From Archangium sp. (lineage in GTDB: Bacteria > Myxococcota > Myxococcia > Myxococcales > Myxococcaceae): DNA of 64,000 nucleotides. A program made the translations under genes and the position numbers. Under the pieces are notes generated by a model, which worked only from the letters and a program-made list of their open reading frames with translations, had not been told where the DNA came from and searched no databases. The stretch covers positions 1 to 64,000 of the forward strand of contig JALHMW010000004.1 in NCBI GenBank assembly GCA_022843845.1. The letters are read 5' to 3'. Of this stretch, positions 1-64,000 are shown piece by piece. The stretch's first letter is position 1; each line of letters begins with the position of its first letter.

Positions 1-190
1 TCCGGGCTCTCCGGCGATTACCCGTGCGGGACTTTCACCCGCTGGAGACGCGCAGCATGGCTCGGCTTCGGCGGTCGCTTCCGCGATCTCCTCCGCTTTG
101 CCTTCACGACGCACCATGGCGCGCACTGTATCGGCACTCCGCGCGTCGCCCATGACCTTGCACGTCATGGCGCGCGTCACCTCGGCGCGT
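1..190 (-). mobile_element. Probable 5' part of a group II intron RNA, cut by the window edge
   Basis: Read on the minus strand, positions 42-26 form a stem GCGGG, loop TGAAAGT, CCCGC. A GGTGAAAGTCC-type stem-loop is a recurrent feature near the 5' end of bacterial group II introns. Further upstream on the same strand, positions 170-150 form a perfect 7-bp hairpin (ccatgac/gtcatgg). No convincing protein-coding frame covers this stretch. I infer that the element starts near 180-190 and runs leftwards out of the window, where a reverse transcriptase/maturase gene would be expected. The exact 5' boundary (GUGYG consensus) could not be fixed. It might instead be some other structured RNA. Confidence 0.45.
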
Positions 191-228
191 CACCTTGCGC
201 GGGCTGAACCACCTCAGGAGCCCCGCAC

Positions 229-534
229 ATGCGCCTCATCGTCCTCGTCGTCGTCTTCGTCGCGTTCACCGTGTGGACAACCACCATCGGCATGTCTCAC
301 GGGTTCCTGGGCGCGTTCACCCTGGCCGCGAAGGAGCCGTGGGCGGCCCAGCTGTTCGTCGATCTCTTTCTCTCGATCTTCGTGGCCTGGTCGTGGCTGC
401 GACACGACGCGAAAGAGCGCGGAATTCCCGCGTGGCCGTACATCGCCGCCACCCTCACCCTCGGCAGCATCGGCACGCTCGCATACCTGATTCACCGCGA
501 GCTCGTCGGGCGGCGCACGGCAGTCACCGCATGA
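229..534 (+). CDS. Small inner-membrane protein, DUF2834-like
   Basis: This 101-residue protein is almost entirely hydrophobic segments. One helix is at about 2-20, one at about 40-57 and one at about 70-88, with the charged stretch LRHDAKERG between the second and third. The pattern of a tryptophan and WLRHDA-type motif followed by a GSIGTLAYLI helix resembles DUF2834-type small membrane proteins, whose function is unknown. The ATG is preceded by a GGAG ribosome site at about 216-219. It stands alone between the intron-like element and a lipoprotein gene. Family assignment is by eye only. Confidence 0.6.
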   Translation: MRLIVLVVVFVAFTVWTTTIGMSHGFLGAFTLAAKEPWAAQLFVDLFLSIFVAWSWLRHDAKERGIPAWPYIAATLTLGSIGTLAYLIHRELVGRRTAVTA

Positions 535-654
535 GCGGAGCAACGAGTGTCCCGTTCCGTGCTGGGTGCTCGCTTTTCCCGACACCCGTTGCGCGCAGCC
601 CACCAAGTCCGCTTTGGTGCGGCCCGCACGGCCGGTTGCACCTGGAGTCACTGC

Positions 655-2130
655 ATGTCCCTTGCCCGCTCCCTCGCGCTCGTCGCGTCGCTCGTCTTCG
701 CTGCTTCGTGTGGAACGAAGCTGCCCTGCGACGCGACCAGCTGTCCCACCGGCTGCTGCAACCCCGGGTCGGGTCGCTGCGAACTCGGAAACTCGGCGGA
801 GTTCTGCGGTGCCAGCGGGAACACCTGCGTCACCTGCACCGGCGGCCAGCAGTGTGTCGCAGCATCCTGTGGCTCGACCAACGGCGGCACGGGCGGCGGA
901 GCGGCGGCGGCAGGCGGCGGAGCGGCGGCGGGCGGCTCAGCTTCGGCGGGCGGCTCCGCGTCGGCTGGCGGCTCGGCCACCGGCGGCGGCGCGGCGACGG
1001 CGACGACCTTCTACAAAGACGTGTTGCCCATCACGCAGGTCAGCTGCGCGAGCTGTCACCGGACCGGCGGCGTCGCGCCGTTCGCGCTCGAGACCTTCGC
1101 GCAGGCCAGGCCGATGGCCGCGGCGATCAAGAGCGCCGTCGTCGCCAGGCGCATGCCTCCGTGGATGCCCGACCCGAACTGCGGCGGACCGTTCGTCGGC
1201 GATCGCCAGCTCACGCAGGCGCAGATCGACACCATCGCGCGCTGGGCTGATGAAGGCGCTCCCGAGGGCAACCCGGCCGATGCGCCCGCACCCCCGGGCC
1301 CGGTCGGGCAGCTGCCGCGCGTCGACACCACGCTGACGATGGCCGAGGCGTACACGCCCTCGGCCACCAACCCCGACGACTACCGCTGCTTCCTCGTCGA
1401 CCCTGCGCTCACCGCCAACCGCTTCGTCACTGGCTACGACATCGTGCCAGGCGTCGCCGCCGAGGTGCACCACGTCATCATCTACATCGTCGATCGCAAC
1501 GCGGCCCGCGCGAAGGACATGGGCGAAGCCGGCCCGGGGTGGACGTGCTTCGGAGACTCGGGTCTTCAGAGCCCCGGGCCCATCGGCGCGTGGGCTCCCG
1601 GAACGGGCGCCGTCATCTACCCGGCTGGCACCGGGATTCAGCTGACCGCGAGCCAGGGCCTCGCGATGCAGATTCACTACAACACCAGCAGCACGCCGCG
1701 AGTGCCGGACCAGACCGCCGTGCGCATCATGTACTCGGCCCCCGGAGTCAACCTGACGCAGGCGTACCTGTTGCCCCTCGTCGCCAACGGGTTTGCGATT
1801 CCGCCCAACGCGACCGGCTACTCCTACACCGACACGTTCCCCAACCCGACGCAGTTTCTGCCGATCAAGATCTACGGCCTGATGCCGCACATGCACACGC
1901 TCGGGAAGCGCATCACCATCAAGGGCCCGGGCGACACCTGCCTCGTCGATATTCCGAAGTGGGACTTCCACTGGCAGCAGCAGTACTTCAGGGCGCAGCC
2001 GTTCACGGTGCCGGCCAACGGTGAGCTCTCGATGAGCTGCACCTGGGACAACCCGACGACGCGCACCGTTCGGTGGGGCGAAGGCACCAACGACGAGATG
2101 TGCTTCGCGTACATCTACGCGACGCCGTGA
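655..2130 (+). CDS. Lipoprotein with haem c site and Cu type II ascorbate-dependent monooxygenase-like domains
   Basis: A start at 655 gives a lipoprotein signal ending in the lipobox FAASC, so export and lipid anchoring are expected. A Cys-rich segment and a Gly/Ala/Ser-rich linker follow. Next comes a cytochrome-c-like region with one CxxCH site (SCASCH, about nt 1044) and an ARRMPPWMPD stretch. The C-terminal 250 residues carry HHVIIYIVD, MQIHYNTS and MPHMHTLGK, which fit the copper-binding histidines of the PHM/dopamine monooxygenase fold. Such haem-plus-monooxygenase lipoproteins are common in Myxococcota, but their substrates are mostly unknown. The upstream in-frame extension lacks a signal, so the ATG at 655 is preferred. 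Mature length is about 470 residues. Confidence 0.75.
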   Translation: MSLARSLALVASLVFAASCGTKLPCDATSCPTGCCNPGSGRCELGNSAEFCGASGNTCVTCTGGQQCVAASCGSTNGGTGGGAAAAGGGAAAGGSASAGGSASAGGSATGGGAATATTFYKDVLPITQVSCASCHRTGGVAPFALETFAQARPMAAAIKSAVVARRMPPWMPDPNCGGPFVGDRQLTQAQIDTIARWADEGAPEGNPADAPAPPGPVGQLPRVDTTLTMAEAYTPSATNPDDYRCFLVDPALTANRFVTGYDIVPGVAAEVHHVIIYIVDRNAARAKDMGEAGPGWTCFGDSGLQSPGPIGAWAPGTGAVIYPAGTGIQLTASQGLAMQIHYNTSSTPRVPDQTAVRIMYSAPGVNLTQAYLLPLVANGFAIPPNATGYSYTDTFPNPTQFLPIKIYGLMPHMHTLGKRITIKGPGDTCLVDIPKWDFHWQQQYFRAQPFTVPANGELSMSCTWDNPTTRTVRWGEGTNDEMCFAYIYATP

Positions 2131-2197
2131 TCGGCGCCGAGCCTGATGCCTGATCATCCGATGCACTCGCGCGCGAGTTCGGAGTAGACCCGCGCGC

Positions 2198-3388
2198 ATG
2201 AGCTACACGGTCCTCGCACGGAAGTACCGGCCGCAGACCTTCGAAGACATGACGGGCCAGGAGCACGTGGTCCGCACCGTCGAGAACGCCATCAAGCTCG
2301 ATCGCGTCGCGCACGCGTACCTGTTCGCGGGGCCTCGTGGGGTCGGCAAGACGACGGCGGCACGACTGCTCGCCCGCGCGCTCAACTGCGAGAAGGGTCC
2401 GACCTCGACGCCGTGTGGTGAGTGCCGCGCCTGCACCGAGATTCGCGACGGCATCAGCACCGACGTCCAGGAGATCGACGGCGCCTCGAACAACGGCGTC
2501 GAGAACGTTCGCGAGATTCGCGAGAACGCGAAGTACCAACCGCAGCGCGACCGCTTCAAGATCTACATCATCGACGAGGTGCACATGCTCTCGGGCGCCG
2601 CGTTCAACGCGCTGCTCAAGACCCTCGAAGAGCCGCCCGGGCACGTGAAGTTCATCTTCGCGACCACCGAGGCGCACAAGCTGCCCGACACGATCCTCTC
2701 GCGCTGCCAGCGCCACAACTTCCGCCGCATCTCGCAGGTCGCGATGCTCAAGCGCCTGAAGGAGATCTGCGCGCTCGAGAAGGTCACCGTCTCGGAGTCG
2801 TCGCTCTCGCTCATCGTGCGGCAGTCGGAAGGCGGCATGCGTGACGCGCTGTCGTTGCTCGATCAGATCTTGAGCGCGTGCGGCAACGAGCCGAAGGACA
2901 CCGACGTCGCCGAGGCGCTCGGCACGATCGACCGAAACGTGGTGCACGGCCTCGCGAAGGCGCTCGTGATGCGCGACGCGGCCACGGTGCTCAAGCACAC
3001 CGAAGAGGTCTGGAATCGCGGCGTCGATCTGCGGCGGCTCGCGGAAGAGCTCGCGTGGTGGCTGCGGCACCTGTTCGTCGCGAAGGCCACCGGCGCTGCG
3101 CCCGAGGAGTTGGCCGACACCGATCGCGAGGCCGTCACCTCGCTCGCCCGCGACTCCGACCCGGCGCAGCTCGCGCGGCTCTTCGACGTCGTGCACTCGG
3201 GAGTGTGGGAGATCGCGCGCGCGGCCCAGCCGAAGCTCGCGCTCGAGATGACGCTGCTCAAAGCGCTGCACCTCGCCCCCGCTGCGTCGATTCCCGAGCT
3301 GATCAGCAGAGTCGAGCGGCTCGCCTCGGGTCAGCCGGCTGGCGGAGCGTCCGGAGGTCGCTCCCCTTCCGCGCCCTTTCGCGCCTGA
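2198..3388 (+). CDS. dnaX: DNA polymerase III subunit gamma/tau, N-terminal domains I-III (gamma-like product)
   Basis: This is the clamp-loader ATPase that opens the sliding clamp during replication. Visible motifs are Walker A GPRGVGKTT, a four-cysteine zinc site (LNC...CGECRAC), Walker B IYIIDEVHML and the LSRCQ sensor segment, followed by the collar domain to about residue 375. Translation in this frame stops at 3386-3388, just after domain III, giving 396 residues. That is close to the E. coli gamma form (431). The proline/alanine linker and tau C-terminal domain continue in the +1 frame immediately downstream. The short product is therefore either a genuine gamma subunit made beside a frameshifted tau, or the effect of a one-base indel. 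It is followed by ybaB and recR, a common arrangement. Confidence 0.95.
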   Translation: MSYTVLARKYRPQTFEDMTGQEHVVRTVENAIKLDRVAHAYLFAGPRGVGKTTAARLLARALNCEKGPTSTPCGECRACTEIRDGISTDVQEIDGASNNGVENVREIRENAKYQPQRDRFKIYIIDEVHMLSGAAFNALLKTLEEPPGHVKFIFATTEAHKLPDTILSRCQRHNFRRISQVAMLKRLKEICALEKVTVSESSLSLIVRQSEGGMRDALSLLDQILSACGNEPKDTDVAEALGTIDRNVVHGLAKALVMRDAATVLKHTEEVWNRGVDLRRLAEELAWWLRHLFVAKATGAAPEELADTDREAVTSLARDSDPAQLARLFDVVHSGVWEIARAAQPKLALEMTLLKALHLAPAASIPELISRVERLASGQPAGGASGGRSPSAPFRA

Positions 3389-3389
3389 G

Positions 3390-4496
3390 CCTGACAGGCC
3401 AACGCCCGCTGCGCCGCCGGCCACCGTTGCCGCAGCGGCGCCGCGCGCGCCTCCGACGGGCACCGCGCAGGGTGCTTCCGGTTCTTCGGCGGCTCCTGCG
3501 TCGACGACCGCACCTGCCTCTTCAACGCGCGCACCGCTCGCTTCCACTGCAGCTTCGGAGACCACCCAAGCCTCGCCTGGAGCGGGAGTGAGTGGGCCAT
3601 CGACGGCCGCACGGTCGACCGGTCCCAACGTGGCGCCGGCTGCGTCGACCGCTGGCGCGCAGTCCGCTTCGGCGCCCTCTGCTCAATGGCCCACCGGACC
3701 TGCACCGTCGACGCGCGGCCTCGGCTCGCCGGCGGCGTCGACCGCCGCAGCACGTGCCACTTCGACGCGCGCCGTCGCATTGACCCCTGGCGGACAGACA
3801 TCGTCCAATTCGTCGGCGCTGCCGGCCCCCCCTCCCGAGGTGCGCCTCGTCAACCGAACGCTCGCGCCGAATGCCGTCGAACCCGTCGACGACGAGCCAG
3901 ACGAGAAGCTCTTCGCGCCTGAAGGCAGCGCCGAAGGGTGTGCGTCGGGCGAGTGCCTGCCTGATGGAACGCCGATTCAAGCACCGGCCGCTGCGACGCC
4001 AGCTCCAGTTCGTGTGGCGACCGCCACCGTGCCCAACAACCAGCTCGATCGCTGGAAGCTCGCCGTCGACGCGGTGCGCGCTGCTTCTCCGCGACACGGC
4101 AAGTCGCTCAGCCACGGCCGCTTCGTCGGCATGGAGCCCGGCACCGTTCGCATCGCCTTCCCCGCCGACGCTGCGTTCCACCGCACCACCGTCTTCGGCA
4201 TGTCGCGCCAGCTCATCGAAGACGAGCTGACGAAGCACTTCGGCCGGCCCACGAAGGTCGCCGAAGACAACACCACCCAGGCGCTCAAGGCCGCCGCGCC
4301 CAGCATCGCCGAAGACGAAGCGCGAGAGACCTCGGCGCGCCATAGCGCCATCGACGCCCGCGTCTCACATCACCCCGCCATCAAGAGCGTGCTGCGAATC
4401 CTCGGCGGCACCGTCGAGCACGTTCAGTACCTCGAGCCCGTTCGTGAAGCGCCGTCGCTGCTGCCCGCCGCGAGCGCCTCGCCAGACGACGAGTGA
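3390..4496 (+). CDS. dnaX: dnaX continuation: tau linker and C-terminal domain in the +1 frame
   Basis: This open frame is +1 relative to the upstream dnaX frame and is already open before 3345, so the two reading frames overlap. It encodes about 220 residues of Pro/Ala/Ser/Thr-rich linker, then a folded end. The folded end includes VFGMSRQLIEDELTKHFGRP and finishes with HPAIKSVLRILGGTVEHV. That ending resembles the conserved C-terminus of myxobacterial and other DnaX tau proteins, which contacts the polymerase alpha subunit. A GTG at 3588 could start a separate polypeptide, but it lies inside the linker with no clear ribosome site. I treat this as the tau-specific part of dnaX, reached by a +1 shift in about 3345-3388 or disrupted by an indel there. 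Confidence 0.75.
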   Translation, partial: PDRPTPAAPPATVAAAAPRAPPTGTAQGASGSSAAPASTTAPASSTRAPLASTAASETTQASPGAGVSGPSTAARSTGPNVAPAASTAGAQSASAPSAQWPTGPAPSTRGLGSPAASTAAARATSTRAVALTPGGQTSSNSSALPAPPPEVRLVNRTLAPNAVEPVDDEPDEKLFAPEGSAEGCASGECLPDGTPIQAPAAATPAPVRVATATVPNNQLDRWKLAVDAVRAASPRHGKSLSHGRFVGMEPGTVRIAFPADAAFHRTTVFGMSRQLIEDELTKHFGRPTKVAEDNTTQALKAAAPSIAEDEARETSARHSAIDARVSHHPAIKSVLRILGGTVEHVQYLEPVREAPSLLPAASASPDDE

Positions 4497-4558
4497 CGTC
4501 TGTTCACGACCTCGACAATCCGCTACGCCCTCACGCCTCACACCACCTGGAGTCGTTC

Positions 4559-4870
4559 ATGCCTGGAGTCGATCTCAACTATTTCATCCGTCAGGCCAAC
4601 AAGCTGACGGAGAAGATCGAGAAGCGGAAGCAGGAGCTCGCCACCGAGACCGTCGAAGGCAAGGCCGGCGATGGTCTGGTGATCGTCGTCGCCACCGCGA
4701 CCCAGGAGATCAAGAGCATCAAGATCGACAAGAAGGCCACCGACGATCTCGCCATGCTGGAGGACCTCGTCACCGCCGGCGTGAACGCTGCCCTCGCCTT
4801 GAGCAAGGAGCACCAGCAGAAGGAGCTCGCGAAGGTCTCTGGCGGCATCAAGATCCCGGGCATCACGTAA
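4559..4870 (+). CDS. ybaB: YbaB/EbfC family nucleoid-associated protein
   Basis: The product is 103 residues, normal for this family of small dimeric DNA-binding proteins. It begins with a helix holding basic and acidic residues (RQANKLTEKIEKRKQEL). A central beta region follows (GLVIVVATATQEIKSIKI), then a C-terminal helix and the KIPGI ending seen in many EbfC proteins. The ATG at 4559 is preceded by CTGGAG at about 4547-4552. An in-frame extension back to 4493 would overlap dnaX and lacks family similarity. It lies 6 bp ahead of recR, the classic dnaX-ybaB-recR arrangement, which suggests co-transcription. Confidence 0.93.
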   Translation: MPGVDLNYFIRQANKLTEKIEKRKQELATETVEGKAGDGLVIVVATATQEIKSIKIDKKATDDLAMLEDLVTAGVNAALALSKEHQQKELAKVSGGIKIPGIT

Positions 4871-4876
4871 GCGCCG

Positions 4877-5482
4877 ATGTCGATGACGCCTGACGCGATC
4901 AACCGCCTCGTCGCGCAGCTCGCCCGCTTGCCTGGCATCGGCGAGAAGACGGCGCAGCGCCTGGCGTTCCATCTGTTGCGAACCCCCGATCTCGCGCGCG
5001 GTCTGTCGAACGCGCTCGTCGAGGTCGTCGATCGCGTCAAGCTCTGCCCGGTCTGCTTCAGCCTGCACGACGGGCCCGAGGCGTCGCGATGCAGCTTCTG
5101 CACCGATGGCCGCCGCGAAGATCGGCTGCTGTGCGTGGTCGAGGGCATCGCCGACGAGCTCGCCATCGAGCGCACCCGTGAGTTCCGCGGGCGCTACCAC
5201 GTGCTCCACGGCGTCTTGTCGCCGCTCGAAGGCATCGGCCCCGAGCAGCTGCGCATCAAGGAGCTCCTCACCCGCCTGCAGGAGGCCGCGGTGGAGGAGA
5301 TCATCGTCGCCACCAACCCCGACGTCGAAGGTGAAGCCACCGCGCTCTACCTGACCCGTCTGCTCAAGCCGATGGGCCTCAAGGTCTCTCGCCTCGCACA
5401 GGGCATCCCCATGGGCGGCGATCTCGAATATGCCGATCAGGCGACACTCGCTCGCGCGCTCACCTCTCGCCGAGAGCTGTAA
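4877..5482 (+). CDS. recR: Recombination mediator RecR
   Basis: RecR works with RecF/RecO to load RecA on gapped DNA. The 201-residue length is typical. In order, there is a helix-hairpin-helix segment (LARLPGIGEKTAQRLAFHLL), a four-cysteine zinc finger (CPVC...CSFC at about residues 56-75), and a Toprim domain starting LLCVVEG with a downstream TNPDVEGEAT motif. A C-terminal Walker-like region includes GIPMGGDLEYADQ. All expected motifs are intact. The ATG at 4877 lies 6 bp after the ybaB stop, which fits one operon with dnaX and ybaB. A 139-bp gap then separates it from mglB. Confidence 0.97.
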   Translation: MSMTPDAINRLVAQLARLPGIGEKTAQRLAFHLLRTPDLARGLSNALVEVVDRVKLCPVCFSLHDGPEASRCSFCTDGRREDRLLCVVEGIADELAIERTREFRGRYHVLHGVLSPLEGIGPEQLRIKELLTRLQEAAVEEIIVATNPDVEGEATALYLTRLLKPMGLKVSRLAQGIPMGGDLEYADQATLARALTSRREL

Positions 5483-5621
5483 CCGCTCGTTCGGCCTCGT
5501 CGCCGAGCGCGGTGATTGAATGGTGGACCCCGAGGCCTTTCGCGGGGATAAAGCGTGAAACACCTTTCGTCGTCTGGTAGACCTTCAACGCCTTTTTCTC
5601 CCTCAGGAGAGCTTCGACCTC

Positions 5622-6101
5622 ATGGCTTCGCAGCTCGTGATGTACGAAGAGGAATTCCACCGAATCAACGCGGTGTGCGATCGCTTGACCAAGGACGCAA
5701 ACGCGAAGGTGGTGTTCCTCGTCGACAAGAACGGTCAGCTCATTGCGGCTGCCGGACAGACGAACAACATCGACACGACGTCGCTCGCGTCGCTCACCGC
5801 CGGCAACGTCGCCGCGATGGGTGGTCTCGCCAAGCTCATCGGCGAGAACGAGTTCCCCAACCAATTCCATGAGGGCGCGAAAGACTCGCTCTACATGACG
5901 CTGGTCGGCGGCCGCGTCGTGCTGGTCGTCATCTTCGACAACCGCACCTCGCTGGGCCTGGTGCGACTGCGCATCAAGAAGGCTTCGGACGAGCTCGAGA
6001 AGATCTTCGTCACGCTGGCGGCACGGTCTGCCCAGCCCGGTGCGGGGTCTCCGTTCGCGGAGATCTCCGACGCCGACATCGACAACCTGTTCAGCGAGTA
6101 A
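5622..6101 (+). CDS. mglB: Polarity protein MglB, roadblock/LC7 GTPase-activating protein
   Basis: MglB is the GAP and polarity partner of the small GTPase MglA in Myxococcus. The product is a 159-residue roadblock/LC7 protein, the same length I recall for the Myxococcus protein. The fold is visible as [16 protein letters not shown], the [12 protein letters not shown] helix and the [17 protein letters not shown] strands. An AGGAG ribosome site lies at about 5602. The start of mglA is 13 bp beyond the stop, so the pair is surely co-translated. The 139-bp leader upstream contains a short GC hairpin (CCCCG at 5528, CGGGG at 5543) but no clear promoter. Confidence 0.95.
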
Positions 6102-6114
6102 TCGGGCCCGCCAA

Positions 6115-6708
6115 ATGTCCTTCATCAACTACTCAAGCCGCGAGATTAACTGCAAGATCGTCTATTACGGCCCGGGCCTCTGCGGGAAGACGACGAACCT
6201 TCAGTACATCTACAACAAGACCAACCCTGAGACGAAGGGCAAGCTGATCTCGCTCTCCACCGAGACCGATCGCACCCTCTTCTTCGACTTCCTGCCGTTG
6301 TCGCTCGGCGAGATCCGCGGCTTCAAGACCCGCTTCCACCTCTATACGGTGCCGGGTCAGGTCTTCTACGACGCCTCCCGCAAGCTCATCTTGAAGGGCG
6401 TCGATGGCGTGGTCTTCGTCGCCGACAGCCAGGTCGAGCGCATGGAAGCCAACATCGAGTCGATGGAGAACCTGCGCATCAACCTCGCGGAGCAGGGGTA
6501 CGATCTCAACAAGATCCCCTTCGTCATCCAGTACAACAAGCGCGACCTGCCGAACGCCGTGGCCGTCGATGAGCTTCGCAAGGTGCTCAACCCGCGCAAC
6601 GTTCAGGATCATCAGGCCGTCGCTCCGACCGGCGTGGGCGTCTTCGACACCTTGAAGGGTGTCGCCAAGCTCGTGCTCACCGAGCTGAAGAAGGGTGGAC
6701 AAGGATAA
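6115..6708 (+). CDS. mglA: Ras-like GTPase MglA controlling cell polarity and motility
   Basis: MglA-GTP marks the leading pole and activates gliding and type IV pili motility in myxobacteria. The 197-residue product starts [20 protein letters not shown]. It carries the P-loop GPGLCGKTT, the switch II segment TVPGQVFYD (Thr where other Ras-like GTPases have Asp, as in Myxococcus MglA) and the base-recognition motif NKRDLP. The ATG at 6115 gives the conserved N-terminus. A longer upstream frame would run into mglB in another phase. The stop overlaps the next ATG (TAATG), so translation is coupled to the following exported protein. Confidence 0.96.
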
Positions 6709-7427
6709 TGATCGCACGTCGTCTCGTCGGGCTCGCAGCGGCGCTTCTCTCGCTCGCTCCCGCCTTCGCGCAGACGCCGGCTCCGGGGGGAGCACCTTCA
6801 CCCGCACCGGCCGATTCGCCCGCTGCTCCAGCAGCTCCCCAGACCGCTGACGAGGCGTTTCAGACGCGCGTCAAGCAGCTCGAGGAGCAGGTCGTCGACC
6901 TCAAAGAGAAGATCTTCCGCACCAAGGCGCGCCTGCTCCTGCTCCAGGAGACCGTGCTCGGCGGCGACATCTCGCAAGGCGCCCGGGCCGTCATCTACCA
7001 CCGCAAGGAGATGAGCCCGCAGTTCGTGCTCGAGTCCGTCGCCTACGCCCTCGACGGCGCGCCCATCTTCACCAAGGTCGACACCAACGACGACCTGAAC
7101 AAGCGCGAAGAGTTCGAGATCTTCAACGGCCGCATCGTGCCCGGCAACCACCAGATCGCCGTGCGCATGGTCTACCGCGGCGCTGGCGGCGTCTTCAGCT
7201 ACGCCGAGGGGTACAAGTTCAAGCTCCAGTCGAACCAGACGTTCACCGCCGAGGGTGGGAAGATCACGACGGTGAAGGTGGTCGGCTACGAGAAGGGCGG
7301 CATCACCGCCGAGATGAAGGACAAGCCCGCGATTCGATACGACATCAGCAGCACCAAGGAGCAGGCGGGATCGAACGCCGGCTCGGGTGATCAGTCAGCG
7401 CCTGGTGCGGCAACCAACCCGCAGTAA
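6708..7427 (+). CDS. Exported coiled-coil protein encoded directly after mglA
   Basis: The 239-residue product has a signal peptide ending FAQ at about residue 22 and a Pro/Ala-rich linker. A coiled coil at about 47-80 includes KQLEEQVVDLKEKIF and RLLLLQETVL. A predicted beta-rich region follows with GAPIFTKVD, GNHQIAVRMVYRGAGG and GYKFKL, and the C-terminus is low in complexity. I do not recognise a named family. Proteins of this look in myxobacteria are sometimes mislabelled dihydrolipoamide acetyltransferase, but no lipoyl or catalytic domain is visible. Its start overlaps the mglA stop and it precedes the TPR genes, so a periplasmic or envelope role in gliding is inferred from context only. 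Confidence 0.8.
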   Translation: MIARRLVGLAAALLSLAPAFAQTPAPGGAPSPAPADSPAAPAAPQTADEAFQTRVKQLEEQVVDLKEKIFRTKARLLLLQETVLGGDISQGARAVIYHRKEMSPQFVLESVAYALDGAPIFTKVDTNDDLNKREEFEIFNGRIVPGNHQIAVRMVYRGAGGVFSYAEGYKFKLQSNQTFTAEGGKITTVKVVGYEKGGITAEMKDKPAIRYDISSTKEQAGSNAGSGDQSAPGAATNPQ

Positions 7428-7446
7428 CGGTCGAAGGATCTCTCTC

Positions 7447-9819
7447 GTGCGTCGGGCCTCACCCAGGGCCGTGGTCGCTGTCTCCCCGCTGCTGCGGGCG
7501 GCCTGCTTCTGCGCGGCGTTGGGAGCCCTGCCCGCGTCGGCCCAGTCGCTCACCGATCTCACGGCCCGCACCGAGACCGCCGCTGCGCTGGTGAAGAAGG
7601 CAGCCAACGACGTCGAGCTGGTCGAGCGCCAGTACACGCTGGTCGACGAGCAGACCGATGAAGCAGCCCTGCTCGCGCGCTTCTCCGACGCCGAGATCCG
7701 CAAACTGCTGGGCGACTACGCGACCGCGTCGGTGCTCTTCTACGATCTCGTCGCGAACAAGGACTTCCAGAAGACGCCCCGCTACATCGACGCCCTCTAT
7801 TCCCTGGCCGACTCGCTGTACGAGATGAAGAACTACCTCGGCGCGCGGCTGTACCTGCGCCAGGTGCTCGACCTCCGAGGGAAGTACTACAAGCAGGCGC
7901 TCGCCAAGTACCTCGAGATCGCCGGCCGCTTGAACTTCTTCGTTGGCATCGATGAGTACATCACGCAGGCCCGCGGGCTGTCGGGCGGCGCGTTGCCTGC
8001 TGAGCTCTCGTACGTCTACGGCAAGTGGCTCTTCAGCCGCGACGACCTCGAGATCGCCGACCGTGTTCCCAGGGCTCAGGCGGTGTTCGACGGGCTCGCG
8101 CGTGAGGCTGGCGGCCCGCTGCGGCTGCAGAGCATCTATTTCATCGGCGTCGGCCACGTGCGCCTCAAGGCCTGGGACAAGGCCATCGAGTCGTTCACGC
8201 AGGTGACGAAGATGACGGCCCGCGACGCCCGCGATCGCAAGGTGCAGGAGCTCGCCGAGGTCTCGCTGGGCCGCGTCTACTTCGAGGTCGCCAAATACGA
8301 CGAGGCCGTCGAGCACTACTCCCACGTCCCTCAACAGTCCGACAACTTCCCCGACTCGCTCTACGAGATCGCCTGGTGCTACGTGCGCAAGGGCGAGCTC
8401 CGCAAGGCGAAGGACGCGACCGAGGTGCTCCTGCTGGTCGCCGAGAACTCGGTGCTCGCGCCCGAGGCGAAGATCCTCCAGGGCACGCTGCTTCAGAAGC
8501 TGCAGAACTACGACGAGGCGCTCGACACGTACAACGGCGTCATCAACGAGTACGCGCCGGTGCGTGACGAGATCGAAGCCCTGCTCACGGTGAACAAGGA
8601 CCCCGTCGCGTACTTCGACGAGCTGCTCGCGCGAAACGAGAAGACGCTCGACGTCACCAAGCTGCTCCCGACCGCGGCGCTCAAGTGGGCCAGCACGCGT
8701 GACGACGTCGCCGACGCGGTCGCCATCACCAACGCGCTCGACGAGAGCCGCAAAGGCCTCGCCGACTCGCGCGACATCGCGACGCGCATCCTCAAGTCGC
8801 TCGACGAGCGCGGCGTCGATTCCTTCCCGCTGCTGCAGGAAGGCTACAGCCGGGCGGCCGCCGTCGAGACCATCGTCACCCGCGCCGAAGAGGCGCTCAC
8901 CGAGATCGAAGGCCAGCTCGTCGGGAGCAAGCTCTCGCCGGAGCAGCAGCAGCAGCTCGAGGCAGCCCGCGCGCAGGAGAAGACCCTCAAGGCGCGCATC
9001 GAGACCCTGCCCACCACCAGCGAGCAGCTCAGCGAGCGCAAGGCGCGCATTCAAGGCGCCATCGACGCCCTCGAGAAACAGGCCTTTCAGCTGAGCATCG
9101 AGGCCCAGTCGCACGCCGCGCAGCTGGTCGCCGTTCGCAAGTACGTCGATGACACCCGCGCGCAGCGCAAGGGCGGCAAGACGGCGACGGAAGACGAGAA
9201 GGCCTTCCTCGAGCGCGTCACCAACGAGCAGAACGGCATCGACGCCACGCTCGCCGAGATCGACGACCTGCGAAAACGCCTCGCCGCCGAGCGCAACAAC
9301 GCCGACAAGGCCGCCAGCGGCGAAGACGCCCTGCGCAAGCAGTACACGGGCGTGCTCGACCAGGAGCGCGCCATCTTCAACCAGCTCCGCGCCGGGCTGC
9401 CCGACGACAACCGCCGCCTGCTGGGACGTATCGACGTGGTGCGCGCCGACGCCGACGCCCTGAAGGACCGCGTCAACCGCGCCAAGGGCACCATCCGCGA
9501 GCGTGTGCAGCGCCGGGCCCAGAAGCTGCGCGACCAGGTGCTGGCCGAGGCCACCCTGCTCGAGGGCTTCTCGAAAGACACCGACGCCATCACCGGCGAG
9601 ACGCGCAACCTCGTCGGCCGCATCGCGTTCGACAGCTTCCGCCGCGTGCAGAAGAGCTTCTACGATCTCGTGCTCAAGGCCGACGTCGGCGTCGTCGACG
9701 TGTCCTTCCAGCGCAAGCAGGACAAGACCTCCGAGATTCAGAAGAAGTCGGCCGCGAAGGACCGCGAGCTCAAGCAGCTCGAAGACGAGTTCAAGGACGT
9801 TCTGAAGGACGTGGATTGA
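7447..9819 (+). CDS. Exported TPR/coiled-coil protein, possible gliding-motility component (GltC-like?)
   Basis: The product is about 790 residues. It has a signal peptide ending ASA-QS, several TPR-like helices in the N-terminal half (for example YIDALYSLADSLYEMKNYLGARLYLRQVL and DSLYEIAWCYVRKGELRKAK) and a long coiled-coil rich in Glu, Arg and Gln from about residue 480 to the end. A GTG start at 7447 is chosen because an AAGGA site lies at 7434-7438. A longer start at 7387 would overlap the previous gene and bury the signal peptide. It ends 3 bp before the gltD-like gene. A GltC-like role is possible from TPR content and neighbours, but the long coiled coil makes that uncertain. Confidence 0.8.
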   Translation: MRRASPRAVVAVSPLLRAACFCAALGALPASAQSLTDLTARTETAAALVKKAANDVELVERQYTLVDEQTDEAALLARFSDAEIRKLLGDYATASVLFYDLVANKDFQKTPRYIDALYSLADSLYEMKNYLGARLYLRQVLDLRGKYYKQALAKYLEIAGRLNFFVGIDEYITQARGLSGGALPAELSYVYGKWLFSRDDLEIADRVPRAQAVFDGLAREAGGPLRLQSIYFIGVGHVRLKAWDKAIESFTQVTKMTARDARDRKVQELAEVSLGRVYFEVAKYDEAVEHYSHVPQQSDNFPDSLYEIAWCYVRKGELRKAKDATEVLLLVAENSVLAPEAKILQGTLLQKLQNYDEALDTYNGVINEYAPVRDEIEALLTVNKDPVAYFDELLARNEKTLDVTKLLPTAALKWASTRDDVADAVAITNALDESRKGLADSRDIATRILKSLDERGVDSFPLLQEGYSRAAAVETIVTRAEEALTEIEGQLVGSKLSPEQQQQLEAARAQEKTLKARIETLPTTSEQLSERKARIQGAIDALEKQAFQLSIEAQSHAAQLVAVRKYVDDTRAQRKGGKTATEDEKAFLERVTNEQNGIDATLAEIDDLRKRLAAERNNADKAASGEDALRKQYTGVLDQERAIFNQLRAGLPDDNRRLLGRIDVVRADADALKDRVNRAKGTIRERVQRRAQKLRDQVLAEATLLEGFSKDTDAITGETRNLVGRIAFDSFRRVQKSFYDLVLKADVGVVDVSFQRKQDKTSEIQKKSAAKDRELKQLEDEFKDVLKDVD

Positions 9820-9822
9820 CCG

Positions 9823-12800
9823 ATGAAGACGGCTTCGTTGCTCAGCTCCGCTCTCTGTTGCGTGCTCATCGCGGGCCAGGCGGACGCGCAGGCGAAGAAG
9901 ACCGACAAGAAGGTCGATGCCGGCGTGGCCATCGACGCGGGCGTGCCCGGCGGGCCTCAGATGCCCACCCTCTCGGCGACGGGCGAGACGAAGTCAGACG
10001 CCCCGCCAGCACCTGCCAAACCGGTCACCCGCTACTACGAGGGCATGGGCCGCACGCCCGAGCAGAAGCGCATGCTCGAAGAGGTGAGCCAGGCCCTGCA
10101 GACGTATGAAGAAGAGTCTCGCGAGTTCAAGCGCGAGGTGCAGCTGCTCATCGAGAAGAAATACGAAGAGAAGCGGAACACCCTCGCCAACTCGTACGAG
10201 AAGGCCATTCGCGACCTCGAGGTGCTCGAGCGCAAGGAGCGCCTCGACGCCATCTCGGCCTTCGAAGAGTTCCTCACCCGGTACCCGAACGACGCGCGCT
10301 ACACGCCCGACGTGATGTTCCGCCTGGCCGAGCTCTATTACGAGCGCTCGTCGGACGATCAGACCATCGCGATGCGCGACTACGAGGAGAACCTCAAGAA
10401 GCTCGACCCCGAGAAGAACCCGACGCTCCCGACCGAGCCGCGCATCGACTTCACGAAGTCGATCGCGCTCTACCAGCGGCTCATCAAGGACTTCCCGACG
10501 TACAAGCTCAACGACGCCTCGTACTACCTGCTCGGGTACTGCGAAGAGAAGCAGGAGAAGTTCGAGAACGCGAAAGCGGCGTACCTCGAGCTCATCGCGG
10601 CGTACCCGAAGTCGAAGTTCACCACCGAGGCCTGGGTGCGCCTGGGCGAGTACTACTTCGACGCGTACGAGGAGCCCGACGCGCTCACCAAGGCCGCTGA
10701 CGCCTACGAGAACGCGATCGTCGACGTCACCCACCCGCTCTACGACAAGGCGCTCTACAAGCTCGGCTGGGTCTACTACCGCATGGACCGCTTCGACGAC
10801 GCCGTCGCCCGGTTCTTCTCGCTCGCCGACTTCTACCAGGCCGAAGCGAAGAAGAAGGGCGAAGAGGAGGTCGGCGGCGATCTGCGCACCGAGGCGCTCC
10901 AGTACACCGCCATCAGCTTCGTCGACGAGAAGTGGGGCTCGCTCGCCAAGGCCCAGGAGATGTTCGCCAAGCTCGGCGGCCGCCCGTACGAGGCCGAGAT
11001 CTACCGCCGCATGGCCGACGTCTACTTCGATCAGACCAAGCACCCCGAGGCCATCGAGGCCTACCGGCTCGTGCTCCAGAAGGACCCGCTCAACAAAGAC
11101 GCACCGCAGATTCAGCAGCGCATCGTTCAGGCCTACGAGCGCGATCGGAAGCTCGAAGAGGCGTTCGCCGAGTCGTCGAAGCTCGCCAACATGTTCGTGC
11201 CGGGTACGCCGTGGCACGAGAAGTGGAAACGAGACCCCGACATCGTGCTGGCCGCCGCCGAGATGGCCGAGTCGAGCCTGTACCGCACGGCGATTTACCA
11301 TCACCAGCAGGCGCTCGCGTACAAACAGGAGCAGAAGTTCGAGCTCGCGAAGGCGGCGTTCGAGACCGGCGCCAAGGCCTACCAGTCGTATCTGGGCCGC
11401 TTCCCCCGCTCCAAGAACGCTTACGAGATGGAGTACTACTGGGCCGAGTGCCTCTACAACTCGTTCCAGTTCGCCGAGGCTGCGAAGCACTACGCCGCCG
11501 TTCGCGACTCCAGTCAGGACGTGAAGTACCTCAACGACGCGGCGTACTCCGCGGTGCTCGCGTGGCAGAAGCAGCTCGACTTCGAGATCAAGGGTGGCCA
11601 GACGCCGGCGCTCAAGGTGCTCGTCTCGAAGGACCGGCCCGAGGGTGAAGGCATTCCCAAGCCGATCGCGCTCACCGCGACCGAGCAGCAGTACGTCGAC
11701 AACTCCGACAAGTTCATCGCGCGCGTGAAGGCTGGCGACGAGAAGGCGCCGGGCATCGCCTACCGCGCTGCAGAGATCTTCTACACGCACAACCAGTTCG
11801 ACGAGGCCCGCAAGCGCTTCGAGGCGATCATCGCGGCGTTCCCGAAGTCAGAGGTCGCGAAGTACGCGGTCAACCTGATCGTCGAGTCGTACCTGATCGA
11901 CAAGAACTACGCGAAGGTCGAAGAGGTCGCCGCGCGGCTCCGCGAGAACAAGGACGTCATCGACCCGAAGAGCGAGCTGTTCGCCCAGCTCACCAAGTTC
12001 GAGCTCGGCGGCAAGTTCAAGCTCGCCGAGGAGCTGATGGCGAAGGGTGAGTACGACCAGGCCGCGAAGAAGTACATCGAGCTCGTTCAGGCCGAGCCCA
12101 AACACGAGTTCGCCGACAAGGCCTTGAACAACGCGGCTGTCTGCTACGAGAACGTGCAGCGGTTCGACTCGGCGCTGCGGCTCTACGAGCGCATCTTCAG
12201 CGAGTACCCGACCTCCAAGCTCGCCGACTCCGCCCTCTTCCGCGTCGCCGTCAACGCCGAGAAGTCGTACGACTACGACAAGGCGATCGAGAAGTACCAG
12301 AAGCTGGTGAAGGACTACCCGCAGGCGAAGGATCGCGAGAACGCGCTCTTCAACACGGCGCGGCTGCTCGAGGCGCTCCAGCGCTACAACGAGGCGGCTG
12401 CGGCCTACCTGCGCTTCGCCGACACGTACCCGAAGAGCGAAGAGGCTCCGAAGAACCAGTTCCGCGCCGCGCTCATCTACGAGAAGCAAGGCGACTGGAA
12501 CAAAGAGATCGGCGCGCTCAACGAGTTCGTCCAGAAGTTCTCGAAGGACAGCAAGCAGACCGAGCTCGTCGTCGAGGCGCGCAAGAAGGTCGGCGACGCC
12601 TTCGAAAAGCTGAACAAGGACGTCGAAGCGCGGAAGAACTGGCAGGCAGCGGCCGATGACTTCGACCGTCGTGGCCTCAAGCCCGAGACGTCTCCCATCG
12701 CGGCCGAGGCCGCGGCGTACAGCCGCTTCCAGCTCGCCGAGGTCGTGCTCAAGGAGTTCGAGCGCATGAAGATCGGCGGCTCGGGCAAGGCGCTCGAGAA

Positions 12801-13281
12801 CTCGCTCAAGAACAAGAAGGAGTCGGTGAAGAAGGTCAACGCGGCGTACGACGTCGTCGTCCCCTACAAGCGCGTGGAGTGGACGCTCGCCGCCTTCTAC
12901 CGCAAGGGCTACGCGCTCGAGCGCTTCGCGCAGGCCGTGCTCGAGACGCCGGTGCCTCCCGAGGTCAAGCGGCTGGGTGACGAAGCCGTCGTCATCTACC
13001 AGGACTCGCTGGCCTCGACGACCGTCGCGCTCGAAGACAAAGCGGTCGAGAACTACGCCGCCACCATCGCCGAGGCCCGTAAGGCCCGCATCTCGAACGA
13101 GTGGACCAAGAAGACGCTCGAGTCGCTCAACCGCTTCCGGCCCAAGGAATACCCGGTGCTCAAGGAGCCCAAGGTCGTCATCGAGGGCGACGGCACGTTC
13201 TCGGACGGCGCGGTCGGCACCATCGACGGCGAGAAGGAACGCGCCGCGGCGCAGAAGCTCAAGACGGAGGACGAGAAGTGA
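9823..13281 (+). CDS. gltD: Large TPR protein, GltD/AgmU-like gliding motility protein
   Basis: This is a 1152-residue exported protein with a signal peptide ending ADA-QA and TPR units along nearly its whole length. Examples are YYLLGYCEEKQEKFENAKAA, LYKLGWVYYRMDRFDDAV and FNTARLLEALQRYNEAAAAY. Myxococcus GltD (AgmU) is a periplasmic TPR protein of similar size, encoded just before gltE, gltF and gltG, as here. The gene overlaps the next one by 4 bp (GTGA), which indicates tight coupling. The paralogy of TPR proteins means the symbol rests on gene order and length more than on unique motifs. Confidence 0.75.
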   Translation: MKTASLLSSALCCVLIAGQADAQAKKTDKKVDAGVAIDAGVPGGPQMPTLSATGETKSDAPPAPAKPVTRYYEGMGRTPEQKRMLEEVSQALQTYEEESREFKREVQLLIEKKYEEKRNTLANSYEKAIRDLEVLERKERLDAISAFEEFLTRYPNDARYTPDVMFRLAELYYERSSDDQTIAMRDYEENLKKLDPEKNPTLPTEPRIDFTKSIALYQRLIKDFPTYKLNDASYYLLGYCEEKQEKFENAKAAYLELIAAYPKSKFTTEAWVRLGEYYFDAYEEPDALTKAADAYENAIVDVTHPLYDKALYKLGWVYYRMDRFDDAVARFFSLADFYQAEAKKKGEEEVGGDLRTEALQYTAISFVDEKWGSLAKAQEMFAKLGGRPYEAEIYRRMADVYFDQTKHPEAIEAYRLVLQKDPLNKDAPQIQQRIVQAYERDRKLEEAFAESSKLANMFVPGTPWHEKWKRDPDIVLAAAEMAESSLYRTAIYHHQQALAYKQEQKFELAKAAFETGAKAYQSYLGRFPRSKNAYEMEYYWAECLYNSFQFAEAAKHYAAVRDSSQDVKYLNDAAYSAVLAWQKQLDFEIKGGQTPALKVLVSKDRPEGEGIPKPIALTATEQQYVDNSDKFIARVKAGDEKAPGIAYRAAEIFYTHNQFDEARKRFEAIIAAFPKSEVAKYAVNLIVESYLIDKNYAKVEEVAARLRENKDVIDPKSELFAQLTKFELGGKFKLAEELMAKGEYDQAAKKYIELVQAEPKHEFADKALNNAAVCYENVQRFDSALRLYERIFSEYPTSKLADSALFRVAVNAEKSYDYDKAIEKYQKLVKDYPQAKDRENALFNTARLLEALQRYNEAAAAYLRFADTYPKSEEAPKNQFRAALIYEKQGDWNKEIGALNEFVQKFSKDSKQTELVVEARKKVGDAFEKLNKDVEARKNWQAAADDFDRRGLKPETSPIAAEAAAYSRFQLAEVVLKEFERMKIGGSGKALENSLKNKKESVKKVNAAYDVVVPYKRVEWTLAAFYRKGYALERFAQAVLETPVPPEVKRLGDEAVVIYQDSLASTTVALEDKAVENYAATIAEARKARISNEWTKKTLESLNRFRPKEYPVLKEPKVVIEGDGTFSDGAVGTIDGEKERAAAQKLKTEDEK

Positions 13282-15074
13282 GTGTCCTCCACGTTCGCCT
13301 GTCGCTGGTGACCTTCGCGCTGCTCCTCGCGGCAGCCTGCGCCACCACGCCTGAGAAGAAGGCCGAGACGGACCCGACGAAGGCGCCTGCCGAGACGCCC
13401 GAGGTGCCGTACGAGCCGAAGGCCTCTCAGCCCGCCGACGTCGCCGCTGCTGACGCGCCGAAGCCGGCAGCGCAGCCCGCCACCGGTGGTCCCTCACCTG
13501 CCCCGGCCCCAGCTGAACCCGCGCCCCCTCCAAAGCCGAAGTTCGACGCGGGGCTGGCCAGCCAGTTCAAAGACGCCGCTGACGCGCTCCGCAAAGGCGA
13601 CCTCGACACCGCCGAGCGTGGCTTCCGCAGCGTGCTCGACCGCAACGCCCTGGCCGATCATGCCTGGACGAACCTGGGACTCATCGCCGAGCGCAAGGGC
13701 GACGTCGACGGCGCCGAGAAGTCGTACCGCCGCGCGCTCGGTATCAACCCCGCTCAGGACGCCGCGTGGGACCGGCTGGCCCGCCTCTCGTGCCGCACCC
13801 GCCGCTGCCCGCAGATCGACGGCGAGCTCCGGTCCACCATCGCGCAGAACCCCGTCGCCCTCGGGCCCCGCATCGCGCTCGTCTACGCACAGCTTCAGCA
13901 GAACAAACTCGAGGCGGCGGCCGGCGAAGCCAAGAAGGTGCTCAAGGCCGACGAGCGCAACGTGCGCGCGATGCAGCTCCTCGCGCAGGTCTTCCTGAAA
14001 GACGGCAAGGTCGAGCTCGCCCGCCTGGTGCTCGAGAACGCGCGTGATGTGGATCGCGAAGACGCGACGACGCAGTACTACCTGGGCCTCGCGTACCTGA
14101 AGCTCAAGCAGCGCCCGCAGGCCGTGGAGTCCTTCCGCCTGGCCTCGCAGCTCCAGCCCGACTTCGCCGAGGCCCGCAACGCCTTCGGCGCCGTGCTCGT
14201 CGAGAACCAGGACTACGAAGGCGCAGCGCGCGAGCTCGAAGCCGCCGTCGCTGCAGCTCCGGAGTTCACCCTCGCCTACGTCAACCTCGCGTCGGCCTAC
14301 CGCGGGCAGCAGCAGCTCCCGAAGGCCATCGAGACCTACCAGAAGGTGCTGAAGCAGCGCCCGGACTACGGCGACATCTACTTCAACCTCGGCATCGCCT
14401 ATCTCGACTCCGAGGTGCCCGGGACCGAGACGGTGCAGCGCTTCCGCACCGCCATCGACTACTTCAATCAGTACCGCGCCAAGGGCGGCAAAGACGAACG
14501 CGTCGAGCAGTACATCAAGGACGCCAACAAGGGCATCGAGAAGGAAGAGCGCAAGCGCGAGCGCGACAAGAAGGACGCCCTGCGCAAGGTCGAGCAGGAG
14601 AAGAAGAAGATCGAAGACGAGGCGAAGGCGAGGGCCGAGGCAGAAGCCAAAGCAAAGGCTGATGCCGAAGCCGCTGCGAAGGCCGAGGCTGAAGGCAAGC
14701 AGAAGGCCGAAGCCGACGCGAAGAAGAAGGCCGAAGAGGACGCGAAGAAGAAGGCCGCCGACGACGCGAAGAACGCAGCGCTTTCTGCGGCCGAGGCCAA
14801 GAAGAAGGCCGCCGACGACGCGAAGGCGGCTGCGAAGGCTGAAGCCGAGGCGAAGAAGAAGGCTGCTGCCGACGCCAAGGCCCAGGCTGCGCTCGAGAAG
14901 GCCGAGGCTGCTGCGAAGGCGAAGGCTGACGCCGCGGCCAGGAAGCAGGCTGCCGAAGACGCGAAGAAGAAGCCGGCCGCCAAGCTCAAGGATGACGACG
15001 AGCCCGCCCCCGCCCCGACCCCGGCTCCCAAACCGCCCGCAGGGAGCGGTAAGCTCTCCGACGACGAGAAATGA
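13278..15074 (+). CDS. gltE: TPR lipoprotein, GltE/AglT-like, with long Lys/Ala-rich tail
   Basis: A GTG at 13278 overlaps the upstream stop and yields a lipoprotein signal with lipobox LAAAC, so an outer-membrane lipoprotein is expected, as known for Myxococcus GltE. A Pro/Ala linker follows. TPR units run from about residue 90 to 400 (ALADHAWTNLGLIAERKGD, QYYLGLAYLKLKQRPQAVES). The last 170 residues are an Ala/Lys/Glu repeat helix (KKAADDAK, KKKAEEDAKKKA) ending in a Pro-rich DDDEK segment, similar in composition to the TolA helical domain. It sits between gltD- and gltF-like genes with 4-bp overlaps on both sides. Confidence 0.8.
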   Translation: MSVLHVRLSLVTFALLLAAACATTPEKKAETDPTKAPAETPEVPYEPKASQPADVAAADAPKPAAQPATGGPSPAPAPAEPAPPPKPKFDAGLASQFKDAADALRKGDLDTAERGFRSVLDRNALADHAWTNLGLIAERKGDVDGAEKSYRRALGINPAQDAAWDRLARLSCRTRRCPQIDGELRSTIAQNPVALGPRIALVYAQLQQNKLEAAAGEAKKVLKADERNVRAMQLLAQVFLKDGKVELARLVLENARDVDREDATTQYYLGLAYLKLKQRPQAVESFRLASQLQPDFAEARNAFGAVLVENQDYEGAARELEAAVAAAPEFTLAYVNLASAYRGQQQLPKAIETYQKVLKQRPDYGDIYFNLGIAYLDSEVPGTETVQRFRTAIDYFNQYRAKGGKDERVEQYIKDANKGIEKEERKRERDKKDALRKVEQEKKKIEDEAKARAEAEAKAKADAEAAAKAEAEGKQKAEADAKKKAEEDAKKKAADDAKNAALSAAEAKKKAADDAKAAAKAEAEAKKKAAADAKAQAALEKAEAAAKAKADAAARKQAAEDAKKKPAAKLKDDDEPAPAPTPAPKPPAGSGKLSDDEK

Positions 15075-15322
15075 GGCGCCCGATGCGTGCTGTGACTGTC
15101 CTTGCCATGCTGCTTGCGTCGACCGCCCTTGCCCAGGCGCCAGCCGGAGGCGCCAAGAAGAAGAAGGTCATTCGCCTCGACGCGATCACCGTCGAGGGCC
15201 GCATCCAGAAGCCGCAGGCGTTCTACATTCTTCAGCGTTCGACGCTGAACTTCGACGAGCTGAACCGCGCCGAGACCTTCATCCCCAAAGTCGAAAAGAG
15301 CGTCGACAAAGAAGCGTTCTGA
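15071..15322 (+). CDS. gltF: Small exported protein in the GltF position
   Basis: The product has 83 residues. A signal peptide ends at about ALA-QA, followed by a basic stretch KKKKVIRLDAITVEGRIQKP and the conserved-looking YILQRSTLNFDELNRAETFI. The ATG at 15071 overlaps the gltE stop (ATGA); an alternative ATG lies at 15083. The KVIRLDAITVEG segment looks like a single beta strand pair. The symbol gltF is given only because the gene lies between gltE- and gltG-like genes, as in Myxococcus, and is small and exported. I see no catalytic or binding motif. Confidence 0.6.
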   Translation: MRRPMRAVTVLAMLLASTALAQAPAGGAKKKKVIRLDAITVEGRIQKPQAFYILQRSTLNFDELNRAETFIPKVEKSVDKEAF

Positions 15323-15336
15323 TCCTTGTGGGGTCT

Positions 15337-15386
15337 GCGGTTCGGGTTTAGAAAACCGCTTCGTTTGTCGAGAATTCAACGGTTTT
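15337..15386 (+). other. Overlapping inverted repeats between gltF and gltG (alternative hairpins)
   Basis: The segment 15352-15359 (AAAACCGC) is complementary to GCGGTT at 15337-15342 and also to CGGTTTT at 15380-15386. The two hairpins exclude each other, an arrangement seen in attenuators. No run of T follows the second stem, and the loops are long (about 11 and 21 bases), so the structure could be fortuitous or only modulate coupling between the two genes. Confidence 0.35.
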
Positions 15387-15429
15387 GAGCGGCGGAACTT
15401 CCGACCGCATGAGTTGTCGAAGAGGCACT

Positions 15430-16761
15430 ATGGCGACCGCGCCGGCTCCTGGAAAAAATCTCCGCATCGCCCTCATTCAGGGCTCGAAGATCACCGAAGA
15501 CCGCACCTTCAAGAAGCGTGTGCCCGTCACCGTCGGGCAAGACGCGAAGAACACCCTCGTGGTGCCGGTCTCGAACCTTCCCTCGTCCTTCACCCTCTTC
15601 GAGCTGGTGAACAACCAGTACGCCCTCGTCTTCAAGGCGGGCATGGAGGGCAAGGTCACCGTCAACGGCGCCGAGGTGACGCTGCAGCAGGCGCGGGAGA
15701 AGGGCCTCGCGAAGGCGCGCGGAGACACGTTGGTCCTCCCGCTGACCGACGCCTCGAAGGGTCGCGTTGTGCTGGGTGAAGTCTCGGTGCTGTTCCAGTT
15801 CGTCACGCCGCCGCCAGAACCGAAGCGCGAAGAGCTGCCCCTCACCATCAGGGGCAACTTCCTCTCGCAGGTCGATCACTTCTTCTTCCTCTGCCTCGCC
15901 GCCTCGGTGTTCGTGCACTTCTCGGGAGCGACGTTCATCGCGTGCCAGCCGATCCCCGAAGAGAAGGAGCTCTCACTCGAGGAGCTGCCCGATCGCTTCG
16001 TGAAGGCGATGATGCCGGTCGAAGTGAAGAAGCCCGAGCCCAAGGCTGAGCTCGCCAAGGGCGACGACAAGAAGGAAGAGAAGAAGGAAGAGAAGGTCGC
16101 AGAGGGCGAGAAGAAGGAGAAGGCGGCCACCAGCAACGAGAAGAAGGCCGAGCTTCAGGCGCGGGTCGCCAAGTCAGGCCTCCTCAAGATCATCGGCGCG
16201 GCCGGTTCGGGTGAAGGCGCCTTCGCCGACGTGCTCGGCAGCTCCAACGGCGTTGGTGACGTCGCGAGCGCGCTCTCTGGCGCCGGCGGCGTGAACATGG
16301 CCACTGCCGACGCCCTCGCAGCGGGTGGGCCCAAGGGCAGCGGTACGGGCTCCGCCGCTGACATCGGCTCACTCGGCACCGCAGGCGCCGGCAAGGTCGA
16401 CCTCGCCGAGAAGGGCCCCGCTGCCATTCGCGGCAAGGTGGCCGATGCCGCGCCCGAGGTCGAGAGCGCCGACATCGATCGCAACAAGCTCAACGCCTTC
16501 CTCCGTGGCCGAATTCGCGCAATTCAGGGGTGCTACGAGAAGGAGCTGAAGCGAAACCCGAACCTCAAGGGCAAGGTCGTCGTTCGTTTCGCGATCACCA
16601 CGGGCGGTCGCGCCGCTGAGATCGAGATCGAGCAAGACACCCTGGGCAACGACGCCGTCGGCAGCTGCATCAAGACGGTGATTCGAGGCTGGGTGTTCCC
16701 GTTCAAGCCCGAGTCCGACGTCTCGGTCGCGTACCCGTTCGTGTTCTCGCCTGCCTCCTGA
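15430..16761 (+). CDS. gltG: GltG/PglI-like TonB-type gliding motor coupling protein
   Basis: The protein has about 443 residues. Residues 1-120 form an FHA-like cytoplasmic domain (VGQDAKNTLVVPVSNLPSSF) that lacks the classic Arg/Ser/His phosphothreonine site. One transmembrane helix lies at about 150-170. A long charged and then Gly/Ala-rich periplasmic spacer follows, and the C-terminal 95 residues match the AgmX/PglI TonB-like domain (IRAIQGCYEKELKRNPNLKG, VVRFAITTGG, VIRGWVFPF). Myxococcus GltG has this same layout and is thought to transmit motor force to the outer membrane. The ATG at 15430 has AGAGG 5 bases upstream; in-frame ATG 15409 and TTG 15385 are alternatives. Confidence 0.85.
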   Translation: MATAPAPGKNLRIALIQGSKITEDRTFKKRVPVTVGQDAKNTLVVPVSNLPSSFTLFELVNNQYALVFKAGMEGKVTVNGAEVTLQQAREKGLAKARGDTLVLPLTDASKGRVVLGEVSVLFQFVTPPPEPKREELPLTIRGNFLSQVDHFFFLCLAASVFVHFSGATFIACQPIPEEKELSLEELPDRFVKAMMPVEVKKPEPKAELAKGDDKKEEKKEEKVAEGEKKEKAATSNEKKAELQARVAKSGLLKIIGAAGSGEGAFADVLGSSNGVGDVASALSGAGGVNMATADALAAGGPKGSGTGSAADIGSLGTAGAGKVDLAEKGPAAIRGKVADAAPEVESADIDRNKLNAFLRGRIRAIQGCYEKELKRNPNLKGKVVVRFAITTGGRAAEIEIEQDTLGNDAVGSCIKTVIRGWVFPFKPESDVSVAYPFVFSPAS

Positions 16762-16833
16762 TTTCGACGCGGGGCACCGATGCTGGCAGACTCGCGGCGT
16801 GGCTCCGACGCAGCGCACAGGTGAGGACTCCTG

Positions 16834-17274
16834 ATGGACCGGGTCGCCGTCCTCTCGGGGTCTTCGCTCTTCGACATGTTGTCGAACGACGAGCTGGCGG
16901 CCATCGCCAGCCTTGCCAGTGAGGTCCCGGTCACCGCTGGGCAGGTGCTCTTCGAAGAGGGCGAGCTGGGAGACAGCATCTACGTCGTGGTTCAGGGGGA
17001 AGTCGAAGTGACGCGCCGCGATTCCACCGGAAGCCCTGCGTGCATCGCAACGCTCGGACCTCAGCAGTTCTTTGGAGAGATGAGCCTGATCGACAAGGAG
17101 TACCGGTCAGCAACCGTACGGGCCAGGACTGCGTGCGAGCTGCTCCACTTCACGTCCGACAACCTGACGAGCTTCCGCAAGCACCACCGCGACGGCTTCA
17201 CCCTCATCGTCATCAACATTGCCCGCATGTTGTCGGCGCGGTTGCGCGAAGCCAACGTTCGCGGCGCGCGGTGA
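16834..17274 (+). CDS. Cyclic-nucleotide-binding domain protein
   Basis: The protein has 146 residues and consists essentially of one Crp-type cyclic nucleotide-binding domain (LFEEGELGDSIYVVVQGEVEV). The phosphate-binding cassette includes FGEMSLIDKEYRSATVRA, with the Glu and Arg expected for cyclic nucleotide contacts. A C-terminal helix follows but there is no helix-turn-helix, so it is not a Crp-type transcription factor on its own. Stand-alone domains like this usually act as regulatory adaptors. It lies 72 bp after the gltG-like gene and just before the promoter of the export operon, so it could belong to either. Confidence 0.88.
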   Translation: MDRVAVLSGSSLFDMLSNDELAAIASLASEVPVTAGQVLFEEGELGDSIYVVVQGEVEVTRRDSTGSPACIATLGPQQFFGEMSLIDKEYRSATVRARTACELLHFTSDNLTSFRKHHRDGFTLIVINIARMLSARLREANVRGAR

Positions 17275-17322
17275 ATCGCAGGCGACCCGCCGGGTACTGA
17301 TCGACAGGAGTCACAACCTCCA

Positions 17323-17351
17323 TTGACTTACATGATGCTGCCCCTTAGGTT
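17323..17351 (+). promoter_or_regulatory. Sigma-70-type promoter for the export operon
   Basis: TTGACT (17323-17328) and TAGGTT (17346-17351) are separated by exactly 17 bp, a strong match to the housekeeping consensus for a high-GC organism. The predicted start near 17358 rules out the TTG/ATG codons at 17323-17337 as starts for the next gene and favours the GTG at 17389. Confidence 0.6.
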
Positions 17352-17388
17352 TCGTCAGTTCTTTCGCTTCTCCCGGGTGGGGGTTTCC

Positions 17389-17946
17389 GTGTCGTCACGC
17401 TGGATCATCATCGGTAGCGTCGTCGCCATGGCGACTCTGGTCTTCGCGCAGAACGCGCCGCCCGCCCCCGCGCCCGGTCAGGCCATCGAGGCCTCGAAGG
17501 TTCCTGACAACGAGAAGCTGAAGGTCAGCTCCGACTCGGTTGCGGTGATGCGCGTCGCGCTGAAGGACGTGCTGCAGAAGCTCGAAGAGGCGCGCAACAC
17601 GAAGGACGTGGTGAAGCTCACCTGCGTCAACGAGAAGCTCACGCAGATCAAAGGCCTCCTGCGCATCTCGGAGCAGTCGGACGTCGCCCTGCAGGAAGCG
17701 CTCGCGCGCCGGGAGTCACAGTCGGCCGATCACGAGTTCACCAAGGTGACCATCGCGCGCTCGAAGGTCGACCAGCTTCGCGCCGAGGCCGAGCAGTGCA
17801 TGGGCCAGCTCGCGTTCCGCGCCGACGAGAACGCGACCATCGAAGTCGAGACGCCCGACTACCTTCCGAAGGGCGATCCGTCGATCGTGACGCTCGCGCC
17901 TCGAACGATCGACTCGCGGCCGCCGCCCGCGAGCCCGACGATGTGA
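17389..17946 (+). CDS. Exported coiled-coil protein, first gene of OPX/beta-barrel operon
   Basis: From the GTG at 17389, which has a G-rich GGTGGGGG site a few bases upstream, the product is 185 residues. A signal peptide ends TLVFA-QN. The middle is helical and charged (VMRVALKDVLQKLEEARNTKD, KSKVDQLRAEAEQC-like segments) with two cysteines (C in LTCVNEKL and EQCMGQL). The C-terminus is proline-rich. I recognise no family. Its place directly ahead of the barrel and OPX genes and behind a promoter suggests a periplasmic accessory of the export complex, but this is inference. Earlier in-frame starts back to 17323 overlap the predicted promoter. Confidence 0.7.
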   Translation: MSSRWIIIGSVVAMATLVFAQNAPPAPAPGQAIEASKVPDNEKLKVSSDSVAVMRVALKDVLQKLEEARNTKDVVKLTCVNEKLTQIKGLLRISEQSDVALQEALARRESQSADHEFTKVTIARSKVDQLRAEAEQCMGQLAFRADENATIEVETPDYLPKGDPSIVTLAPRTIDSRPPPASPTM

Positions 17947-17969
17947 CGATTCCCTGACCGCAAAACTAC

Positions 17970-17996
17970 TTGGACACCCGAGAGGGTGTGCTACGG
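17970..17996 (+). promoter_or_regulatory. Promoter-like site containing an inverted repeat
   Basis: ACACCC at 17974-17979 and GGGTGT at 17984-17989 form a perfect 6-bp inverted repeat. It lies just after a TTGGAC (-35-like) and before CTACGG (-10-like, spacer about 15 bp). It could be an internal promoter with an operator in the spacer, or a short hairpin in the intergenic mRNA. There is no T-run, so it is a poor terminator. Confidence 0.3.
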
Positions 17997-18028
17997 ACCG
18001 CTGACCGATGATTCGGAGGGGAGACGGC

Positions 18029-19261
18029 TTGAAGTCGGGGGTTCTTGCACTCGTCGTTGCGCTCGTCGCTTCGTCTGCCATCGCGCAGGCGCCGGCGCCT
18101 GTCGGCTTCAAGGTCGGCGATGGACGATTGCATCTTCTGGCTGAGGTCGACAGCCGCTTCGACTCGCTCGTCGGCTACTTCGAACGTGCTGGTGTCCCGA
18201 GCCCCGAGATCATCTTCGCCCCGCGGGTGGGCGCCACGTTCGCGCTCGAGAGCCCTGGCACTCTCGTCAAGTTCGGCGCGAACGTTGAGTACCTCATCTT
18301 CTCGGGCCTTCTGTCGCCGTCGTCGCGGCAGCTCTCGAGGCCTCAAGCGCTCGTCAGCCTCGACACGTCATTCAATCGCGACGGCGCGGTGTCGTTCGAA
18401 CTCGGAGACACCTTCACCCGCTCGGACCGAACGCAGAACCCGTCGGCCGGCATCGGTGTGATCTCGCTCTTCAACTCGCTCTACGTCGCAGCACCGATTC
18501 ACCCTGGTGGCCGCGCGCTGGAGATCACGCCGCGCATCACGTGGGGAGTCGAGTTCTTCGAACCGCTGCTCACCGGCACGACGACCTGCCCTCCCGGTGA
18601 CATCACCTGCAACCCGACGCTGGTGTCGGGCATGAACTACAGCAACCTGAACTTCGCGCTCGGGGCTCGGTACAAGTTCCTGCCCAAAACGGCCATCGTG
18701 CTCGACACCAACTTCGACCTGCGCACCTACTGGAACCCGAGCATCCAGAATCTGCCCGCGCAGATCCTCCGTGGCCGGGCTGGCCTCGCGGGTCTGCTGA
18801 CACCCCGATTCTCCCTTACGCTGCTGGCTGGCGCAGCCTACGACTTTGGGCCAACGCAACGCGCAGCGCCCATCGGCCAGGCCGAGCTGATGTACCTCGT
18901 GGGCGAAAGCACCTCGGTTGCCATCGGCTACCTGCGCGACATGATGCCCGTCCCCGTCTATGGCACGGTCTCTGTCGATCGTGGGTACCTCAACGCCCGG
19001 CTCGGTTTCCTCGGCGACCGCCTCACGCTGAACGGGACGGCCGCGATCGACTACTTCACCTTCTTTGGACCGATGGGCACCGTCAGCACGCGGAGCGACC
19101 TGCTGATCGGCGTGAACGTGGGTCCGAGCTTCGTCGTCACTTCGTGGTTCGTCATCGGCGCCAGCTACGGCCTCGGGTACCGCACCTCGACCCAGACCTC
19201 GCAGACCGCCATCAACTTCGTGCGACACGAAGCGAACTTGAGACTGACCTTCCGGTACTGA
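18029..19261 (+). CDS. Outer-membrane beta-barrel, Wzp-like partner of a short OPX protein
   Basis: A TTG at 18029 is chosen because GGAGGGG lies at 18015-18021 with ideal spacing; an upstream ATG at 18008 would place the ribosome site inside the gene. The product (about 410 residues) has a signal peptide ending AIA-QA and then many alternating beta strands with aromatic ends (VKFGANVEYLIFSG, RYKFLPKTAIVLDTNFDLRT, ASYGLGYRT), finishing ANLRLTFRY. A C-terminal Tyr/Phe strand is typical of outer-membrane barrels. Immediately downstream is a short OPX lipoprotein. Myxobacterial polysaccharide export uses separate Wzp barrels with short Wza-like proteins, which this pair resembles. Confidence 0.75.
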   Translation: MKSGVLALVVALVASSAIAQAPAPVGFKVGDGRLHLLAEVDSRFDSLVGYFERAGVPSPEIIFAPRVGATFALESPGTLVKFGANVEYLIFSGLLSPSSRQLSRPQALVSLDTSFNRDGAVSFELGDTFTRSDRTQNPSAGIGVISLFNSLYVAAPIHPGGRALEITPRITWGVEFFEPLLTGTTTCPPGDITCNPTLVSGMNYSNLNFALGARYKFLPKTAIVLDTNFDLRTYWNPSIQNLPAQILRGRAGLAGLLTPRFSLTLLAGAAYDFGPTQRAAPIGQAELMYLVGESTSVAIGYLRDMMPVPVYGTVSVDRGYLNARLGFLGDRLTLNGTAAIDYFTFFGPMGTVSTRSDLLIGVNVGPSFVVTSWFVIGASYGLGYRTSTQTSQTAINFVRHEANLRLTFRY

Positions 19262-19262
19262 C

Positions 19263-19880
19263 GTGACGATGCGTCACCTCACGTTCGTCACCTGCCTCTG
19301 TCTCGTCGCGGTCGCTGCCTGCCGCACTCCGAAGCCACTTGGCGGCCAGGTTCGCCCTGAAGATCTGCCAGCGGTCGACGGTGGCGTTCGCGCCAACACG
19401 CTGGGCACGGGCGACTTCCTCGAAGTGCGCGTCTACCAGGAGCCCGATCTGTCGGGCATCTTCCGGGTCTCACCCGAGGGCGTCATCGACTTCCCCCTGT
19501 GCGGCAAGGTCCGGGTGACGGACCTGACGCCGAGCCTCGCCGCCGACGCCATCAACTCGTGCCTGAAGCAGGGCTTCGTGCGGCGCCCGCAGGTGACGGT
19601 GATGGTGAAGGAGTTCAACTCGAAGCGCATCTTCGTCTTCGGCGACGTCTCGAAGCCGGGCTCGTTCCCCTACGAAGAGGGCATGACGATCGTCGCCGCC
19701 GTCAGCGCGGCTGGCGGCTTCAACCGCACCGCGGCCCGCAACGGCGTCAACATCACGCGCTTGATCGAAGGCCGTGAGACGCGTGTACCGCTGCGCGTGG
19801 AGGACATCATCAACGGGAACGAGAAGAACTTCGTGCTCCAGCCCGGAGACATCGTCTTCGTGCCAGAGGGCTTCCTCTAA
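19263..19880 (+). CDS. Short polysaccharide export (OPX, Wza-like) lipoprotein
   Basis: The 205-residue lipoprotein (lipobox VAVAAC) contains a PES domain (LGTGDFLEVRVYQEPDLSG, VSPEGVIDFPLCGKV) and one SLBB-like domain (RIFVFGDVSKPGSFPYEEGM, VSAAGGF), ending LQPGDIVFVPEGFL. It stops where E. coli Wza continues into further domains and the C-terminal amphipathic helix that forms the outer-membrane pore. That truncated form is what is described for OPX proteins that pair with a separate beta-barrel, and a barrel gene lies 1 bp upstream. No glycosyltransferase, Wzx, Wzy or Wzc gene is nearby. Start GTG 19263, or ATG 19269. It overlaps the opposing gene by 4 bp at the stop codons. Confidence 0.9.
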   Translation: MTMRHLTFVTCLCLVAVAACRTPKPLGGQVRPEDLPAVDGGVRANTLGTGDFLEVRVYQEPDLSGIFRVSPEGVIDFPLCGKVRVTDLTPSLAADAINSCLKQGFVRRPQVTVMVKEFNSKRIFVFGDVSKPGSFPYEEGMTIVAAVSAAGGFNRTAARNGVNITRLIEGRETRVPLRVEDIINGNEKNFVLQPGDIVFVPEGFL

Positions 19881-20722
19881 GCAGGGCGCGTCGGGTCGAA
19901 GGGCTCGAGCACCACGCCCTGCGTCGCCACGAAGTCTCGACACTGACCCACCAACTGGCCGAAGAGCCCGGGCCCTGCGGCGACGACGTCACCGCAGCGT
20001 GCGTCCCACGGACTTCCGTCGAGGCAGGCGATCGAACCACCAGCCTCTTCGATGAGCAGCGCGCCCGCGGCGACGTCCCACGGCTTGAGGCCGAACTCGA
20101 AGAACCCGTCGAAGCGGCCGGCCGCGACCCACGCGAGCTCGAGGGCGGCGCTGCCCATTCGCCGCATGCCCCGGGCCTGGCGGACGAGCCGATCGAAGAG
20201 GCCCAGTGGCGCGTCAGGGTTGAGCTGAAGGTCATACGGAAGCCCCGTGCAGAGCAGCGCGCGATCCAACGCGGTCTCGGCGCTGGCCTGCAGCCGACGG
20301 CCGTTCAGCGTCGCGCCCTGCCCTCGCGCGGCAGAGAACAGCTCGTCACGGAGTGGATCGAACGTCGCCGCGGCCAGCACTCGTCGCCCGCCGTTCCATG
20401 GGCCCTCCGCCGCGAGTGAGACGCAGAAGTGTGGAACGCCGTGCGCGTAGTTGGTGGTGCCATCGAGGGGGTCCAGAATCCACCGCAGGTCGCCGGTGCT
20501 CACCGTGCCGGACTCTTCGGTCAGCAGCCCATGCTCGGGGAACCGGCGCCGAAGGGCGTCGACGATGAGCGCCTCAGCCGCGCGATCGGCGTCGGTGACG
20601 AGGTTTCCCCGGCCGGGGCCCTTGAAGTCGATGGTCCGCACCGAGCTGAACCGGTCCTTCAGGACAGCGCCGCCCGCACGAACCAGCACCTCGGCTTCCA
20701 GGCGCAGCTCGGCGGGCGTCAC
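19877..20722 (-). CDS. Inositol monophosphatase family protein (SuhB-like)
   Basis: This is a Mg-dependent phosphatase fold of 281 residues, close to the usual 260-280. Metal and substrate motifs are LLTEESG, the hallmark DPLDGTTNYAHG and WDVAAGALLIEEAGG near the end. Family members hydrolyse inositol phosphates, 3'-phosphoadenosine phosphate or sugar phosphates, and the sequence alone does not separate these. It begins with GTG at 20722. It ends 4 bp inside the convergent OPX gene. It is the last gene of the minus-strand run that includes the thioredoxin-like lipoprotein and mpl, though a 90-bp gap separates it. Confidence 0.9.
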   Translation of the reverse strand: MTPAELRLEAEVLVRAGGAVLKDRFSSVRTIDFKGPGRGNLVTDADRAAEALIVDALRRRFPEHGLLTEESGTVSTGDLRWILDPLDGTTNYAHGVPHFCVSLAAEGPWNGGRRVLAAATFDPLRDELFSAARGQGATLNGRRLQASAETALDRALLCTGLPYDLQLNPDAPLGLFDRLVRQARGMRRMGSAALELAWVAAGRFDGFFEFGLKPWDVAAGALLIEEAGGSIACLDGSPWDARCGDVVAAGPGLFGQLVGQCRDFVATQGVVLEPFDPTRPA

Positions 20723-20812
20723 GCGTGCTCCTGACGGGCGGTGCTGGGTGGCGTCGCCAGGGCGGTCACCATGGCACCGAGACTCGCGTCCGCGAGGGAG
20801 TCGCTGCCGGCC

Positions 20813-21358
20813 TCACTTCGCGGGCTCGGCGAGGAGCAGCTCGACGTCAGTCAGGGTCTGTTGGAAGTAGTCATCGCTGAGCCCCTCGTGGACCCGCCGC
20901 ACGACGCCGCGCCGATCGATGAGGAAGCTGGTGGGCATCTGCTTCACCTTGAGCGCGCTCCCGGCGACGGCGGCCTCTGGATCGTGCAGCACCGGCAGGC
21001 TCAATTTCAGCTCCTGAACGAAGGGGGCGATGACCGCGGCGTCAGCGTCGACGCTGATCGCGTACACCTTGAGGCCCCGCCCAGCGAACTGCCTCGCGAC
21101 GTCTTCGTAGAACGGCAGCGACTCGCGACACGGGTCGCACCAGGTCGCCCACACGTCGAGCAGCACCACTGAGCCGCGGTCGTCAGCGAGGCGATACGGC
21201 GTGCCCGAGGGATACCGGGTCACGGTGAAGTCGAGCGCGACGGCCTCGCCTTTCGGCACCAGCCCCCGTCGCACGTCGTCGTCGACCAGCAGCGGAGCCG
21301 TCGGGAGACGAACACACCCACCCGTCACCAACACCAGGAAGATCAGGCGCAGCGTCAT
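20813..21358 (-). CDS. TlpA/ResA-like thioredoxin-fold lipoprotein
   Basis: From ATG 21358 the protein is 181 residues, with a lipoprotein signal (VLVTGGC). It has a thioredoxin fold of the TlpA/peroxiredoxin-like class, with active site WATWCDPC at about residues 72-79, followed by VDADAAVI and the cis-proline segment KQMPTSFLID. Such proteins are envelope-anchored thiol-disulfide reductases or redox sensors. The start lies 4 bp after the mpl stop, so it is co-translated with mpl. A longer in-frame start at 21424 would overlap mpl and hide the signal peptide. Confidence 0.88.
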   Translation of the reverse strand: MTLRLIFLVLVTGGCVRLPTAPLLVDDDVRRGLVPKGEAVALDFTVTRYPSGTPYRLADDRGSVVLLDVWATWCDPCRESLPFYEDVARQFAGRGLKVYAISVDADAAVIAPFVQELKLSLPVLHDPEAAVAGSALKVKQMPTSFLIDRRGVVRRVHEGLSDDYFQQTLTDVELLLAEPAK

Positions 21359-21362
21359 GGCG

Positions 21363-22826
21363 TCACTCCGGCCGCTGTGAGAGCCGCGTGAGCAGCGAAT
21401 CGATGAAGCCACCGAACCCTCCATTGCTCATCACCAGGACGAGGTCACCACGGCGCGCCTGCGAGCCCACCTCATCGAGCAGCTCGTTCACCGTCGCCGC
21501 TGCGACCGACGGAATCCCCGCGTCACCGAGCTCCCGCGCCAGACGAGGAACCTCGAGCTCCTCGCCGGGTGGAATCTTGTCGTGACGCTCGGGCACCTTG
21601 ATCGACGCGCGGGCCGCGCCGCCGAAGCTCTTCGCGTACTCCGCCTGGTGAAGGCTCCGACGGCTGGTGTTGCTCCGGGGCTCGAAGACGGCCCACAGCG
21701 GTCTGGAGGGCCAGCGCGACTTCACGGCCGCGATCGTCTCGCGCACGGCGGTCGGGTGATGCGCGAAGTCGTCGATCACCAGCACGCCCGCCGGCTCGCC
21801 GCGCACCTCTTGCCTGCGCTTGACGCCCTCGAATGACGCGAACCCTTCGCGCACCTCGTCGGCCGAGAGCCCGAGACCCCGCGCGCACGCGTACACGCCC
21901 AGCGCGTTCTCGAGGTTGTGGCGCCCCGCGAGCGGGAGCAGGAACTCGCCCTGCGACTCACCCCGCTCGACGATTCCAAACCGCGCGCCCTCGGGCCCCA
22001 ACACCACGGTCCGGGGAACGACGTCGGCGGTCGAACCCTCTCGGCCCTCGTAGGTCGTCACGCGGGCCTTCGAGCCCTTCGCGAGCCGCACGGCACCAGG
22101 CCAGCCGGCGCTCACCGCGACCTGTCCATCGGCGGGCACGAGAGCCATCAGCTTCTCGAAGCTCGACTCGTAGTGCGCGAGGTCGCGGTAGATGTCGGCG
22201 TGATCGAGCTCGATGCTGGTGAGGATCACGCTCCGCGGTTGGTAGTGCAGAAACTTGGGCCCCTTGTCGAAGTAGGCCGTGTCGTATTCGTCACCTTCGA
22301 CGACGAAGTGCGGACCTTTTCCGAGGCGATAATTGCCCGAGTAGTTCTTCGTCACGCCGCCCACGAGGAACGTGGGATCGCGCTGCGCCGAAGCCAACAC
22401 GTGCCCCATCAGCGAGCTGGTCGTCGTCTTCCCGTGAGTACCCGCCACCACGACGGCGTGACGCTGCGCGAGGAAGAGCGAGCCCAGCGCGGCCGGGAAG
22501 CTCATCTGCTTGACGCCACGTTCACGGGCCGCGGTCGCCTCTGCGTTCACCCGTCGAATGACGTTGCCGATGATCACGAGGTCGGGCCGCGCCGCGTCGA
22601 GGTTGGCGGGCGCGTAGGGCGTCATCGCCGGAATGCCCCACGCGCGGAGCATGTCGCTCATCGGTGGGTAGACGTTCTCGTCGCTGCCGGTCACCTCGTA
22701 GCCGGCGGCCTTGAGCATTCCGGCGAAGCTGCCCATGCCCGTGCCGCCGACCCCCACGAGGTGGATTCGCCGAATGGAGTCCGGATCGATCGTCGCGAGC
22801 ACGTTGCCGTTGTCGAGGTCACTCAT
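21363..22826 (-). CDS. mpl: UDP-N-acetylmuramate:L-alanyl-gamma-D-glutamyl-meso-DAP ligase Mpl
   Basis: Mpl joins recycled murein tripeptide to UDP-MurNAc, bypassing three steps of peptidoglycan precursor synthesis in the cytoplasm. The 487-residue protein has the Mur ligase N-terminal loop VGVGGTGMGSFAGML, the ATP site AGTHGKTTT and the segment EGDEYDTAYFDKGPKFLHY, which in my experience marks Mpl rather than MurC. The central and C-terminal domains end with VLVMSNGGFGG. Its ATG overlaps the preceding small ORF by 8 bp. Next to an LD-carboxypeptidase and a penicillin-binding-type hydrolase, it supports a muropeptide recycling cluster. Confidence 0.95.
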   Translation of the reverse strand: MSDLDNGNVLATIDPDSIRRIHLVGVGGTGMGSFAGMLKAAGYEVTGSDENVYPPMSDMLRAWGIPAMTPYAPANLDAARPDLVIIGNVIRRVNAEATAARERGVKQMSFPAALGSLFLAQRHAVVVAGTHGKTTTSSLMGHVLASAQRDPTFLVGGVTKNYSGNYRLGKGPHFVVEGDEYDTAYFDKGPKFLHYQPRSVILTSIELDHADIYRDLAHYESSFEKLMALVPADGQVAVSAGWPGAVRLAKGSKARVTTYEGREGSTADVVPRTVVLGPEGARFGIVERGESQGEFLLPLAGRHNLENALGVYACARGLGLSADEVREGFASFEGVKRRQEVRGEPAGVLVIDDFAHHPTAVRETIAAVKSRWPSRPLWAVFEPRSNTSRRSLHQAEYAKSFGGAARASIKVPERHDKIPPGEELEVPRLARELGDAGIPSVAAATVNELLDEVGSQARRGDLVLVMSNGGFGGFIDSLLTRLSQRPE

Positions 22827-23028
22827 CCACGTCCTTCCAGCACGGGCTCGGTAGATCGTCCATGCTCGCGCGTCGCGCCGTTGGCCAGAAGGCGAGTTGA
22901 ACCCACGCGCCCGCGATCACGAGCTCATCCTTGCGCGCGAGGCCGCAGCGCACGCAGAGAGCGACTCGAAGCCAGCGGAGCTGCGGACCGAAGGTCATCC
23001 ACCACGGAGCCAGCGGTCTGCGCCCCAC
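22819..23028 (-). CDS. Small uncharacterised protein translationally coupled to mpl
   Basis: This short frame (69 residues from GTG 23028, or 59 from ATG 22998) ends KDVDE and its stop overlaps the mpl start by 8 bp, a typical coupling arrangement. It contains ALCVRCGLARKDELVI, with a single CxxC, and many tryptophans. It has no signal peptide or clear membrane helix. I do not recognise it. The overlap and the operon context favour a real gene, but the length leaves some doubt. Confidence 0.45.
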   Translation of the reverse strand: MGRRPLAPWWMTFGPQLRWLRVALCVRCGLARKDELVIAGAWVQLAFWPTARRASMDDLPSPCWKDVDE

Positions 23029-23090
23029 CCGCTGCCGCGCTGGAGCTCACAGCAGCCACGTGCCGGCTCCGCCTCGTGTCGAGCGCCAAC

Positions 23091-24179
23091 TCAGCTGCGG
23101 AAGACGTCGAGCACGGAGTCGTGAAACGCAGGCCGGAACGCGCGAATCAGCACGTTGCTGCGCCCGAAGACGACGCGATTGGTGAGCAACGCCACGACGA
23201 GCTGGCGATCGAAGTCGATCCACAGGCTGGTGCCGGTGAAGCCGAGGTGACCGATGGCGCCGTGTGGCCCGCCGCGGCCAAAGCGGGGACCGCAGGAAGC
23301 CCCGACGGTCGAGGGCGTGTCGAAGCCGAACGTGCGGGTGCTTCCTGGCGTCCCCACATCGGGTTTCCAGCCGACGGGAGACGTCACCCAGCCATCGAGG
23401 ACCGCCTGCCCGAAACGCGCGACGTCGTTCGCAGTGGCGAAGAGCCCCGCGTGGCCTGCGACGCCGTCCATCACCCACGCGTTGTCGTCATCGACCTGCC
23501 CAACGAGAGAGGGCCACGTGGGGCAACGCCACATCGTCTCCTGGCCGGGCGCGGGCTCACGAGGGCGGGTGCCGCCGGTGTCGACCACCCGGTCTGGCGA
23601 CGGGAGGAGCGAGAGCCTTCGGAAGCCGGCCGAGAGGCCAAGCGGCCGAGCGAGCTCGTCGGCGAACAGCGCATCGAGCGGGCGACGAGCGACCGCGCTC
23701 AAGGCCTCACCCAGAAGAATGAAACCGAGATCGCTGTACACCGCCTCGGCGGCGACCGGTCGCTCGGCCTTCACCCGGAGCACGCGATCGACGACCGTCT
23801 TCCGCACCTGCTCCCGGAGCGCAGCCGGTGGGCTGGCGAACAGCTCGGGCTGGTCGCGCGCCACGTCAGCGAAGAACGGCAGGAACGCAGGGAGCCCGGA
23901 GCGATGAACAGCGAGGTCGGCGATGGTCGCGGCGACGCTGGCGCCCGGGAGGACGGTCGACAGCGGCGCGTTCACGTCGAGCTCACCGCGAGCGGCCAAC
24001 CGGCACGCGAGGGCCGTCGTACACAACACCTTGGTGACCGAGGCGAGATCGAAGATCGCGTCGGGCGACGCCGAGCCGCCCTCGTAGACCGGCTGGCCCT
24101 TCCACCAGATCGCGGCGCGCGCCTGCGAGAAGACGCCGTCAGCCTTCGCCTGCGCAAGGGACGCATCGAGTCGCTTCAC
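23091..24179 (-). CDS. Beta-lactamase/penicillin-binding-type serine hydrolase
   Basis: The 362-residue protein has the serine hydrolase fold shared by class C beta-lactamases, EstB esterases and AmpH-type peptidases. The SxxK motif is S47-V-T-K50 and the second motif is YSDLG at about 150. A GHLGFTGTS stretch near the C-terminus stands where the KTG-type motif occurs. No signal peptide is seen, so it is probably cytoplasmic, unlike true beta-lactamases. It overlaps the LD-carboxypeptidase gene by 4 bp and lies in the mpl cluster, so action on muropeptides or their peptides is a reasonable inference. The substrate is unknown. Confidence 0.85.
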   Translation of the reverse strand: MKRLDASLAQAKADGVFSQARAAIWWKGQPVYEGGSASPDAIFDLASVTKVLCTTALACRLAARGELDVNAPLSTVLPGASVAATIADLAVHRSGLPAFLPFFADVARDQPELFASPPAALREQVRKTVVDRVLRVKAERPVAAEAVYSDLGFILLGEALSAVARRPLDALFADELARPLGLSAGFRRLSLLPSPDRVVDTGGTRPREPAPGQETMWRCPTWPSLVGQVDDDNAWVMDGVAGHAGLFATANDVARFGQAVLDGWVTSPVGWKPDVGTPGSTRTFGFDTPSTVGASCGPRFGRGGPHGAIGHLGFTGTSLWIDFDRQLVVALLTNRVVFGRSNVLIRAFRPAFHDSVLDVFRS

Positions 24180-25060
24180 GCGAGGCCCTCGAGGAACTCC
24201 AGGCGCTTCGCCGTCGCGTCGAGGCGAACCTTCGCGCCGAGCACGACGGGGTGGTTCACGGCGCCGTGACCGATGGGCAGCCCAGCGAGCACGGGCACCC
24301 CGAGGGCAGACACCAGCTCGTGCAACACCTCGCGAGAGGTGAACGTCGCGTCATTCTCTTCGCAGTCGGTGAACTCGCCGAGGACGACCCCGACGATTCC
24401 ATCGAGCGCGCCGGCGAGGGCGAGGTGCGTCCACATGCGGTCGAGGCGATAGGGCCGCTCGCCGACGTCTTCGATGAGCAACACCGCGCCCGACAACGAG
24501 GGCATCCACCGGGTGCCGACGAGGCTCGCCAGGAGCGAGAGGTTGCCGCCGAGGAGCGGCCCTTCGACCACGCCGGCTCTCACCACCTCGGTGCCTGAGA
24601 GCGGCTCGACCGCCCGGCCTTCGAGCAGCTCGAAGGTCCGCGCGATGACGTCTGGGGGCTGACTGCCCAGCTGGGTCACCACGGGCCCGTGAATCGAGCG
24701 ATAGCCCCGCGCCTGCCACGCCAGGTGAATGGCGGTGATGTCTGAGAACCCCAACACCGTGAGGGGACGTCGAATCGCGAGCGCGGGCAGCAGCCGCATC
24801 GCTCCGTAGCCCCCGCGCGCCGCGACGACAGCCGCGAGCCCCTCGTCGTCGAGGCAGCGTTGAAATGAGGCAGCGCGGGCCGAGTCTTCACCGGCGAGGT
24901 AGCGGTGACGACCCGTCGCTTCAGGGGCGACCTCGACCTGATACCGCCCCGCCAGCACCGCCACACCGCGGTCGAATCGCTCGCGCTCGAAGGGCCCCGA
25001 CGGGGCGAGCACGCCGAGACGACGTCCAGGCACCAGCACCGGCATCGAAGAGAACGTCAT
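24176..25060 (-). CDS. LD-carboxypeptidase (S66 family, LdcA-like)
   Basis: S66 enzymes remove the terminal D-Ala from murein tetrapeptides, producing the tripeptide that Mpl uses. Motifs are an N-terminal GVLAPSGPF, RYLAGEDSARA, the nucleophile region AARGGYGAMRLLP with GFSDIT, and a C-terminal ALGVPVLAGLPIGHGAVNHPVVLGA containing the catalytic His. The nucleophile serine is expected in the GFSDIT or GGYG area; GFSD fits the family. ATG 25060 gives a cytoplasmic protein of 294 residues; ATG 25075 would add five. Its pairing with mpl strongly supports the peptidoglycan recycling role. Confidence 0.9.
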   Translation of the reverse strand: MTFSSMPVLVPGRRLGVLAPSGPFERERFDRGVAVLAGRYQVEVAPEATGRHRYLAGEDSARAASFQRCLDDEGLAAVVAARGGYGAMRLLPALAIRRPLTVLGFSDITAIHLAWQARGYRSIHGPVVTQLGSQPPDVIARTFELLEGRAVEPLSGTEVVRAGVVEGPLLGGNLSLLASLVGTRWMPSLSGAVLLIEDVGERPYRLDRMWTHLALAGALDGIVGVVLGEFTDCEENDATFTSREVLHELVSALGVPVLAGLPIGHGAVNHPVVLGAKVRLDATAKRLEFLEGLA

Positions 25061-25128
25061 GCAGGGGTTGTACACGGCCCGACAGCGAGCGCGCAGGTCT
25101 CGGGCGTTCGGCGGTACGCTGCGCCGGC

Positions 25129-25992
25129 ATGGCCGTTCATGAGTACCGCCCCGCGGCGCCGAAGAAGCCGCCTCCTCCGAAGTTCCCGGTGCCCTGGGGC
25201 CTCTTCGTCGTGCTCGCGGTCTACGCGCTCGCGGTCGTCGGCTACATCTGGAAGACGTACTGGGAGTCGCCCGGGTACCAGGCCGCCGAGCACTACGCGC
25301 GCGCTCTCTCGCTGCTGGGCGTCGATGACGGTCGCAAGAGCACCGCGAAGGAGCTCGAGGCGGCGTTCGGGCACGTGCTCGAGGCCGCGCGACTGATTCC
25401 CGAGGACAAAGGCCTCGCCCAACACACCGAGCGGCTGCGGTGGCGCTTCGAGGAGCGCGGCTTCACGTTGAACCCCGACCTCGTGCGCAAGTCGGAGCTG
25501 GTGTCGAAGGCGGCCCAGCGCGTGGAAGAGGAGCGCTCGCCCTGGCTGGCGATCGGCTCGCGCGATCGCGGCTGGGCACCCGATCAGCTCCTCGCAGGGC
25601 CGGAGCGCGTCGTGTGGTGGTCCTCGCCCGGCGCGGTGCTCATCGTCGCGGTGTGGGTCTACGGCCAGTTCGGCGCGAAGAAGGCGCGAGAGAAGGAGCA
25701 CGAAGAGAACCTTCGCAAGGACGAAGCGGCCGCGAAGGCGCTGGGGGCGTGGCGCGATGGACTCGGCACGTCGGCGCGCGAGGATGATGAGGAGGCCGAC
25801 GCGACCATCGCCGAGGCCGCTCCGCCATCGAAGCCCAGGACGACGAGCGCAGGCAGACGCGCCGTCGAGCGCGCGTCGAGCCCGGGCCGGCCCGCGGTCA
25901 GCAAGAGCAGCTCTGGCAGACCTGCGGTGAGCAAGAGCACGGGTGGCCGCCCCGCGGTGAGACGAAAACTCGAAGGAGATGACGAGTCATGA
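25129..25992 (+). CDS. Two-TM protein with repeated basic C-terminal tail
   Basis: This is a 287-residue protein of unknown function. A proline/lysine-rich N-terminus is followed by a transmembrane helix at about 24-44 (VPWGLFVVLAVYALAVVGYI), a helical domain with TPR-like spacing (YARALSLLGVDD, LEAARLIPEDKGLAQH) and a second hydrophobic segment at about 163-180 (SPGAVLIVAVWVYG). A coiled coil and a tail follow, in which GRPAVSKS-type words recur three times between about 25885 and 25965. It is divergent from the LD-carboxypeptidase gene (68-bp gap) and overlaps the creatininase-family gene by 4 bp. Confidence 0.8.
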   Translation: MAVHEYRPAAPKKPPPPKFPVPWGLFVVLAVYALAVVGYIWKTYWESPGYQAAEHYARALSLLGVDDGRKSTAKELEAAFGHVLEAARLIPEDKGLAQHTERLRWRFEERGFTLNPDLVRKSELVSKAAQRVEEERSPWLAIGSRDRGWAPDQLLAGPERVVWWSSPGAVLIVAVWVYGQFGAKKAREKEHEENLRKDEAAAKALGAWRDGLGTSAREDDEEADATIAEAAPPSKPRTTSAGRRAVERASSPGRPAVSKSSSGRPAVSKSTGGRPAVRRKLEGDDES

Positions 25993-26714
25993 AGCACCTC
26001 GCCGCGCACCTGCCGTGGCCGCGCATCAAGGCGCTGGCCCACTCGAACGCCTGGGCCTTGTTGCCCATCGGCTCGACCGAAGCGCACGGCCCGCACCTTC
26101 CGCTCAACGTCGACGTCGTCATCGCGCAGGAGGTGTGCAGCCGGGTGAGCAGCAGCCTCGAGACGGTGGAGTTCCCGCCTGTCACCTATTCCCTCACCGA
26201 CTTCGCGGCGCCGTTCGCAGGCACGGTCAGCGTTCCGGCGGAGACCGCGAAGGCGATGCTGGTCGCCATCATTCGCGGAATCGGCCACGCAGGCTTCACG
26301 CAGGTCTGTGTCGTGAACCATCACCTCGAACCGGCGCACTTCAAGGTGGTACACGCCGCGGCGCTCGAAGCCTCGAGCCCCTCCTTTCGAGTCGTGGTGC
26401 CCGACCATCGCCGCAAGCCAACGGGCCCGCTCCTCGGCGACGAGTTCATGCACGGCGGCAGCCACGCCGGCGCCTATGAGACGTCGCTGATGCTCGCGGC
26501 CGCTCCGCACCTCGTGGACGAAGACGCGCGCCGCGCCCTGCCCTCGCTCAGCGTCGATCTGCCCGCCGCCATCAAGGCGGGCGCGACGAACTTCCTCGAG
26601 GCAGGAGGAGCCGACGCGTACTTCGGAGCCCCGGCCGCGGCGTCGGCCGAAGAAGGAAACCGCCTCTTCGACATCATCACCGCCGCGACCCTGGACGCCA
26701 TGAGGCGGCGCTGA
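25989..26714 (+). CDS. Creatininase-family metal-dependent amidohydrolase
   Basis: The 241-residue protein shows the family fold and metal ligands: PIGSTEAHGPHLPLNVDVV (Glu, His, Asp), VVNHHLEPAH and HGGSHAGAYETS (His and Glu). Members hydrolyse cyclic amides such as creatinine or formamides in riboflavin/F420-type pathways, and others cleave peptide maturation substrates. Sequence alone does not say which applies. The first codons overlap the upstream two-TM gene (ATGA), so the two are co-translated. No cofactor pathway genes are nearby. Confidence 0.88.
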   Translation: MKHLAAHLPWPRIKALAHSNAWALLPIGSTEAHGPHLPLNVDVVIAQEVCSRVSSSLETVEFPPVTYSLTDFAAPFAGTVSVPAETAKAMLVAIIRGIGHAGFTQVCVVNHHLEPAHFKVVHAAALEASSPSFRVVVPDHRRKPTGPLLGDEFMHGGSHAGAYETSLMLAAAPHLVDEDARRALPSLSVDLPAAIKAGATNFLEAGGADAYFGAPAAASAEEGNRLFDIITAATLDAMRRR

Positions 26715-26741
26715 CGAGAACGAAGGATCTCCAACGCGCAA

Positions 26742-26802
26742 GTGTGCACAGCGGTGGTGCCCACTGCAGGTGGCAGCAAGGCACACCTCTTGCGCGAAGA
26801 GG
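26742..26802 (+). other. Structured intergenic/leader region
   Basis: GTGTGC at 26742-26747 pairs with GCACAC at 26781-26786, enclosing further small complementary words (GTGG and CCAC). It is followed at once by a perfect CCTCTT-gcgcg-AAGAGG hairpin at 26786-26802. The block lies between the creatininase stop and the ATG at 26840. It may be a 5' leader structure or an imperfect terminator; no T-run is present. Confidence 0.3.
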
Positions 26803-26839
26803 ACGCGACGGCTCGCCCGAGACCGGCGACACTTCGCCC

Positions 26840-28183
26840 ATGCGCTCGTTCGTGTTGCTCCTCGCCCTGCTCGTGGCTTCCGTGGTCTCTGCGGCGCCGA
26901 AGAAGAAAGCGCCGAAGGCCTCCGGCGGTGGCGGCGCGAAGCAGGCGGTCGTCGTCGATGCCCCGCCAGCCATGGCGAAGCTGCTGCAGAGCACGCTGAG
27001 CCCGCGCTTCAACGTGACCATCAACCGCGACGCCTTGTCCGACGCGCCGACCAGCAAAGAGGTCCGCTCCGTCACGAGCCCGGCGAAGGCGCTCGCGGTG
27101 GTGCTGGCGCGATCGGCCGGCGACGCGTGGACGATCACCGTGCTCAACGGCGCCGACGGTACGCCGCTCGAGACCCAGAACTTCAGGGCCGCGGCGCGCA
27201 AGCCACTCAAGGCCCTGCCGAAGAGCGTCGCTGGCTCGCTGATTCTGGCGTGCGCGACGGGGCAGGCGCCTGCCGCCCCAGCCGCGCCGGTCACCGACAC
27301 GCCGAAGAGCGACCCGAAGCCCGAGCCCACGAAGACGGAGCCGGTCGCGACGCCCACGAAGAGCACGCCGAAGAAAGACGTCGTGGCCGCGAAAGACCCC
27401 GAGCCCGTACCCGAGCCGAGCGTCTCGACGCCGTCATCGAGCACCTCATCGACGACCTCGGCGCTCCCCGCGATTCGAGCAGGCCTGGGGTTCCGCGCGT
27501 TCGGGCGTTCGTTGACCTGGTCTGGAGACCCCGATCAAGCGCTCGCGCGCTACGCCCTGGCCTTCGCGCCAGCCATCGCCCTCGACGCCACCTGGTACCC
27601 GGGCGCGCACTTCACCTCGGGTGTCGCGGCGAACCTCGGCATCGCGTTCAGCGGCGACATCGGCGTGGGCATCTCGTCGAAGCAAGACGCCTCGCGCTTT
27701 GGCACGCGCTACGACCGGTTCCGGGTCAGCGCGGCCTTCCGGCAGCCGTTCGGCTCGATGTTCTCGCTCGAGGCGGTGGCGGGGTTCTCGACGCAGACGT
27801 TCTCCATCGACCCGGTCGCGGCGAACGACGGCTCGGCACGCCCCAACATTCCCAGCGTCACCTTCAACGGACCGCGCGCGGGGCTCGGTGTGCGATTGGT
27901 CAAGCTCGGGCCGGTCGGCATCGACGCGATGGCCGGCTTCACGTTCCTCGCGTGGACGGGTGAGCTCGGCACCGAGGCGTACTTCAAGCGCGCCGGAGGC
28001 TTCGGCATCGACGCGGGTGGCGGCGTCTCGATCGAGCTGGTGGAGAACGTGCAAGTGCGCGCTGGCCTCGACTGGACGCGCTACCTCTTGTCGTTGCGCC
28101 CCGAGGAAGGTGCGCGCTTCACCGCGCCGTCGGCCGCAGATCAGTACCTTGGGGGTTCAGTGGCGTTGCACTGGGTCATGTAA
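26840..28183 (+). CDS. Exported protein with C-terminal outer-membrane beta-barrel
   Basis: The product has 447 residues. A signal peptide ends VVSA-AP. A lysine-rich linker leads to a small domain at about 35-150, which may resemble a secretin or SPOR-like mixed fold but is not recognised. A long Pro/Lys/Thr/Ser linker follows at about 155-215. From about 220 onwards there are alternating strands with aromatic ends (RAGLGFRAFGRSLTW, VSAAFRQPFGSMFSLEAVAG, GGSVALHWVM), typical of an outer-membrane barrel. The ATG at 26840 starts the signal peptide. Function unknown; similar linker-barrel proteins are common in myxobacteria. Confidence 0.8.
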   Translation: MRSFVLLLALLVASVVSAAPKKKAPKASGGGGAKQAVVVDAPPAMAKLLQSTLSPRFNVTINRDALSDAPTSKEVRSVTSPAKALAVVLARSAGDAWTITVLNGADGTPLETQNFRAAARKPLKALPKSVAGSLILACATGQAPAAPAAPVTDTPKSDPKPEPTKTEPVATPTKSTPKKDVVAAKDPEPVPEPSVSTPSSSTSSTTSALPAIRAGLGFRAFGRSLTWSGDPDQALARYALAFAPAIALDATWYPGAHFTSGVAANLGIAFSGDIGVGISSKQDASRFGTRYDRFRVSAAFRQPFGSMFSLEAVAGFSTQTFSIDPVAANDGSARPNIPSVTFNGPRAGLGVRLVKLGPVGIDAMAGFTFLAWTGELGTEAYFKRAGGFGIDAGGGVSIELVENVQVRAGLDWTRYLLSLRPEEGARFTAPSAADQYLGGSVALHWVM

Positions 28184-28230
28184 ATCGACGTCAACCATCT
28201 CTTTTACGAATCCTCCGCAGCGTGAGTTGC

Positions 28231-28253
28231 GCTAATGGCACCCGCCGATTAGC
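28231..28253 (+). promoter_or_regulatory. LysR-type operator (T-N11-A dyad) over the lysR promoter
   Basis: GCTAAT at 28231-28236 and ATTAGC at 28248-28253 form a perfect 6-bp inverted repeat with an 11-bp spacer, exactly the T-N11-A box bound by LysR-family regulators. It overlaps a promoter-like TTGCGC (28227-28232), 17 bp, TAGCTC (28250-28255). The lysR ATG lies 32 bp downstream. The layout suggests negative autoregulation. Confidence 0.6.
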
Positions 28254-28285
28254 TCTGCTCGCCACGTCACCCCCGGAGGAGCTCA

Positions 28286-29176
28286 ATGCAGCTCGAGTCG
28301 CTGAAGATGTTCGTCGACGTCGTCGAGACGGGTTCGTTCTCGCGCGCGGCGCAGCTCAATCACGTCACGCAGAGCGCAGTGAGCCAGCAGATTCGAGCGC
28401 TCGAGACGAGGTACGAGCAGCGACTGTTGTCGCGCAGCGCCCGCCAGGTGACGCCGACGCCCGCAGGTGAGCGCCTCTTCCGCGGGTGCAAAGAGATCCT
28501 CGCGCGCTTCTCCGAGGTCGAAGGCGAGATTCGGGAGCAGGCGACCGAGATCTCGGGCACGTGCAACGTGTCGGCGATCTACTCGGTCGGCCTGCATGAG
28601 CTCTCGAACGTTCAGCGCGAGCTGCTGCGCTCGCACCCGAAGGTGAACCTGCGCCTCAACTACCGCCGGTCCGACCAGGTGTACGACGACGTCATCCTCG
28701 GCGCGGCGGACCTGGGGCTGGTGGCCTACCCGCAGCAGCGCGCCGGCGTCGACATCATCCCCTTCCGGGAAGACAAGCTCGCGGTGGTGCTGCCGCCGAA
28801 CCATGCGCTCGCGTCGAAGGCGAAGATCTCGATGAGCGCGGTGGCGGGGCTGCCCTTCATCTCGTTCGACCGTGAAGCGCCGTCACGCAAGGGCATCGAC
28901 AAGCTCTTCCGCGACAAGGGGCTCGAGCTGAACGTCACGATGGAGTTGGACAACGTCGAGACGATCAAGCGCGCGGTCGAGCTGGGGCTGGGCATCTCGG
29001 TGTTGCCGCAGCCCACGGTGTACCAGGAGGTGTCGCAGGGCTCGGTCGTCGCCAAGCCGTTCGCCGAGGGCACGTTCACCCGCCCCATCGGCATTCTGGT
29101 TCGCAAGGGCAAGTACCTCTCGCGCGCGTCGCAGGCGGTGCTCGACACCTTCAAGAAGCTCACCCTCGAGGAGTGA
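28286..29176 (+). CDS. LysR-family transcriptional regulator (CysB/Cbl-like layout)
   Basis: The 296-residue length is standard. The N-terminal winged helix contains MFVDVVETGSFSRAAQLNHVTQSAVSQQIRALE. The rest is a periplasmic-binding-protein-like effector domain (LADLGLVAYPQQRAGV, GLGISVLPQPTVYQEV). A strong GGAGGA site lies at 28275-28280. The perfect T-N11-A dyad upstream suggests autoregulation. The only neighbour downstream is a GNAT gene 7 bp away, so the regulated target is not obvious. Similarity to the CysB group is an impression from the effector domain and not certain. Confidence 0.93.
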   Translation: MQLESLKMFVDVVETGSFSRAAQLNHVTQSAVSQQIRALETRYEQRLLSRSARQVTPTPAGERLFRGCKEILARFSEVEGEIREQATEISGTCNVSAIYSVGLHELSNVQRELLRSHPKVNLRLNYRRSDQVYDDVILGAADLGLVAYPQQRAGVDIIPFREDKLAVVLPPNHALASKAKISMSAVAGLPFISFDREAPSRKGIDKLFRDKGLELNVTMELDNVETIKRAVELGLGISVLPQPTVYQEVSQGSVVAKPFAEGTFTRPIGILVRKGKYLSRASQAVLDTFKKLTLEE

Positions 29177-29183
29177 GACGCGC

Positions 29184-29627
29184 ATGCCGTTGGCCGTTCG
29201 CAGAGTGAAGGTGACGGATCTTCCCGTGCTCGAGACGCTGGAGCTCGAGACGACGAAGCGTTTCCCGGCGCGCAAGCGGTGGGTGGAGACGTTTCGGGCC
29301 TTGATCGAGACGACCCTCTCGGAGGAGCCCGAAGGCCTGCTGGTCGCTGACTATGAGGGCCGGGCCATCGGCGTGGCGGTCGCGCGCGTGGCCGGGCCGC
29401 ACCCGCTCACCGGGCAACCGCTCGGGCGAATTCTGGTGCTGTCGGTGGCGCCGGGCTGGCGCAACCAGGGCATCGCAGAGCGGCTGCTCAGAGAAGCCGA
29501 GGCCTCCCTGAAGTCGCGGGGCTGCCAGGTGATCGCGTTCTCGCTCCCCAGCGACGCGGGCGCCGACGCCGACCTGTTCAAGCAGGCCGGCTTCAAGGTG
29601 TCGTCGTGGGAGCTCGAGAAGACCTGA
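29184..29627 (+). CDS. GNAT-family N-acetyltransferase
   Basis: The 147-residue product carries the GNAT core. Strand 4 (GRILVLSVAPGWRNQGIAERLL) holds the acetyl-CoA-binding RxxGxA loop as RNQGIA, followed by a helix and the C-terminal ADLFKQAGFKVSSWELEK segment typical of the fold. The substrate is not predictable. It starts 7 bp after the LysR stop and is probably co-transcribed with it. It converges on the TRAP transporter genes, ending 1 bp before the dctM stop. Confidence 0.9.
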   Translation: MPLAVRRVKVTDLPVLETLELETTKRFPARKRWVETFRALIETTLSEEPEGLLVADYEGRAIGVAVARVAGPHPLTGQPLGRILVLSVAPGWRNQGIAERLLREAEASLKSRGCQVIAFSLPSDAGADADLFKQAGFKVSSWELEKT

Positions 29628-29628
29628 G

Positions 29629-31413
29629 CTACGGCGTCTCGGCGGCGGGCTTCTGCTTCGACTCCTGCATCAGCTCCTGGAGTGACTTCTCGCGAACGGG
29701 CTCGGGCGGTGCCGGCGCGGCGGCTTCGGGACCGGCGTCGTTCGCGTTCTCTTTCGCCTCACGCATCAGCTCCTGAAGCGACTTCTCGGGAGCGGGCGCG
29801 TCTTCGCCCTTCTTCTCCTTCGCCTCGCGCATCAGGTCCTGCATCGACTTCTCAGGCGCCGCATCCTCGCCGCCGTCGACACCTTCTTTGTTGGCGCGCA
29901 TCATCTCTGCGAGTGACTTCTCACCAGGCTCCGTCGGCACCGGCTCGGTGGGCGCCGCGCCGGGCGTGGGCGTGGACTCGGGCGCCTTCGCCTCGGTCCG
30001 CAGCGCCATCACCAGGCCGGTCGAGAGCTGCGGCACGTAGGAGATCAACCCGAGCGCGACCAGCATGATGATCAGCGTCGGGAGCACGGCGCGCACGACG
30101 AACCCGATGCTCTCCTTGAAGAGCGTCGAGCTCACGAACAGGTTCAACCCGACAGGCGGCGTGAGGTAGCCGATCTCGAGGTTGACGATGAAGATGATGC
30201 CCATGTGAATCGGGTCGACCCCGACCGCCGCAGCCATCGGCGCCAGCATCGGCGCGATGATCAGGATCGCGCTCATGATGTCCATGAACATGCCGACCAT
30301 CAAGAGCAGGATGTTGACGAAGATGAGGAAGCCGATGCGCGAGAGGTTCTGCTCCTTGAGCAGCGCGACCATCTTGTCGGGCACCTCTTGATCGACGAGC
30401 ACGTAGTTGAGCGTGAGCGCCAGGGCGATGATCACGAGCAGCGAGCCCATCACCGTCATCGAGTTCTCGGCGACCGACAGCAGCTTCTTCCGGTCCATCT
30501 CTCCGTGAATGAAGACCTCGACGGCGAGCGCGTAGACGACCGACACGGCTGACGCTTCGGTGGCGGTGAAGATGCCGCTGTAGATGCCGCCGAGGATGAT
30601 GACGGGCAGCATCAGCGACCAGAAGCCCTCACGCGTCGCGTGCCAGAGCCCGGCCGTCGAGAACGGCTCGCGGGGGATCTTGAAGCGAAGGCCTTGCGTC
30701 ACCGCGTAGATGGCCAGCATCGAGCCGATCAGCAGGCCGGGGCCGATGCCCGCGACGAAGAGCTCGGTGGGGTCGACCGGCGTCGAGCCCGACACCATGA
30801 TCGAATAGATGATCATCGGAATCGACGGCGGAATCAGAATGCCGAGGGAGCCCGCCGTCGTGAGCAGGCCGATCGAGAAGTCCTTCGGGTACTGCGCCTT
30901 GAGCAGCGCCGGCACCATGATGCTGCCGATGGCCACGACGGTGACGGGCGACGAGCCCGAGATCGCCGCGAAGAAGACACAGCCCGCGACGGCCGAGACC
31001 GCGAGACCGCCTGGAATCCACCCGAAGGCGGCGCGCATGAACTCGATGAGCCGGCGCGCCAGCGAGCCCTGCGTCATCAACTCGCCGGCGACGACGAAGA
31101 ACGGAATCGCGAGCAGCACCTCTTTGCCCGCGAGCTCGAGCACCTTGCGGACCGCGACGGGAAGATCGTCGCTGGTCAGCAGCGCGATGCACATCGTGCC
31201 GATGCCGCCCATCAAGACGAACAGCGGCAGGCCCAGGAGCAGCGAGGTCAGGATGATGGCGAAGACGAGGAAGCCGACCTTGCCGGTGAAGACGAACAGC
31301 CCGGTGAGAATGGCCAGCCAGATGATGAGGCCCGTCTTGCGTTGCCGGTAGGCCAGCACGGCGAGCGCCGCGACCGCCACGAAGGCGAGGATCTTGAGGA
31401 GCGAGAAGTCCAT
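29629..31413 (-). CDS. dctM: TRAP transporter large permease DctM with repeated C-terminal tail
   Basis: From ATG 31413 the protein is 594 residues. Residues 1 to about 465 are a multi-helix DctM permease (GLPLFVLMGGIGTMCIALL, IPFFVVAGELMTQGSLARRL, IPPSIPMIIYSIMVSGSTP, GYLTPPVGLNLFVSS) that moves organic acids with sodium. After a TP-rich linker comes a roughly 120-residue extra tail in which EKSLQELMREAK-like units occur four times. Ordinary DctM proteins stop near 425-450 residues. The gene starts 2 bp after the dctQ stop and is last in the tatT-dctP-dctQ-dctM operon. Confidence 0.93.
   Translation of the reverse strand: MDFSLLKILAFVAVAALAVLAYRQRKTGLIIWLAILTGLFVFTGKVGFLVFAIILTSLLLGLPLFVLMGGIGTMCIALLTSDDLPVAVRKVLELAGKEVLLAIPFFVVAGELMTQGSLARRLIEFMRAAFGWIPGGLAVSAVAGCVFFAAISGSSPVTVVAIGSIMVPALLKAQYPKDFSIGLLTTAGSLGILIPPSIPMIIYSIMVSGSTPVDPTELFVAGIGPGLLIGSMLAIYAVTQGLRFKIPREPFSTAGLWHATREGFWSLMLPVIILGGIYSGIFTATEASAVSVVYALAVEVFIHGEMDRKKLLSVAENSMTVMGSLLVIIALALTLNYVLVDQEVPDKMVALLKEQNLSRIGFLIFVNILLLMVGMFMDIMSAILIIAPMLAPMAAAVGVDPIHMGIIFIVNLEIGYLTPPVGLNLFVSSTLFKESIGFVVRAVLPTLIIMLVALGLISYVPQLSTGLVMALRTEAKAPESTPTPGAAPTEPVPTEPGEKSLAEMMRANKEGVDGGEDAAPEKSMQDLMREAKEKKGEDAPAPEKSLQELMREAKENANDAGPEAAAPAPPEPVREKSLQELMQESKQKPAAETP
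29668..29930 (-). repeat. Four tandem EKSLQELMREAK-type units in the DctM tail
   Basis: Within the dctM reading frame, units at about 29908-29930, 29827-29850, 29764-29787 and 29668-29691 read EKSLAEMMRANK, EKSMQDLMREAK, EKSLQELMREAK and EKSLQELMQESK. They are separated by 21-32 residues of acidic and Pro/Ala-rich linker. Each could form a short amphipathic helix acting as a repeated binding motif. Confidence 0.85.
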
Positions 31414-31415
31414 GC

Positions 31416-32282
31416 TCAGGCCCCTTCTTTCGCGGCGGCGACCTGCTCTGCGTCTTTGGCGAGCTGCTCCATGTCGACGCCGTGCGCATCGACGCCGCCC
31501 GTCGGCGGGCCCCACACGAAGTCACGCACGCCAGCGCCGAGAAACCGCAGCGCCATGGTGCCGAACGTCACCGGGATCGCGAGCGTCACCACCCACTTGG
31601 GAATCGGGAGTGCGTCGAAGACGCCGACGCCATCGCCGTCACGCCAGAGTGAGAACTCGTCATGCAACTGCGTCAGCGCGAGCACCGTGAACAGCGCGCA
31701 GAACAGGAACGTCACCACGCCCCCGACGAGCGAGAACACCCGGCCCATCTTCTCGTCGAGCTTCTTCTTCACCGTGTCGAGCACGATGTGACGACGCTGG
31801 CGGGTCGCGATCGACGCGCCGAGCATGCCGCTCCACAACATGAGCCCGAGCGAGAACTTCTGCGCGCCCGGCAAGCTCGACGGAAAGACGGCGAGCAGGC
31901 CTTGAACGAACGCCGCGAGCCCGACCCAGATACCGAGCCCGAGCCCGAGCGAGAGTCCCACGCCGGGCTTCGCCGCTTTCAGGCGCTCGGCCTTGATCGA
32001 TCGCGACGAGTGCACCGCGAGCATCACGAACACCAACGACCCAAGCGTGAAGAGCCAGGGGCCGATCTTCTCGATGACGAGCGCGCGCGTCTCGGCCGAC
32101 GGGTCGGCCATGAACCCGAGGATCACCGACGCCGTCTTCGACACCGGCCGCGAGAACGTGCGCTGCACGACGTCGAGCGACACGAGCAGCGTCATCAAGG
32201 ACAGCGTGGCGAGCAGCAAGACGCGCTCGACGGCCAGAACGGCGTCATCGAGCTTGTCGACGACGGTGCGAAACGAGTTCAT
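31416..32282 (-). CDS. dctQ: TRAP transporter small permease DctQ, enlarged
   Basis: The 288-residue protein is longer than the usual 160-230. The typical DctQ helices are present: an N-terminal LLLATLSLMTLLVSLDVVQRTFSRP and later SLGLMLWSGMLGASIATRQRRHIVLD, the conserved region containing the RRHI motif. About 65-110 extra residues between the first and second conserved parts add two hydrophobic segments (FTLGSLVFVMLAV and LGLGLGIWVGLAAFV), probably additional helices. ATG 32282 is chosen over an upstream TTG. The gene is 84 bp from dctP, with a strong stem-loop in that gap, and 2 bp from dctM. Confidence 0.85.
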   Translation of the reverse strand: MNSFRTVVDKLDDAVLAVERVLLLATLSLMTLLVSLDVVQRTFSRPVSKTASVILGFMADPSAETRALVIEKIGPWLFTLGSLVFVMLAVHSSRSIKAERLKAAKPGVGLSLGLGLGIWVGLAAFVQGLLAVFPSSLPGAQKFSLGLMLWSGMLGASIATRQRRHIVLDTVKKKLDEKMGRVFSLVGGVVTFLFCALFTVLALTQLHDEFSLWRDGDGVGVFDALPIPKWVVTLAIPVTFGTMALRFLGAGVRDFVWGPPTGGVDAHGVDMEQLAKDAEQVAAAKEGA

Positions 32283-32312
32283 GCGAACTCCAGAGGAGGG
32301 ACACAAACGAAG

Positions 32313-32341
32313 ACGCCGACCGAGCGTGACTCGGCCGGCGT
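32313..32341 (-). terminator. Intercistronic stem-loop between dctP and dctQ
   Basis: ACGCCG-A-CCGAG (32313-32324) pairs with CTCGG-C-CGGCGT (32330-32341): 11 of 12 pairs around a 5-base loop. On the transcribed strand it is followed by the T-rich ttcgtttgt. It could be a partial terminator or 3' stabiliser that raises binding-protein (dctP) output relative to the permease genes. Confidence 0.55.
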
Positions 32342-32365
32342 TGAAACGTCACGAGAGGCTGACGG

Positions 32366-33370
32366 TCACTTCTTCCCGGCAGCGAAGTCCTTCTTCGCGG
32401 CGAGGATCGCGTCGAGCAGCGCTTTGTTGCCAGCGCTCTTCTTCGCGTAGATGTCCCACACGGGGCGGGCCTTGTCCTGCCAGAGCTTCGTCTGCTCCGG
32501 CGTCAGCTTGCAGACGACCTTCTTCGCGGCCGTGAAGTTCTCGAGGAGCGGCCCGGTGAGGTTGCGCACGCCCTCGATGCCAGAGCGCTCGTCGGTGCGA
32601 ACCAGAAGCAGCGTCTTCAGATCGTCGGGCTGCGCGTCGAACACCTTCTTCGACATCACCACGATGCCCGGCTGGTAGATGTGGCGCGTGTACGTGTAGT
32701 GCGTCACGCCCTTGTACCAACTGGTCGCCTGCGACAGCAGCGGGCTGTTCGAGTAGCCGTCGACCGTGCCCGTCTGGAGCGCGCCGAGGACCTCGGGCGT
32801 CGACATCTCGACGGGCGCGGCGCCGAAGGACTTGTACGTCTCCATGTGCACGTACGACTCCTGCGAGCGCATCTTGAGGCCCTTCATGTCGTCGGGCTTC
32901 TCGACGCACTTCCCCTTGATGCCGTAGCCGTGCCAGCCGTTCTCGCCCCACATCACCATCACGAAGCCCTTGGCCTCGAGCAGCTTGGTGACGTTGGGAC
33001 GGATCTTGTCGAGCACGTAGTCGGCTTCGGCATCAGTCGCGTACAGGTAGGGCAGCTCGATGCCAGCGAGCTCGGGCACGAAGCTGGCGAGCGCGCCGGC
33101 CGAGCCACCGAACATGCCGATGTTGCCGTTGCGCGTCTCTTCGACCATCTCCTTCTCGCCGCCGAGCTTGCCGCCCAGGAACAGCTTGAGCTTGACCTTG
33201 TTGCCCGAGTCCTTCTCGAGGCGCGCCTTCACGCCGTCGAGCCAGTCGGACCACGGCGTGCCTTCGGGCGCGACGGAGCCGACCTTGATGACGAGCGGCT
33301 TGGGATCTTGAGCGAGCGCGGGACTGGCGATGAGCAGCGCGCCGACGACGAGGGAGAGCAGGTGCTTCAC
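32366..33370 (-). CDS. dctP: TRAP transporter substrate-binding protein DctP (TatP-like)
   Basis: The 334-residue product has a signal peptide ending PALA-QD and the DctP fold: VIKVGSVAPEGTPWSDWLDG, the GGKLGGEKEMVEETRNGNIGMF region, and GLKMRSQESYVHMETYKSFGA with the ligand-contacting Arg. The TPEVLGALQTGTVDG motif follows. TRAP binding proteins deliver carboxylates such as C4-dicarboxylates or sialic acid; the ligand here is unknown. A strong stem-loop lies on each side of the gene. Together with a TatT gene upstream it is most like the treponemal TatT/TatP pair, in which lipoprotein TatT binds the binding protein. Confidence 0.95.
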   Translation of the reverse strand: MKHLLSLVVGALLIASPALAQDPKPLVIKVGSVAPEGTPWSDWLDGVKARLEKDSGNKVKLKLFLGGKLGGEKEMVEETRNGNIGMFGGSAGALASFVPELAGIELPYLYATDAEADYVLDKIRPNVTKLLEAKGFVMVMWGENGWHGYGIKGKCVEKPDDMKGLKMRSQESYVHMETYKSFGAAPVEMSTPEVLGALQTGTVDGYSNSPLLSQATSWYKGVTHYTYTRHIYQPGIVVMSKKVFDAQPDDLKTLLLVRTDERSGIEGVRNLTGPLLENFTAAKKVVCKLTPEQTKLWQDKARPVWDIYAKKSAGNKALLDAILAAKKDFAAGKK

Positions 33371-33442
33371 GGAAGACCTCCAGAGGTGCGGAGACAGACG
33401 AGTCCCGCGAGGGTGGTGGGTGAGTCGAAAGGACCGACGCGA

Positions 33443-33472
33443 GCGCCCCGGGCAAATTTCAACCCGGAGCGC
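33443..33472 (-). other. Strong stem-loop between tatT and dctP
   Basis: On the transcribed (minus) strand, GCGCTCCGGG and CCCGGGGCGC form a 10-bp stem with a single G-U pair and a 10-base loop TTGAAATTTG. No T-run follows. An mRNA-processing or stabilising element upstream of dctP is the simplest reading. Confidence 0.6.
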
Positions 33473-33485
33473 GCAGCGGGTCAGG

Positions 33486-34361
33486 TCAGAACTTCTCGTC
33501 GATCTGCGAGAGCAGCTTCTTGGCCTTCTCCTGCTCGAGCAGGTTCTCGGCTTCGATCTCGGGCTCGGCGGTCGCGCTGGCGGCGATGACGTCCTTCAGC
33601 AGCTTCTCGAAGGTCGCCTTGTCCTGGCGCTTGACGCACAGATAGTCGGCCCAGAGCACCTTGGTGCCGAGGTAGTTGGGCGCGAGCTGAACGGCCTTCT
33701 TGAAGTTCTCTTCGCTCTTGTCGAGCGAGCCACCGGCGAGGCCTGCGGTCTGCGCCTCGTAGCCGCCGAGGTACCGCCAGGGCGCGGCGTAGAAGAACAT
33801 CTCGTCCATCGACTTGACGTGATCGATGGTGGCCTTGATGTCGTCCTTGTAGCGAAGGCGGGTCGCGAAGCCCTTGCTGGCCGCCCACTTCCCGAGCGAC
33901 GACGCGTACCAGTACATCGCGGGAATCGACTCTTTCGGAGCCTTCACGATCGACTCGGCGTGCGTCTTGCCCTCGGCCATCATCTTCGCGAACTCAGGCG
34001 CAGAGAGCTTCAGTGACTTGGTCGCCCAGTCGAGGCCCTTCTGGTACGCCTCGTCGCGCTTCTCGTTCTTCTCTTCGAAGGAGTAGCGCTCACCAGCGAG
34101 GTACCAGCCGCGCGCCAGCTTGGCGTACAGCTCGGCGTCGGCGGTGGTGGTGGCCAGCGCTTCCCACTTCGCGACGGCCTCCATGTGCTTGGCGGCGTCC
34201 TTGCGCGCGGCCCACAGGGCGTCAGCGTCACCAGCTGCGGCTGCGTCGACCGTGCCCGTCGCCGTCGTCACCTTCTCGTCCCACTTGGCCGAGTGCTGCG
34301 TCGCGCACCCCATCAGCGCAGAGCTGACCAGTACGGCAACCACCGTCAAAAGCTGCTTCAT
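33486..34361 (-). CDS. tatT: TRAP transporter TatT component family lipoprotein
   Basis: The 291-residue protein has lipobox SSALMGC and helices arranged like TPR units (AELYAKLARGWYLAGERYSF, KEDEAYQKGLDWATKSLKL-like, ESIPAMYWYASSLGKWA, YLGGYEAQTAGLAGGS, LAPNYLGTKVLWADYLCVKR). It ends in a helix with LLEQEKAKKLLSQIDEKF. This order matches the TatT family known from Treponema, a TPR lipoprotein that docks to the substrate-binding TRAP protein. It is the first gene of the tatT-dctP-dctQ-dctM operon and has a palindrome about 78 bp upstream. Confidence 0.85.
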   Translation of the reverse strand: MKQLLTVVAVLVSSALMGCATQHSAKWDEKVTTATGTVDAAAAGDADALWAARKDAAKHMEAVAKWEALATTTADAELYAKLARGWYLAGERYSFEEKNEKRDEAYQKGLDWATKSLKLSAPEFAKMMAEGKTHAESIVKAPKESIPAMYWYASSLGKWAASKGFATRLRYKDDIKATIDHVKSMDEMFFYAAPWRYLGGYEAQTAGLAGGSLDKSEENFKKAVQLAPNYLGTKVLWADYLCVKRQDKATFEKLLKDVIAASATAEPEIEAENLLEQEKAKKLLSQIDEKF

Positions 34362-34438
34362 CGTTTGCTCCTTTGAGAGAGAACCCCGCGCGCCTTCCTA
34401 GCGGGTCGCTCCCGGGTGTCTAGCGTCGGATCTCAAGA

Positions 34439-34463
34439 CATTTCGAAATGACGCGTTTCGTCA
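34439..34463. promoter_or_regulatory. Palindrome CATTTCGAAATG plus adjacent inverted repeat upstream of tatT
   Basis: CATTTCGAAATG at 34439-34450 is a perfect 12-bp palindrome, adjoined by TGACG (34449-34453) and CGTCA (34459-34463). It lies 78 bp in front of the tatT ATG and just past the end of the preceding gene, so it is a plausible operator for the TRAP operon. Confidence 0.4.
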
Positions 34464-35078
34464 CTCCTGATGGCCGCGGCTGCCGGAGCGAAACTCGACC
34501 AGGCGGAACAACCAGTCTTCAGGCCCGCGCACCCCGACCTTGCCGATGTTGGCCGCGTAATAGTGCGTGTGCGGGGCGCTGCCGTCGAGGCCGGTCTCGA
34601 GCACGGCGAGGCAATGCTCGACGTTGATGCCGTTGGGGAGATCGACCTGCGCGTCGAGCGCGAGCACCTCGTACTGGGACAGGTCCCTGGTGCCCTTCTC
34701 GATCGACGCTGGCGCCTGCCACCTCGAGCCTCGCGTCATCACGGCCGGGAGCACGACGACTTCACCTTCGGCGCGGCTGCTCGAGCGCTCCAGCCATTGG
34801 CCTTCCTTCACGCGCCACGTGCCGCTGCCCGACTTCTTCCCCAGCGAGAACGAGAACGAGGCCTTCCACTCGACGAACGAGTTGATCGAGACCTTGCCCT
34901 TGCCGCCCGACTGGAGCTGGTAGGTCCACGAGGCGCCGGCCTTCTGAATGAAGTACTCGGCGCCGAGGCGGGTCGCTTCGGTGGTGGCGGTCGCTGGCTG
35001 ACGCGCGGTGGGCGGCTCCGTGGCGACGGCGGCAGACGAGACCACGACGAGCGCGACGACGAGAGAGCACCGATGCAC
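34461..35078 (-). CDS. Exported protein of unknown function
   Basis: The 205-residue product has a signal peptide ending AAVA-TE. The mature protein is beta-rich, with several antiparallel-looking strands (ASWTYQLQSGGKGKVSINSF, ASFSFSLGKKSGSGTWRV, EVVVLPAVMTRGSRWQAPA), one cysteine and HTHYYAANIGKVGVRGPEDW near the end. The pattern of THYYA followed by GKVG resembles carbohydrate- or lipoprotein-type domains in which a polar patch sits on a beta sheet, but I cannot name a family. It is 40 bp downstream of the FIST-domain gene on the same strand and upstream of the tatT operon. Confidence 0.75.
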   Translation of the reverse strand: MHRCSLVVALVVVSSAAVATEPPTARQPATATTEATRLGAEYFIQKAGASWTYQLQSGGKGKVSINSFVEWKASFSFSLGKKSGSGTWRVKEGQWLERSSSRAEGEVVVLPAVMTRGSRWQAPASIEKGTRDLSQYEVLALDAQVDLPNGINVEHCLAVLETGLDGSAPHTHYYAANIGKVGVRGPEDWLFRLVEFRSGSRGHQE

Positions 35079-35118
35079 GCGCGTGACTATGGCCGTGGCG
35101 CGCGCAGAACTGAAGAGC

Positions 35119-36246
35119 TCAGTGAACGGCCGGGCGCAGCAGCACCAACACGCTCGAGGCGCCGTGCAGGCAGGAGCGGCCCAGCAGCGGCGCGAGCTCG
35201 CCGTTGGAGAACAGGCCAGCCATCGGCGTGGCGGGAAACCGGGCCGCGACGAGACCCGCGTCGTGATCGTCGACGCCGAACAAGGCGCGCCCGCGGCTCG
35301 AGCACGAGAACAGCAGCACCGCGGCGGGCGTCGACTTCAGCGCGGCGAGGCTCGACGTGAGCGACGACTCGGCCGCCTCGGCGTCACGGAGCATGAAGTG
35401 GATGAGCTGCAAGGGCTCCAGCACCGCGCCGATCGCGATGGCTTTGCGGGTGGCTTCGAGCCCGACGAGCTTCCGCACCACCACCGCCGACGCGTCCTGT
35501 TCGACGTGCCCGGTCTCGAGGCCGACGCCGACGAGGAGGCCGTGGCGAAGGCGCTCCTGGACGTCTGGCGTGGACGCGGCGTGGAGCTTCTGGAGCGCGT
35601 CGATGGGTGACTTCCCGTCGAGCTCGAGCACCAGGTGCCCTTCGACCGCCGTCGCGAACATGGGAGGCCCGACCGGACGGCAGCCCTGCGCGACGACGGC
35701 TTCGACCTCGAGGTTGCCCGAGAGCGCGACACAGACGGCGCCCGAGGTGTGGACCCGCTCGTCGAGGAAGAGCCGATGGCCGCCCGGTGAGCTGCCGCCA
35801 CTCGCCAGCGCGCCAGTCGTCACCACGCCGGGCGCCGACTCGTCGAGCCACGCGAGGAGCGGCTCGGGCTTGAAGGTGAAGGGATCGCCGAAGAGCAGCA
35901 CGGCTTTCGGCCGCGTCGTGAAGGTGGGGCGCTCGCCCAACCGAAGTGACTGCGCCTCGAGTCGCACGCCCGGGAGTGACGCCGCCATCAACGAGAGCGC
36001 CGGCACGTCTTCGGCCTCGCGCGCAGCACCGATGACGCCGCTTCCCGAGCAGCCGATGAGGGTGGCGGCCGGGAAGCGCTCACGCAGCCGCGCAAGGACG
36101 ATCGGCGCCTCTTTGAGCAGCCCCGTCGAGATGAAGACGAGCAGCAGGTCAGGCGTGGCGTCGAGCTCACGATCGATGACCTCGAGCGCACGCGAGACCG
36201 CACCTTCACCACTCGGGTCCCTCGCCAGCGCCGACGCCCACTTCAT
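35119..36246 (-). CDS. FIST-domain sensory protein
   Basis: The 375-residue protein has FIST N and C domains, thought to bind small ligands such as amino acids in signal transduction. Characteristic segments are LLLVFISTGLL, PAATLIGCSGSGVIG, TTGALASGGSSPGG, AVCVALSGNLEVEAVVAQGCRPVG and a C-terminal AVLLFSCSSRGRALFG with PMAGLFSNGELAP. No output domain (GGDEF, kinase or receptor) is fused, so it must act as a separate module. It is divergent from a lipoprotein hydrolase gene (64-bp gap). Confidence 0.88.
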   Translation of the reverse strand: MKWASALARDPSGEGAVSRALEVIDRELDATPDLLLVFISTGLLKEAPIVLARLRERFPAATLIGCSGSGVIGAAREAEDVPALSLMAASLPGVRLEAQSLRLGERPTFTTRPKAVLLFGDPFTFKPEPLLAWLDESAPGVVTTGALASGGSSPGGHRLFLDERVHTSGAVCVALSGNLEVEAVVAQGCRPVGPPMFATAVEGHLVLELDGKSPIDALQKLHAASTPDVQERLRHGLLVGVGLETGHVEQDASAVVVRKLVGLEATRKAIAIGAVLEPLQLIHFMLRDAEAAESSLTSSLAALKSTPAAVLLFSCSSRGRALFGVDDHDAGLVAARFPATPMAGLFSNGELAPLLGRSCLHGASSVLVLLRPAVH

Positions 36247-36309
36247 CGATCACTCCTGCCGTCGTGGAACGGCGTGCAATTTCACCCCGCGCTCCCTACA
36301 CGAAGGCCC

Positions 36310-37935
36310 ATGCGCCGTGGCTTCTTCCTGTTGTCGTCACTCCTCGCGTGTGCGCCTGCCGCGCCGGACCCGAACGTCATCGAGCAGTCGGGGCCCATCT
36401 CGATTCGGCGCGAGCTGCTGCGCGTTCCAGCGCCCCGCCCTCCTCCCAACCCGCTGACGCAGACGCCCACGCCTGACGAGCTCGATGGCGTGACGGTGGT
36501 TCGGTATCGCGTCGACACCGGCCAACGTGCACCTCGGGCCGCGCGCGCGATCGTCGTGCTGATGCCGGGCTTCATGGGCGGCGCTGGCTCGTTCGACTCC
36601 CTCGCGCGCGGCATCGTGCGGCGCTCGTCGGGCGAAGACGCGTTCGAGGCGTGGGCCATCGATCGACGCAGCAACGCGATGGAGGACCGCACCGGCATCG
36701 AAGCGGCGCTCGCGGCGCAGAACCCCGATGTGCTGACCAATTACTACTTCGCGGGCGAGCCGATCGCCGGCAAGACTTTCGAGGGCTTCAAGCGGCAACA
36801 GGACGTCGCGTTCGAGTCGGAGTGGGGCCTCGCGTCGACGATGAACGATCTGCGCGCGGTGATCTCCCTCGTGCCGGCCGATCAGCGGCGCGCGCACGTC
36901 ATTCTCGCGGGCCACTCGCTCGGCTCAGGCCTCGCAGGCATGTACGCCGCGTGGGACTTCGACGGCACGCCAGGCTTCTCGGAGCTCGCGGGGCTGGTGT
37001 TGATCGACGGCGTGACGGGCTCCGAAGGCGCACCGCTGGGCTTCACGAAGGAGGAATACGAGACGACGGGCCTGCCCAACTCGGGCTTCGGAGGCCGGCC
37101 GAGCCTCAAGCAGGTGCGTGAGGAGAACCGGTACTTCGCGTTCCCGTTGCTCGAGGCGAAGCTGTTCCCGATCGGCGTCGGCACCGCGCTGCGCTCGACG
37201 TTCCGGCCCGACGCGATCGAACGAGACCAACCGCGCCGCGACGCGCTCGAGACGCTCTTCCTCTCCAGCGACCTGCCCCGCATGACGAACCGCGCTGCGT
37301 TCGGGCTCGCCTTCGATGCCGCGACCTGTCCCGTCAGCATCGCAGCCGTCAACGCGGGCCAGACCGATGGGCCGCTCGTCGACACGACCTCTGCCTTTGG
37401 CGGCACCATCAAGAAGCCGGCGAGCAGCAACCAGACGTTCAAGTGGGTCGAGTTCGACCAGACCGAGCCGAAGGAGCTCACCTCGTTGACCGAGTTCGCG
37501 CTCGCCTGGGCCCGACCCGGCGCCGACTTCGGCGAGTGGTACTTTCCCTCACGGCTCTCGCTCGACACCGCGCTGGGCGCCAGCCTGACCCTCGGCCCGA
37601 CGGAGTGGCCCGCGACCGACTACGCGATTCGAACGTTCCACGGCCGGAGCATCGACGCGCCGGTGCTGGTCGAGGCGGCCGGCATCTTGAGCGGCGACGT
37701 CACGAAGTACGACCGCCTCAAGGCGTTGCTGCCACCCGTGGGAGAAGGCCGCCCTGGCGCCGGCTCCACGCGGAGCGAACAAGCTGGCTTCGAGGCGCTC
37801 TCGCACCCCTCGTTCACGCACATCGATCCGCTCGCAGGCACCGACGTTGCCGGCGGCGAGGTCGCGCGTTGGTTCGACGCGGTCGTCGGGTTTGCCCGGC
37901 GCTCCACCACGAGCCCGGGTGTCGTCGTGCCTTGA
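36310..37935 (+). CDS. Lipoprotein with alpha/beta-hydrolase fold
   Basis: From ATG 36310 the protein is 541 residues, with a short lipoprotein signal (LLSSLLAC). A domain with alpha/beta-hydrolase topology follows: an oxyanion strand VLMPGFMGGAGSF, the nucleophile elbow AGHSLGSGLAGMYA (Ser at about residue 203), and LVLIDG after it. The catalytic His is likely in SHPSFTHIDPL near the end. The substrate is unknown. Lipoproteins of this kind recur in myxobacteria, and a second, differently built one lies at 52.4 kb in this window. Confidence 0.85.
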   Translation: MRRGFFLLSSLLACAPAAPDPNVIEQSGPISIRRELLRVPAPRPPPNPLTQTPTPDELDGVTVVRYRVDTGQRAPRAARAIVVLMPGFMGGAGSFDSLARGIVRRSSGEDAFEAWAIDRRSNAMEDRTGIEAALAAQNPDVLTNYYFAGEPIAGKTFEGFKRQQDVAFESEWGLASTMNDLRAVISLVPADQRRAHVILAGHSLGSGLAGMYAAWDFDGTPGFSELAGLVLIDGVTGSEGAPLGFTKEEYETTGLPNSGFGGRPSLKQVREENRYFAFPLLEAKLFPIGVGTALRSTFRPDAIERDQPRRDALETLFLSSDLPRMTNRAAFGLAFDAATCPVSIAAVNAGQTDGPLVDTTSAFGGTIKKPASSNQTFKWVEFDQTEPKELTSLTEFALAWARPGADFGEWYFPSRLSLDTALGASLTLGPTEWPATDYAIRTFHGRSIDAPVLVEAAGILSGDVTKYDRLKALLPPVGEGRPGAGSTRSEQAGFEALSHPSFTHIDPLAGTDVAGGEVARWFDAVVGFARRSTTSPGVVVP

Positions 37936-37967
37936 CCGTCGACGCGCGTTGAGGTCGCTTCACTTCA

Positions 37968-38369
37968 ATGATCGCGCACGTATTCGCCGCGCTGGTGCTG
38001 TCGCAGGAGGCGAGCGCCGGGCGACGACTCGAGCTCGAGCTCGAGCAACGCCTCATGCAGCTCGAGGCCCAATCGCGAACCTCGCGCACCTTTCGGACGC
38101 TGGGCATCGTCACGCTCGTAGGCACTGGCGTCGCTCGAGAGCTCAAGGGCGTCTTCGCCGCGGTACAGCGCTGGCACGAGTATCAAGCGCTCCGGTACGA
38201 GCCCTCGGGCGAACGCGGCTTCAAGGAGATGGAGGGCGCGCTCATCGTCTCGTGGATCGTCACCGGCGCGCTGGCCGGGATGACGGCGATTCTGTTCGGC
38301 ATCGGCTTCTCGTCCGATCCGGGCGACGAGGTGGCTCGCGTCCGAGATGAGCTGAAGACGACACCCTGA
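37968..38369 (+). CDS. Small membrane protein with N-terminal coiled coil
   Basis: The 133-residue product has a short N-terminal hydrophobic segment, a Glu/Leu/Arg coiled coil (RRLELELEQRLMQLEAQ) at about 20-37, and two transmembrane segments at about 45-58 and 93-113 (VSWIVTGALAGMTAILFGIGF). Not recognised. It lies 32 bp after the lipoprotein hydrolase gene and 68 bp before another small membrane protein, all on the same strand, and has acceptable codon use. Confidence 0.6.
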   Translation: MIAHVFAALVLSQEASAGRRLELELEQRLMQLEAQSRTSRTFRTLGIVTLVGTGVARELKGVFAAVQRWHEYQALRYEPSGERGFKEMEGALIVSWIVTGALAGMTAILFGIGFSSDPGDEVARVRDELKTTP

Positions 38370-38437
38370 GGCATTCCGCGCCATTGGCCAGGCGCCCGGG
38401 GTGCACCACGTGCGAACTCCCTCTCACGGAGCCCGCC

Positions 38438-38716
38438 ATGAACGTTCCCCACCTGTACGTCGTCGCCTTCAACTTCACCGTGCTCATTCCCCTCGCAGCC
38501 TTCTGGGTCCTCAGCGCGCGCCGAGGGCCGCCGACCGACTTCACCATCGGCGTCTTCGCGTTCGTTGCTGGGCTGGTCGGGATCGCCGATGCCGTGATGC
38601 TGTCGAATGACCTCTTCTTCGGGTTCATGCCGGGCCTGATTGGGACGGCCGCCACGATCTTCGGCGCCAGGAAGCTCTTCATCTGGAAGCGCAACGACGA
38701 GTTCCAGCGGCGCTGA
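38438..38716 (+). CDS. Small three-TM membrane protein
   Basis: The protein has 92 residues from ATG 38438 and three hydrophobic segments (VVAFNFTVLIPLAAFWVL, FTIGVFAFVAGLVGIADAVML, FFGFMPGLIGTAATIFG), ending with a basic KLFIWKRNDEFQRR. No family recognised. An earlier in-frame start at 38384 lacks support. Confidence 0.6.
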   Translation: MNVPHLYVVAFNFTVLIPLAAFWVLSARRGPPTDFTIGVFAFVAGLVGIADAVMLSNDLFFGFMPGLIGTAATIFGARKLFIWKRNDEFQRR

Positions 38717-38808
38717 CGCGTCCCCTGCACCACACGAGCGCGTCTCCCACCACACAGTCGCGCACCGGCCTGCGGTTCCGCTGACGCCATTTCTCGGAAT
38801 GACTGGGC

Positions 38809-38824
38809 TGGCGTGAGGCTTGCT
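38809..38824 (+). promoter_or_regulatory. Sigma-54-type promoter upstream of the giant secreted protein gene
   Basis: TGGCGT-GAGGC-TTGCT matches the -24/-12 consensus TGGCAC-N5-TTGCW, with the invariant GG and GC exactly 12 bp apart. The implied transcript start (about 38835) leaves only about 8 bases before the ATG at 38843 and no ribosome site, so translation would be nearly leaderless. The match could be chance in such GC-rich DNA. Confidence 0.4.
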
Positions 38825-38842
38825 GTAGCGTGCCGGGCGCGC

Positions 38843-41800
38843 ATGAGCCCGACACTCCTTCTTCCGTGGTTGGTCGTGCAGGCCGCGTCGCTGAGCCAGA
38901 GTTCGGTTCCAGCGACGGGTCGACACGAGACGATTCTCACCCTCGACGCCCCCGGGGCCGTGCATCTGTCAGCACGAAGCGGGAGCGGCACCTCGTGTGA
39001 AGTCATCGATCGCGTCCGCGGGCCGTTCGCGCGCGCCGGCACCGTGGGCCGCACCAACTGCGAGCTCGATCTGCTCCTCGACGCCGGCCAGTACAAGGTT
39101 CGGCTCGAGTCACCGGTGAAGGGCAAGGGCGCCGTCACCATCGCGGTGACGCCGTTCGCCGAGCGCAACACGTCTCCGGTGCAGCTCGCCAACGGCGCCG
39201 CGGTCGAGCTCACGCTCAAGCCGATGCAGCAGGCCTCGTTCTGGCTGCCGGTGCCGACGCGCGGCGTGCCGTACGTGCGCATCTCAGGACGAAACGCGGG
39301 TGACGTTCGGCTGTGGAGAAACGGTGAGTGGCTCGAGCCCATCACGCTGCGACGGACGACCGTCACCAACACGCCCGGCTACCCGATGCACGAGTGGTGG
39401 CTCGATCAGACGCTCGAGGCCGGCGACTACCAGCTCGTGGTGTACGGCCGCGACGCCGTCACGGTCACCGGCTCGACGCAAGACGACTCACTCACGCTCG
39501 AGCGCGGCTTTCGTCCCGGGCCCGCGGAGCGTTCGGTCTCGTTCACCCTGCCCGTCTCTGGCGTGTTGACGCTCGAGCTGCCGCGCACGCCGACGGCCGG
39601 GTACGTCGCGCTCGACGCCACGCCCGAGGCCCAGGTGCAGCTGCAGGTGGCCGAGCTCAGCTCCGGCGCCCCGCTCTCGTTCGGGGCGAGCTGCACGATC
39701 CCCAAAGCCGCCCTCGTTCCCGAGTGCGCGGTGCGCAGCTACGGCACACCCGATCGCCGGGTGGTGTTGCTCCGGGGGCCGAGGGGCACGAAGGGCACCA
39801 TCGAGTGGGCGACCGCAGTCAGCAACGATCTCGGCTGGCTGACCTCGTGGAACGGCGGCTACTACGGCGCGGCGAGCACCAACTTCAGCTTCTCGACGCG
39901 CATGTCGGGCCGCGTGATGGTCGCCACGCACGACCTCCCCATCGACTCCGACGCCGCGCCGCTCGGCTGCCAGCTCGAGATGTACGACTCTGGCGGCGTC
40001 GCACAGGGTGGCCTCGGCTTATCGCCACAACCCAAGCTCTGGGCCAGCGACTCGAACAGCAGCCGCGTGATCGCGCGCTCGATGACGACGCTCGGTGACG
40101 GCGAGGCCCTCGAGAAGGAGTTCAACTACGACGAAGGCGGCGCGCTGATCTGGTTCGAGCTGACGTCGGCGAACAAGTACCGGATTCGCACCGACGGCGG
40201 GCGCAAGAACCGCTGCGAGGTCTACCGCTTCAAGCCCGACGGCACCCTCGAGCGCCTCACGCAGACGAAGGCGACCGAGACCCCCGGCTGCGATCAGGTG
40301 CTCGCGCTGGGAAAGGGCCAGTACCAGGTGCAGCTGTTCGGCGGCGTCTCTGGCATCGAGAAGCTGGTCGTTCGCGAAGACTCGAAGCGCGAGCTGAAGA
40401 AGGCCTCCGTGCGGAGCACCTGCCAGCTGCCTCCAGCCGAGCTCAGCCCGGGCCGCTACCGGCTGATCCTCACGCGCACCGGCGCCATCACCGCCCGCGG
40501 CGTCACCCTCACCCAGCTGCCCGTCGACACCAGCGTGCCAGTGCACGTGAGCCTCGACCCGAAGCAGACCCTCGCGTTGCCGCTCGCGCGGGGCTCGACG
40601 TTCGTGGTGCGTTCTTCGGGCGGCGTGAAGTTCGGCTGTCAGCTTCCGGGAGCGCCGTCGGCCGTGAGCGTCTCTGATTGCTCCGTTCCGGCCACGTCGT
40701 CGGGCGACACGTTGACGCTCTCGAACCCTGGCGAACTCCCGGTGCAGGTGACCCTCTTCAGGCCGGTGCCGACCCCGAACGCAGGCGCCATCACCTCGTA
40801 CAGCCCGGCGCTCAAAGCCTTGCCGAAGCTCGCGCCTGAGCAGCCAGCCTGGTTCGACTTCGCTCGCGATCAGTCGAACGCGGCCATCTTCGAGGTCGAG
40901 ACGCCGGGCCTCTACAACGTGACGACGCTGGGCCTGCTGAGCACCTCGTGCCGGCTGCGAACGCCGGTCGTCGATCTCGTCGCGCAGAACGAAGGCGGAG
41001 GCCGGGGGCGCAACTGCCTCATCCAGACCTACCTGCAGAAGGGTCGCTATCTGTTGAGCGCGACGACGCGAGGCCAGAGCATGGGCCGTGGCGCGCTGTT
41101 CCTGCTGCGAAAGCCGGCGAAGCTCTTCGCCGGCGTGTCGGGCGAAGGTGAGTCGTTCTTCCGCGTCGACGCGAACGACCTCGTCCAGCAGAAGCTCGTC
41201 GTGACGAAGGCTGGCGACTACCAGCTGGGCACGACGGCGCAGGGCGCGAGCCTGCTGTGCCGCATCGACGACCCGGAGGGCTGGCCGGTCGAAGCCGTGC
41301 CGTCACCGTGCGTCGGTACGCGCGCTCTCGGGGCGGGCACCTACCAGTGGACGCAGATGCCCCTCACCGTGGAGTCGATGCGCCGCACGAAGCTCGAACG
41401 CGTGCGTGAGCCCATCGTGCTCAAGGGCAACCGGCCGCACACGGTGCAGGCCTTCACCTGGTACGACGCCGAGCTCGGCAGCGACGGGAAAGACGAGTTC
41501 ACCTTCACGCTCGAAGGTGAGTCGACGCTCGACGTGGTGCTGACGCAGGGCATGCAGGGGCGCGTGTTCCTCCTCGAGAAGAACCAGGCGCCCAAAGCGG
41601 TCGAGGTGATCGCGCCGCAGGTGTCTGCATACGGCTCGTCAGGGCAGGAAGAATCCCAGGAGTCCGGTGAGTCCGAGGGCCAGGGCGAGCAGGAGTACAG
41701 CGGCGAGGGTGACGGCGAGTACAGCCGCGATGGCGAATCGGAAGGCGACGGCGAATCGGACGGCAACAGCGACCCGGTCGTCGCAGCGGGACCGACGGGT

Positions 41801-44194
41801 CCTGCGATGCGCGCCGCGCCACCGCCGCCTGGAGGCGCGAAGATCACCCTGCCCGCAGGCAGCTACAAGCTCGTCACCGAGCACAGCAAGGGCGACGTCG
41901 GCATCACCTACAAGCTGCACTTTGGCAGCGCGGTGTTGCTGCCCGGCATGACGCGCACGCTCCCGGTGCCAACCACGATTCCGCTGACGGTGCCGCGCGA
42001 CGGCACGCTGCGCCTGCGCACCGAAGGAGAAGCCGACGTGCGATGCCGCCTCTTCGACGAGAAGCGCAAGCTGGTGCTGGAAGGCAGCGAGAACGGCTCC
42101 GACTGGAACTGCGCGCTCGCCGAGCCCATCAGCAAGGGCCGCTACACGCTGGTGCTCGAGAGTGAGACGCAGCTGGCAGGCGAGACGAAGCTCACCGTCA
42201 GCCTGCCGACCGTCGAGGACAAGGGTGTGTTCCCCGATGGCCAGAAGCTCACCCTTGGCACCTCGGTCGTTCAGTACACCGTGCCGCCCGGAGACGCCGT
42301 GCAGGAGCTCAGCGTCACCGCCGCTGGAAGAACCCCGTTCTCGTGCGCAGTCGTCGGGCCTGACGGGGTCGCGGCGAGGCGCTCGCGGGTCACCACCTGC
42401 TCGGTGCTGGTGATCGCGAAGCAGGAGCCGTGGACGTTGCGACTGTGGACGACCGATGGCTCCTCGGCGGTGGCCACGACGTTCAAGACGCGCGCGTTCA
42501 CCACGTCAGGCGCAGAGGTCTCGGCGGCGCAGGCGTCGTCGACGAGCGTCGCGAAGCCCGGGCGATACAAGACGTCGCCACAGGCCTTCTGTCTGCGCGG
42601 AAAGTCGACCGGCGTCTTCGAGTCGTGCGGCCCGGAGGTCTCACTCGAGGCAGGGCCGGTGGTGTTCGCCGGGTTCGGCGCGAAGTCGATTCCGGTGCCC
42701 CTCGACGAGGTGCGCTTCGCGGCGTCGAACACCGGCGCGACGTTCGACTTGAGCCGCACCGTGCACGTTCAGACCGTGACCGCTTCGCAGCCGTCTCTGT
42801 TTTTGCTCTCTGCGGTGTCCGGCTGGGCCGAGGCGGCGCCGCCGGTGTGCGCATTCGACGGAGCGGGCGCGTTGAGGGAACGACGAGACGCGTCGTGCTT
42901 CGCGGTCAGCCGCGTGGGCACCGAGGCGCTCGGGCGGGTGTGGGCGCCGACGGACGGCACCGTGCGGGCCTCGATCGTTCGTCGCGACGTCGCGATTCCG
43001 TCGAAGGCCGAGGCGCTCACGCCAGGCCGGCGCCGCGTCAGCTTCTCGAACGTCGGAGCGTTCGCCCTTCCCGCCTCGAGCCGCTCGCGCATCGAAGCCA
43101 CCCTCCCTCGCGACACGTGGGGCGTGCTGGTCGACCAGTCTGGCAACGCGCTCGAGCTCTGCGCGCCGACGAACGAGCTTCGCCGGTGTGTGGTGTCGGG
43201 CCAGGGCGGCACGCTGGTGCTAGTCGGCGGGAGTGATGGGCAGGCCGATCTCACGACGGTGCTCCTCGAAGCCGCGCCGATGTCGGTCGCCTTCACCGGG
43301 CTCTACGAAGACGCGCCGCGCGCGCCAGGGACGGTTCGCCTCACGGTGCCCGCGGCCGATGCCGACCGCACCGTCCTCGTCGAAGGCGCGCTGCGCTGCA
43401 CGCTGGTGCTCGCCTCGGGAGAGCGCTTCACGAGCTGCCGCACGAAGCTGCCCGCGAAGTCTGGCGCCGAGCTGATCATCGAGCACGATCTCACCGCCCT
43501 CCGCGCGATGGTGCACACGCAGGGTCGAGAGAAGTGGGCGCGCCTGGGCATCGAGCTCCCGGTCGTCGCGGGGCCGGCGCTGCAACCTGCGGTCGCGATT
43601 CCGCTCCAGCAGGGCCGGGTCGATCGCACCATCGTCGTCTCGCAGAGCAGCGTGGTGCGCGTCACCTCTGAGACGGGCGTCTGCGGCCTCTTCCGTGGAA
43701 ACGATCTGGTCTCGGTCGACGGCAACGACACCGGCTGCGAGCTGGTGCGCGTGCTGAACCCAGGCACGTACCGCCTGCTCGTGCGGCCGTTCGCGAACCG
43801 CGCGCTGGCAGGCGGGAGCTTGCGCTGGCTCGCTGAGCCGGTGACGGCGCTGACCGAAGGTGTCGGCGCAGAGACCTGGTTGGCTCCCGGTGAGGTGCGG
43901 CTCTTCACGTTCGACACGAAGGGGAAAGGCCGCGTCGGCTTCGGCATGCAGGCCAACCGCGAAGACCTCGAGTGCTCCGTCTACAACGACGGCTACCAGA
44001 CCGTCGGCGAGGGCTGTCACCAGTACCTGAACCTCGACAAGGGCCGCTTCCTGTTGACGGTGCGCAACCCCAATCGACCCGGGGCGAGCCCGATCGCCGT
44101 GAAGCCCGTGCTGCTGGGGTTGTCTGGCGAATCGAACGAGGTGCCGCCCGAGTACCTGCAGGACTTCTTCGGCCGCGTGGGGATGACGCCATGA
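38843..44194 (+). CDS. Giant secreted protein of repeated cysteine-pair beta domains, coupled to alpha-2-macroglobulin
   Basis: This protein of 1783 residues has an N-terminal signal (LLLPWLVVQAASLSQ). It appears to be a string of about 15-16 beta-sandwich-like modules, each with two cysteines 9-25 residues apart, followed by a strand such as LDAGQYKVRLES, LGKGQYQVQLFGG or LNPGTYRLLVRPF. Examples of pairs are 52/73, 458/483, 703/725, 806/823, 1068/1090, 1614/1632 and 1711/1725; a few modules have a single cysteine. An acidic Gly/Ser/Glu stretch (about residues 930-985) splits the chain. The repeat layout resembles PPC-type domains. No enzyme motif is seen. It overlaps the A2M gene by 4 bp, so a joint periplasmic or surface role is inferred. 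Confidence 0.85.
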   Translation: MSPTLLLPWLVVQAASLSQSSVPATGRHETILTLDAPGAVHLSARSGSGTSCEVIDRVRGPFARAGTVGRTNCELDLLLDAGQYKVRLESPVKGKGAVTIAVTPFAERNTSPVQLANGAAVELTLKPMQQASFWLPVPTRGVPYVRISGRNAGDVRLWRNGEWLEPITLRRTTVTNTPGYPMHEWWLDQTLEAGDYQLVVYGRDAVTVTGSTQDDSLTLERGFRPGPAERSVSFTLPVSGVLTLELPRTPTAGYVALDATPEAQVQLQVAELSSGAPLSFGASCTIPKAALVPECAVRSYGTPDRRVVLLRGPRGTKGTIEWATAVSNDLGWLTSWNGGYYGAASTNFSFSTRMSGRVMVATHDLPIDSDAAPLGCQLEMYDSGGVAQGGLGLSPQPKLWASDSNSSRVIARSMTTLGDGEALEKEFNYDEGGALIWFELTSANKYRIRTDGGRKNRCEVYRFKPDGTLERLTQTKATETPGCDQVLALGKGQYQVQLFGGVSGIEKLVVREDSKRELKKASVRSTCQLPPAELSPGRYRLILTRTGAITARGVTLTQLPVDTSVPVHVSLDPKQTLALPLARGSTFVVRSSGGVKFGCQLPGAPSAVSVSDCSVPATSSGDTLTLSNPGELPVQVTLFRPVPTPNAGAITSYSPALKALPKLAPEQPAWFDFARDQSNAAIFEVETPGLYNVTTLGLLSTSCRLRTPVVDLVAQNEGGGRGRNCLIQTYLQKGRYLLSATTRGQSMGRGALFLLRKPAKLFAGVSGEGESFFRVDANDLVQQKLVVTKAGDYQLGTTAQGASLLCRIDDPEGWPVEAVPSPCVGTRALGAGTYQWTQMPLTVESMRRTKLERVREPIVLKGNRPHTVQAFTWYDAELGSDGKDEFTFTLEGESTLDVVLTQGMQGRVFLLEKNQAPKAVEVIAPQVSAYGSSGQEESQESGESEGQGEQEYSGEGDGEYSRDGESEGDGESDGNSDPVVAAGPTGPAMRAAPPPPGGAKITLPAGSYKLVTEHSKGDVGITYKLHFGSAVLLPGMTRTLPVPTTIPLTVPRDGTLRLRTEGEADVRCRLFDEKRKLVLEGSENGSDWNCALAEPISKGRYTLVLESETQLAGETKLTVSLPTVEDKGVFPDGQKLTLGTSVVQYTVPPGDAVQELSVTAAGRTPFSCAVVGPDGVAARRSRVTTCSVLVIAKQEPWTLRLWTTDGSSAVATTFKTRAFTTSGAEVSAAQASSTSVAKPGRYKTSPQAFCLRGKSTGVFESCGPEVSLEAGPVVFAGFGAKSIPVPLDEVRFAASNTGATFDLSRTVHVQTVTASQPSLFLLSAVSGWAEAAPPVCAFDGAGALRERRDASCFAVSRVGTEALGRVWAPTDGTVRASIVRRDVAIPSKAEALTPGRRRVSFSNVGAFALPASSRSRIEATLPRDTWGVLVDQSGNALELCAPTNELRRCVVSGQGGTLVLVGGSDGQADLTTVLLEAAPMSVAFTGLYEDAPRAPGTVRLTVPAADADRTVLVEGALRCTLVLASGERFTSCRTKLPAKSGAELIIEHDLTALRAMVHTQGREKWARLGIELPVVAGPALQPAVAIPLQQGRVDRTIVVSQSSVVRVTSETGVCGLFRGNDLVSVDGNDTGCELVRVLNPGTYRLLVRPFANRALAGGSLRWLAEPVTALTEGVGAETWLAPGEVRLFTFDTKGKGRVGFGMQANREDLECSVYNDGYQTVGEGCHQYLNLDKGRFLLTVRNPNRPGASPIAVKPVLLGLSGESNEVPPEYLQDFFGRVGMTP

Positions 44195-47100
44195 TCCGAC
44201 CCCACGCCGCTCACCGGTTCTTCACCATGACTGCTCCACTTCGTTGCCTCGTCGTCGTCGCTGCCCTCGTCTCGACCCACGCGCTCGCGCAATACACCGC
44301 GGCCGACGTCGGCCAACGCCCTGCCACAGGTGGCACGAGCGTGTTGCCCGAGACGTTCCTGCGCGGGTTCGACCCGGTCACCGTGTACTTCAGCGGCGAT
44401 CAGGTCGGCGCGAAGGGCCCTGCCGATGACGGCCCGAAGTTCCTCTCGTTCGCGCCGCCGTGGCCTGGTGCGTACACGTGGGTCGACAAGCGCACCTTGC
44501 AGTTCCGGCCTGCGGAGCCCTGGCCCGCGCTGGCCCGCTTCGCCATCGACGCGCGCGGCACGAAGCAGGTGCTGACGACGATGATGTCGCCGCCCGCTGC
44601 GATGGCGCCCGCGGCCGGCAGTGAAGGCCTTCGTCCGTTCCGGGTCGTCACGCTCACCTTCCCCCAGGCGCTGCCGCCCGCGTCGCTGAAGAAGATGGTG
44701 TCGCTCGAGATTCGCGATCTGCCCGGCCTCGCCGACAGCCCTCGCAAGAAGGTGCAGTCGTTCTCACTCGCGCCGCTGCCTCGCGCGTCACAGCGAGACC
44801 CGGCGAGCTGGGCGCTCACGCTCGATGAAGACGTGCCCGAAGGGAAACAGCTGGTCGTCTCGGTCAGCCTCGCGCTGGGCACCGAGGGCACCACGCTGTG
44901 GACGGGCCGGCTGTCGACGCGCACGCCGTTCACCTTGCAGAGCGTTCAGTGCGGCAACGCGACGTTCCCGCTCGTTGGCGGCGCCTCGACGCCGAAGGAT
45001 CTCGCGCTCGGCTGCGGCAACCGTGGCGACATGCCGCAGCTGGTGTTCTCGGCCCAGGTGTCGGACCTGACGCTCACCAGCCTGCACAAGCTCGTGCACC
45101 TCGAGCCGTCGGTGCCCGACCTCCGGTTCACGCCGTACGGAGAGCGCGTGCAGCTGCAGGGCAAGTTCGTGCCTGACACGCTCTACAAGCTGACGCTTGG
45201 CTCGGCGCCAATTCGTGACGACGCGGGGCGCACGCTGCGCGACGTGAAGCCGGCCGATGTCTACTTCCACCTCGGCTGGAAGGCCTCGTTCCTGCGCTTC
45301 ACACAGTCGACGGCGATCGTCGAGGCGCGCGGCCCTCGCATGTTGCCGCTCCAGGGGTACGGAGAGCCGAAGGCCGACGTGCGCGTCTATCGCGTGGACC
45401 CACTTCACGCGGGCCTCTGGCCGTTCCCCTCGTCGCCCATCGTGGTGGACGAGCAGACCGCTCCGCCGTTCCCCGGCGAGGAGCCGACGACCCCGGACAT
45501 TCCCGGCGCCATCGACTCGCAGTCGCTGCAGAAGCACCTGCGGCTGCTCGGGAGCCCGCTCGTGTCGCGGCTCGTCGACCTGCCGCTCGCCGACAAGGCG
45601 AACACCACGACGTTCGGGCTCGATCTGAAGCCGCTCGTCGATCAACGCCCCGGCACCTACCTCGTTGGCCTGCGCCGCCTGACGGGCCGCTCGGAGCGCG
45701 CCTACGTGCGTGTGCAGATCACCAACCTCACCATGACGAGCGTCGAAGAGACCGACAAGGCGGTGCTGTACGTCCGCACGCTCGACACGGGTGACGCCGT
45801 TCGTGGCGCGACGGTGCGTCTGGAGGGCACGTACGCGACGTCACCCGGACTCGCAGTCGAAGAGTTCACCACCGATGGAGACGGCCGCGTCGTGCTGACG
45901 CCCCGGAACGCCTGGAGCTCGATCACCCGCGTCTCGGTGCGCTCGGGCGATGACGTGCTGGTGCTCGACCCGCGTGAGTCGTTGCCCTCGTTCGCGAACA
46001 ACCACTGGTCGAGCTACGGCAGCTGGCTCAACTGGCTGCTGAGCACCATTCCCCGGCCGCCCAACGACGCGACGCTCGGCTTCGTCTTCAGCGAGCGACC
46101 CATCTACAAGCCCAGCGAGCCGGTGTTCCTGAAGGCCTATGTCCGCCGCAAGGAGAACGGTGGGCTCCAGGTGCCCTCGGGGCTCTCCAACTACAAGCTG
46201 CGCGTTCGCGGCCCTGACGGCACCGAGTACCCGGTCACCAGCACGTCGACGGCGCTGGGGGCGTTCGCCGCGACGTTCAAGGAGGACGGCCTTCCGACCG
46301 GCGACTTCTCTGCCGAGCTGGTGCACGCGCCGATTCGTTCGGGCGAGACCGTCATCGCGACGCGCTCCTTCAAGATCGAGGCGTACCGGGTGCCCACCTT
46401 CGAGGTGCAGCTGACCGGCGCGCCGCGCGTGCGCAACGACGCCGCGTTCAAGGTGAAGGCCGTCGCGCGCTACTACGCCGGCGGCAACGTCGCGAACCAG
46501 CCCATCGCCTGGAGCGTGACGCAGCGCCCATACTCGTGGACGCCCAAAGGCCTGCCCGGCTTTCTCTTCGCGTCGTCGGCGCAGTTCGCCCGGCCGCAGA
46601 GCCAGCGCACGCCAGGCGTCACTGCGCAGCAGGGAGAGCTCGACGACAGCGGCGCAGGTGACATCACCACCAACCCGCAGCTCGATCTCGACGGCTCGGG
46701 GCGCGTGTACCGCTTCGAGGCCACCGTCACCGGGCCCGACGATCAGCCCGTCACCAGCGCGACCGAGGTGAAGGCGCTGCCGCCCTTCGTCCTCGGCCTC
46801 AAGGTGCCGCGCTATCTCGAGAAGGCCACCGAGCTCAAGGCCGAGCTGATCGCCGTCGGCATCGATGACAAGCCGCTGCAGGACCAGGAGCTCCGCGTTC
46901 GACTGCTGCGCCGCGTGTGGCACTCGACGCTACGCGAGACGAGCTTCGCGACGGGCAAGGCGAAGTACCAGACCGAGCAGGAGGATCTGCAGGTTGCGGA
47001 GAAGACGCTCAAGACGCTCACCACGCCGCTGGCGCAGGTGTTCCCCATCGTCGACTCAGGTGTCTACGTCGTCGAGCTGTTCGCGCGCGACAAGCTGGGC

Positions 47101-49935
47101 CGCGTGCAGACGCTCTCGGCCGATCTCTACGTCGGAGGCTCCACGCCGCAGTCCTGGCAGAAGTCTCGCGACGGCGTCTTCGAGGTGAAGCCCGACAAGA
47201 AGTCGTACCTGCCTGGAGACGTCGCGCACCTGATCGTGCAGAGCCCCTACGCCACGGCGCGCGCCCTCGCGATCATCGAAGACCCGACCGGTAACCGCTA
47301 CCTGTGGAAGGACGTGTCGGGCTCACGCGTGGTGATCGACGTGCCCATCACCGATCGTCACGCGCCGAACCTGCCGGTCCACGTGGTGTTGATGCGCGGC
47401 CGCATCGGCGAAGGGAAGACCGACGACTCCCGCTACAAGCCGGCGACGGCGGCCAGCACGATCGATCTCGAGATCGAGCCCGTGAAGAACCAGGTGACCG
47501 TGAACGTGACGCACCCCGAGGTCGCCAGGCCCGGTACGAAGCACGACTTCACCATCACGCTGTCTGACGAGGCGAAGCGGCCCGTCGGTGGCGAGGTGAC
47601 GCTCTGGCTCGTCGACGAGGCGGTGTTGTCGCTCGCGAAGGAAGCGACGCTCGACCCGCTGTCAGAGATGATCCGCCGCAACGCGCGCACCGTCAGCGTG
47701 CGTGACTCCCGCAACCTCGTCGTGGGCCGCATCACCGAACTGGAAGAGGACCCCGGCGGCGACGGTGGCGACGACGAGACCCAGGGCAGCAAGCGTCTGG
47801 TGCGCAAGGAGTTCAAGACGGTGCCGTACTACACGGCGACGTTGACGGTGCCGGCGAGCGGCAAGCTGGTGGTGCCGATTCAGCTCTCGGACGATCTGAC
47901 GAACTTCCGTGTGCGCGCAGTGGCCATCTCGGGCGCGACCCGCTTCGGCCTCAAGCAGTCGACCCTTCGGGTGCGTCTGCCGGTGCTGGTGACGCCGCAG
48001 CTCCCGCGGCTGGTTCGGGTCAGCGACTCGTTCTGGCCTGGCGCCGTGGCCCGCGTCGTCGAGGGTCCTGACGGTCCGGCGAGCGTCGACATCTCGATCA
48101 CTGGATCGATCGAAGGCAAGGGCAAGCTCGCCGAGCGCATCGAGCTCAAGTCGACGAAGGCGCAGTCGGTGCTGACGCCGGTGACGGTGAAGGCCGCTCC
48201 GATGGGCAAGGAGTCGGTCGTCACGGTGCGCGTCGACGTGACGCGGCTCTCGGACAAGGCGGGCGATGCGTTCGAGGTGAAGTTGCCGCTGCTGCCCGAT
48301 CGCAGCATCGAGCGCGCGGCCAGCCTGGTGACGCTCCAGACCGGCGCGAACACGCTCAAGCCGTTCCCCGAGCCCGCGCGGCCCGGCACGGCGAGCCAGA
48401 GCTACGTGTTCACGAACCAGCCCGGCGTGCTCGAGCTGGCCTCCAGCCTCGAGTACCTGTCGGCGTACCCGCACGGGTGCCTCGAACAACGCATGAGTCA
48501 GGTGTACCCGGACCTCGTGCTGGGCTCGCTGCTCAAGAAGCTCGAGCTCGAGACCCGCTTCACGCCGCAGGTGCAGGCCAACACGCGCAAGCTGCTCGAG
48601 GAGCTGGCGCAGCATCAGGACTCGTCGGGCTTCCTCGGCTACTGGCCCGGCTCCAGCGGCAACGTGCAGCTCACCGCGGCTGGCGTCGAGTTCATGACGA
48701 TGGCGAAGAAGGCCGGCGTGACGGTCGACGAGAAGGTGCGGACCCGCGCCATCGACGGCCTCAAGCGCGTGCTCCGAAAGGACTTCAACGGGCTGTGGAG
48801 CGAGTACCGCTTCAACCAACAGACCGCCGCGCTGCGGGCGCTCGCGCGGGTCGGCGACCTCGACGACAACTACGCCGTGGAGCTCTTCTACGGGCGAGCG
48901 GCGATGGACTCGTCGTCGCTGGCCGATCTCACCTCGGCGATGTCGGAGCGGCCCAACGTCTTCGCGTCGAACCTCGGCACGCTCAAGGGCGAGCTCTGGG
49001 ACGAGCTGGTGTTCAAGCTCGTCAAGGGCAACCAGGTGTTCGATCGCATGCGTCGAGATCGCACGGGCTGGTCAGGGCTGTACCTCGGCAGCTCGGCGAG
49101 CGCGGTGGCGGCGGTGTGGGAAGCGCTGCTCCGCGTCGACCCGTCGAACCAGAAGCACACGCTGATTCGTGACGCCCTGCTGGCGAAGGCGACGGCGAAC
49201 CAGGGCTTCGGCTCCACCTACGACAACCGCCGCGCGATCTCGGCGTTCGCGCTCTACCTCGAGAAGGGCACCACCAACGGGGGCAAGAGCACGGTGACGT
49301 TGAGCGGACTGCCCGAGGTCGTGCTCGACGACGTGAAGAAGGCGGGCCGCCGCATGCTCGACTCCGATCAGGTCCCCACCGTCAGCGTCTCGGGTGGTCC
49401 CGTCGGTGCGCGCATGCAGGTGAAGTACCTGCCGCTCCAGCCGGGCGATCAGGCCGAGGCGAAGAAGCAGGGCCTCATCGTCAGCCGCAGCCTCACCCGC
49501 TACCCCGCCGATGGCAGCGCGCCGGTGAACGTCGAAGACAAGGCGGGCCAGACGCTCAAGGTGCCGCTTGGCGAGGTGATCGAGCTGCACGCCCAGCTGA
49601 CGACCGACGAGGCGCGCCAGCACGTGGCCTTCGTGGTGCCGTTCGCCGCAGGGCTCGAGCCGATGAACCCCAACCTCGAGAACGCCGGGAGCGACGCGAA
49701 ACCCTCCCAGGCCGACTCACTGGCGCCGACGTACGTGCAGCGGCTCGATGGAGAGGTGCGGTACTTCTTCACCGAGCTCCCGCGCGGCACGCACACCTTC
49801 CACTTCCGCGTGCGCGCCTCGAGCGAAGGCAGCTTCGTGCACCCGCCGCCGTTCAGCGAGCTGATGTACCGCGAAGAGGTGCGTGGCCGTGGCGTCGGCG
49901 CGCGCATCGTCGTCACCGGCACTCGGCAGCAGTGA
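44191..49935 (+). CDS. Bacterial alpha-2-macroglobulin with thioester
   Basis: The protein has 1914 residues from ATG 44191 (or 1902 from ATG 44227), with a signal peptide ending ALA-QY and no lipobox. The A2M hallmarks are present: macroglobulin strands including FSERPIYKPSEPVFLKAYVRR, the segment LTLWLVDEAVLSL-like just before the bait region, and the thioester motif GCLEQ at Cys1430. The thioester-domain helices follow. Bacterial A2Ms trap periplasmic proteases, and the CLEQ type forms covalent bonds. It lies between a giant secreted protein and pbpC, the known A2M-PBP1C pairing in which PBP1C is thought to repair the wall after damage. It ends 7 bp before the pbpC ATG. Confidence 0.96.
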   Translation: MIRPHAAHRFFTMTAPLRCLVVVAALVSTHALAQYTAADVGQRPATGGTSVLPETFLRGFDPVTVYFSGDQVGAKGPADDGPKFLSFAPPWPGAYTWVDKRTLQFRPAEPWPALARFAIDARGTKQVLTTMMSPPAAMAPAAGSEGLRPFRVVTLTFPQALPPASLKKMVSLEIRDLPGLADSPRKKVQSFSLAPLPRASQRDPASWALTLDEDVPEGKQLVVSVSLALGTEGTTLWTGRLSTRTPFTLQSVQCGNATFPLVGGASTPKDLALGCGNRGDMPQLVFSAQVSDLTLTSLHKLVHLEPSVPDLRFTPYGERVQLQGKFVPDTLYKLTLGSAPIRDDAGRTLRDVKPADVYFHLGWKASFLRFTQSTAIVEARGPRMLPLQGYGEPKADVRVYRVDPLHAGLWPFPSSPIVVDEQTAPPFPGEEPTTPDIPGAIDSQSLQKHLRLLGSPLVSRLVDLPLADKANTTTFGLDLKPLVDQRPGTYLVGLRRLTGRSERAYVRVQITNLTMTSVEETDKAVLYVRTLDTGDAVRGATVRLEGTYATSPGLAVEEFTTDGDGRVVLTPRNAWSSITRVSVRSGDDVLVLDPRESLPSFANNHWSSYGSWLNWLLSTIPRPPNDATLGFVFSERPIYKPSEPVFLKAYVRRKENGGLQVPSGLSNYKLRVRGPDGTEYPVTSTSTALGAFAATFKEDGLPTGDFSAELVHAPIRSGETVIATRSFKIEAYRVPTFEVQLTGAPRVRNDAAFKVKAVARYYAGGNVANQPIAWSVTQRPYSWTPKGLPGFLFASSAQFARPQSQRTPGVTAQQGELDDSGAGDITTNPQLDLDGSGRVYRFEATVTGPDDQPVTSATEVKALPPFVLGLKVPRYLEKATELKAELIAVGIDDKPLQDQELRVRLLRRVWHSTLRETSFATGKAKYQTEQEDLQVAEKTLKTLTTPLAQVFPIVDSGVYVVELFARDKLGRVQTLSADLYVGGSTPQSWQKSRDGVFEVKPDKKSYLPGDVAHLIVQSPYATARALAIIEDPTGNRYLWKDVSGSRVVIDVPITDRHAPNLPVHVVLMRGRIGEGKTDDSRYKPATAASTIDLEIEPVKNQVTVNVTHPEVARPGTKHDFTITLSDEAKRPVGGEVTLWLVDEAVLSLAKEATLDPLSEMIRRNARTVSVRDSRNLVVGRITELEEDPGGDGGDDETQGSKRLVRKEFKTVPYYTATLTVPASGKLVVPIQLSDDLTNFRVRAVAISGATRFGLKQSTLRVRLPVLVTPQLPRLVRVSDSFWPGAVARVVEGPDGPASVDISITGSIEGKGKLAERIELKSTKAQSVLTPVTVKAAPMGKESVVTVRVDVTRLSDKAGDAFEVKLPLLPDRSIERAASLVTLQTGANTLKPFPEPARPGTASQSYVFTNQPGVLELASSLEYLSAYPHGCLEQRMSQVYPDLVLGSLLKKLELETRFTPQVQANTRKLLEELAQHQDSSGFLGYWPGSSGNVQLTAAGVEFMTMAKKAGVTVDEKVRTRAIDGLKRVLRKDFNGLWSEYRFNQQTAALRALARVGDLDDNYAVELFYGRAAMDSSSLADLTSAMSERPNVFASNLGTLKGELWDELVFKLVKGNQVFDRMRRDRTGWSGLYLGSSASAVAAVWEALLRVDPSNQKHTLIRDALLAKATANQGFGSTYDNRRAISAFALYLEKGTTNGGKSTVTLSGLPEVVLDDVKKAGRRMLDSDQVPTVSVSGGPVGARMQVKYLPLQPGDQAEAKKQGLIVSRSLTRYPADGSAPVNVEDKAGQTLKVPLGEVIELHAQLTTDEARQHVAFVVPFAAGLEPMNPNLENAGSDAKPSQADSLAPTYVQRLDGEVRYFFTELPRGTHTFHFRVRASSEGSFVHPPPFSELMYREEVRGRGVGARIVVTGTRQQ

Positions 49936-49942
49936 GGGCGTG

Positions 49943-52351
49943 ATGAAGAAGCCGACCCTGAGCTCCAGAGCGTGGCGTCGCGTCAGCGCGAGCTGGAGCA
50001 CGCCTCGTCGTCGCGTGGCGCTCGGGGTGCTGTGCCTCCTCACCATCGGGAGCGCCGTTCGTTTCTGGCGCTCTCTCGACGACTCGCTCGCGACCCGCAC
50101 GCCATCGCAGGTGTTGCTCGATCGCCGGGGCCGCTTCCTCGGTGAGGTCTTCGGCGCGAAGGAGTCGTACGGCTTCTGGCCGCTGCCGCCCTCGTTGCCG
50201 ATGAAGGTGGTGGTGACGACGCTGGAGACCGAAGACCGAGGTTTTTACGAGCACGGGGGCGTCGCGTGGCGCTCCGTGCTGCGCGCGGCCTGGCAGAACG
50301 TGTCGAACCGGCGCGTCATCTCGGGCGCGAGCACCATCGCGATGCAGGTCGCCCGCCTGCAGCACCCACGCGCACGCACCATGTCCGCGAAGCTCCATGA
50401 AGGGGCAGAAGGACTGCTCCTCGTTCGCAAGCACGGGCACGACGCGGTGCTGCGCCAGTACCTCACCATCGCGCCGTACGGGAACCGCACGCACGGCATC
50501 GTCCGCGCGGCGAACCTCTACTTCGACAAGCCCATCGACGATCTCTCGTGGCTCCAGGCGGCGTTCCTGGCGGCGCTCCCACAGCAGCCCAGCCGCATGT
50601 CTCCGTGGACGAAGGATGGCCACGCGCGCGCGATGACGAGGGCCCGCCGAATCCTCACGCAGCTCCACCAGCGCGGCGTCATTGGTGATGACGATCTCCA
50701 CGTCGCCCTCACGTCGAACCTCGCGCTCTCGAAGCACCCGGCGAGGCCGAGAGAGACGATGCACGCGGTGCTCGCCTGGAGCCGACGGCTGCCGAAGGGC
50801 CAGGTCATTCATCGCACGACCCTCGATCTCGACGTGCAGCGCGCGGCCTTCAAGGCGTTGACCGACAACCTCGCCTCGTTGAGGAGCGCGGGCGCTGGCA
50901 ACACCGCCGGCCTCGTCGTCGATCTGCCGACCGGTGAGGTGCTCGCGTACGTGGGGAGCGCCGACTACTTCGACGCCGACGCGCGCGGCAGCATCGACTA
51001 CCTCGCGACGCGGCGCTCACCGGGCTCGGCGCTCAAGCCCTTCATCTACGCGATGGCCCTCGAGAACGGCACACACACGCCCGCGACCGAGCTGCCCGAC
51101 ACGCCGGTCGAGTTCGCGACGGCCAACGGTGGCCTCTACGTGCCTGAGAACATCACCCACACCTTCCTCGGCCCCATGCTGCTGCGGCAGGCGCTCGGCA
51201 ACTCGCGCAACATCCCCGCGCTGCGCGTGCTGGCCGAGGTCGGCGTCGATCGTGTGGTGCAGCGGCTCGAGCGCGGCGGCGTGAAGCAGGTGAAGTACGA
51301 CCCCTCGGCCTACGGGCTCACGCTCGCGATGGGTTCGCTCCACGTGACCCCGCTCGAGCTCGCGCAGCTGTACACCGCGCTGGGCAACAAGGGCGTCACG
51401 GTGCCGCTCAAGCGCTTCGTCGGCGAGGTGCCGGCCGCGGGTGTTCGGCTCTTGAGTGAAGACGCGGCGATGCTGACCGCACACATGCTCGCCGACCCCG
51501 AAGCGCGGCGCCCGGCGTTCCCGCCTGGAGGCTCGCTCGACTACGACGTCGCGGTCGCGGTGAAGACGGGCACCAGCCAGGGCTACCGGGATGCCTGGGC
51601 CGCCGCGTTCTCCGATCGACTCCTGGTGGTGAGCTGGGTGGGAAACCACGATTGGCGCCGCATGAACCTGGTGTCAGGCGCGACGGCCGCAGCGCCCGCG
51701 GTGCACGCGGTGCTCGAGAAGGTCAGCCCCGACATCAGGCCGTGGGTGCCGCCGATGCTGGCGTTTCCGCTGCCCGGTGGATCGATCGCGGTCGACGTCT
51801 GCGGCCTCTCGGGACGACTGCCCGGGCCCAGCTGCCCCCACGTGAAGACCGAACACTTCGTGCGCGGCACCGAGCCGAGCCAGCCCTGCCCGTTTCACGC
51901 CGACGTGAGGCTCGACCGGCGCACTGGCCTGCTCGCGGGGCCTGCGTGCCCCGCAGCGGTGATCGAGACCCGGCCCATGCTCGCCCTGCCTGAGGTCTAC
52001 GCGTCGTGGGCGAGGCGGCAACGCCTGTCGATCGCCCCGACGGTGGAGTCGCCGCTGTGCCCGACGACCGACCCTTCGATTCGAACGGTGCGCATTCGCG
52101 AGCCGGCGCCCGCGTCTCGATATCTCTTCGACCCCGACACGCCTCGCGAGTTCTCGACGGTGAAGCTCTCGGCAGCCGTGCAGCCAGCGACGGAAGAAGT
52201 GGTGTGGATCGTCGACGGCACGCCGATCGCGCGCGTGGGTTACCCTCACGAGGCGCGGTGGCCGATCGCGCCGGGCGCGCACGTCATTCGCGCCGTGTTG
52301 GCAGGTGGGCGTGAGGCGAGCGCACCCGTGCGCATCACCGTCGACGACTGA
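49943..52351 (+). CDS. pbpC: Penicillin-binding protein 1C (glycosyltransferase/transpeptidase)
   Basis: The 802-residue protein has an N-terminal transmembrane anchor (about 27-42). A glycosyltransferase domain follows with ETEDRGFYEHGG (catalytic Glu near 96) and SGASTIAMQVARL. The transpeptidase domain has SALK (Ser near 362) and KTGTS near 540. A C-terminal BiPBP_C-like region is rich in Pro and Cys. All catalytic motifs are intact. ATG 49943 or GTG 49940 is the start; the latter overlaps nothing. E. coli PBP1C and A2M (YfhM) are linked in the same way, which suggests protection of peptidoglycan under attack. Confidence 0.95.
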   Translation: MKKPTLSSRAWRRVSASWSTPRRRVALGVLCLLTIGSAVRFWRSLDDSLATRTPSQVLLDRRGRFLGEVFGAKESYGFWPLPPSLPMKVVVTTLETEDRGFYEHGGVAWRSVLRAAWQNVSNRRVISGASTIAMQVARLQHPRARTMSAKLHEGAEGLLLVRKHGHDAVLRQYLTIAPYGNRTHGIVRAANLYFDKPIDDLSWLQAAFLAALPQQPSRMSPWTKDGHARAMTRARRILTQLHQRGVIGDDDLHVALTSNLALSKHPARPRETMHAVLAWSRRLPKGQVIHRTTLDLDVQRAAFKALTDNLASLRSAGAGNTAGLVVDLPTGEVLAYVGSADYFDADARGSIDYLATRRSPGSALKPFIYAMALENGTHTPATELPDTPVEFATANGGLYVPENITHTFLGPMLLRQALGNSRNIPALRVLAEVGVDRVVQRLERGGVKQVKYDPSAYGLTLAMGSLHVTPLELAQLYTALGNKGVTVPLKRFVGEVPAAGVRLLSEDAAMLTAHMLADPEARRPAFPPGGSLDYDVAVAVKTGTSQGYRDAWAAAFSDRLLVVSWVGNHDWRRMNLVSGATAAAPAVHAVLEKVSPDIRPWVPPMLAFPLPGGSIAVDVCGLSGRLPGPSCPHVKTEHFVRGTEPSQPCPFHADVRLDRRTGLLAGPACPAAVIETRPMLALPEVYASWARRQRLSIAPTVESPLCPTTDPSIRTVRIREPAPASRYLFDPDTPREFSTVKLSAAVQPATEEVVWIVDGTPIARVGYPHEARWPIAPGAHVIRAVLAGGREASAPVRITVDD

Positions 52352-52423
52352 CGTCTCGGTCGGTGACCAATCCGCCGGTCGAGGGCTGACGCCTCCGGGG
52401 TCGGGTTGAGCCACACTTGTGGC

Positions 52424-54331
52424 ATGCGACTCCTCGCGCTCGCCGTCCTGCCGCTGTGGGCCTGTCAGCCGCCCCTCGCGCCGATCCCCGAGACGGAGGG
52501 CTGCGACAACTTGAACGCGCAGCACTGCCTGCTGCCATGGCCGTCTGATCGGTTCCTCTCGAAGGACGCCGCGACCGTCACCGGCCTTCGGCTCAACTAC
52601 GAGCCCAACGCGCTCCCCGCCAACGCGCAGGGCATTCGAACCAGCCCTCGGGTCTTCTCGCGCCTCGACGGTCACTCACCGGCCGCGCAGCTCATGACGC
52701 GCTTCGTCCGCCCCGCCGATCTCACGGCGTCGCGCGCGCCGATCCAGAGCGACATCGGCCGATCGCTCGACGCCGACTCGCCGACCGTGCGGCTCGAGCT
52801 GTCGACGGGTCAACGGCTCGCCCACTGGGTCGAGAACGACGTTCGCGAGCCAACCCTGTTCTGGCTGCACCCCGCCGAGGTGCTCGAGCCGAACCGCGAC
52901 TACGGCGTGGCGATTCGAGGCCTCGTCGATGCTGACGGCGTCGCGCTCCCGGCGGAGCCCGGCTTCGCGGCGCTGCGAGACTCGGTGCCGACGCAGGTGA
53001 AGGACCTCGAGGCACGGCGGCCGGCCTATCGTCAGCTGCTCGACACGCTCCTGTCGGCCCACGTGCGCACCTCGCCGCTTCAGGCAGCCTGGCGCTTTCA
53101 CACGGCGAGCCTCGAGTCGATGCACGGCGACATGCTCGCCGTTCGAAACGATGGGCTGGAGCGGCTCACGGCGGCGGGGCTCGGCTGCACCATCACCAGC
53201 GTCGAGGACGACTACGGCAGCAGCACCCCGCTGACGACCTTCCGCCGGCTGCGCGGCACCTACACCGTCCCCTCCTTCATGGACTCGCCACGGCCTCCCG
53301 CGAAGCTGGTGCGCGGCCCCGATGGGAAGCCGACGTTCAAAGAGAACGTCGAGGTGCCGTTCACCATCATCGTGCCTCGCGCGGTCGGCGCTCCAGGGGG
53401 ACGCGCCCTGACGCCAGCGCGGGTCATCGTCTACGGACATGGGCTGATGGGTGACGGCGAGCGCACCATCTCGAGTGAGCCCTTCCGGGGAGTGGCTGAG
53501 TCGCTCGACTCGATCCTGGTGGCGACCGACTGGGCGGGCATGAGCGTGCCCGACTCGGGCGCCGTCGCTGACGCGTTGAACGACGCCTCGAAGTTCACGT
53601 TCGTCGCCGAGCGGCTCCAGCAGGGGCTCCTCAACCAGCTGGCGCTCGTGCGCTCGATGAAGGGGGCCTGCTCGAAGCTCCCCGAGCTGCGGGTGCAGGG
53701 CATCGATCTCGTCGACCCATCACGCGTGTACTTCGCGGGCGGCAGCCAGGGTGGCATCTTTGGCGCGACGGTGATGCGCCTGGGCCCGGACACCGATCGC
53801 GGCGTCGTGCTGGTGAACGGCGCGGCGTTTCCGTTCATGATCGAGCGCAGCATCGACTTCGCGCCCTTTCTCCCCGTCTTCGAGCAGGCCTACCCAGACC
53901 GCACCGATCGCGCGCTCGCCCTCGCGACGCTCCAGAGCCCGTGGGACGCGACCGACCCAGCGACGTGGCTGCGCGCGCCGAGCGACTGGCCGTGGGCGCG
54001 AAGGCTCTTGAGCATCAGCGTGAAGAACGACGCGCAGGTCCCGAACGTGGCGACCGATCTCGTGACACGCACGGCCAGGCTCCCGCTGTTGCCTGGCACG
54101 GCGCGGGCCCCATGGGGGAGCTCACCCGCGGCAGAAAACCCCGCCGACGCGGCGCTGGTGATCGACATGGGCGATCGCCCCGTGCCTGAAGGCATCATCG
54201 CGCCAACCATGAATGACAAGGGCCACTCTCGGGTGCTGGGCGCGCCGAGTGCGCAGTTCGCCATCGACCGCTTCTTGCGGCCCGACGGCGTGATCGAGGT
54301 GAAGTGCGACGGCGTCTGCGACCCGACGTGA
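52424..54331 (+). CDS. Lipoprotein with alpha/beta-hydrolase fold
   Basis: The product has 635 residues from ATG 52424, with a lipobox LPLWAC. A beta-propeller-like or linker N-terminal half includes a cysteine-rich start (CDNLNAQHCLLPWP). The C-terminal half has an alpha/beta-hydrolase core: VIVYGHGLMGDGERTI (oxyanion region), the nucleophile elbow YFAGGSQGGIFGATVM (GxSxG, Ser near 440) and a late NDKGHSRVLG carrying the likely catalytic His. The substrate is unknown. It ends 7 bp before a convergent gene. It is not closely similar to the hydrolase at 36 kb. Confidence 0.85.
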   Translation: MRLLALAVLPLWACQPPLAPIPETEGCDNLNAQHCLLPWPSDRFLSKDAATVTGLRLNYEPNALPANAQGIRTSPRVFSRLDGHSPAAQLMTRFVRPADLTASRAPIQSDIGRSLDADSPTVRLELSTGQRLAHWVENDVREPTLFWLHPAEVLEPNRDYGVAIRGLVDADGVALPAEPGFAALRDSVPTQVKDLEARRPAYRQLLDTLLSAHVRTSPLQAAWRFHTASLESMHGDMLAVRNDGLERLTAAGLGCTITSVEDDYGSSTPLTTFRRLRGTYTVPSFMDSPRPPAKLVRGPDGKPTFKENVEVPFTIIVPRAVGAPGGRALTPARVIVYGHGLMGDGERTISSEPFRGVAESLDSILVATDWAGMSVPDSGAVADALNDASKFTFVAERLQQGLLNQLALVRSMKGACSKLPELRVQGIDLVDPSRVYFAGGSQGGIFGATVMRLGPDTDRGVVLVNGAAFPFMIERSIDFAPFLPVFEQAYPDRTDRALALATLQSPWDATDPATWLRAPSDWPWARRLLSISVKNDAQVPNVATDLVTRTARLPLLPGTARAPWGSSPAAENPADAALVIDMGDRPVPEGIIAPTMNDKGHSRVLGAPSAQFAIDRFLRPDGVIEVKCDGVCDPT

Positions 54332-54337
54332 GGCTCG

Positions 54338-54808
54338 TCAGAGGGCGATGACTGGGGGCGGGGTGCTCCGCGGCGTCATCGCGAGCGAGGCCTCACTGGC
54401 GAGCCGGCGCGCGCGTGCATCGACGAGCGGCGCCCAATCGGTGAGGTTCAGCATCTCGTCGCGGAGCATGATCTTCGGGTCGCTGCCGTCGCCGAGGCGA
54501 CAGACGATCGCTCCGACCCCCGCGTTCGACACGGCGCGCGCGGCGTCGTGGAGCATCAGCTCTGGCTTCGTCTCGACCACGCCGAGCGTGGGCAGCAACC
54601 CGACGCGCAGATCCGAGAGCCGCTCGCCGTGCCGAAGGACGGCGTCGCGCATCACCAGCCCACGCGGCGCGCCTCCTTGATCGACCACCAGGACCGCTCG
54701 ACACACGCCGTGCTCCAGGGCCGCGACCACCGCCTTGAGAGGTGCCGATTCCAGCGCGATCACCACATCGACGAGGGGCAAGTCGCGAACCTGGAATTGG
54801 TCGAGCAT
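54338..54808 (-). CDS. CBS-domain-like protein
   Basis: The 156-residue protein looks like a pair of CBS domains: VALESAPLKAVVAALEHGVCRAVLVVDQGGAPRGLVMRDAVL is one, and ELMLHDAARAVSNAGVGAIVCRLGDGSDPKIMLRDEML the second. CBS pairs sense adenosine nucleotides and usually regulate a partner. No partner domain is fused. The GLVMRDAVL and second-domain MLRDEML elements fit the D-containing loops of CBS modules. It converges on the lipoprotein hydrolase gene and is followed upstream (on the minus strand) by a 155-bp gap before the acyl-CoA dehydrogenase gene. Confidence 0.7.
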   Translation of the reverse strand: MLDQFQVRDLPLVDVVIALESAPLKAVVAALEHGVCRAVLVVDQGGAPRGLVMRDAVLRHGERLSDLRVGLLPTLGVVETKPELMLHDAARAVSNAGVGAIVCRLGDGSDPKIMLRDEMLNLTDWAPLVDARARRLASEASLAMTPRSTPPPVIAL

Positions 54809-54901
54809 GCAGCCTTCGGGAGCAAGACGAATGCCCGCCCAGAACCGAGGGAGTTCAAGCTGTTGGTCGAGCCCCGTCTTTCATCGCTGCACGGTTCATT
54901 T

Positions 54902-54922
54902 CAGGACTGCAATGCAGCCCTG
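54902..54922. other. 21-bp near-perfect palindrome
   Basis: CAGGACTGCA-A-TGCAGCCCTG is symmetric at 9 of 10 positions around a single central base. It sits in the 155-bp gap between the acyl-CoA dehydrogenase stop and the CBS gene start, about 95 bp upstream of the latter. An operator or hairpin terminator are both possible; no T-run was seen. Confidence 0.35.
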
Positions 54923-54962
54923 ACACGGCGCAAGCCGGGTCGTTCGGCACCTCGCGACAGGC

Positions 54963-56618
54963 TCAGCGGAACGCGACCAGCCTGACGTCTTCAGCCGACG
55001 CGCGGTCTTTTCGGAGCAGCCCGACCGGCGCATGGCGCGCGAGCACCCGACGGGCCGCGCGCAGGTCGGCGTCGCTGCCATTGCCGAGGGACGTCGCGCA
55101 CGCCGTCGTCACCAGCCACAGCAGCGCGGCGCGATCGGTCCAGTCACGAAACGCGTGCTCGGCCTTCGGGTCCTGGCTCAGCTCCACGAGCGCCTGCTTC
55201 GCCTCGTCGAGCAACGCGCCGACCCGCGACTGCACGTCTGCAGGGGCCTCGGCAGCGAACCGCTCGACCTCGGCGAACAACACCTCGTGGCCGCCTTCTT
55301 TCCGCAACGCGCGGAAGGCATCGAGCACGAGGATGTTGGTGGTGCCTTCCCAGATGGGCAGCACCTGCGCGTCACGCAGCACGCGCGCCATCGGCCAGTC
55401 TTCGATGTAGCCGTTGCCGGCGAGCACCTCGACGCCTTCGCTCGCGACGCGCACGGCCCACTTGCCCAGGACGTACTTCAGGAGCGGCGTCAGCATGCGA
55501 AGGGTGCGTCGCTCGGTCTCGCTGCTGGTGCCGTTGTCGATCGTGTCCATCAACTGCACGCCGCGAAACGCCCAGAGCAACGCGAGCCGCTGTTCGCTCG
55601 CCATGTCGAGCAGCACCTCGGCGAGCAGCGGGTGATCGATGATCTTCTTGCCGAAGGCCACGCGCTGCTCGGCCCAGTCGAACGCCTCGACGACCGATCG
55701 GCGCATCACCGCGACCGAGGCGATGGCGTTGTAGAGGCGCGAGAGGTTCAGCATCTCGGCCATCTGGTGAAAGCCCTGCCCCGGACCTCCGAGCAAAAAG
55801 GCCTCCGCGCCCTCGAGGGTGACTTCACCCGTCGGGAAGCTGCGCTCCCCGAGCTTGTCCTTGATGCGATCGATGCGAAACGCGTTGCGCTTTCCGTTCT
55901 CGAGCGTGCGCGGCAGCACGTAGAGGCCCAGGCCCCGCGTGCCCGGCCCTGCGCCCTCGGGCCTCGCGAGGATCATGATCACGTCGGCGTCGACGTTGGA
56001 GCAGAACCACTTGTCGCCCCACAACGTCACTCGCTCTCCCGGCACACCGGCGCCGCCCTTCGCCACGGTCGCGATCTGCCCGACGTCGCTGCCGCCGGCC
56101 TTCTCGGTGAGGAACATCGCGCCGGTGAAGAGGGTCGACAGCTCGGTCGACGAGAGCCGGGGCACGAAGCGCCGCTGCAGCTCGGGCGTGCCGTGCTTCA
56201 CCAACAGCCGCGCGGCGCCGTCCGTCATGCAGACGGGACAGAACATGCCAGCCTCGGCCTGACCGAAGAGGTACCCGAGCCCGAAAGTGAGCGCCTTGCC
56301 GGCCTGGCCACGCTCGGCCGCGAGCTCGGGGTTGTAGGTCGCCGCGACGATGCCGCCGCCGTAGCCGAGGCGCTGAAGCTCGCGGTAGCTGTGGTGGTAG
56401 TCGATCTCGTCGATGCGCGCGCCGGTGTGATCGTGCGTCACCAGCGTCGGGCCGTGATGATCGGCCTCGTGGCCCCATCGTGCGCCTTCGTTGGCGACGG
56501 CATCACCCATACGGGCGAGGCGCGGCTTCGCCCTCTCGAACGACGGGCCCAGCTGCCGGGCCAGCACACGCTGCAGCGCCACGTCGGTCTCGAACCAGCT
56601 CGGCTTTCTCGTCGTCAT
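54963..56618 (-). CDS. Acyl-CoA dehydrogenase family protein (AidB-like)
   Basis: A flavin-dependent dehydrogenase of about 551 residues, longer than the usual 380-residue enzymes. The segments GMFCPVCMTDGAARLLV, MFLTEKAGGSDVGQIATVA, the FAD-binding WGDKWFCSN, RLYNAIASVAVMRRSV and the C-terminal GGNGYIEDWPMARVLRDAQVLPIWEGT-like region (here AGNGYIEDW) match AidB-type acyl-CoA dehydrogenases. E. coli AidB is linked to alkylation damage, but many such proteins may oxidise other acyl-CoAs. ATG 56618 has GGAG upstream and overlaps the preceding stop as TGATG. The C-terminal half includes a second helical domain. Confidence 0.9.
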   Translation of the reverse strand: MTTRKPSWFETDVALQRVLARQLGPSFERAKPRLARMGDAVANEGARWGHEADHHGPTLVTHDHTGARIDEIDYHHSYRELQRLGYGGGIVAATYNPELAAERGQAGKALTFGLGYLFGQAEAGMFCPVCMTDGAARLLVKHGTPELQRRFVPRLSSTELSTLFTGAMFLTEKAGGSDVGQIATVAKGGAGVPGERVTLWGDKWFCSNVDADVIMILARPEGAGPGTRGLGLYVLPRTLENGKRNAFRIDRIKDKLGERSFPTGEVTLEGAEAFLLGGPGQGFHQMAEMLNLSRLYNAIASVAVMRRSVVEAFDWAEQRVAFGKKIIDHPLLAEVLLDMASEQRLALLWAFRGVQLMDTIDNGTSSETERRTLRMLTPLLKYVLGKWAVRVASEGVEVLAGNGYIEDWPMARVLRDAQVLPIWEGTTNILVLDAFRALRKEGGHEVLFAEVERFAAEAPADVQSRVGALLDEAKQALVELSQDPKAEHAFRDWTDRAALLWLVTTACATSLGNGSDADLRAARRVLARHAPVGLLRKDRASAEDVRLVAFR

Positions 56619-57187
56619 CACCGTTCTCCTCGTCCGTTCAACAGCGAGTCCCACACCTCGGTGAGCTCGGCCTCGCGCGCGAGCACCAGCGTCACCGCGT
56701 CGTCTCCGAACTTCGCGCGCTCGGCGTCGAGCGAGGCGCCCTGCTGCGCGCGGGCCTTCACGTCACCGAACGCCTCTTCCACCTTCTGACGCTGCTCTGG
56801 CTTGAGCGTCAGCGTCACCTTGTCGAAGCCGCGCAGCGCCTCGGCGCCCGTCAGCTTGCCGATGGTGCGTTGGGTGACGACGGCGCCGATCAGCTCTTCC
56901 AGACGGTCGACGTCGGCCTCGGTCAACCCGGCCTCGGCTCGAATCGCGCGCTCGCGGAGCGCCTTGCCCTTCGCGTCCAGCCCTCCATCGACACCCGACG
57001 CAGCGCTGAGCGCGCGGTGGTACCGCAGCCAGCCGTCGAGCTTCTGGGCCGAGATCGGCGCGGCGGCCTCGGCCACGGCGACCATGGATGCGCCGCCCGC
57101 ATCCGCATCGACAACGGCAGACGACACCCCACGCCGCTCGGGACACCCGAGGAGCACCAGCGTCAGGAGGGTCAATCGGCTCGACAT
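56618..57187 (-). CDS. Small lipoprotein of unknown function
   Basis: From ATG 57187 the product is 189 residues, with a lipoprotein signal (TLLTLVLLGC). A predicted coiled-coil/helical region of charged heptads (LRERAIRAEAGLTEADVDRLEELIGAVV) and ALRGFDKVTLTLKPEQRQKVEEAFGDVKARAQ follow. It starts 130 bp from the divergent SixA gene and ends overlapping the AidB-like start (TGATG). I recognise no family. Confidence 0.65.
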   Translation of the reverse strand: MSSRLTLLTLVLLGCPERRGVSSAVVDADAGGASMVAVAEAAAPISAQKLDGWLRYHRALSAASGVDGGLDAKGKALRERAIRAEAGLTEADVDRLEELIGAVVTQRTIGKLTGAEALRGFDKVTLTLKPEQRQKVEEAFGDVKARAQQGASLDAERAKFGDDAVTLVLAREAELTEVWDSLLNGRGER

Positions 57188-57316
57188 CGGCGGGCACCTT
57201 ACCGTCTGCATTCGATGCCACTGCTGTCTGACAAAAGAGACGACGCGGCGGGCCGTACAGGGCCACCAAAGCCCTTTGACCACACTGGAGTCGGTGACCT
57301 ATTCCGACCTTCTCCG

Positions 57317-57820
57317 ATGCGAGTCTTTCTGGTCCGACACGGTGACGCCGACGCAGAGATCCCCGACGGCCTCGACGACGAGGCCCGGGCGTTGACGGCG
57401 CGCGCCCGGCTGGCACTCCCGGGGCACTTCCAGAACGTGAGCTCGTTGATCGGCACGCCCGACGTGATGGTGATGAGCCCGCTGGTGAGGGCCGTGCAGA
57501 CGGCGACGATCCTCGCGCAGGTGGTGGGCTACGAGGGGCCGCTGCGGTCGACGCGCATGCTGTTCCCCGATGGTCCGGTCGGCGCGCTCGAGGCGCTCCT
57601 GGCAGAGCACGACGGCAAGGCCGTGGCGCTGATCGGCCACCAGCCGTCGATGGGCGCAGCCGCAGCCCACTTCCTCGGCATGTCGTCGTTCCCGAAGCCC
57701 GTCACGCCGGGCACCGTCATCGGCATCGAGCGGCCAGAAGGTGGCGGCGTGGGCACGCTGTTTCTCTACGCGGCCCCTGGACAGCCCATCGTGCAGGCGC
57801 TCGAGCTCGAAGCCTCCTGA
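57317..57820 (+). CDS. sixA: Phosphohistidine phosphatase SixA
   Basis: The 167-residue protein is a histidine phosphatase (phosphoglycerate-mutase superfamily) of the SixA type: it begins MRVFLVRHGDAD (catalytic RHG), with a downstream Arg in SPLVRAVQTA, Glu in ALEALL and GHQPSMG as the second His. SixA removes phosphate from histidine in phosphorelay proteins such as ArcB or PTS components. The ATG at 57317 gives the normal start; a long upstream in-frame extension lies in antisense to another gene. A loose -35/-10-like pair (TTGACC and TATTCC) lies about 15-40 bp upstream. Confidence 0.9.
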   Translation: MRVFLVRHGDADAEIPDGLDDEARALTARARLALPGHFQNVSSLIGTPDVMVMSPLVRAVQTATILAQVVGYEGPLRSTRMLFPDGPVGALEALLAEHDGKAVALIGHQPSMGAAAAHFLGMSSFPKPVTPGTVIGIERPEGGGVGTLFLYAAPGQPIVQALELEAS

Positions 57821-57859
57821 GCCGCAGCGCCCGCGCCGTCGCGAGGCTATGAGGGCCCC

Positions 57860-58183
57860 ATGGATGACGCCGCCTTCGCCGCAGCCGTTGCGCAGACCTT
57901 CAAGAAGCTGATCAAAGCCATCGACGCCGCCGACCCCGACGTCGTCGAATGCGACTCGACCGGCGACATGGTGACGATCACCGCGTCGAAGACCGGCGAG
58001 AAGGTCGTGGTGAACACCCAGCGCGCCGTGCACCAGATCTGGGTCGCCGGCAAAGGCGTCGGCGTGCACTTCTCATGGAGCGCCGATGGCCGCTGGCTCG
58101 ACGACAAGCAGAAGGGGCTCGAGCTGAACGCGTGGATCTCGGAGTGCGTCGAGTCGGCCTCGGGGCATCGACTTTCACTTTGA
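57860..58183 (+). CDS. cyaY: Frataxin homologue CyaY
   Basis: The 107-residue length is typical for CyaY, which binds iron and modulates iron-sulfur cluster assembly. An acidic helix opens the protein (DDAAFAAAVAQTFKKLIKAIDAADPDVVECD), followed by the beta sheet (GDMVTITASKTGEKVVVNTQ, RAVHQIWVAGKGVGVHFSWS) and the C-terminal helix starting near KGLELNAWISECVESA. The acidic residues and the QIWVA motif fit the family. It lies 40 bp after sixA and is likely co-transcribed. Confidence 0.9.
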   Translation: MDDAAFAAAVAQTFKKLIKAIDAADPDVVECDSTGDMVTITASKTGEKVVVNTQRAVHQIWVAGKGVGVHFSWSADGRWLDDKQKGLELNAWISECVESASGHRLSL

Positions 58184-58242
58184 GCCGAATCAGAGACGTG
58201 GGCGCTCTTTAGTCGCGTGGACCCTCTGCCGGAGACCGCCTC

Positions 58243-59016
58243 ATGATTCCACTGCTGCTCGCGGCCGCCCTGTTGGCCCAGGCCCCCAGACCCGAGTGCA
58301 TCACCGTGACTGGCGGGCGCGTCTGCGGCTACCAGTGCAAGACGGCGAACGGCATCAACGGCAAGTGCGCCGAGTCGCCGATCGGCATCTGCGTTCAGCA
58401 CGAGGGCAATGTCACCTGCTTCGACCCGCCGCCCTGGCTCGCCGTCGCATACGGGGGCAAGCCGCCGGCGCCGAAATGCCTGACCGACGGGTCGGGCGCC
58501 GCGTGCGGCTACAACTGCAAGAACGTCGTCGGCGTGGTGGCGTGCGCGCAGACGCCGGCAGGTGCGTGCGCGGCGGGGCCGAAGAACAAGGTCGTCTGTG
58601 CCGACCCGCCGCCCGAGGTGTACGGCGTGTTCGGCAACAAGACGCCCCCGATGGCGTGTGAGGAGTACGTTCAGTCGATTGCGTGCGGCTACGGGTGCGT
58701 GGTGTCAGGGGGCGCCCTGGCGTGTCACAAGACTCCGTTCGGTCTCTGCGACATACGCGAAGGCGTTCCCGTCTGCTTCGACCCCGACAAGCACGTCATC
58801 TGCGCGGGCGGGACGCAGACCAGGAAGCCAACCTGTACGCAGCACGCCGGCAAGCTCGTCTGCGGGTACACGTGCGCGACCGTCGGCTCGAACATCGCCT
58901 GTGCGAAGACTCCGCAGGGCAGGTGTGACGATCAGGGCCCCACCGAGCCAGTCTGCTTCGATCCGCCCGTGCGTGGAGGCTCTTCGAACTGTCTGAAGGT
59001 CATCGGCGCCGAGTAA
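58243..59016 (+). CDS. Secreted protein of four six-cysteine repeats
   Basis: The 257-residue product has a signal peptide ending LLAQA and is almost wholly four repeats of about 58 residues. Each has six cysteines in a fixed pattern: C..., CGY-x-C, then a C before TP or SP, a C before a short gap, and VC-x-DP or TC-x-DP (for example CGYNCKNVVGVVAC, then VCADPP). The repeats start near residues 20, 78, 138 and 198, and the ends of repeats 1, 2 and 4 carry FDPP- or ADPP-type words. Disulfide-stabilised, extracytoplasmic; function unknown. It lies 60 bp after cyaY and is followed by a convergent gene. Confidence 0.85.
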   Translation: MIPLLLAAALLAQAPRPECITVTGGRVCGYQCKTANGINGKCAESPIGICVQHEGNVTCFDPPPWLAVAYGGKPPAPKCLTDGSGAACGYNCKNVVGVVACAQTPAGACAAGPKNKVVCADPPPEVYGVFGNKTPPMACEEYVQSIACGYGCVVSGGALACHKTPFGLCDIREGVPVCFDPDKHVICAGGTQTRKPTCTQHAGKLVCGYTCATVGSNIACAKTPQGRCDDQGPTEPVCFDPPVRGGSSNCLKVIGAE

Positions 59017-59075
59017 CGTCGTTTCGAACGGTCGAGGCGGCCTCGCCATCACACGATCGGCCGCGTGAGCCCGTT

Positions 59076-60059
59076 TCAACCGAGCGAGATGCGGCTCTTC
59101 TTCGGCTTCGGCGGCGCTTCGGGCATCGCCGGCGCGTCGACCTTGTTGCCGCCAGACTCCTGCGCGCGCTTGAGGGCGACCGAGGCCTCACGCACCAGCG
59201 CGCCGAAGCTCACCGTGGCCTTGGGGTCGAGCGCCGGGTCGAAGCTCGCCAGGCCGACCGACGCCGTGCCCTGAGGAAACGCCGCGAGCGCCGCCAGCTG
59301 CTTCACCACGCGCTCCGCCACGATCAACGCGCCTGGCCGGGGCGTGTGCGGGAGGAACACGAGGTACTTGTCTTCGGCGAAGGGCATCGCCACGTCGATG
59401 TCGCGAACGAGATCGCTGATCGCCGTCATCGCCTCGCTGCGAATCGCTGCGCGCTGGAACTCGGGGCTCGACTCTTTCGAGAGGTGCTCGGTGAGCTTGT
59501 CGAGGCCGACGAGCAACAGCGCGACCGGGTAGGCGTAGCGCTTCGAGCGCTTCACCTCGAGCAGCATGTACTTTTTGAAGAACGTCTCGTCGGCGGTGTT
59601 CACGCCGGGGCCGCGCGGCTTCGGCGCAGGCGACGGCTTCGGCTCGGCCTTGAGCTTTTCGACCTGGCCGGCGAGCTCCACGATGCGCAGGCGCAGCTCG
59701 CGCAGCTTCAACACCGCGCGCACCGCGTTGAGCACCGCGCTCTTCTTCAGCGGGCCGTTCAGGAAGCAGTCGGCGTTGACCGAGGTCGCGCGCTCGAACG
59801 CCTTCTCCTCGTCCGGCGGGTACACGAGGATCAGACAGAGATCGGGCGAGAGCTTGCGCAGCTGAACGGCCAGCACCTCACCGTCGAACGAGCCCGACAC
59901 CGACGCGATGACGACGTCGGGAGGCTTCGCGCGGACCAACTGCACCGCCTCGTCGAGGTAGTGCACGGCCTGCACGTCGGCGCGGCCGTCGAGGAACTTC
60001 CGCAGCGCGTTGCAGATGGGGGCCGAGGGCTCGGCGACGAGGACGCGAGGAGGGGGCAC
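59076..60059 (-). CDS. Receiver-like domain fused to degenerate GGDEF domain
   Basis: The 327-residue protein starts with a receiver-like fold in which the phosphoacceptor Asp is replaced by Ser53 (DVVIASVSG), followed by a linker with a coiled coil (ELAGQVEKLKAE). The C-terminal half is a diguanylate cyclase-like domain (FFKKYMLLEVKRSKRYAYPVALLLVGLD) whose active-site loop reads FAEDKYLVFLP where GGDEF would be expected. Both halves therefore look catalytically inactive. It may act as an effector or protein-binding scaffold. It lies 10 bp after frr on the same strand, but may be independently expressed. Confidence 0.85.
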   Translation of the reverse strand: MPPPRVLVAEPSAPICNALRKFLDGRADVQAVHYLDEAVQLVRAKPPDVVIASVSGSFDGEVLAVQLRKLSPDLCLILVYPPDEEKAFERATSVNADCFLNGPLKKSAVLNAVRAVLKLRELRLRIVELAGQVEKLKAEPKPSPAPKPRGPGVNTADETFFKKYMLLEVKRSKRYAYPVALLLVGLDKLTEHLSKESSPEFQRAAIRSEAMTAISDLVRDIDVAMPFAEDKYLVFLPHTPRPGALIVAERVVKQLAALAAFPQGTASVGLASFDPALDPKATVSFGALVREASVALKRAQESGGNKVDAPAMPEAPPKPKKSRISLG

Positions 60060-60069
60060 GGGGTGGCGC

Positions 60070-60633
60070 TCAGACCTCGAGCACTTCCTTCTCCTTCTTG
60101 GCGACCACGTCGTCGACCGCCGCGATGCCGGCGTCGGTCTCTTTCTGCACCTTCTCCTGGGCGCGCTTGTTGTCGTCCTCGGTGATCTTCTTGTCCTTCA
60201 GCAGCGTCTTGAGCTTCTCGTTGGCGTCGCGGCGCTCGTTGCGAATGGCGACCTTGTGCTCCTCGCCCTTCGCCTTCACGTCCTTGGCGATGTCCTTGCG
60301 GCGCTGCTCGGTGAGCGGAGGAATCGGCAGGCGGATGATCTCGCCGTCGTTCTGCGGCGTGAGGCCCAGGTTCGCCTCGTGAATCGCCTTCTCGATGTTC
60401 TTCAAGATCGTCTTGTCCCACGGCTTGACGGTGATGAGCCGCGCCTCGGGCACCGCGATGGCGGCGCACTGGGCGAGCGGCGTGGGCGTGCCGTAGAAGT
60501 CGACGCGCACCGAGTCGACCATCGCAGCGCTCGCGCGGCCGGTTCGAATCTTCGTCATGTGCCCCTTGAGGGCGTCGACGGCCTTCTTGATCTGCTCGGT
60601 GAGGCCCTTCACCACGTCGTCATGCGCAGCCAT
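60070..60633 (-). CDS. frr: Ribosome recycling factor
   Basis: The 187-residue product is typical. The tRNA-mimic helix bundle is visible: HDDVVKGLTEQIKKAVDALK, TGRASAAMVDSVRVDFYGTPTPLAQCAAI, EARLITVKPWDK, NLGLTPQNDGEIIRLPIPPLTEQRRK (a hallmark) and the C-terminal helix. With EF-G it splits ribosomes after termination. It lies 40 bp after pyrH, the usual pyrH-frr order; rpsB and tsf, which often precede them, are absent here. Confidence 0.97.
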   Translation of the reverse strand: MAAHDDVVKGLTEQIKKAVDALKGHMTKIRTGRASAAMVDSVRVDFYGTPTPLAQCAAIAVPEARLITVKPWDKTILKNIEKAIHEANLGLTPQNDGEIIRLPIPPLTEQRRKDIAKDVKAKGEEHKVAIRNERRDANEKLKTLLKDKKITEDDNKRAQEKVQKETDAGIAAVDDVVAKKEKEVLEV

Positions 60634-60673
60634 GTGTCACTCCTTGGTCAGAAGCCGTTCGTGAAGCATTTCG

Positions 60674-61426
60674 TCAAACGAGGGCGGTCTCGGCGTGGCC
60701 GACGATGGTGCCGATCTCGCCTGGGCGCAGCACGGCGCGCTCGATGTTGCCGGTCGTCATCATGTCGAACACGACGATGGGCAGCTTGTTGTCCATGCAC
60801 AGCGAGATGGCGGTCGAGTCCATCACGTTGAGGTTCTTCTGCAGCACGTCCATGTACGTCAGCGTGCGGTAGCGCCGGGCCGTGGGCACCTTCTTCGGGT
60901 CGGCCTCGTAGACGCCGTCGACCTTGGTGGCCTTGAGGATGACGTCGGCGTTGATCTCCATCGCGCGCAGCGAGGCGGCAGTGTCGGTCGTGAAGTACGG
61001 GTTGCCGGTGCCGGCGGCGAAGATGACGACGCGCTCCTTCTCGAGGTGGCGCACGGCGCGGCGGCGAATGTAGGGCTCGGCGATCTGCTCCATCTTGATG
61101 GCCGAGAGCACCCGCGTCTGGCCACCGAGCTGCTCGAGCGCGTCCTGCATGGCGAGGGAGTTGATGCAGGTGGCGAGCATGCCCATGTAGTCGGCGCTCG
61201 CTCTGTCCATGCCGCGCGTGGCGCCCTGCACCCCGCGGAAGATGTTGCCGCCGCCGATGACGAGCGCGACCTGCACCCCGGCCTTCTGGAGGTTCAGCAC
61301 CTGCTGGGCGATGCCGGTCAGCACCTCAGGGTTGATGCCGTACTTGTCGTCACCCATCAGCGCTTCGCCGGACAACTTCAGCAGGACACGTTTGTACCCG
61401 CCGGTGCTGCTCTTGGAGGCGCTCAT
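60674..61426 (-). CDS. pyrH: Uridylate kinase PyrH
   Basis: The 250-residue product (ATG 61426) is a bacterial UMP kinase of the amino-acid-kinase fold: [46 protein letters not shown] and the ATP-region [19 protein letters not shown] with [13 protein letters not shown]. It makes UDP from UMP. Its ATG overlaps the stop of an upstream LysR-type regulator gene (ATGA), an unusual context, and frr follows. Confidence 0.97.
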
Positions 61427-62367
61427 GGCGGAGAAGGGCTTGTAGTCCCCCGCCGTGCGCTTGGGGAGCGAGAAACGCTGAGCCGGCCACCAACGTCGCG
61501 CGCGACCTCGTCGAGGACGTCGAGCACCGCCGCCACGCGAGGCACGCGCCGGAGCGCCTGGTGGGTGACGACGAAGACGGGCGCTGGAGGAACGGCGGGA
61601 AATGGGGCGTCGACGCGCACGAAGCCGCGAATGGCCGCCTGGGCTGACGTCGTCACCATCGCGCCCAGCCCAGCCTCGGTGGCCGCGCACATCACGAGGA
61701 AGTCGTTGGTGACGAGCACCCGCGGGCACGGGAGCGCGGCCAGGGCGTTCGAGAGCGTGGCGAGCTCAGCGCTCCAGTCGATGAGGGGCACCTGGTCGAG
61801 GCGGGGGCGAGCGGGGAGCCGTCGCACGAGGGCGGCGCCGGCGTAGAGGCCGATCGGCAGCTCGAAGAGCTTCTTCGCCACCAGCGGCCCGCTCGTCGGC
61901 ATGGCGTTGCGGAGGGCGATGTCGGCCTCGTGCGCGACGAGATCGCGCGTGCGCACGTCGGCGAGCAGCTCGACGACGATCTTCGGGTGCTTCACGCGCA
62001 GGCGCTTGAGCACGAGCGGCCCGAAGTCGACCGCGACGCCGGGCGCGCAGGTGAGTCGAACCCGGCCTTCAGGCGCTGACTCGAGCCCAGCCAGCGCGGC
62101 TCCCGCGTCACGCATCGAGGCGCCCATCGCCTCAGCCCAGGGCCTGAGTTGGAGCGCGGCGTGCGTCGGCGTCAGTCCGCCACGGCTGCGATCGAAGAGC
62201 GGGTGCCCGACCTCGGCCTCCAGCGCAGCGATGCGGCGCGACATCGTCGCCTGCCCGATGCGGAGCGCCTTCGCGGCAACGGTGAAGCTCTCGTGCTCGA
62301 GCGCCGCGAGGAAGAGCCGGACGTCGTCCCACGAGGCATTCGAAAATGGATGGCTGGTCTTCATCAT
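61423..62367 (-). CDS. LysR-family transcriptional regulator coupled to pyrH
   Basis: From ATG 62367 (or 62364) the protein is 314 residues. A winged-helix N-terminus ([39 protein letters not shown]) is followed by an effector domain ([23 protein letters not shown] and [11 protein letters not shown], which resembles AmpR/GcvA-like binding folds). The C-terminus is Arg/Ser/Pro-rich. The stop overlaps the pyrH ATG, so the regulator is translated with pyrH-frr. It is divergent from a metallo-beta-lactamase-fold gene 40 bp away, its likely target. Confidence 0.92.
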
Positions 62368-62407
62368 TGGCGGCTGTCGTCCTTTTATGAATGCGTACTG
62401 TGCGCCC

Positions 62408-63352
62408 ATGACCAACGCAAACCGACTCCTCGTCTTCCTCGCCGTCGCCTCCTCGGCCTGCACCTTCACCACCCACCCCACCCGCGCCGAGACCATCGTC
62501 TCTCCGCGCCAGCCCACCTCGTGGAACGACGCGCTCAACGGCCCGGCCCGCGTCGAGTGGGAGCCGGTGCTGTCAGCGAAGTGGAAGGTCGAGCGCAAAG
62601 GGCTCATCAACCTCGAGCGCCCCGAAGCGAAGGACCTACCGAAAGACGAGATGGACATCGTCTTGCCGGTGCACGTGATTCGTCACCCGACGCGCGGCAC
62701 GTTCATCATCGACACCGGCATCTCGAAGGGCCTGAAGGACGGCACGGGCGGCGGCATCGGCTGGCCGGTGTCGTCCTTCCTCGTCGCGATGAAGCCTGAG
62801 GAGCCGCTCGCATCGATTCTGGCGCGGCAGCCGGCTCCGCTGGCGGGCGTGTTCTTCACCCACCTGCACCTCGACCATGTGCTCGGTCTGCCTGACGTGC
62901 CGAAGGGAACGCCGCTCTACACGGGGCCGAATGAGACGACGCCGTCGTCGTTCCAGAACGCGTTCTTGCGCGGCACGTACTCCAGCTTGTTCGCGGGCCA
63001 GAACGCGACGACCGAGCTCGACGTGACGAAGGGCGTGGCGATCGGCGAGGTGAAGCAGGCCATCGACTTCTTCGGCGACGGCTCGTTCTGGGTCCTCTCG
63101 GCAACGGGCCACACGCCGGGCAGCCTGGCCTTCATCGCGAACACCGAGAAGGGCCCGGTGCTCTTCACGGGCGACACCTGCCACACGCGCTGGGGCTGGG
63201 AGAATCAGGTCGAGCCGGGCGAGTTCACCGGCGATCACCCCGCGAACCAGGCCTCACTCGCGCAGCTCGCGTCGATCGTGAAGGCGCTGCCGGGAACGAC
63301 GGTGATGACAGGCCACGAGTGGGACGCCGCCGGTCCGCTCGTCGCGAAGTGA
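62408..63352 (+). CDS. Metallo-beta-lactamase-fold lipoprotein (lactonase-like)
   Basis: The 314-residue product (ATG 62408) starts with a lipoprotein-like signal (LAVASSAC). The metal-binding motif THLHLDHVLG is canonical HxHxDH, with further ligands in SATGHTPGSL and FTGDTCH and the late GHEW. The fold and the layout with a distal aspartate resemble N-acyl-homoserine lactonases and related hydrolases, but the substrate is not determined by sequence alone. A LysR gene is divergent 40 bp away. It converges on an unknown gene with a 63-bp gap. Confidence 0.9.
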   Translation: MTNANRLLVFLAVASSACTFTTHPTRAETIVSPRQPTSWNDALNGPARVEWEPVLSAKWKVERKGLINLERPEAKDLPKDEMDIVLPVHVIRHPTRGTFIIDTGISKGLKDGTGGGIGWPVSSFLVAMKPEEPLASILARQPAPLAGVFFTHLHLDHVLGLPDVPKGTPLYTGPNETTPSSFQNAFLRGTYSSLFAGQNATTELDVTKGVAIGEVKQAIDFFGDGSFWVLSATGHTPGSLAFIANTEKGPVLFTGDTCHTRWGWENQVEPGEFTGDHPANQASLAQLASIVKALPGTTVMTGHEWDAAGPLVAK

Positions 63353-63415
63353 TCAGGTGCCGGCGTCGAGGCCGCCGTTGAGCCGAGCGATCTGCGGCAG
63401 GGGCCAGGACGCACC

Positions 63416-63895
63416 TCAGCCGCCTGAGCGGGCGCGAAAGGCGCCTAATCGCGCCCGCGCAAGGTCGACGCTGATCTCGCACTCGGATTTCAGTCTGCTC
63501 TTTCGAAGTCCCTTCATTTGCGACGCGGTCTGCTCGATGAAGTGTTCGCTGCGAGTCATGGCCTCGAGGTCGGTGGCGCTCCGCAGCCACGAGCTGAGGA
63601 GTCCCATCACATTGACCCTCCTCTCAACGCTCAGAAATCCAACGTCCTCCAACTCGAGCAGGAGCGAATCGATGACGGCAAACGGCTGAGCTGTCGTGCA
63701 GGCAATGAGAAAGATCTTCTCGAGGATGCGGCGCTGCATCTCGGCTTTGACAGACCTTGCCCTGGCGCGAGGGAGCATCTCTGCCAACAGAGCGCGCATT
63801 CCCTGAGCGTAGGCGTCGAATCCCTGGTCCTCGAGCGCTCCTTCGTGCCGCCGGATCGATTCGACGAACTGCCGCTCGAGACTGGCACTCAACAC
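63416..63895 (-). CDS. Unknown 159-residue protein
   Basis: This ORF is largely helical and charged (LERQFVESIRRHEGALEDQGF, RVNVMGLLSSWLRSATDLEAM), with no signal, membrane segment or motif that I recognise. It ends 63 bp from the convergent lactonase-like gene. Codon use seems less GC-biased than its neighbours (for example AAA, AGA and TTT-type codons). Whether it is genuine rests mainly on uninterrupted length and helix-forming composition. Confidence 0.55.
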   Translation of the reverse strand: MLSASLERQFVESIRRHEGALEDQGFDAYAQGMRALLAEMLPRARARSVKAEMQRRILEKIFLIACTTAQPFAVIDSLLLELEDVGFLSVERRVNVMGLLSSWLRSATDLEAMTRSEHFIEQTASQMKGLRKSRLKSECEISVDLARARLGAFRARSGG

Positions 63896-64000
63896 CGACC
63901 TCCATCCGAGAGTGGCTCCAGACGACTCGAGGCCCCGCGATCACTCACGGAGCCCCGGGTCTCATCGTTCAGCTGGCCTTCAAACCTCAGGCCTGGCCGA

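Follow-up and report, generated by a model that had tools for sequence, protein, structure and literature searches.

A giant protein, an alpha-2-macroglobulin (A2M) and penicillin-binding protein 1C (PBP1C) are encoded one after the other in many Myxococcota, and together they almost certainly constitute a real, conserved and distinct three-gene module. Gene content and gene order across the phylum support the giant as the constant partner of the module-type A2M and its PBP1C.

The window, a stretch of 64,000 nucleotides from an Archangium genome (referred to here as G000, 85.8% complete; contig C4), carries all three genes on the forward strand at the coordinates given in the first-pass annotation. 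The giant gene (38843..44194, +) encodes 1783 residues from the ATG at 38843 and begins with an apparent Sec-type signal peptide (approximately residues 1-19), so that the length and the signal described earlier are borne out from this start; the open frame spans 38813-44194 (+) and offers an alternative start at the GTG at 38813 (+). Its stop codon overlaps the start of the A2M gene in the tetranucleotide ATGA (44191..44194, +), as had been noted. The A2M gene (44191..49935, +) encodes 1914 residues with an ordinary signal peptide and without a lipoprotein signal. A GGGGA located 7 bases 5' of its ATG at 44191 was recognized by eye as a possible ribosome site, and this start is only tentative because an internal ATG at 44227 in the same frame likewise yields a signal peptide. 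The thioester, previously called intact, is indeed so: the CLEQ motif (48478..48489, +; residues 1430-1433) stands in the context PHGCLEQ. The protein exceeds the Pfam cut-offs for bMG10 (88.3 bits), A2M_BRD (62.3 bits) and A2M (39.3 bits). The PBP1C gene (49943..52351, +) starts 7 bp past the A2M stop, again in agreement with the earlier reading, and its product is the sole match above cut-off to TIGR02073 in its genome (499.9 bits against a cut-off of 494.2, covering positions 7-727 of 728). Promoter and terminator scans gave no signal above chance. Further bMG10 matches lie elsewhere in the genome, at G000:C1:205985, C13:104112 and C7:79378, the last of them below cut-off, and PBP1C is absent within the stretches fetched around these three loci.

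A phylum-wide draw of 195 Myxococcota genomes recovered the giant in 48, a figure that includes the genome of the window and the weak match in G170. Of the 60 genomes nearest to the window's, itself counted, 21 carry the giant; the same 21 hold a high-scoring match to the window A2M, and 15 more hold weaker matches only. In a second draw of 189 genomes, matches to the A2M profile occurred in 95 and were sharply bimodal, with a best match of at least 1147 bits in 44 genomes and of at most 423 bits in the rest. One of the latter, G188 (219 bits), sits at a giant locus and was for this reason counted with the module, bringing the module-type total to 45, and all 45 of these genomes also hold the giant. 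Of the remaining three giant genomes, G003 and G056 have a module A2M in the nearest-genome search and G170 does not, its only A2M match (84 bits) being located on another contig. Within the same family, 16 genomes of one genus (g26), among those listed, are without the giant, and the same 16 carry a weaker match of the ordinary A2M type.

In order to analyze gene order, we fetched 51 stretches that surround a match to the giant or to the module A2M, and scored the 50 with a giant match. Of the 42 loci with at least 500 bp remaining downstream, 41 have an A2M next after the giant and on its strand, the sole exception being the weak and partial giant match of G170, and PBP1C follows the A2M in 35 of the 35 loci with at least 500 bp of contig left. 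The first-pass annotation had asked whether giant homologues always sit beside an A2M and pbpC, or mostly occur without them; these counts give near-constant adjacency. The three-gene arrangement lies far beyond chance. Over 54 loci, the giant was recovered in 52, the A2M in 45 and PBP1C in 39, and the window's neighbors outside the module in 0-8, with the gene directly 3' of PBP1C found in none; the neighbor counts are lower bounds, because the stretches reach only a few kb upstream and include contigs that end early. The flanking genes at 36274-37935 and 52406-54331, both with weak alpha/beta-hydrolase-type Pfam matches below cut-off, were recovered in 2 and 0 of the 54 loci, respectively. 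One locus (L137, in G188) holds giant, A2M and PBP1C as separate pieces only and appears to be a decaying or badly assembled copy; another (L123, in G071) has about 2.2 kb extra between A2M and PBP1C, the biggest such gap seen.

The junction between giant and A2M is preserved down to the codon in most loci. The giant stop overlaps an open, in-frame NTG start in 36 of 44 loci (ATG in 19, GTG in 16, TTG in 1), which corresponds to an NTGA overlap in 36 of the 41 Myxococcota loci. Three more Myxococcota loci (L130, L131, L140) show an in-frame TGATG by eye, L049 and L134 have neither, and the three Rhizobium loci have a short gap and no overlap. While the gaps between the giant and A2M profile matches vary, the start codons show the overlap to be widely kept. 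Giants ending in proline (n=26) use CCA (12) or CCG (14) and never CCC or CCT, which make up 136 of the 324 proline codons in the window's three genes; overlap and codon counts alike come from related loci and are hence non-independent. The proposal made for the window, that giant and A2M are translationally coupled through the overlap, is thus supported across the Myxococcota.

The same observations bear on the idea of the giant as a surface or matrix protein with no tie to A2M and pbpC other than a shared operon. Long arrays of beta-sandwich domains are frequent among adhesins and matrix proteins, and the predicted architecture of the giant would fit in with these. However, the three genes constantly occur together in a single order, in Rhizobium as well as in several families of Myxococcota, and the start overlap is kept in Myxococcota where the flanks are not, which renders such an incidental association very improbable.

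The module A2Ms and PBP1Cs form clades of their own, separate from the giant-less pairs. Trees were built of 47 A2Ms and 38 PBP1Cs, with rows hand-picked from these loci, the window's own genome and plasmid records. Module rows from Myxococcota and Rhizobium are split from all others with a support of 100 in the A2M tree, which was made by a quick method and has long branches outside the module, and of 100/100 in the PBP1C tree. Other A2Ms of the phylum share approximately 25-31% identity with the window A2M, and the first 475 positions of the module A2M profile are unmatched in 19 of 21 other A2Ms. Twelve ordinary A2M loci were opened; PBP1C lies nearby in 9 and a giant match was found in none of the 12. 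One genome, G015, holds both kinds of A2M. Like the Type I bacterial A2Ms (E. coli YfhM/ECAM with PbpC, and the ordinary myxococcal pairs), the window A2M has the C-x-E-Q thioester, Pfam bait-region and bMG10 domains and an adjacent pbpC. It departs from them in the giant gene upstream, in its clade and that of its PBP1C, and in the missing lipoprotein signal.

The giant itself is marked by thirty conserved cysteines (38996..44017, +; residues 52 to 1725), arranged as 14 pairs with a spacing of 9-25 residues plus residues 376 and 527. In an alignment of 18 giants, 28 of the 30 are invariant, and the other two, 1614 and 1632, are present in 17 of 18, both missing in the same single protein; the designation as a cysteine-pair protein consequently fits the window giant. 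Among 44 loci, the giant has a cysteine at every covered position in 34, lacks one or two in five and has none in another five (a G193 piece, G076 and three Rhizobium giants). Extra giant pieces keep 1 of 23 (G164), 0 of 12 (G188) and 1 of 15 (a second G193 piece), and seven further pieces of the stapled type keep every covered cysteine or are one short (28 of 29 in G010, 13 of 14 in G056). Since the cysteines are retained almost completely or lost almost completely, giants would exist in a stapled and a staple-free form.

An acidic, Gly/Ser/Glu-rich low-complexity stretch (41627..41797, +; approximately residues 929-985) was delimited from the alignment and from low pLDDT, which is about 26 across residues 909-979 of the model. 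It varies in length among relatives and is missing in L052 in the alignment of 18, for which reason we rejected it as a second bait region. A TrAA12 match (21 bits, cut-off 30.9; residues 898-977) overlaps this stretch and was disbelieved. The only candidate for a second giant in the window's genome (E 0.36) starts in it as well and was taken as chance.

No Pfam or NCBIfam family scores above cut-off in the giant, and a sequence search of the PDB returned two chance-level matches, the better one at E 0.45. AlphaFold models, calculated from 8 sequences, are all-beta save for one short end helix; their mean pLDDT is 66.8 and 61.5 and their pTM 0.46 and 0.34, that is, low to medium confidence. 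From the sequence and these models, we infer that the giant is an exported array of about 18 tandem beta-sandwich-like domains, the borders of which were set approximately. Internal homology reaches 80% in hhalign for 8 of 153 domain pairs, compared to 0 of 306 with shuffled columns, and stays below this value for the other 145; most invariant residues are found in domains 1, 8, 9, 11 and 18. The best 50 Foldseek matches of either half are exclusively long beta arrays with TM-scores below 0.2 by query length and of at most 0.34 by target length, and we gave the giant no fold name from these matches. There is some likeness to the PPC domain (PF04151): the repeats show G-x-Y-x-L strands by eye, and sub-threshold matches occur in one rhizobial giant (21.4 bits) and in 1 of the 18 myxococcal giants (E 0.014). 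However, the best giant score of 21.4 bits lies below the curated cut-off of 25.9, so that the giant is not a PF04151 member by the gathering cut-off, and it differs from PPC-type arrays in stringing about 18 domains together in a single chain, with cysteine staples in most giants.

Some of the structural matches could be taken to mean that the giant is a very diverged, thioester-less macroglobulin-like chain, forming a second trap or contributing one half of a mixed cage of which the A2M is the other. With the N-terminal half as query, Foldseek ranks E. coli A2M first (4ziq, E 1.9e-8), followed by further A2M and complement chains. For the C-terminal half, complement chains set in at rank 15 and A2M takes ranks 36-37, and one of the 18 giants has a bMG6 match (E 0.0017). 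However, the A2M- and C5-type matches of the N-terminal half have TM-scores of 0.06-0.09 at an rmsd of 28 or more, the best matches of the C-terminal half are cubilin and neuropilin, and the models contain no helical thioester domain. A profile comparison of giant and A2M gave a probability of 0.2%, and no macroglobulin, bait-region or thioester domain was detected by sequence that would place the giant in the alpha-2-macroglobulin family. We therefore consider this kinship improbable.

The thioester of the module A2Ms is widely but not universally kept. The C-x-E-Q motif is present in 43 of 48 readable proteins (35 of 40 in the first set and 8 of 8 added) and lost in five, namely the three from Rhizobium (L160-L162, reading PYGSTEQ), G076 (L135, PHGNAEA) and G025 (L050, SLEQ); these loci keep giant and PBP1C. 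We rejected the notion that thioester loss is always tied to a cysteine-free giant on account of two genomes: in G193, CTEQ accompanies a giant almost devoid of cysteines, and in G025, SLEQ occurs beside a giant of the stapled form.

Searches for the giant and the A2M covered Myxococcota genomes plus plasmid and phage collections. In a tblastn search of 72,556 plasmid records, the window giant gave 7 matches, all Rhizobium, covering 46-51% of the protein at approximately 28% identity. A rhizobial giant used as query returned the same 7 plasmids at full length, and the rhizobial A2M returned the same 7 and 4 distant records. The three plasmids opened out of these seven all carry giant, A2M and PBP1C in that order. 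As the Rhizobium rows group with the Myxococcota genome G076 in both trees, the data suggest that the whole module passed between Myxococcota and Rhizobium by transfer.

The giants of all three opened plasmids have an LprI domain (PF07007) as an N-terminal fusion behind the signal peptide (L160, L161 and L162, at approximately 11464-12024; 33.2, 41.1 and 43.7 bits, cut-off 22). In NZ_CP035000.1 (L160), the annotated TTG start of the giant excludes this domain. Four phage records match the rhizobial giant, solely via the N-terminal signal and LprI part. The domain allies these giants with the LprI-domain proteins and suggests that the array can carry, or may itself be, a part acting on wall hydrolases.

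This observation is central to a second reading, in which the giant would be an inhibitor or decoy for peptidoglycan hydrolases, a third arm of the module with no need to bind the A2M. LprI-domain proteins have been linked to wall hydrolases: an LprI-domain lipoprotein of M. tuberculosis confers lysozyme resistance, and Salmonella ScwA controls the levels of MltD, as far as the available text of the report describes them (PMC7933661). MagD, moreover, is described as guarding against some wall-targeting T6SS effectors in the part of the source available (PMC12663445). Against it, deletion of scwA left lysozyme sensitivity unchanged, and the authors of that study, in the same available text, doubt that LprI itself inhibits lysozyme (PMC7933661). 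Furthermore, the window giant, the remaining 17 of the alignment and 5 Myxococcota giants at a greater distance gave no LprI match, and a search of the window's genome, which is incomplete at roughly 86%, gave none at E 0.01 either. We regard an inhibitor role as doubtful, although it ranks next after our best guess, a scaffold for the A2M.

The scaffold reading starts from the anchoring of the A2M. We scanned A2Ms with a lipoprotein-signal pattern of the PROSITE type at any plausible start, and also with a stricter form. The pattern occurs in 2 of 41 Myxococcota module A2Ms (L122 and L125), 0 of 3 rhizobial and 11 of 12 ordinary myxococcal A2Ms, and the stricter form in 0 of 41, 0 of 3 and 6 of 12, respectively; the ordinary A2Ms were scanned over a longer frame, with some bias toward them, but their matches sit at visible signal peptides. 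A lipobox has been reported for the E. coli A2M (PMC3328433, as far as its available text goes), in contrast to the window A2M. It is mainly because the module A2Ms are without this signal that we propose the giant as an anchor substitute, which would replace the lipid anchor of the A2M. Counting against the giant holding the A2M in place, no lipid or membrane anchor was seen in the giant itself, where the lipoprotein pattern fits a single giant out of 35, and does so at an improbable start.

A precedent for A2M partners is the Mag complex of Pseudomonas aeruginosa (MagABCDEF), in which operon partners bind and stabilize the A2M, and the stability of MagD depends on MagB (PMC5764988, in the portion available). 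The complex and the module differ in that MagD is described there as lacking the thioester and belonging to a six-gene operon, as opposed to the CLEQ of the window A2M, and in that PBP1C is named in the available text as a neighbor of Type I A2Ms rather than of MagD (PMC5764988). Since no Pfam family scores over cut-off in the giant, it matches no known Mag partner family.

Our preferred reading, to which we give about an even chance, is that the giant is a periplasmic scaffold for the unanchored A2M beside PBP1C. It would be exported by Sec into an oxidizing compartment and fold there into some 18 beta-sandwich domains lined up in a long array, which disulfides would staple in most lineages. 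Standing in for the absent lipid anchor, it would bind the A2M and keep it periplasmic, in the vicinity of PBP1C and the wall, in a role comparable to that of MagB in stabilizing MagD. Upon a breach of the envelope, the A2M would trap incoming proteases and PBP1C would refill the wall, with the giant holding both together; on rhizobial giants, the LprI domain could add a part acting on wall hydrolases. It speaks against the scaffold that co-inheritance of the three genes would look identical if the giant had a separate activity of its own. Tentatively, one may go further and envisage a three-part envelope immune complex, possible though less probable than the scaffold alone, made up of a disulfide-stapled rod, an unanchored thioester trap, a dedicated wall synthase and an optional wall-hydrolase-binding head, which would have arisen as one unit in Myxococcota and passed undivided to rhizobial plasmids.

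Judged by its genes, the module is a distinct lineage of the known A2M-PBP1C envelope-defense pair, with a third constant component. Among the literature matches listed, no title or abstract concerns a third partner of this pair, a mention in the 2004 survey of bacterial A2Ms being possible, and the combination of 'macroglobulin' and 'LprI' retrieved no paper. According to the available text of PMC7554673, no part played by PBP1C in wall synthesis is known under standard laboratory conditions, and the module bears on the still open question of why A2M travels with PBP1C. The known pair consists of a protease trap and a wall-repair enzyme, and the job of the giant is probably tied to trap and wall. 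The variants of the module, cysteine-stapled or cysteine-free, with or without thioester, and LprI-fused in Rhizobium, would provide a handle on the link between protease trapping and wall repair. The giant would add an unclassified family of huge proteins, present in myxobacteria as well as in plant symbionts, to what bacteria have as a counterpart of complement-type immunity.
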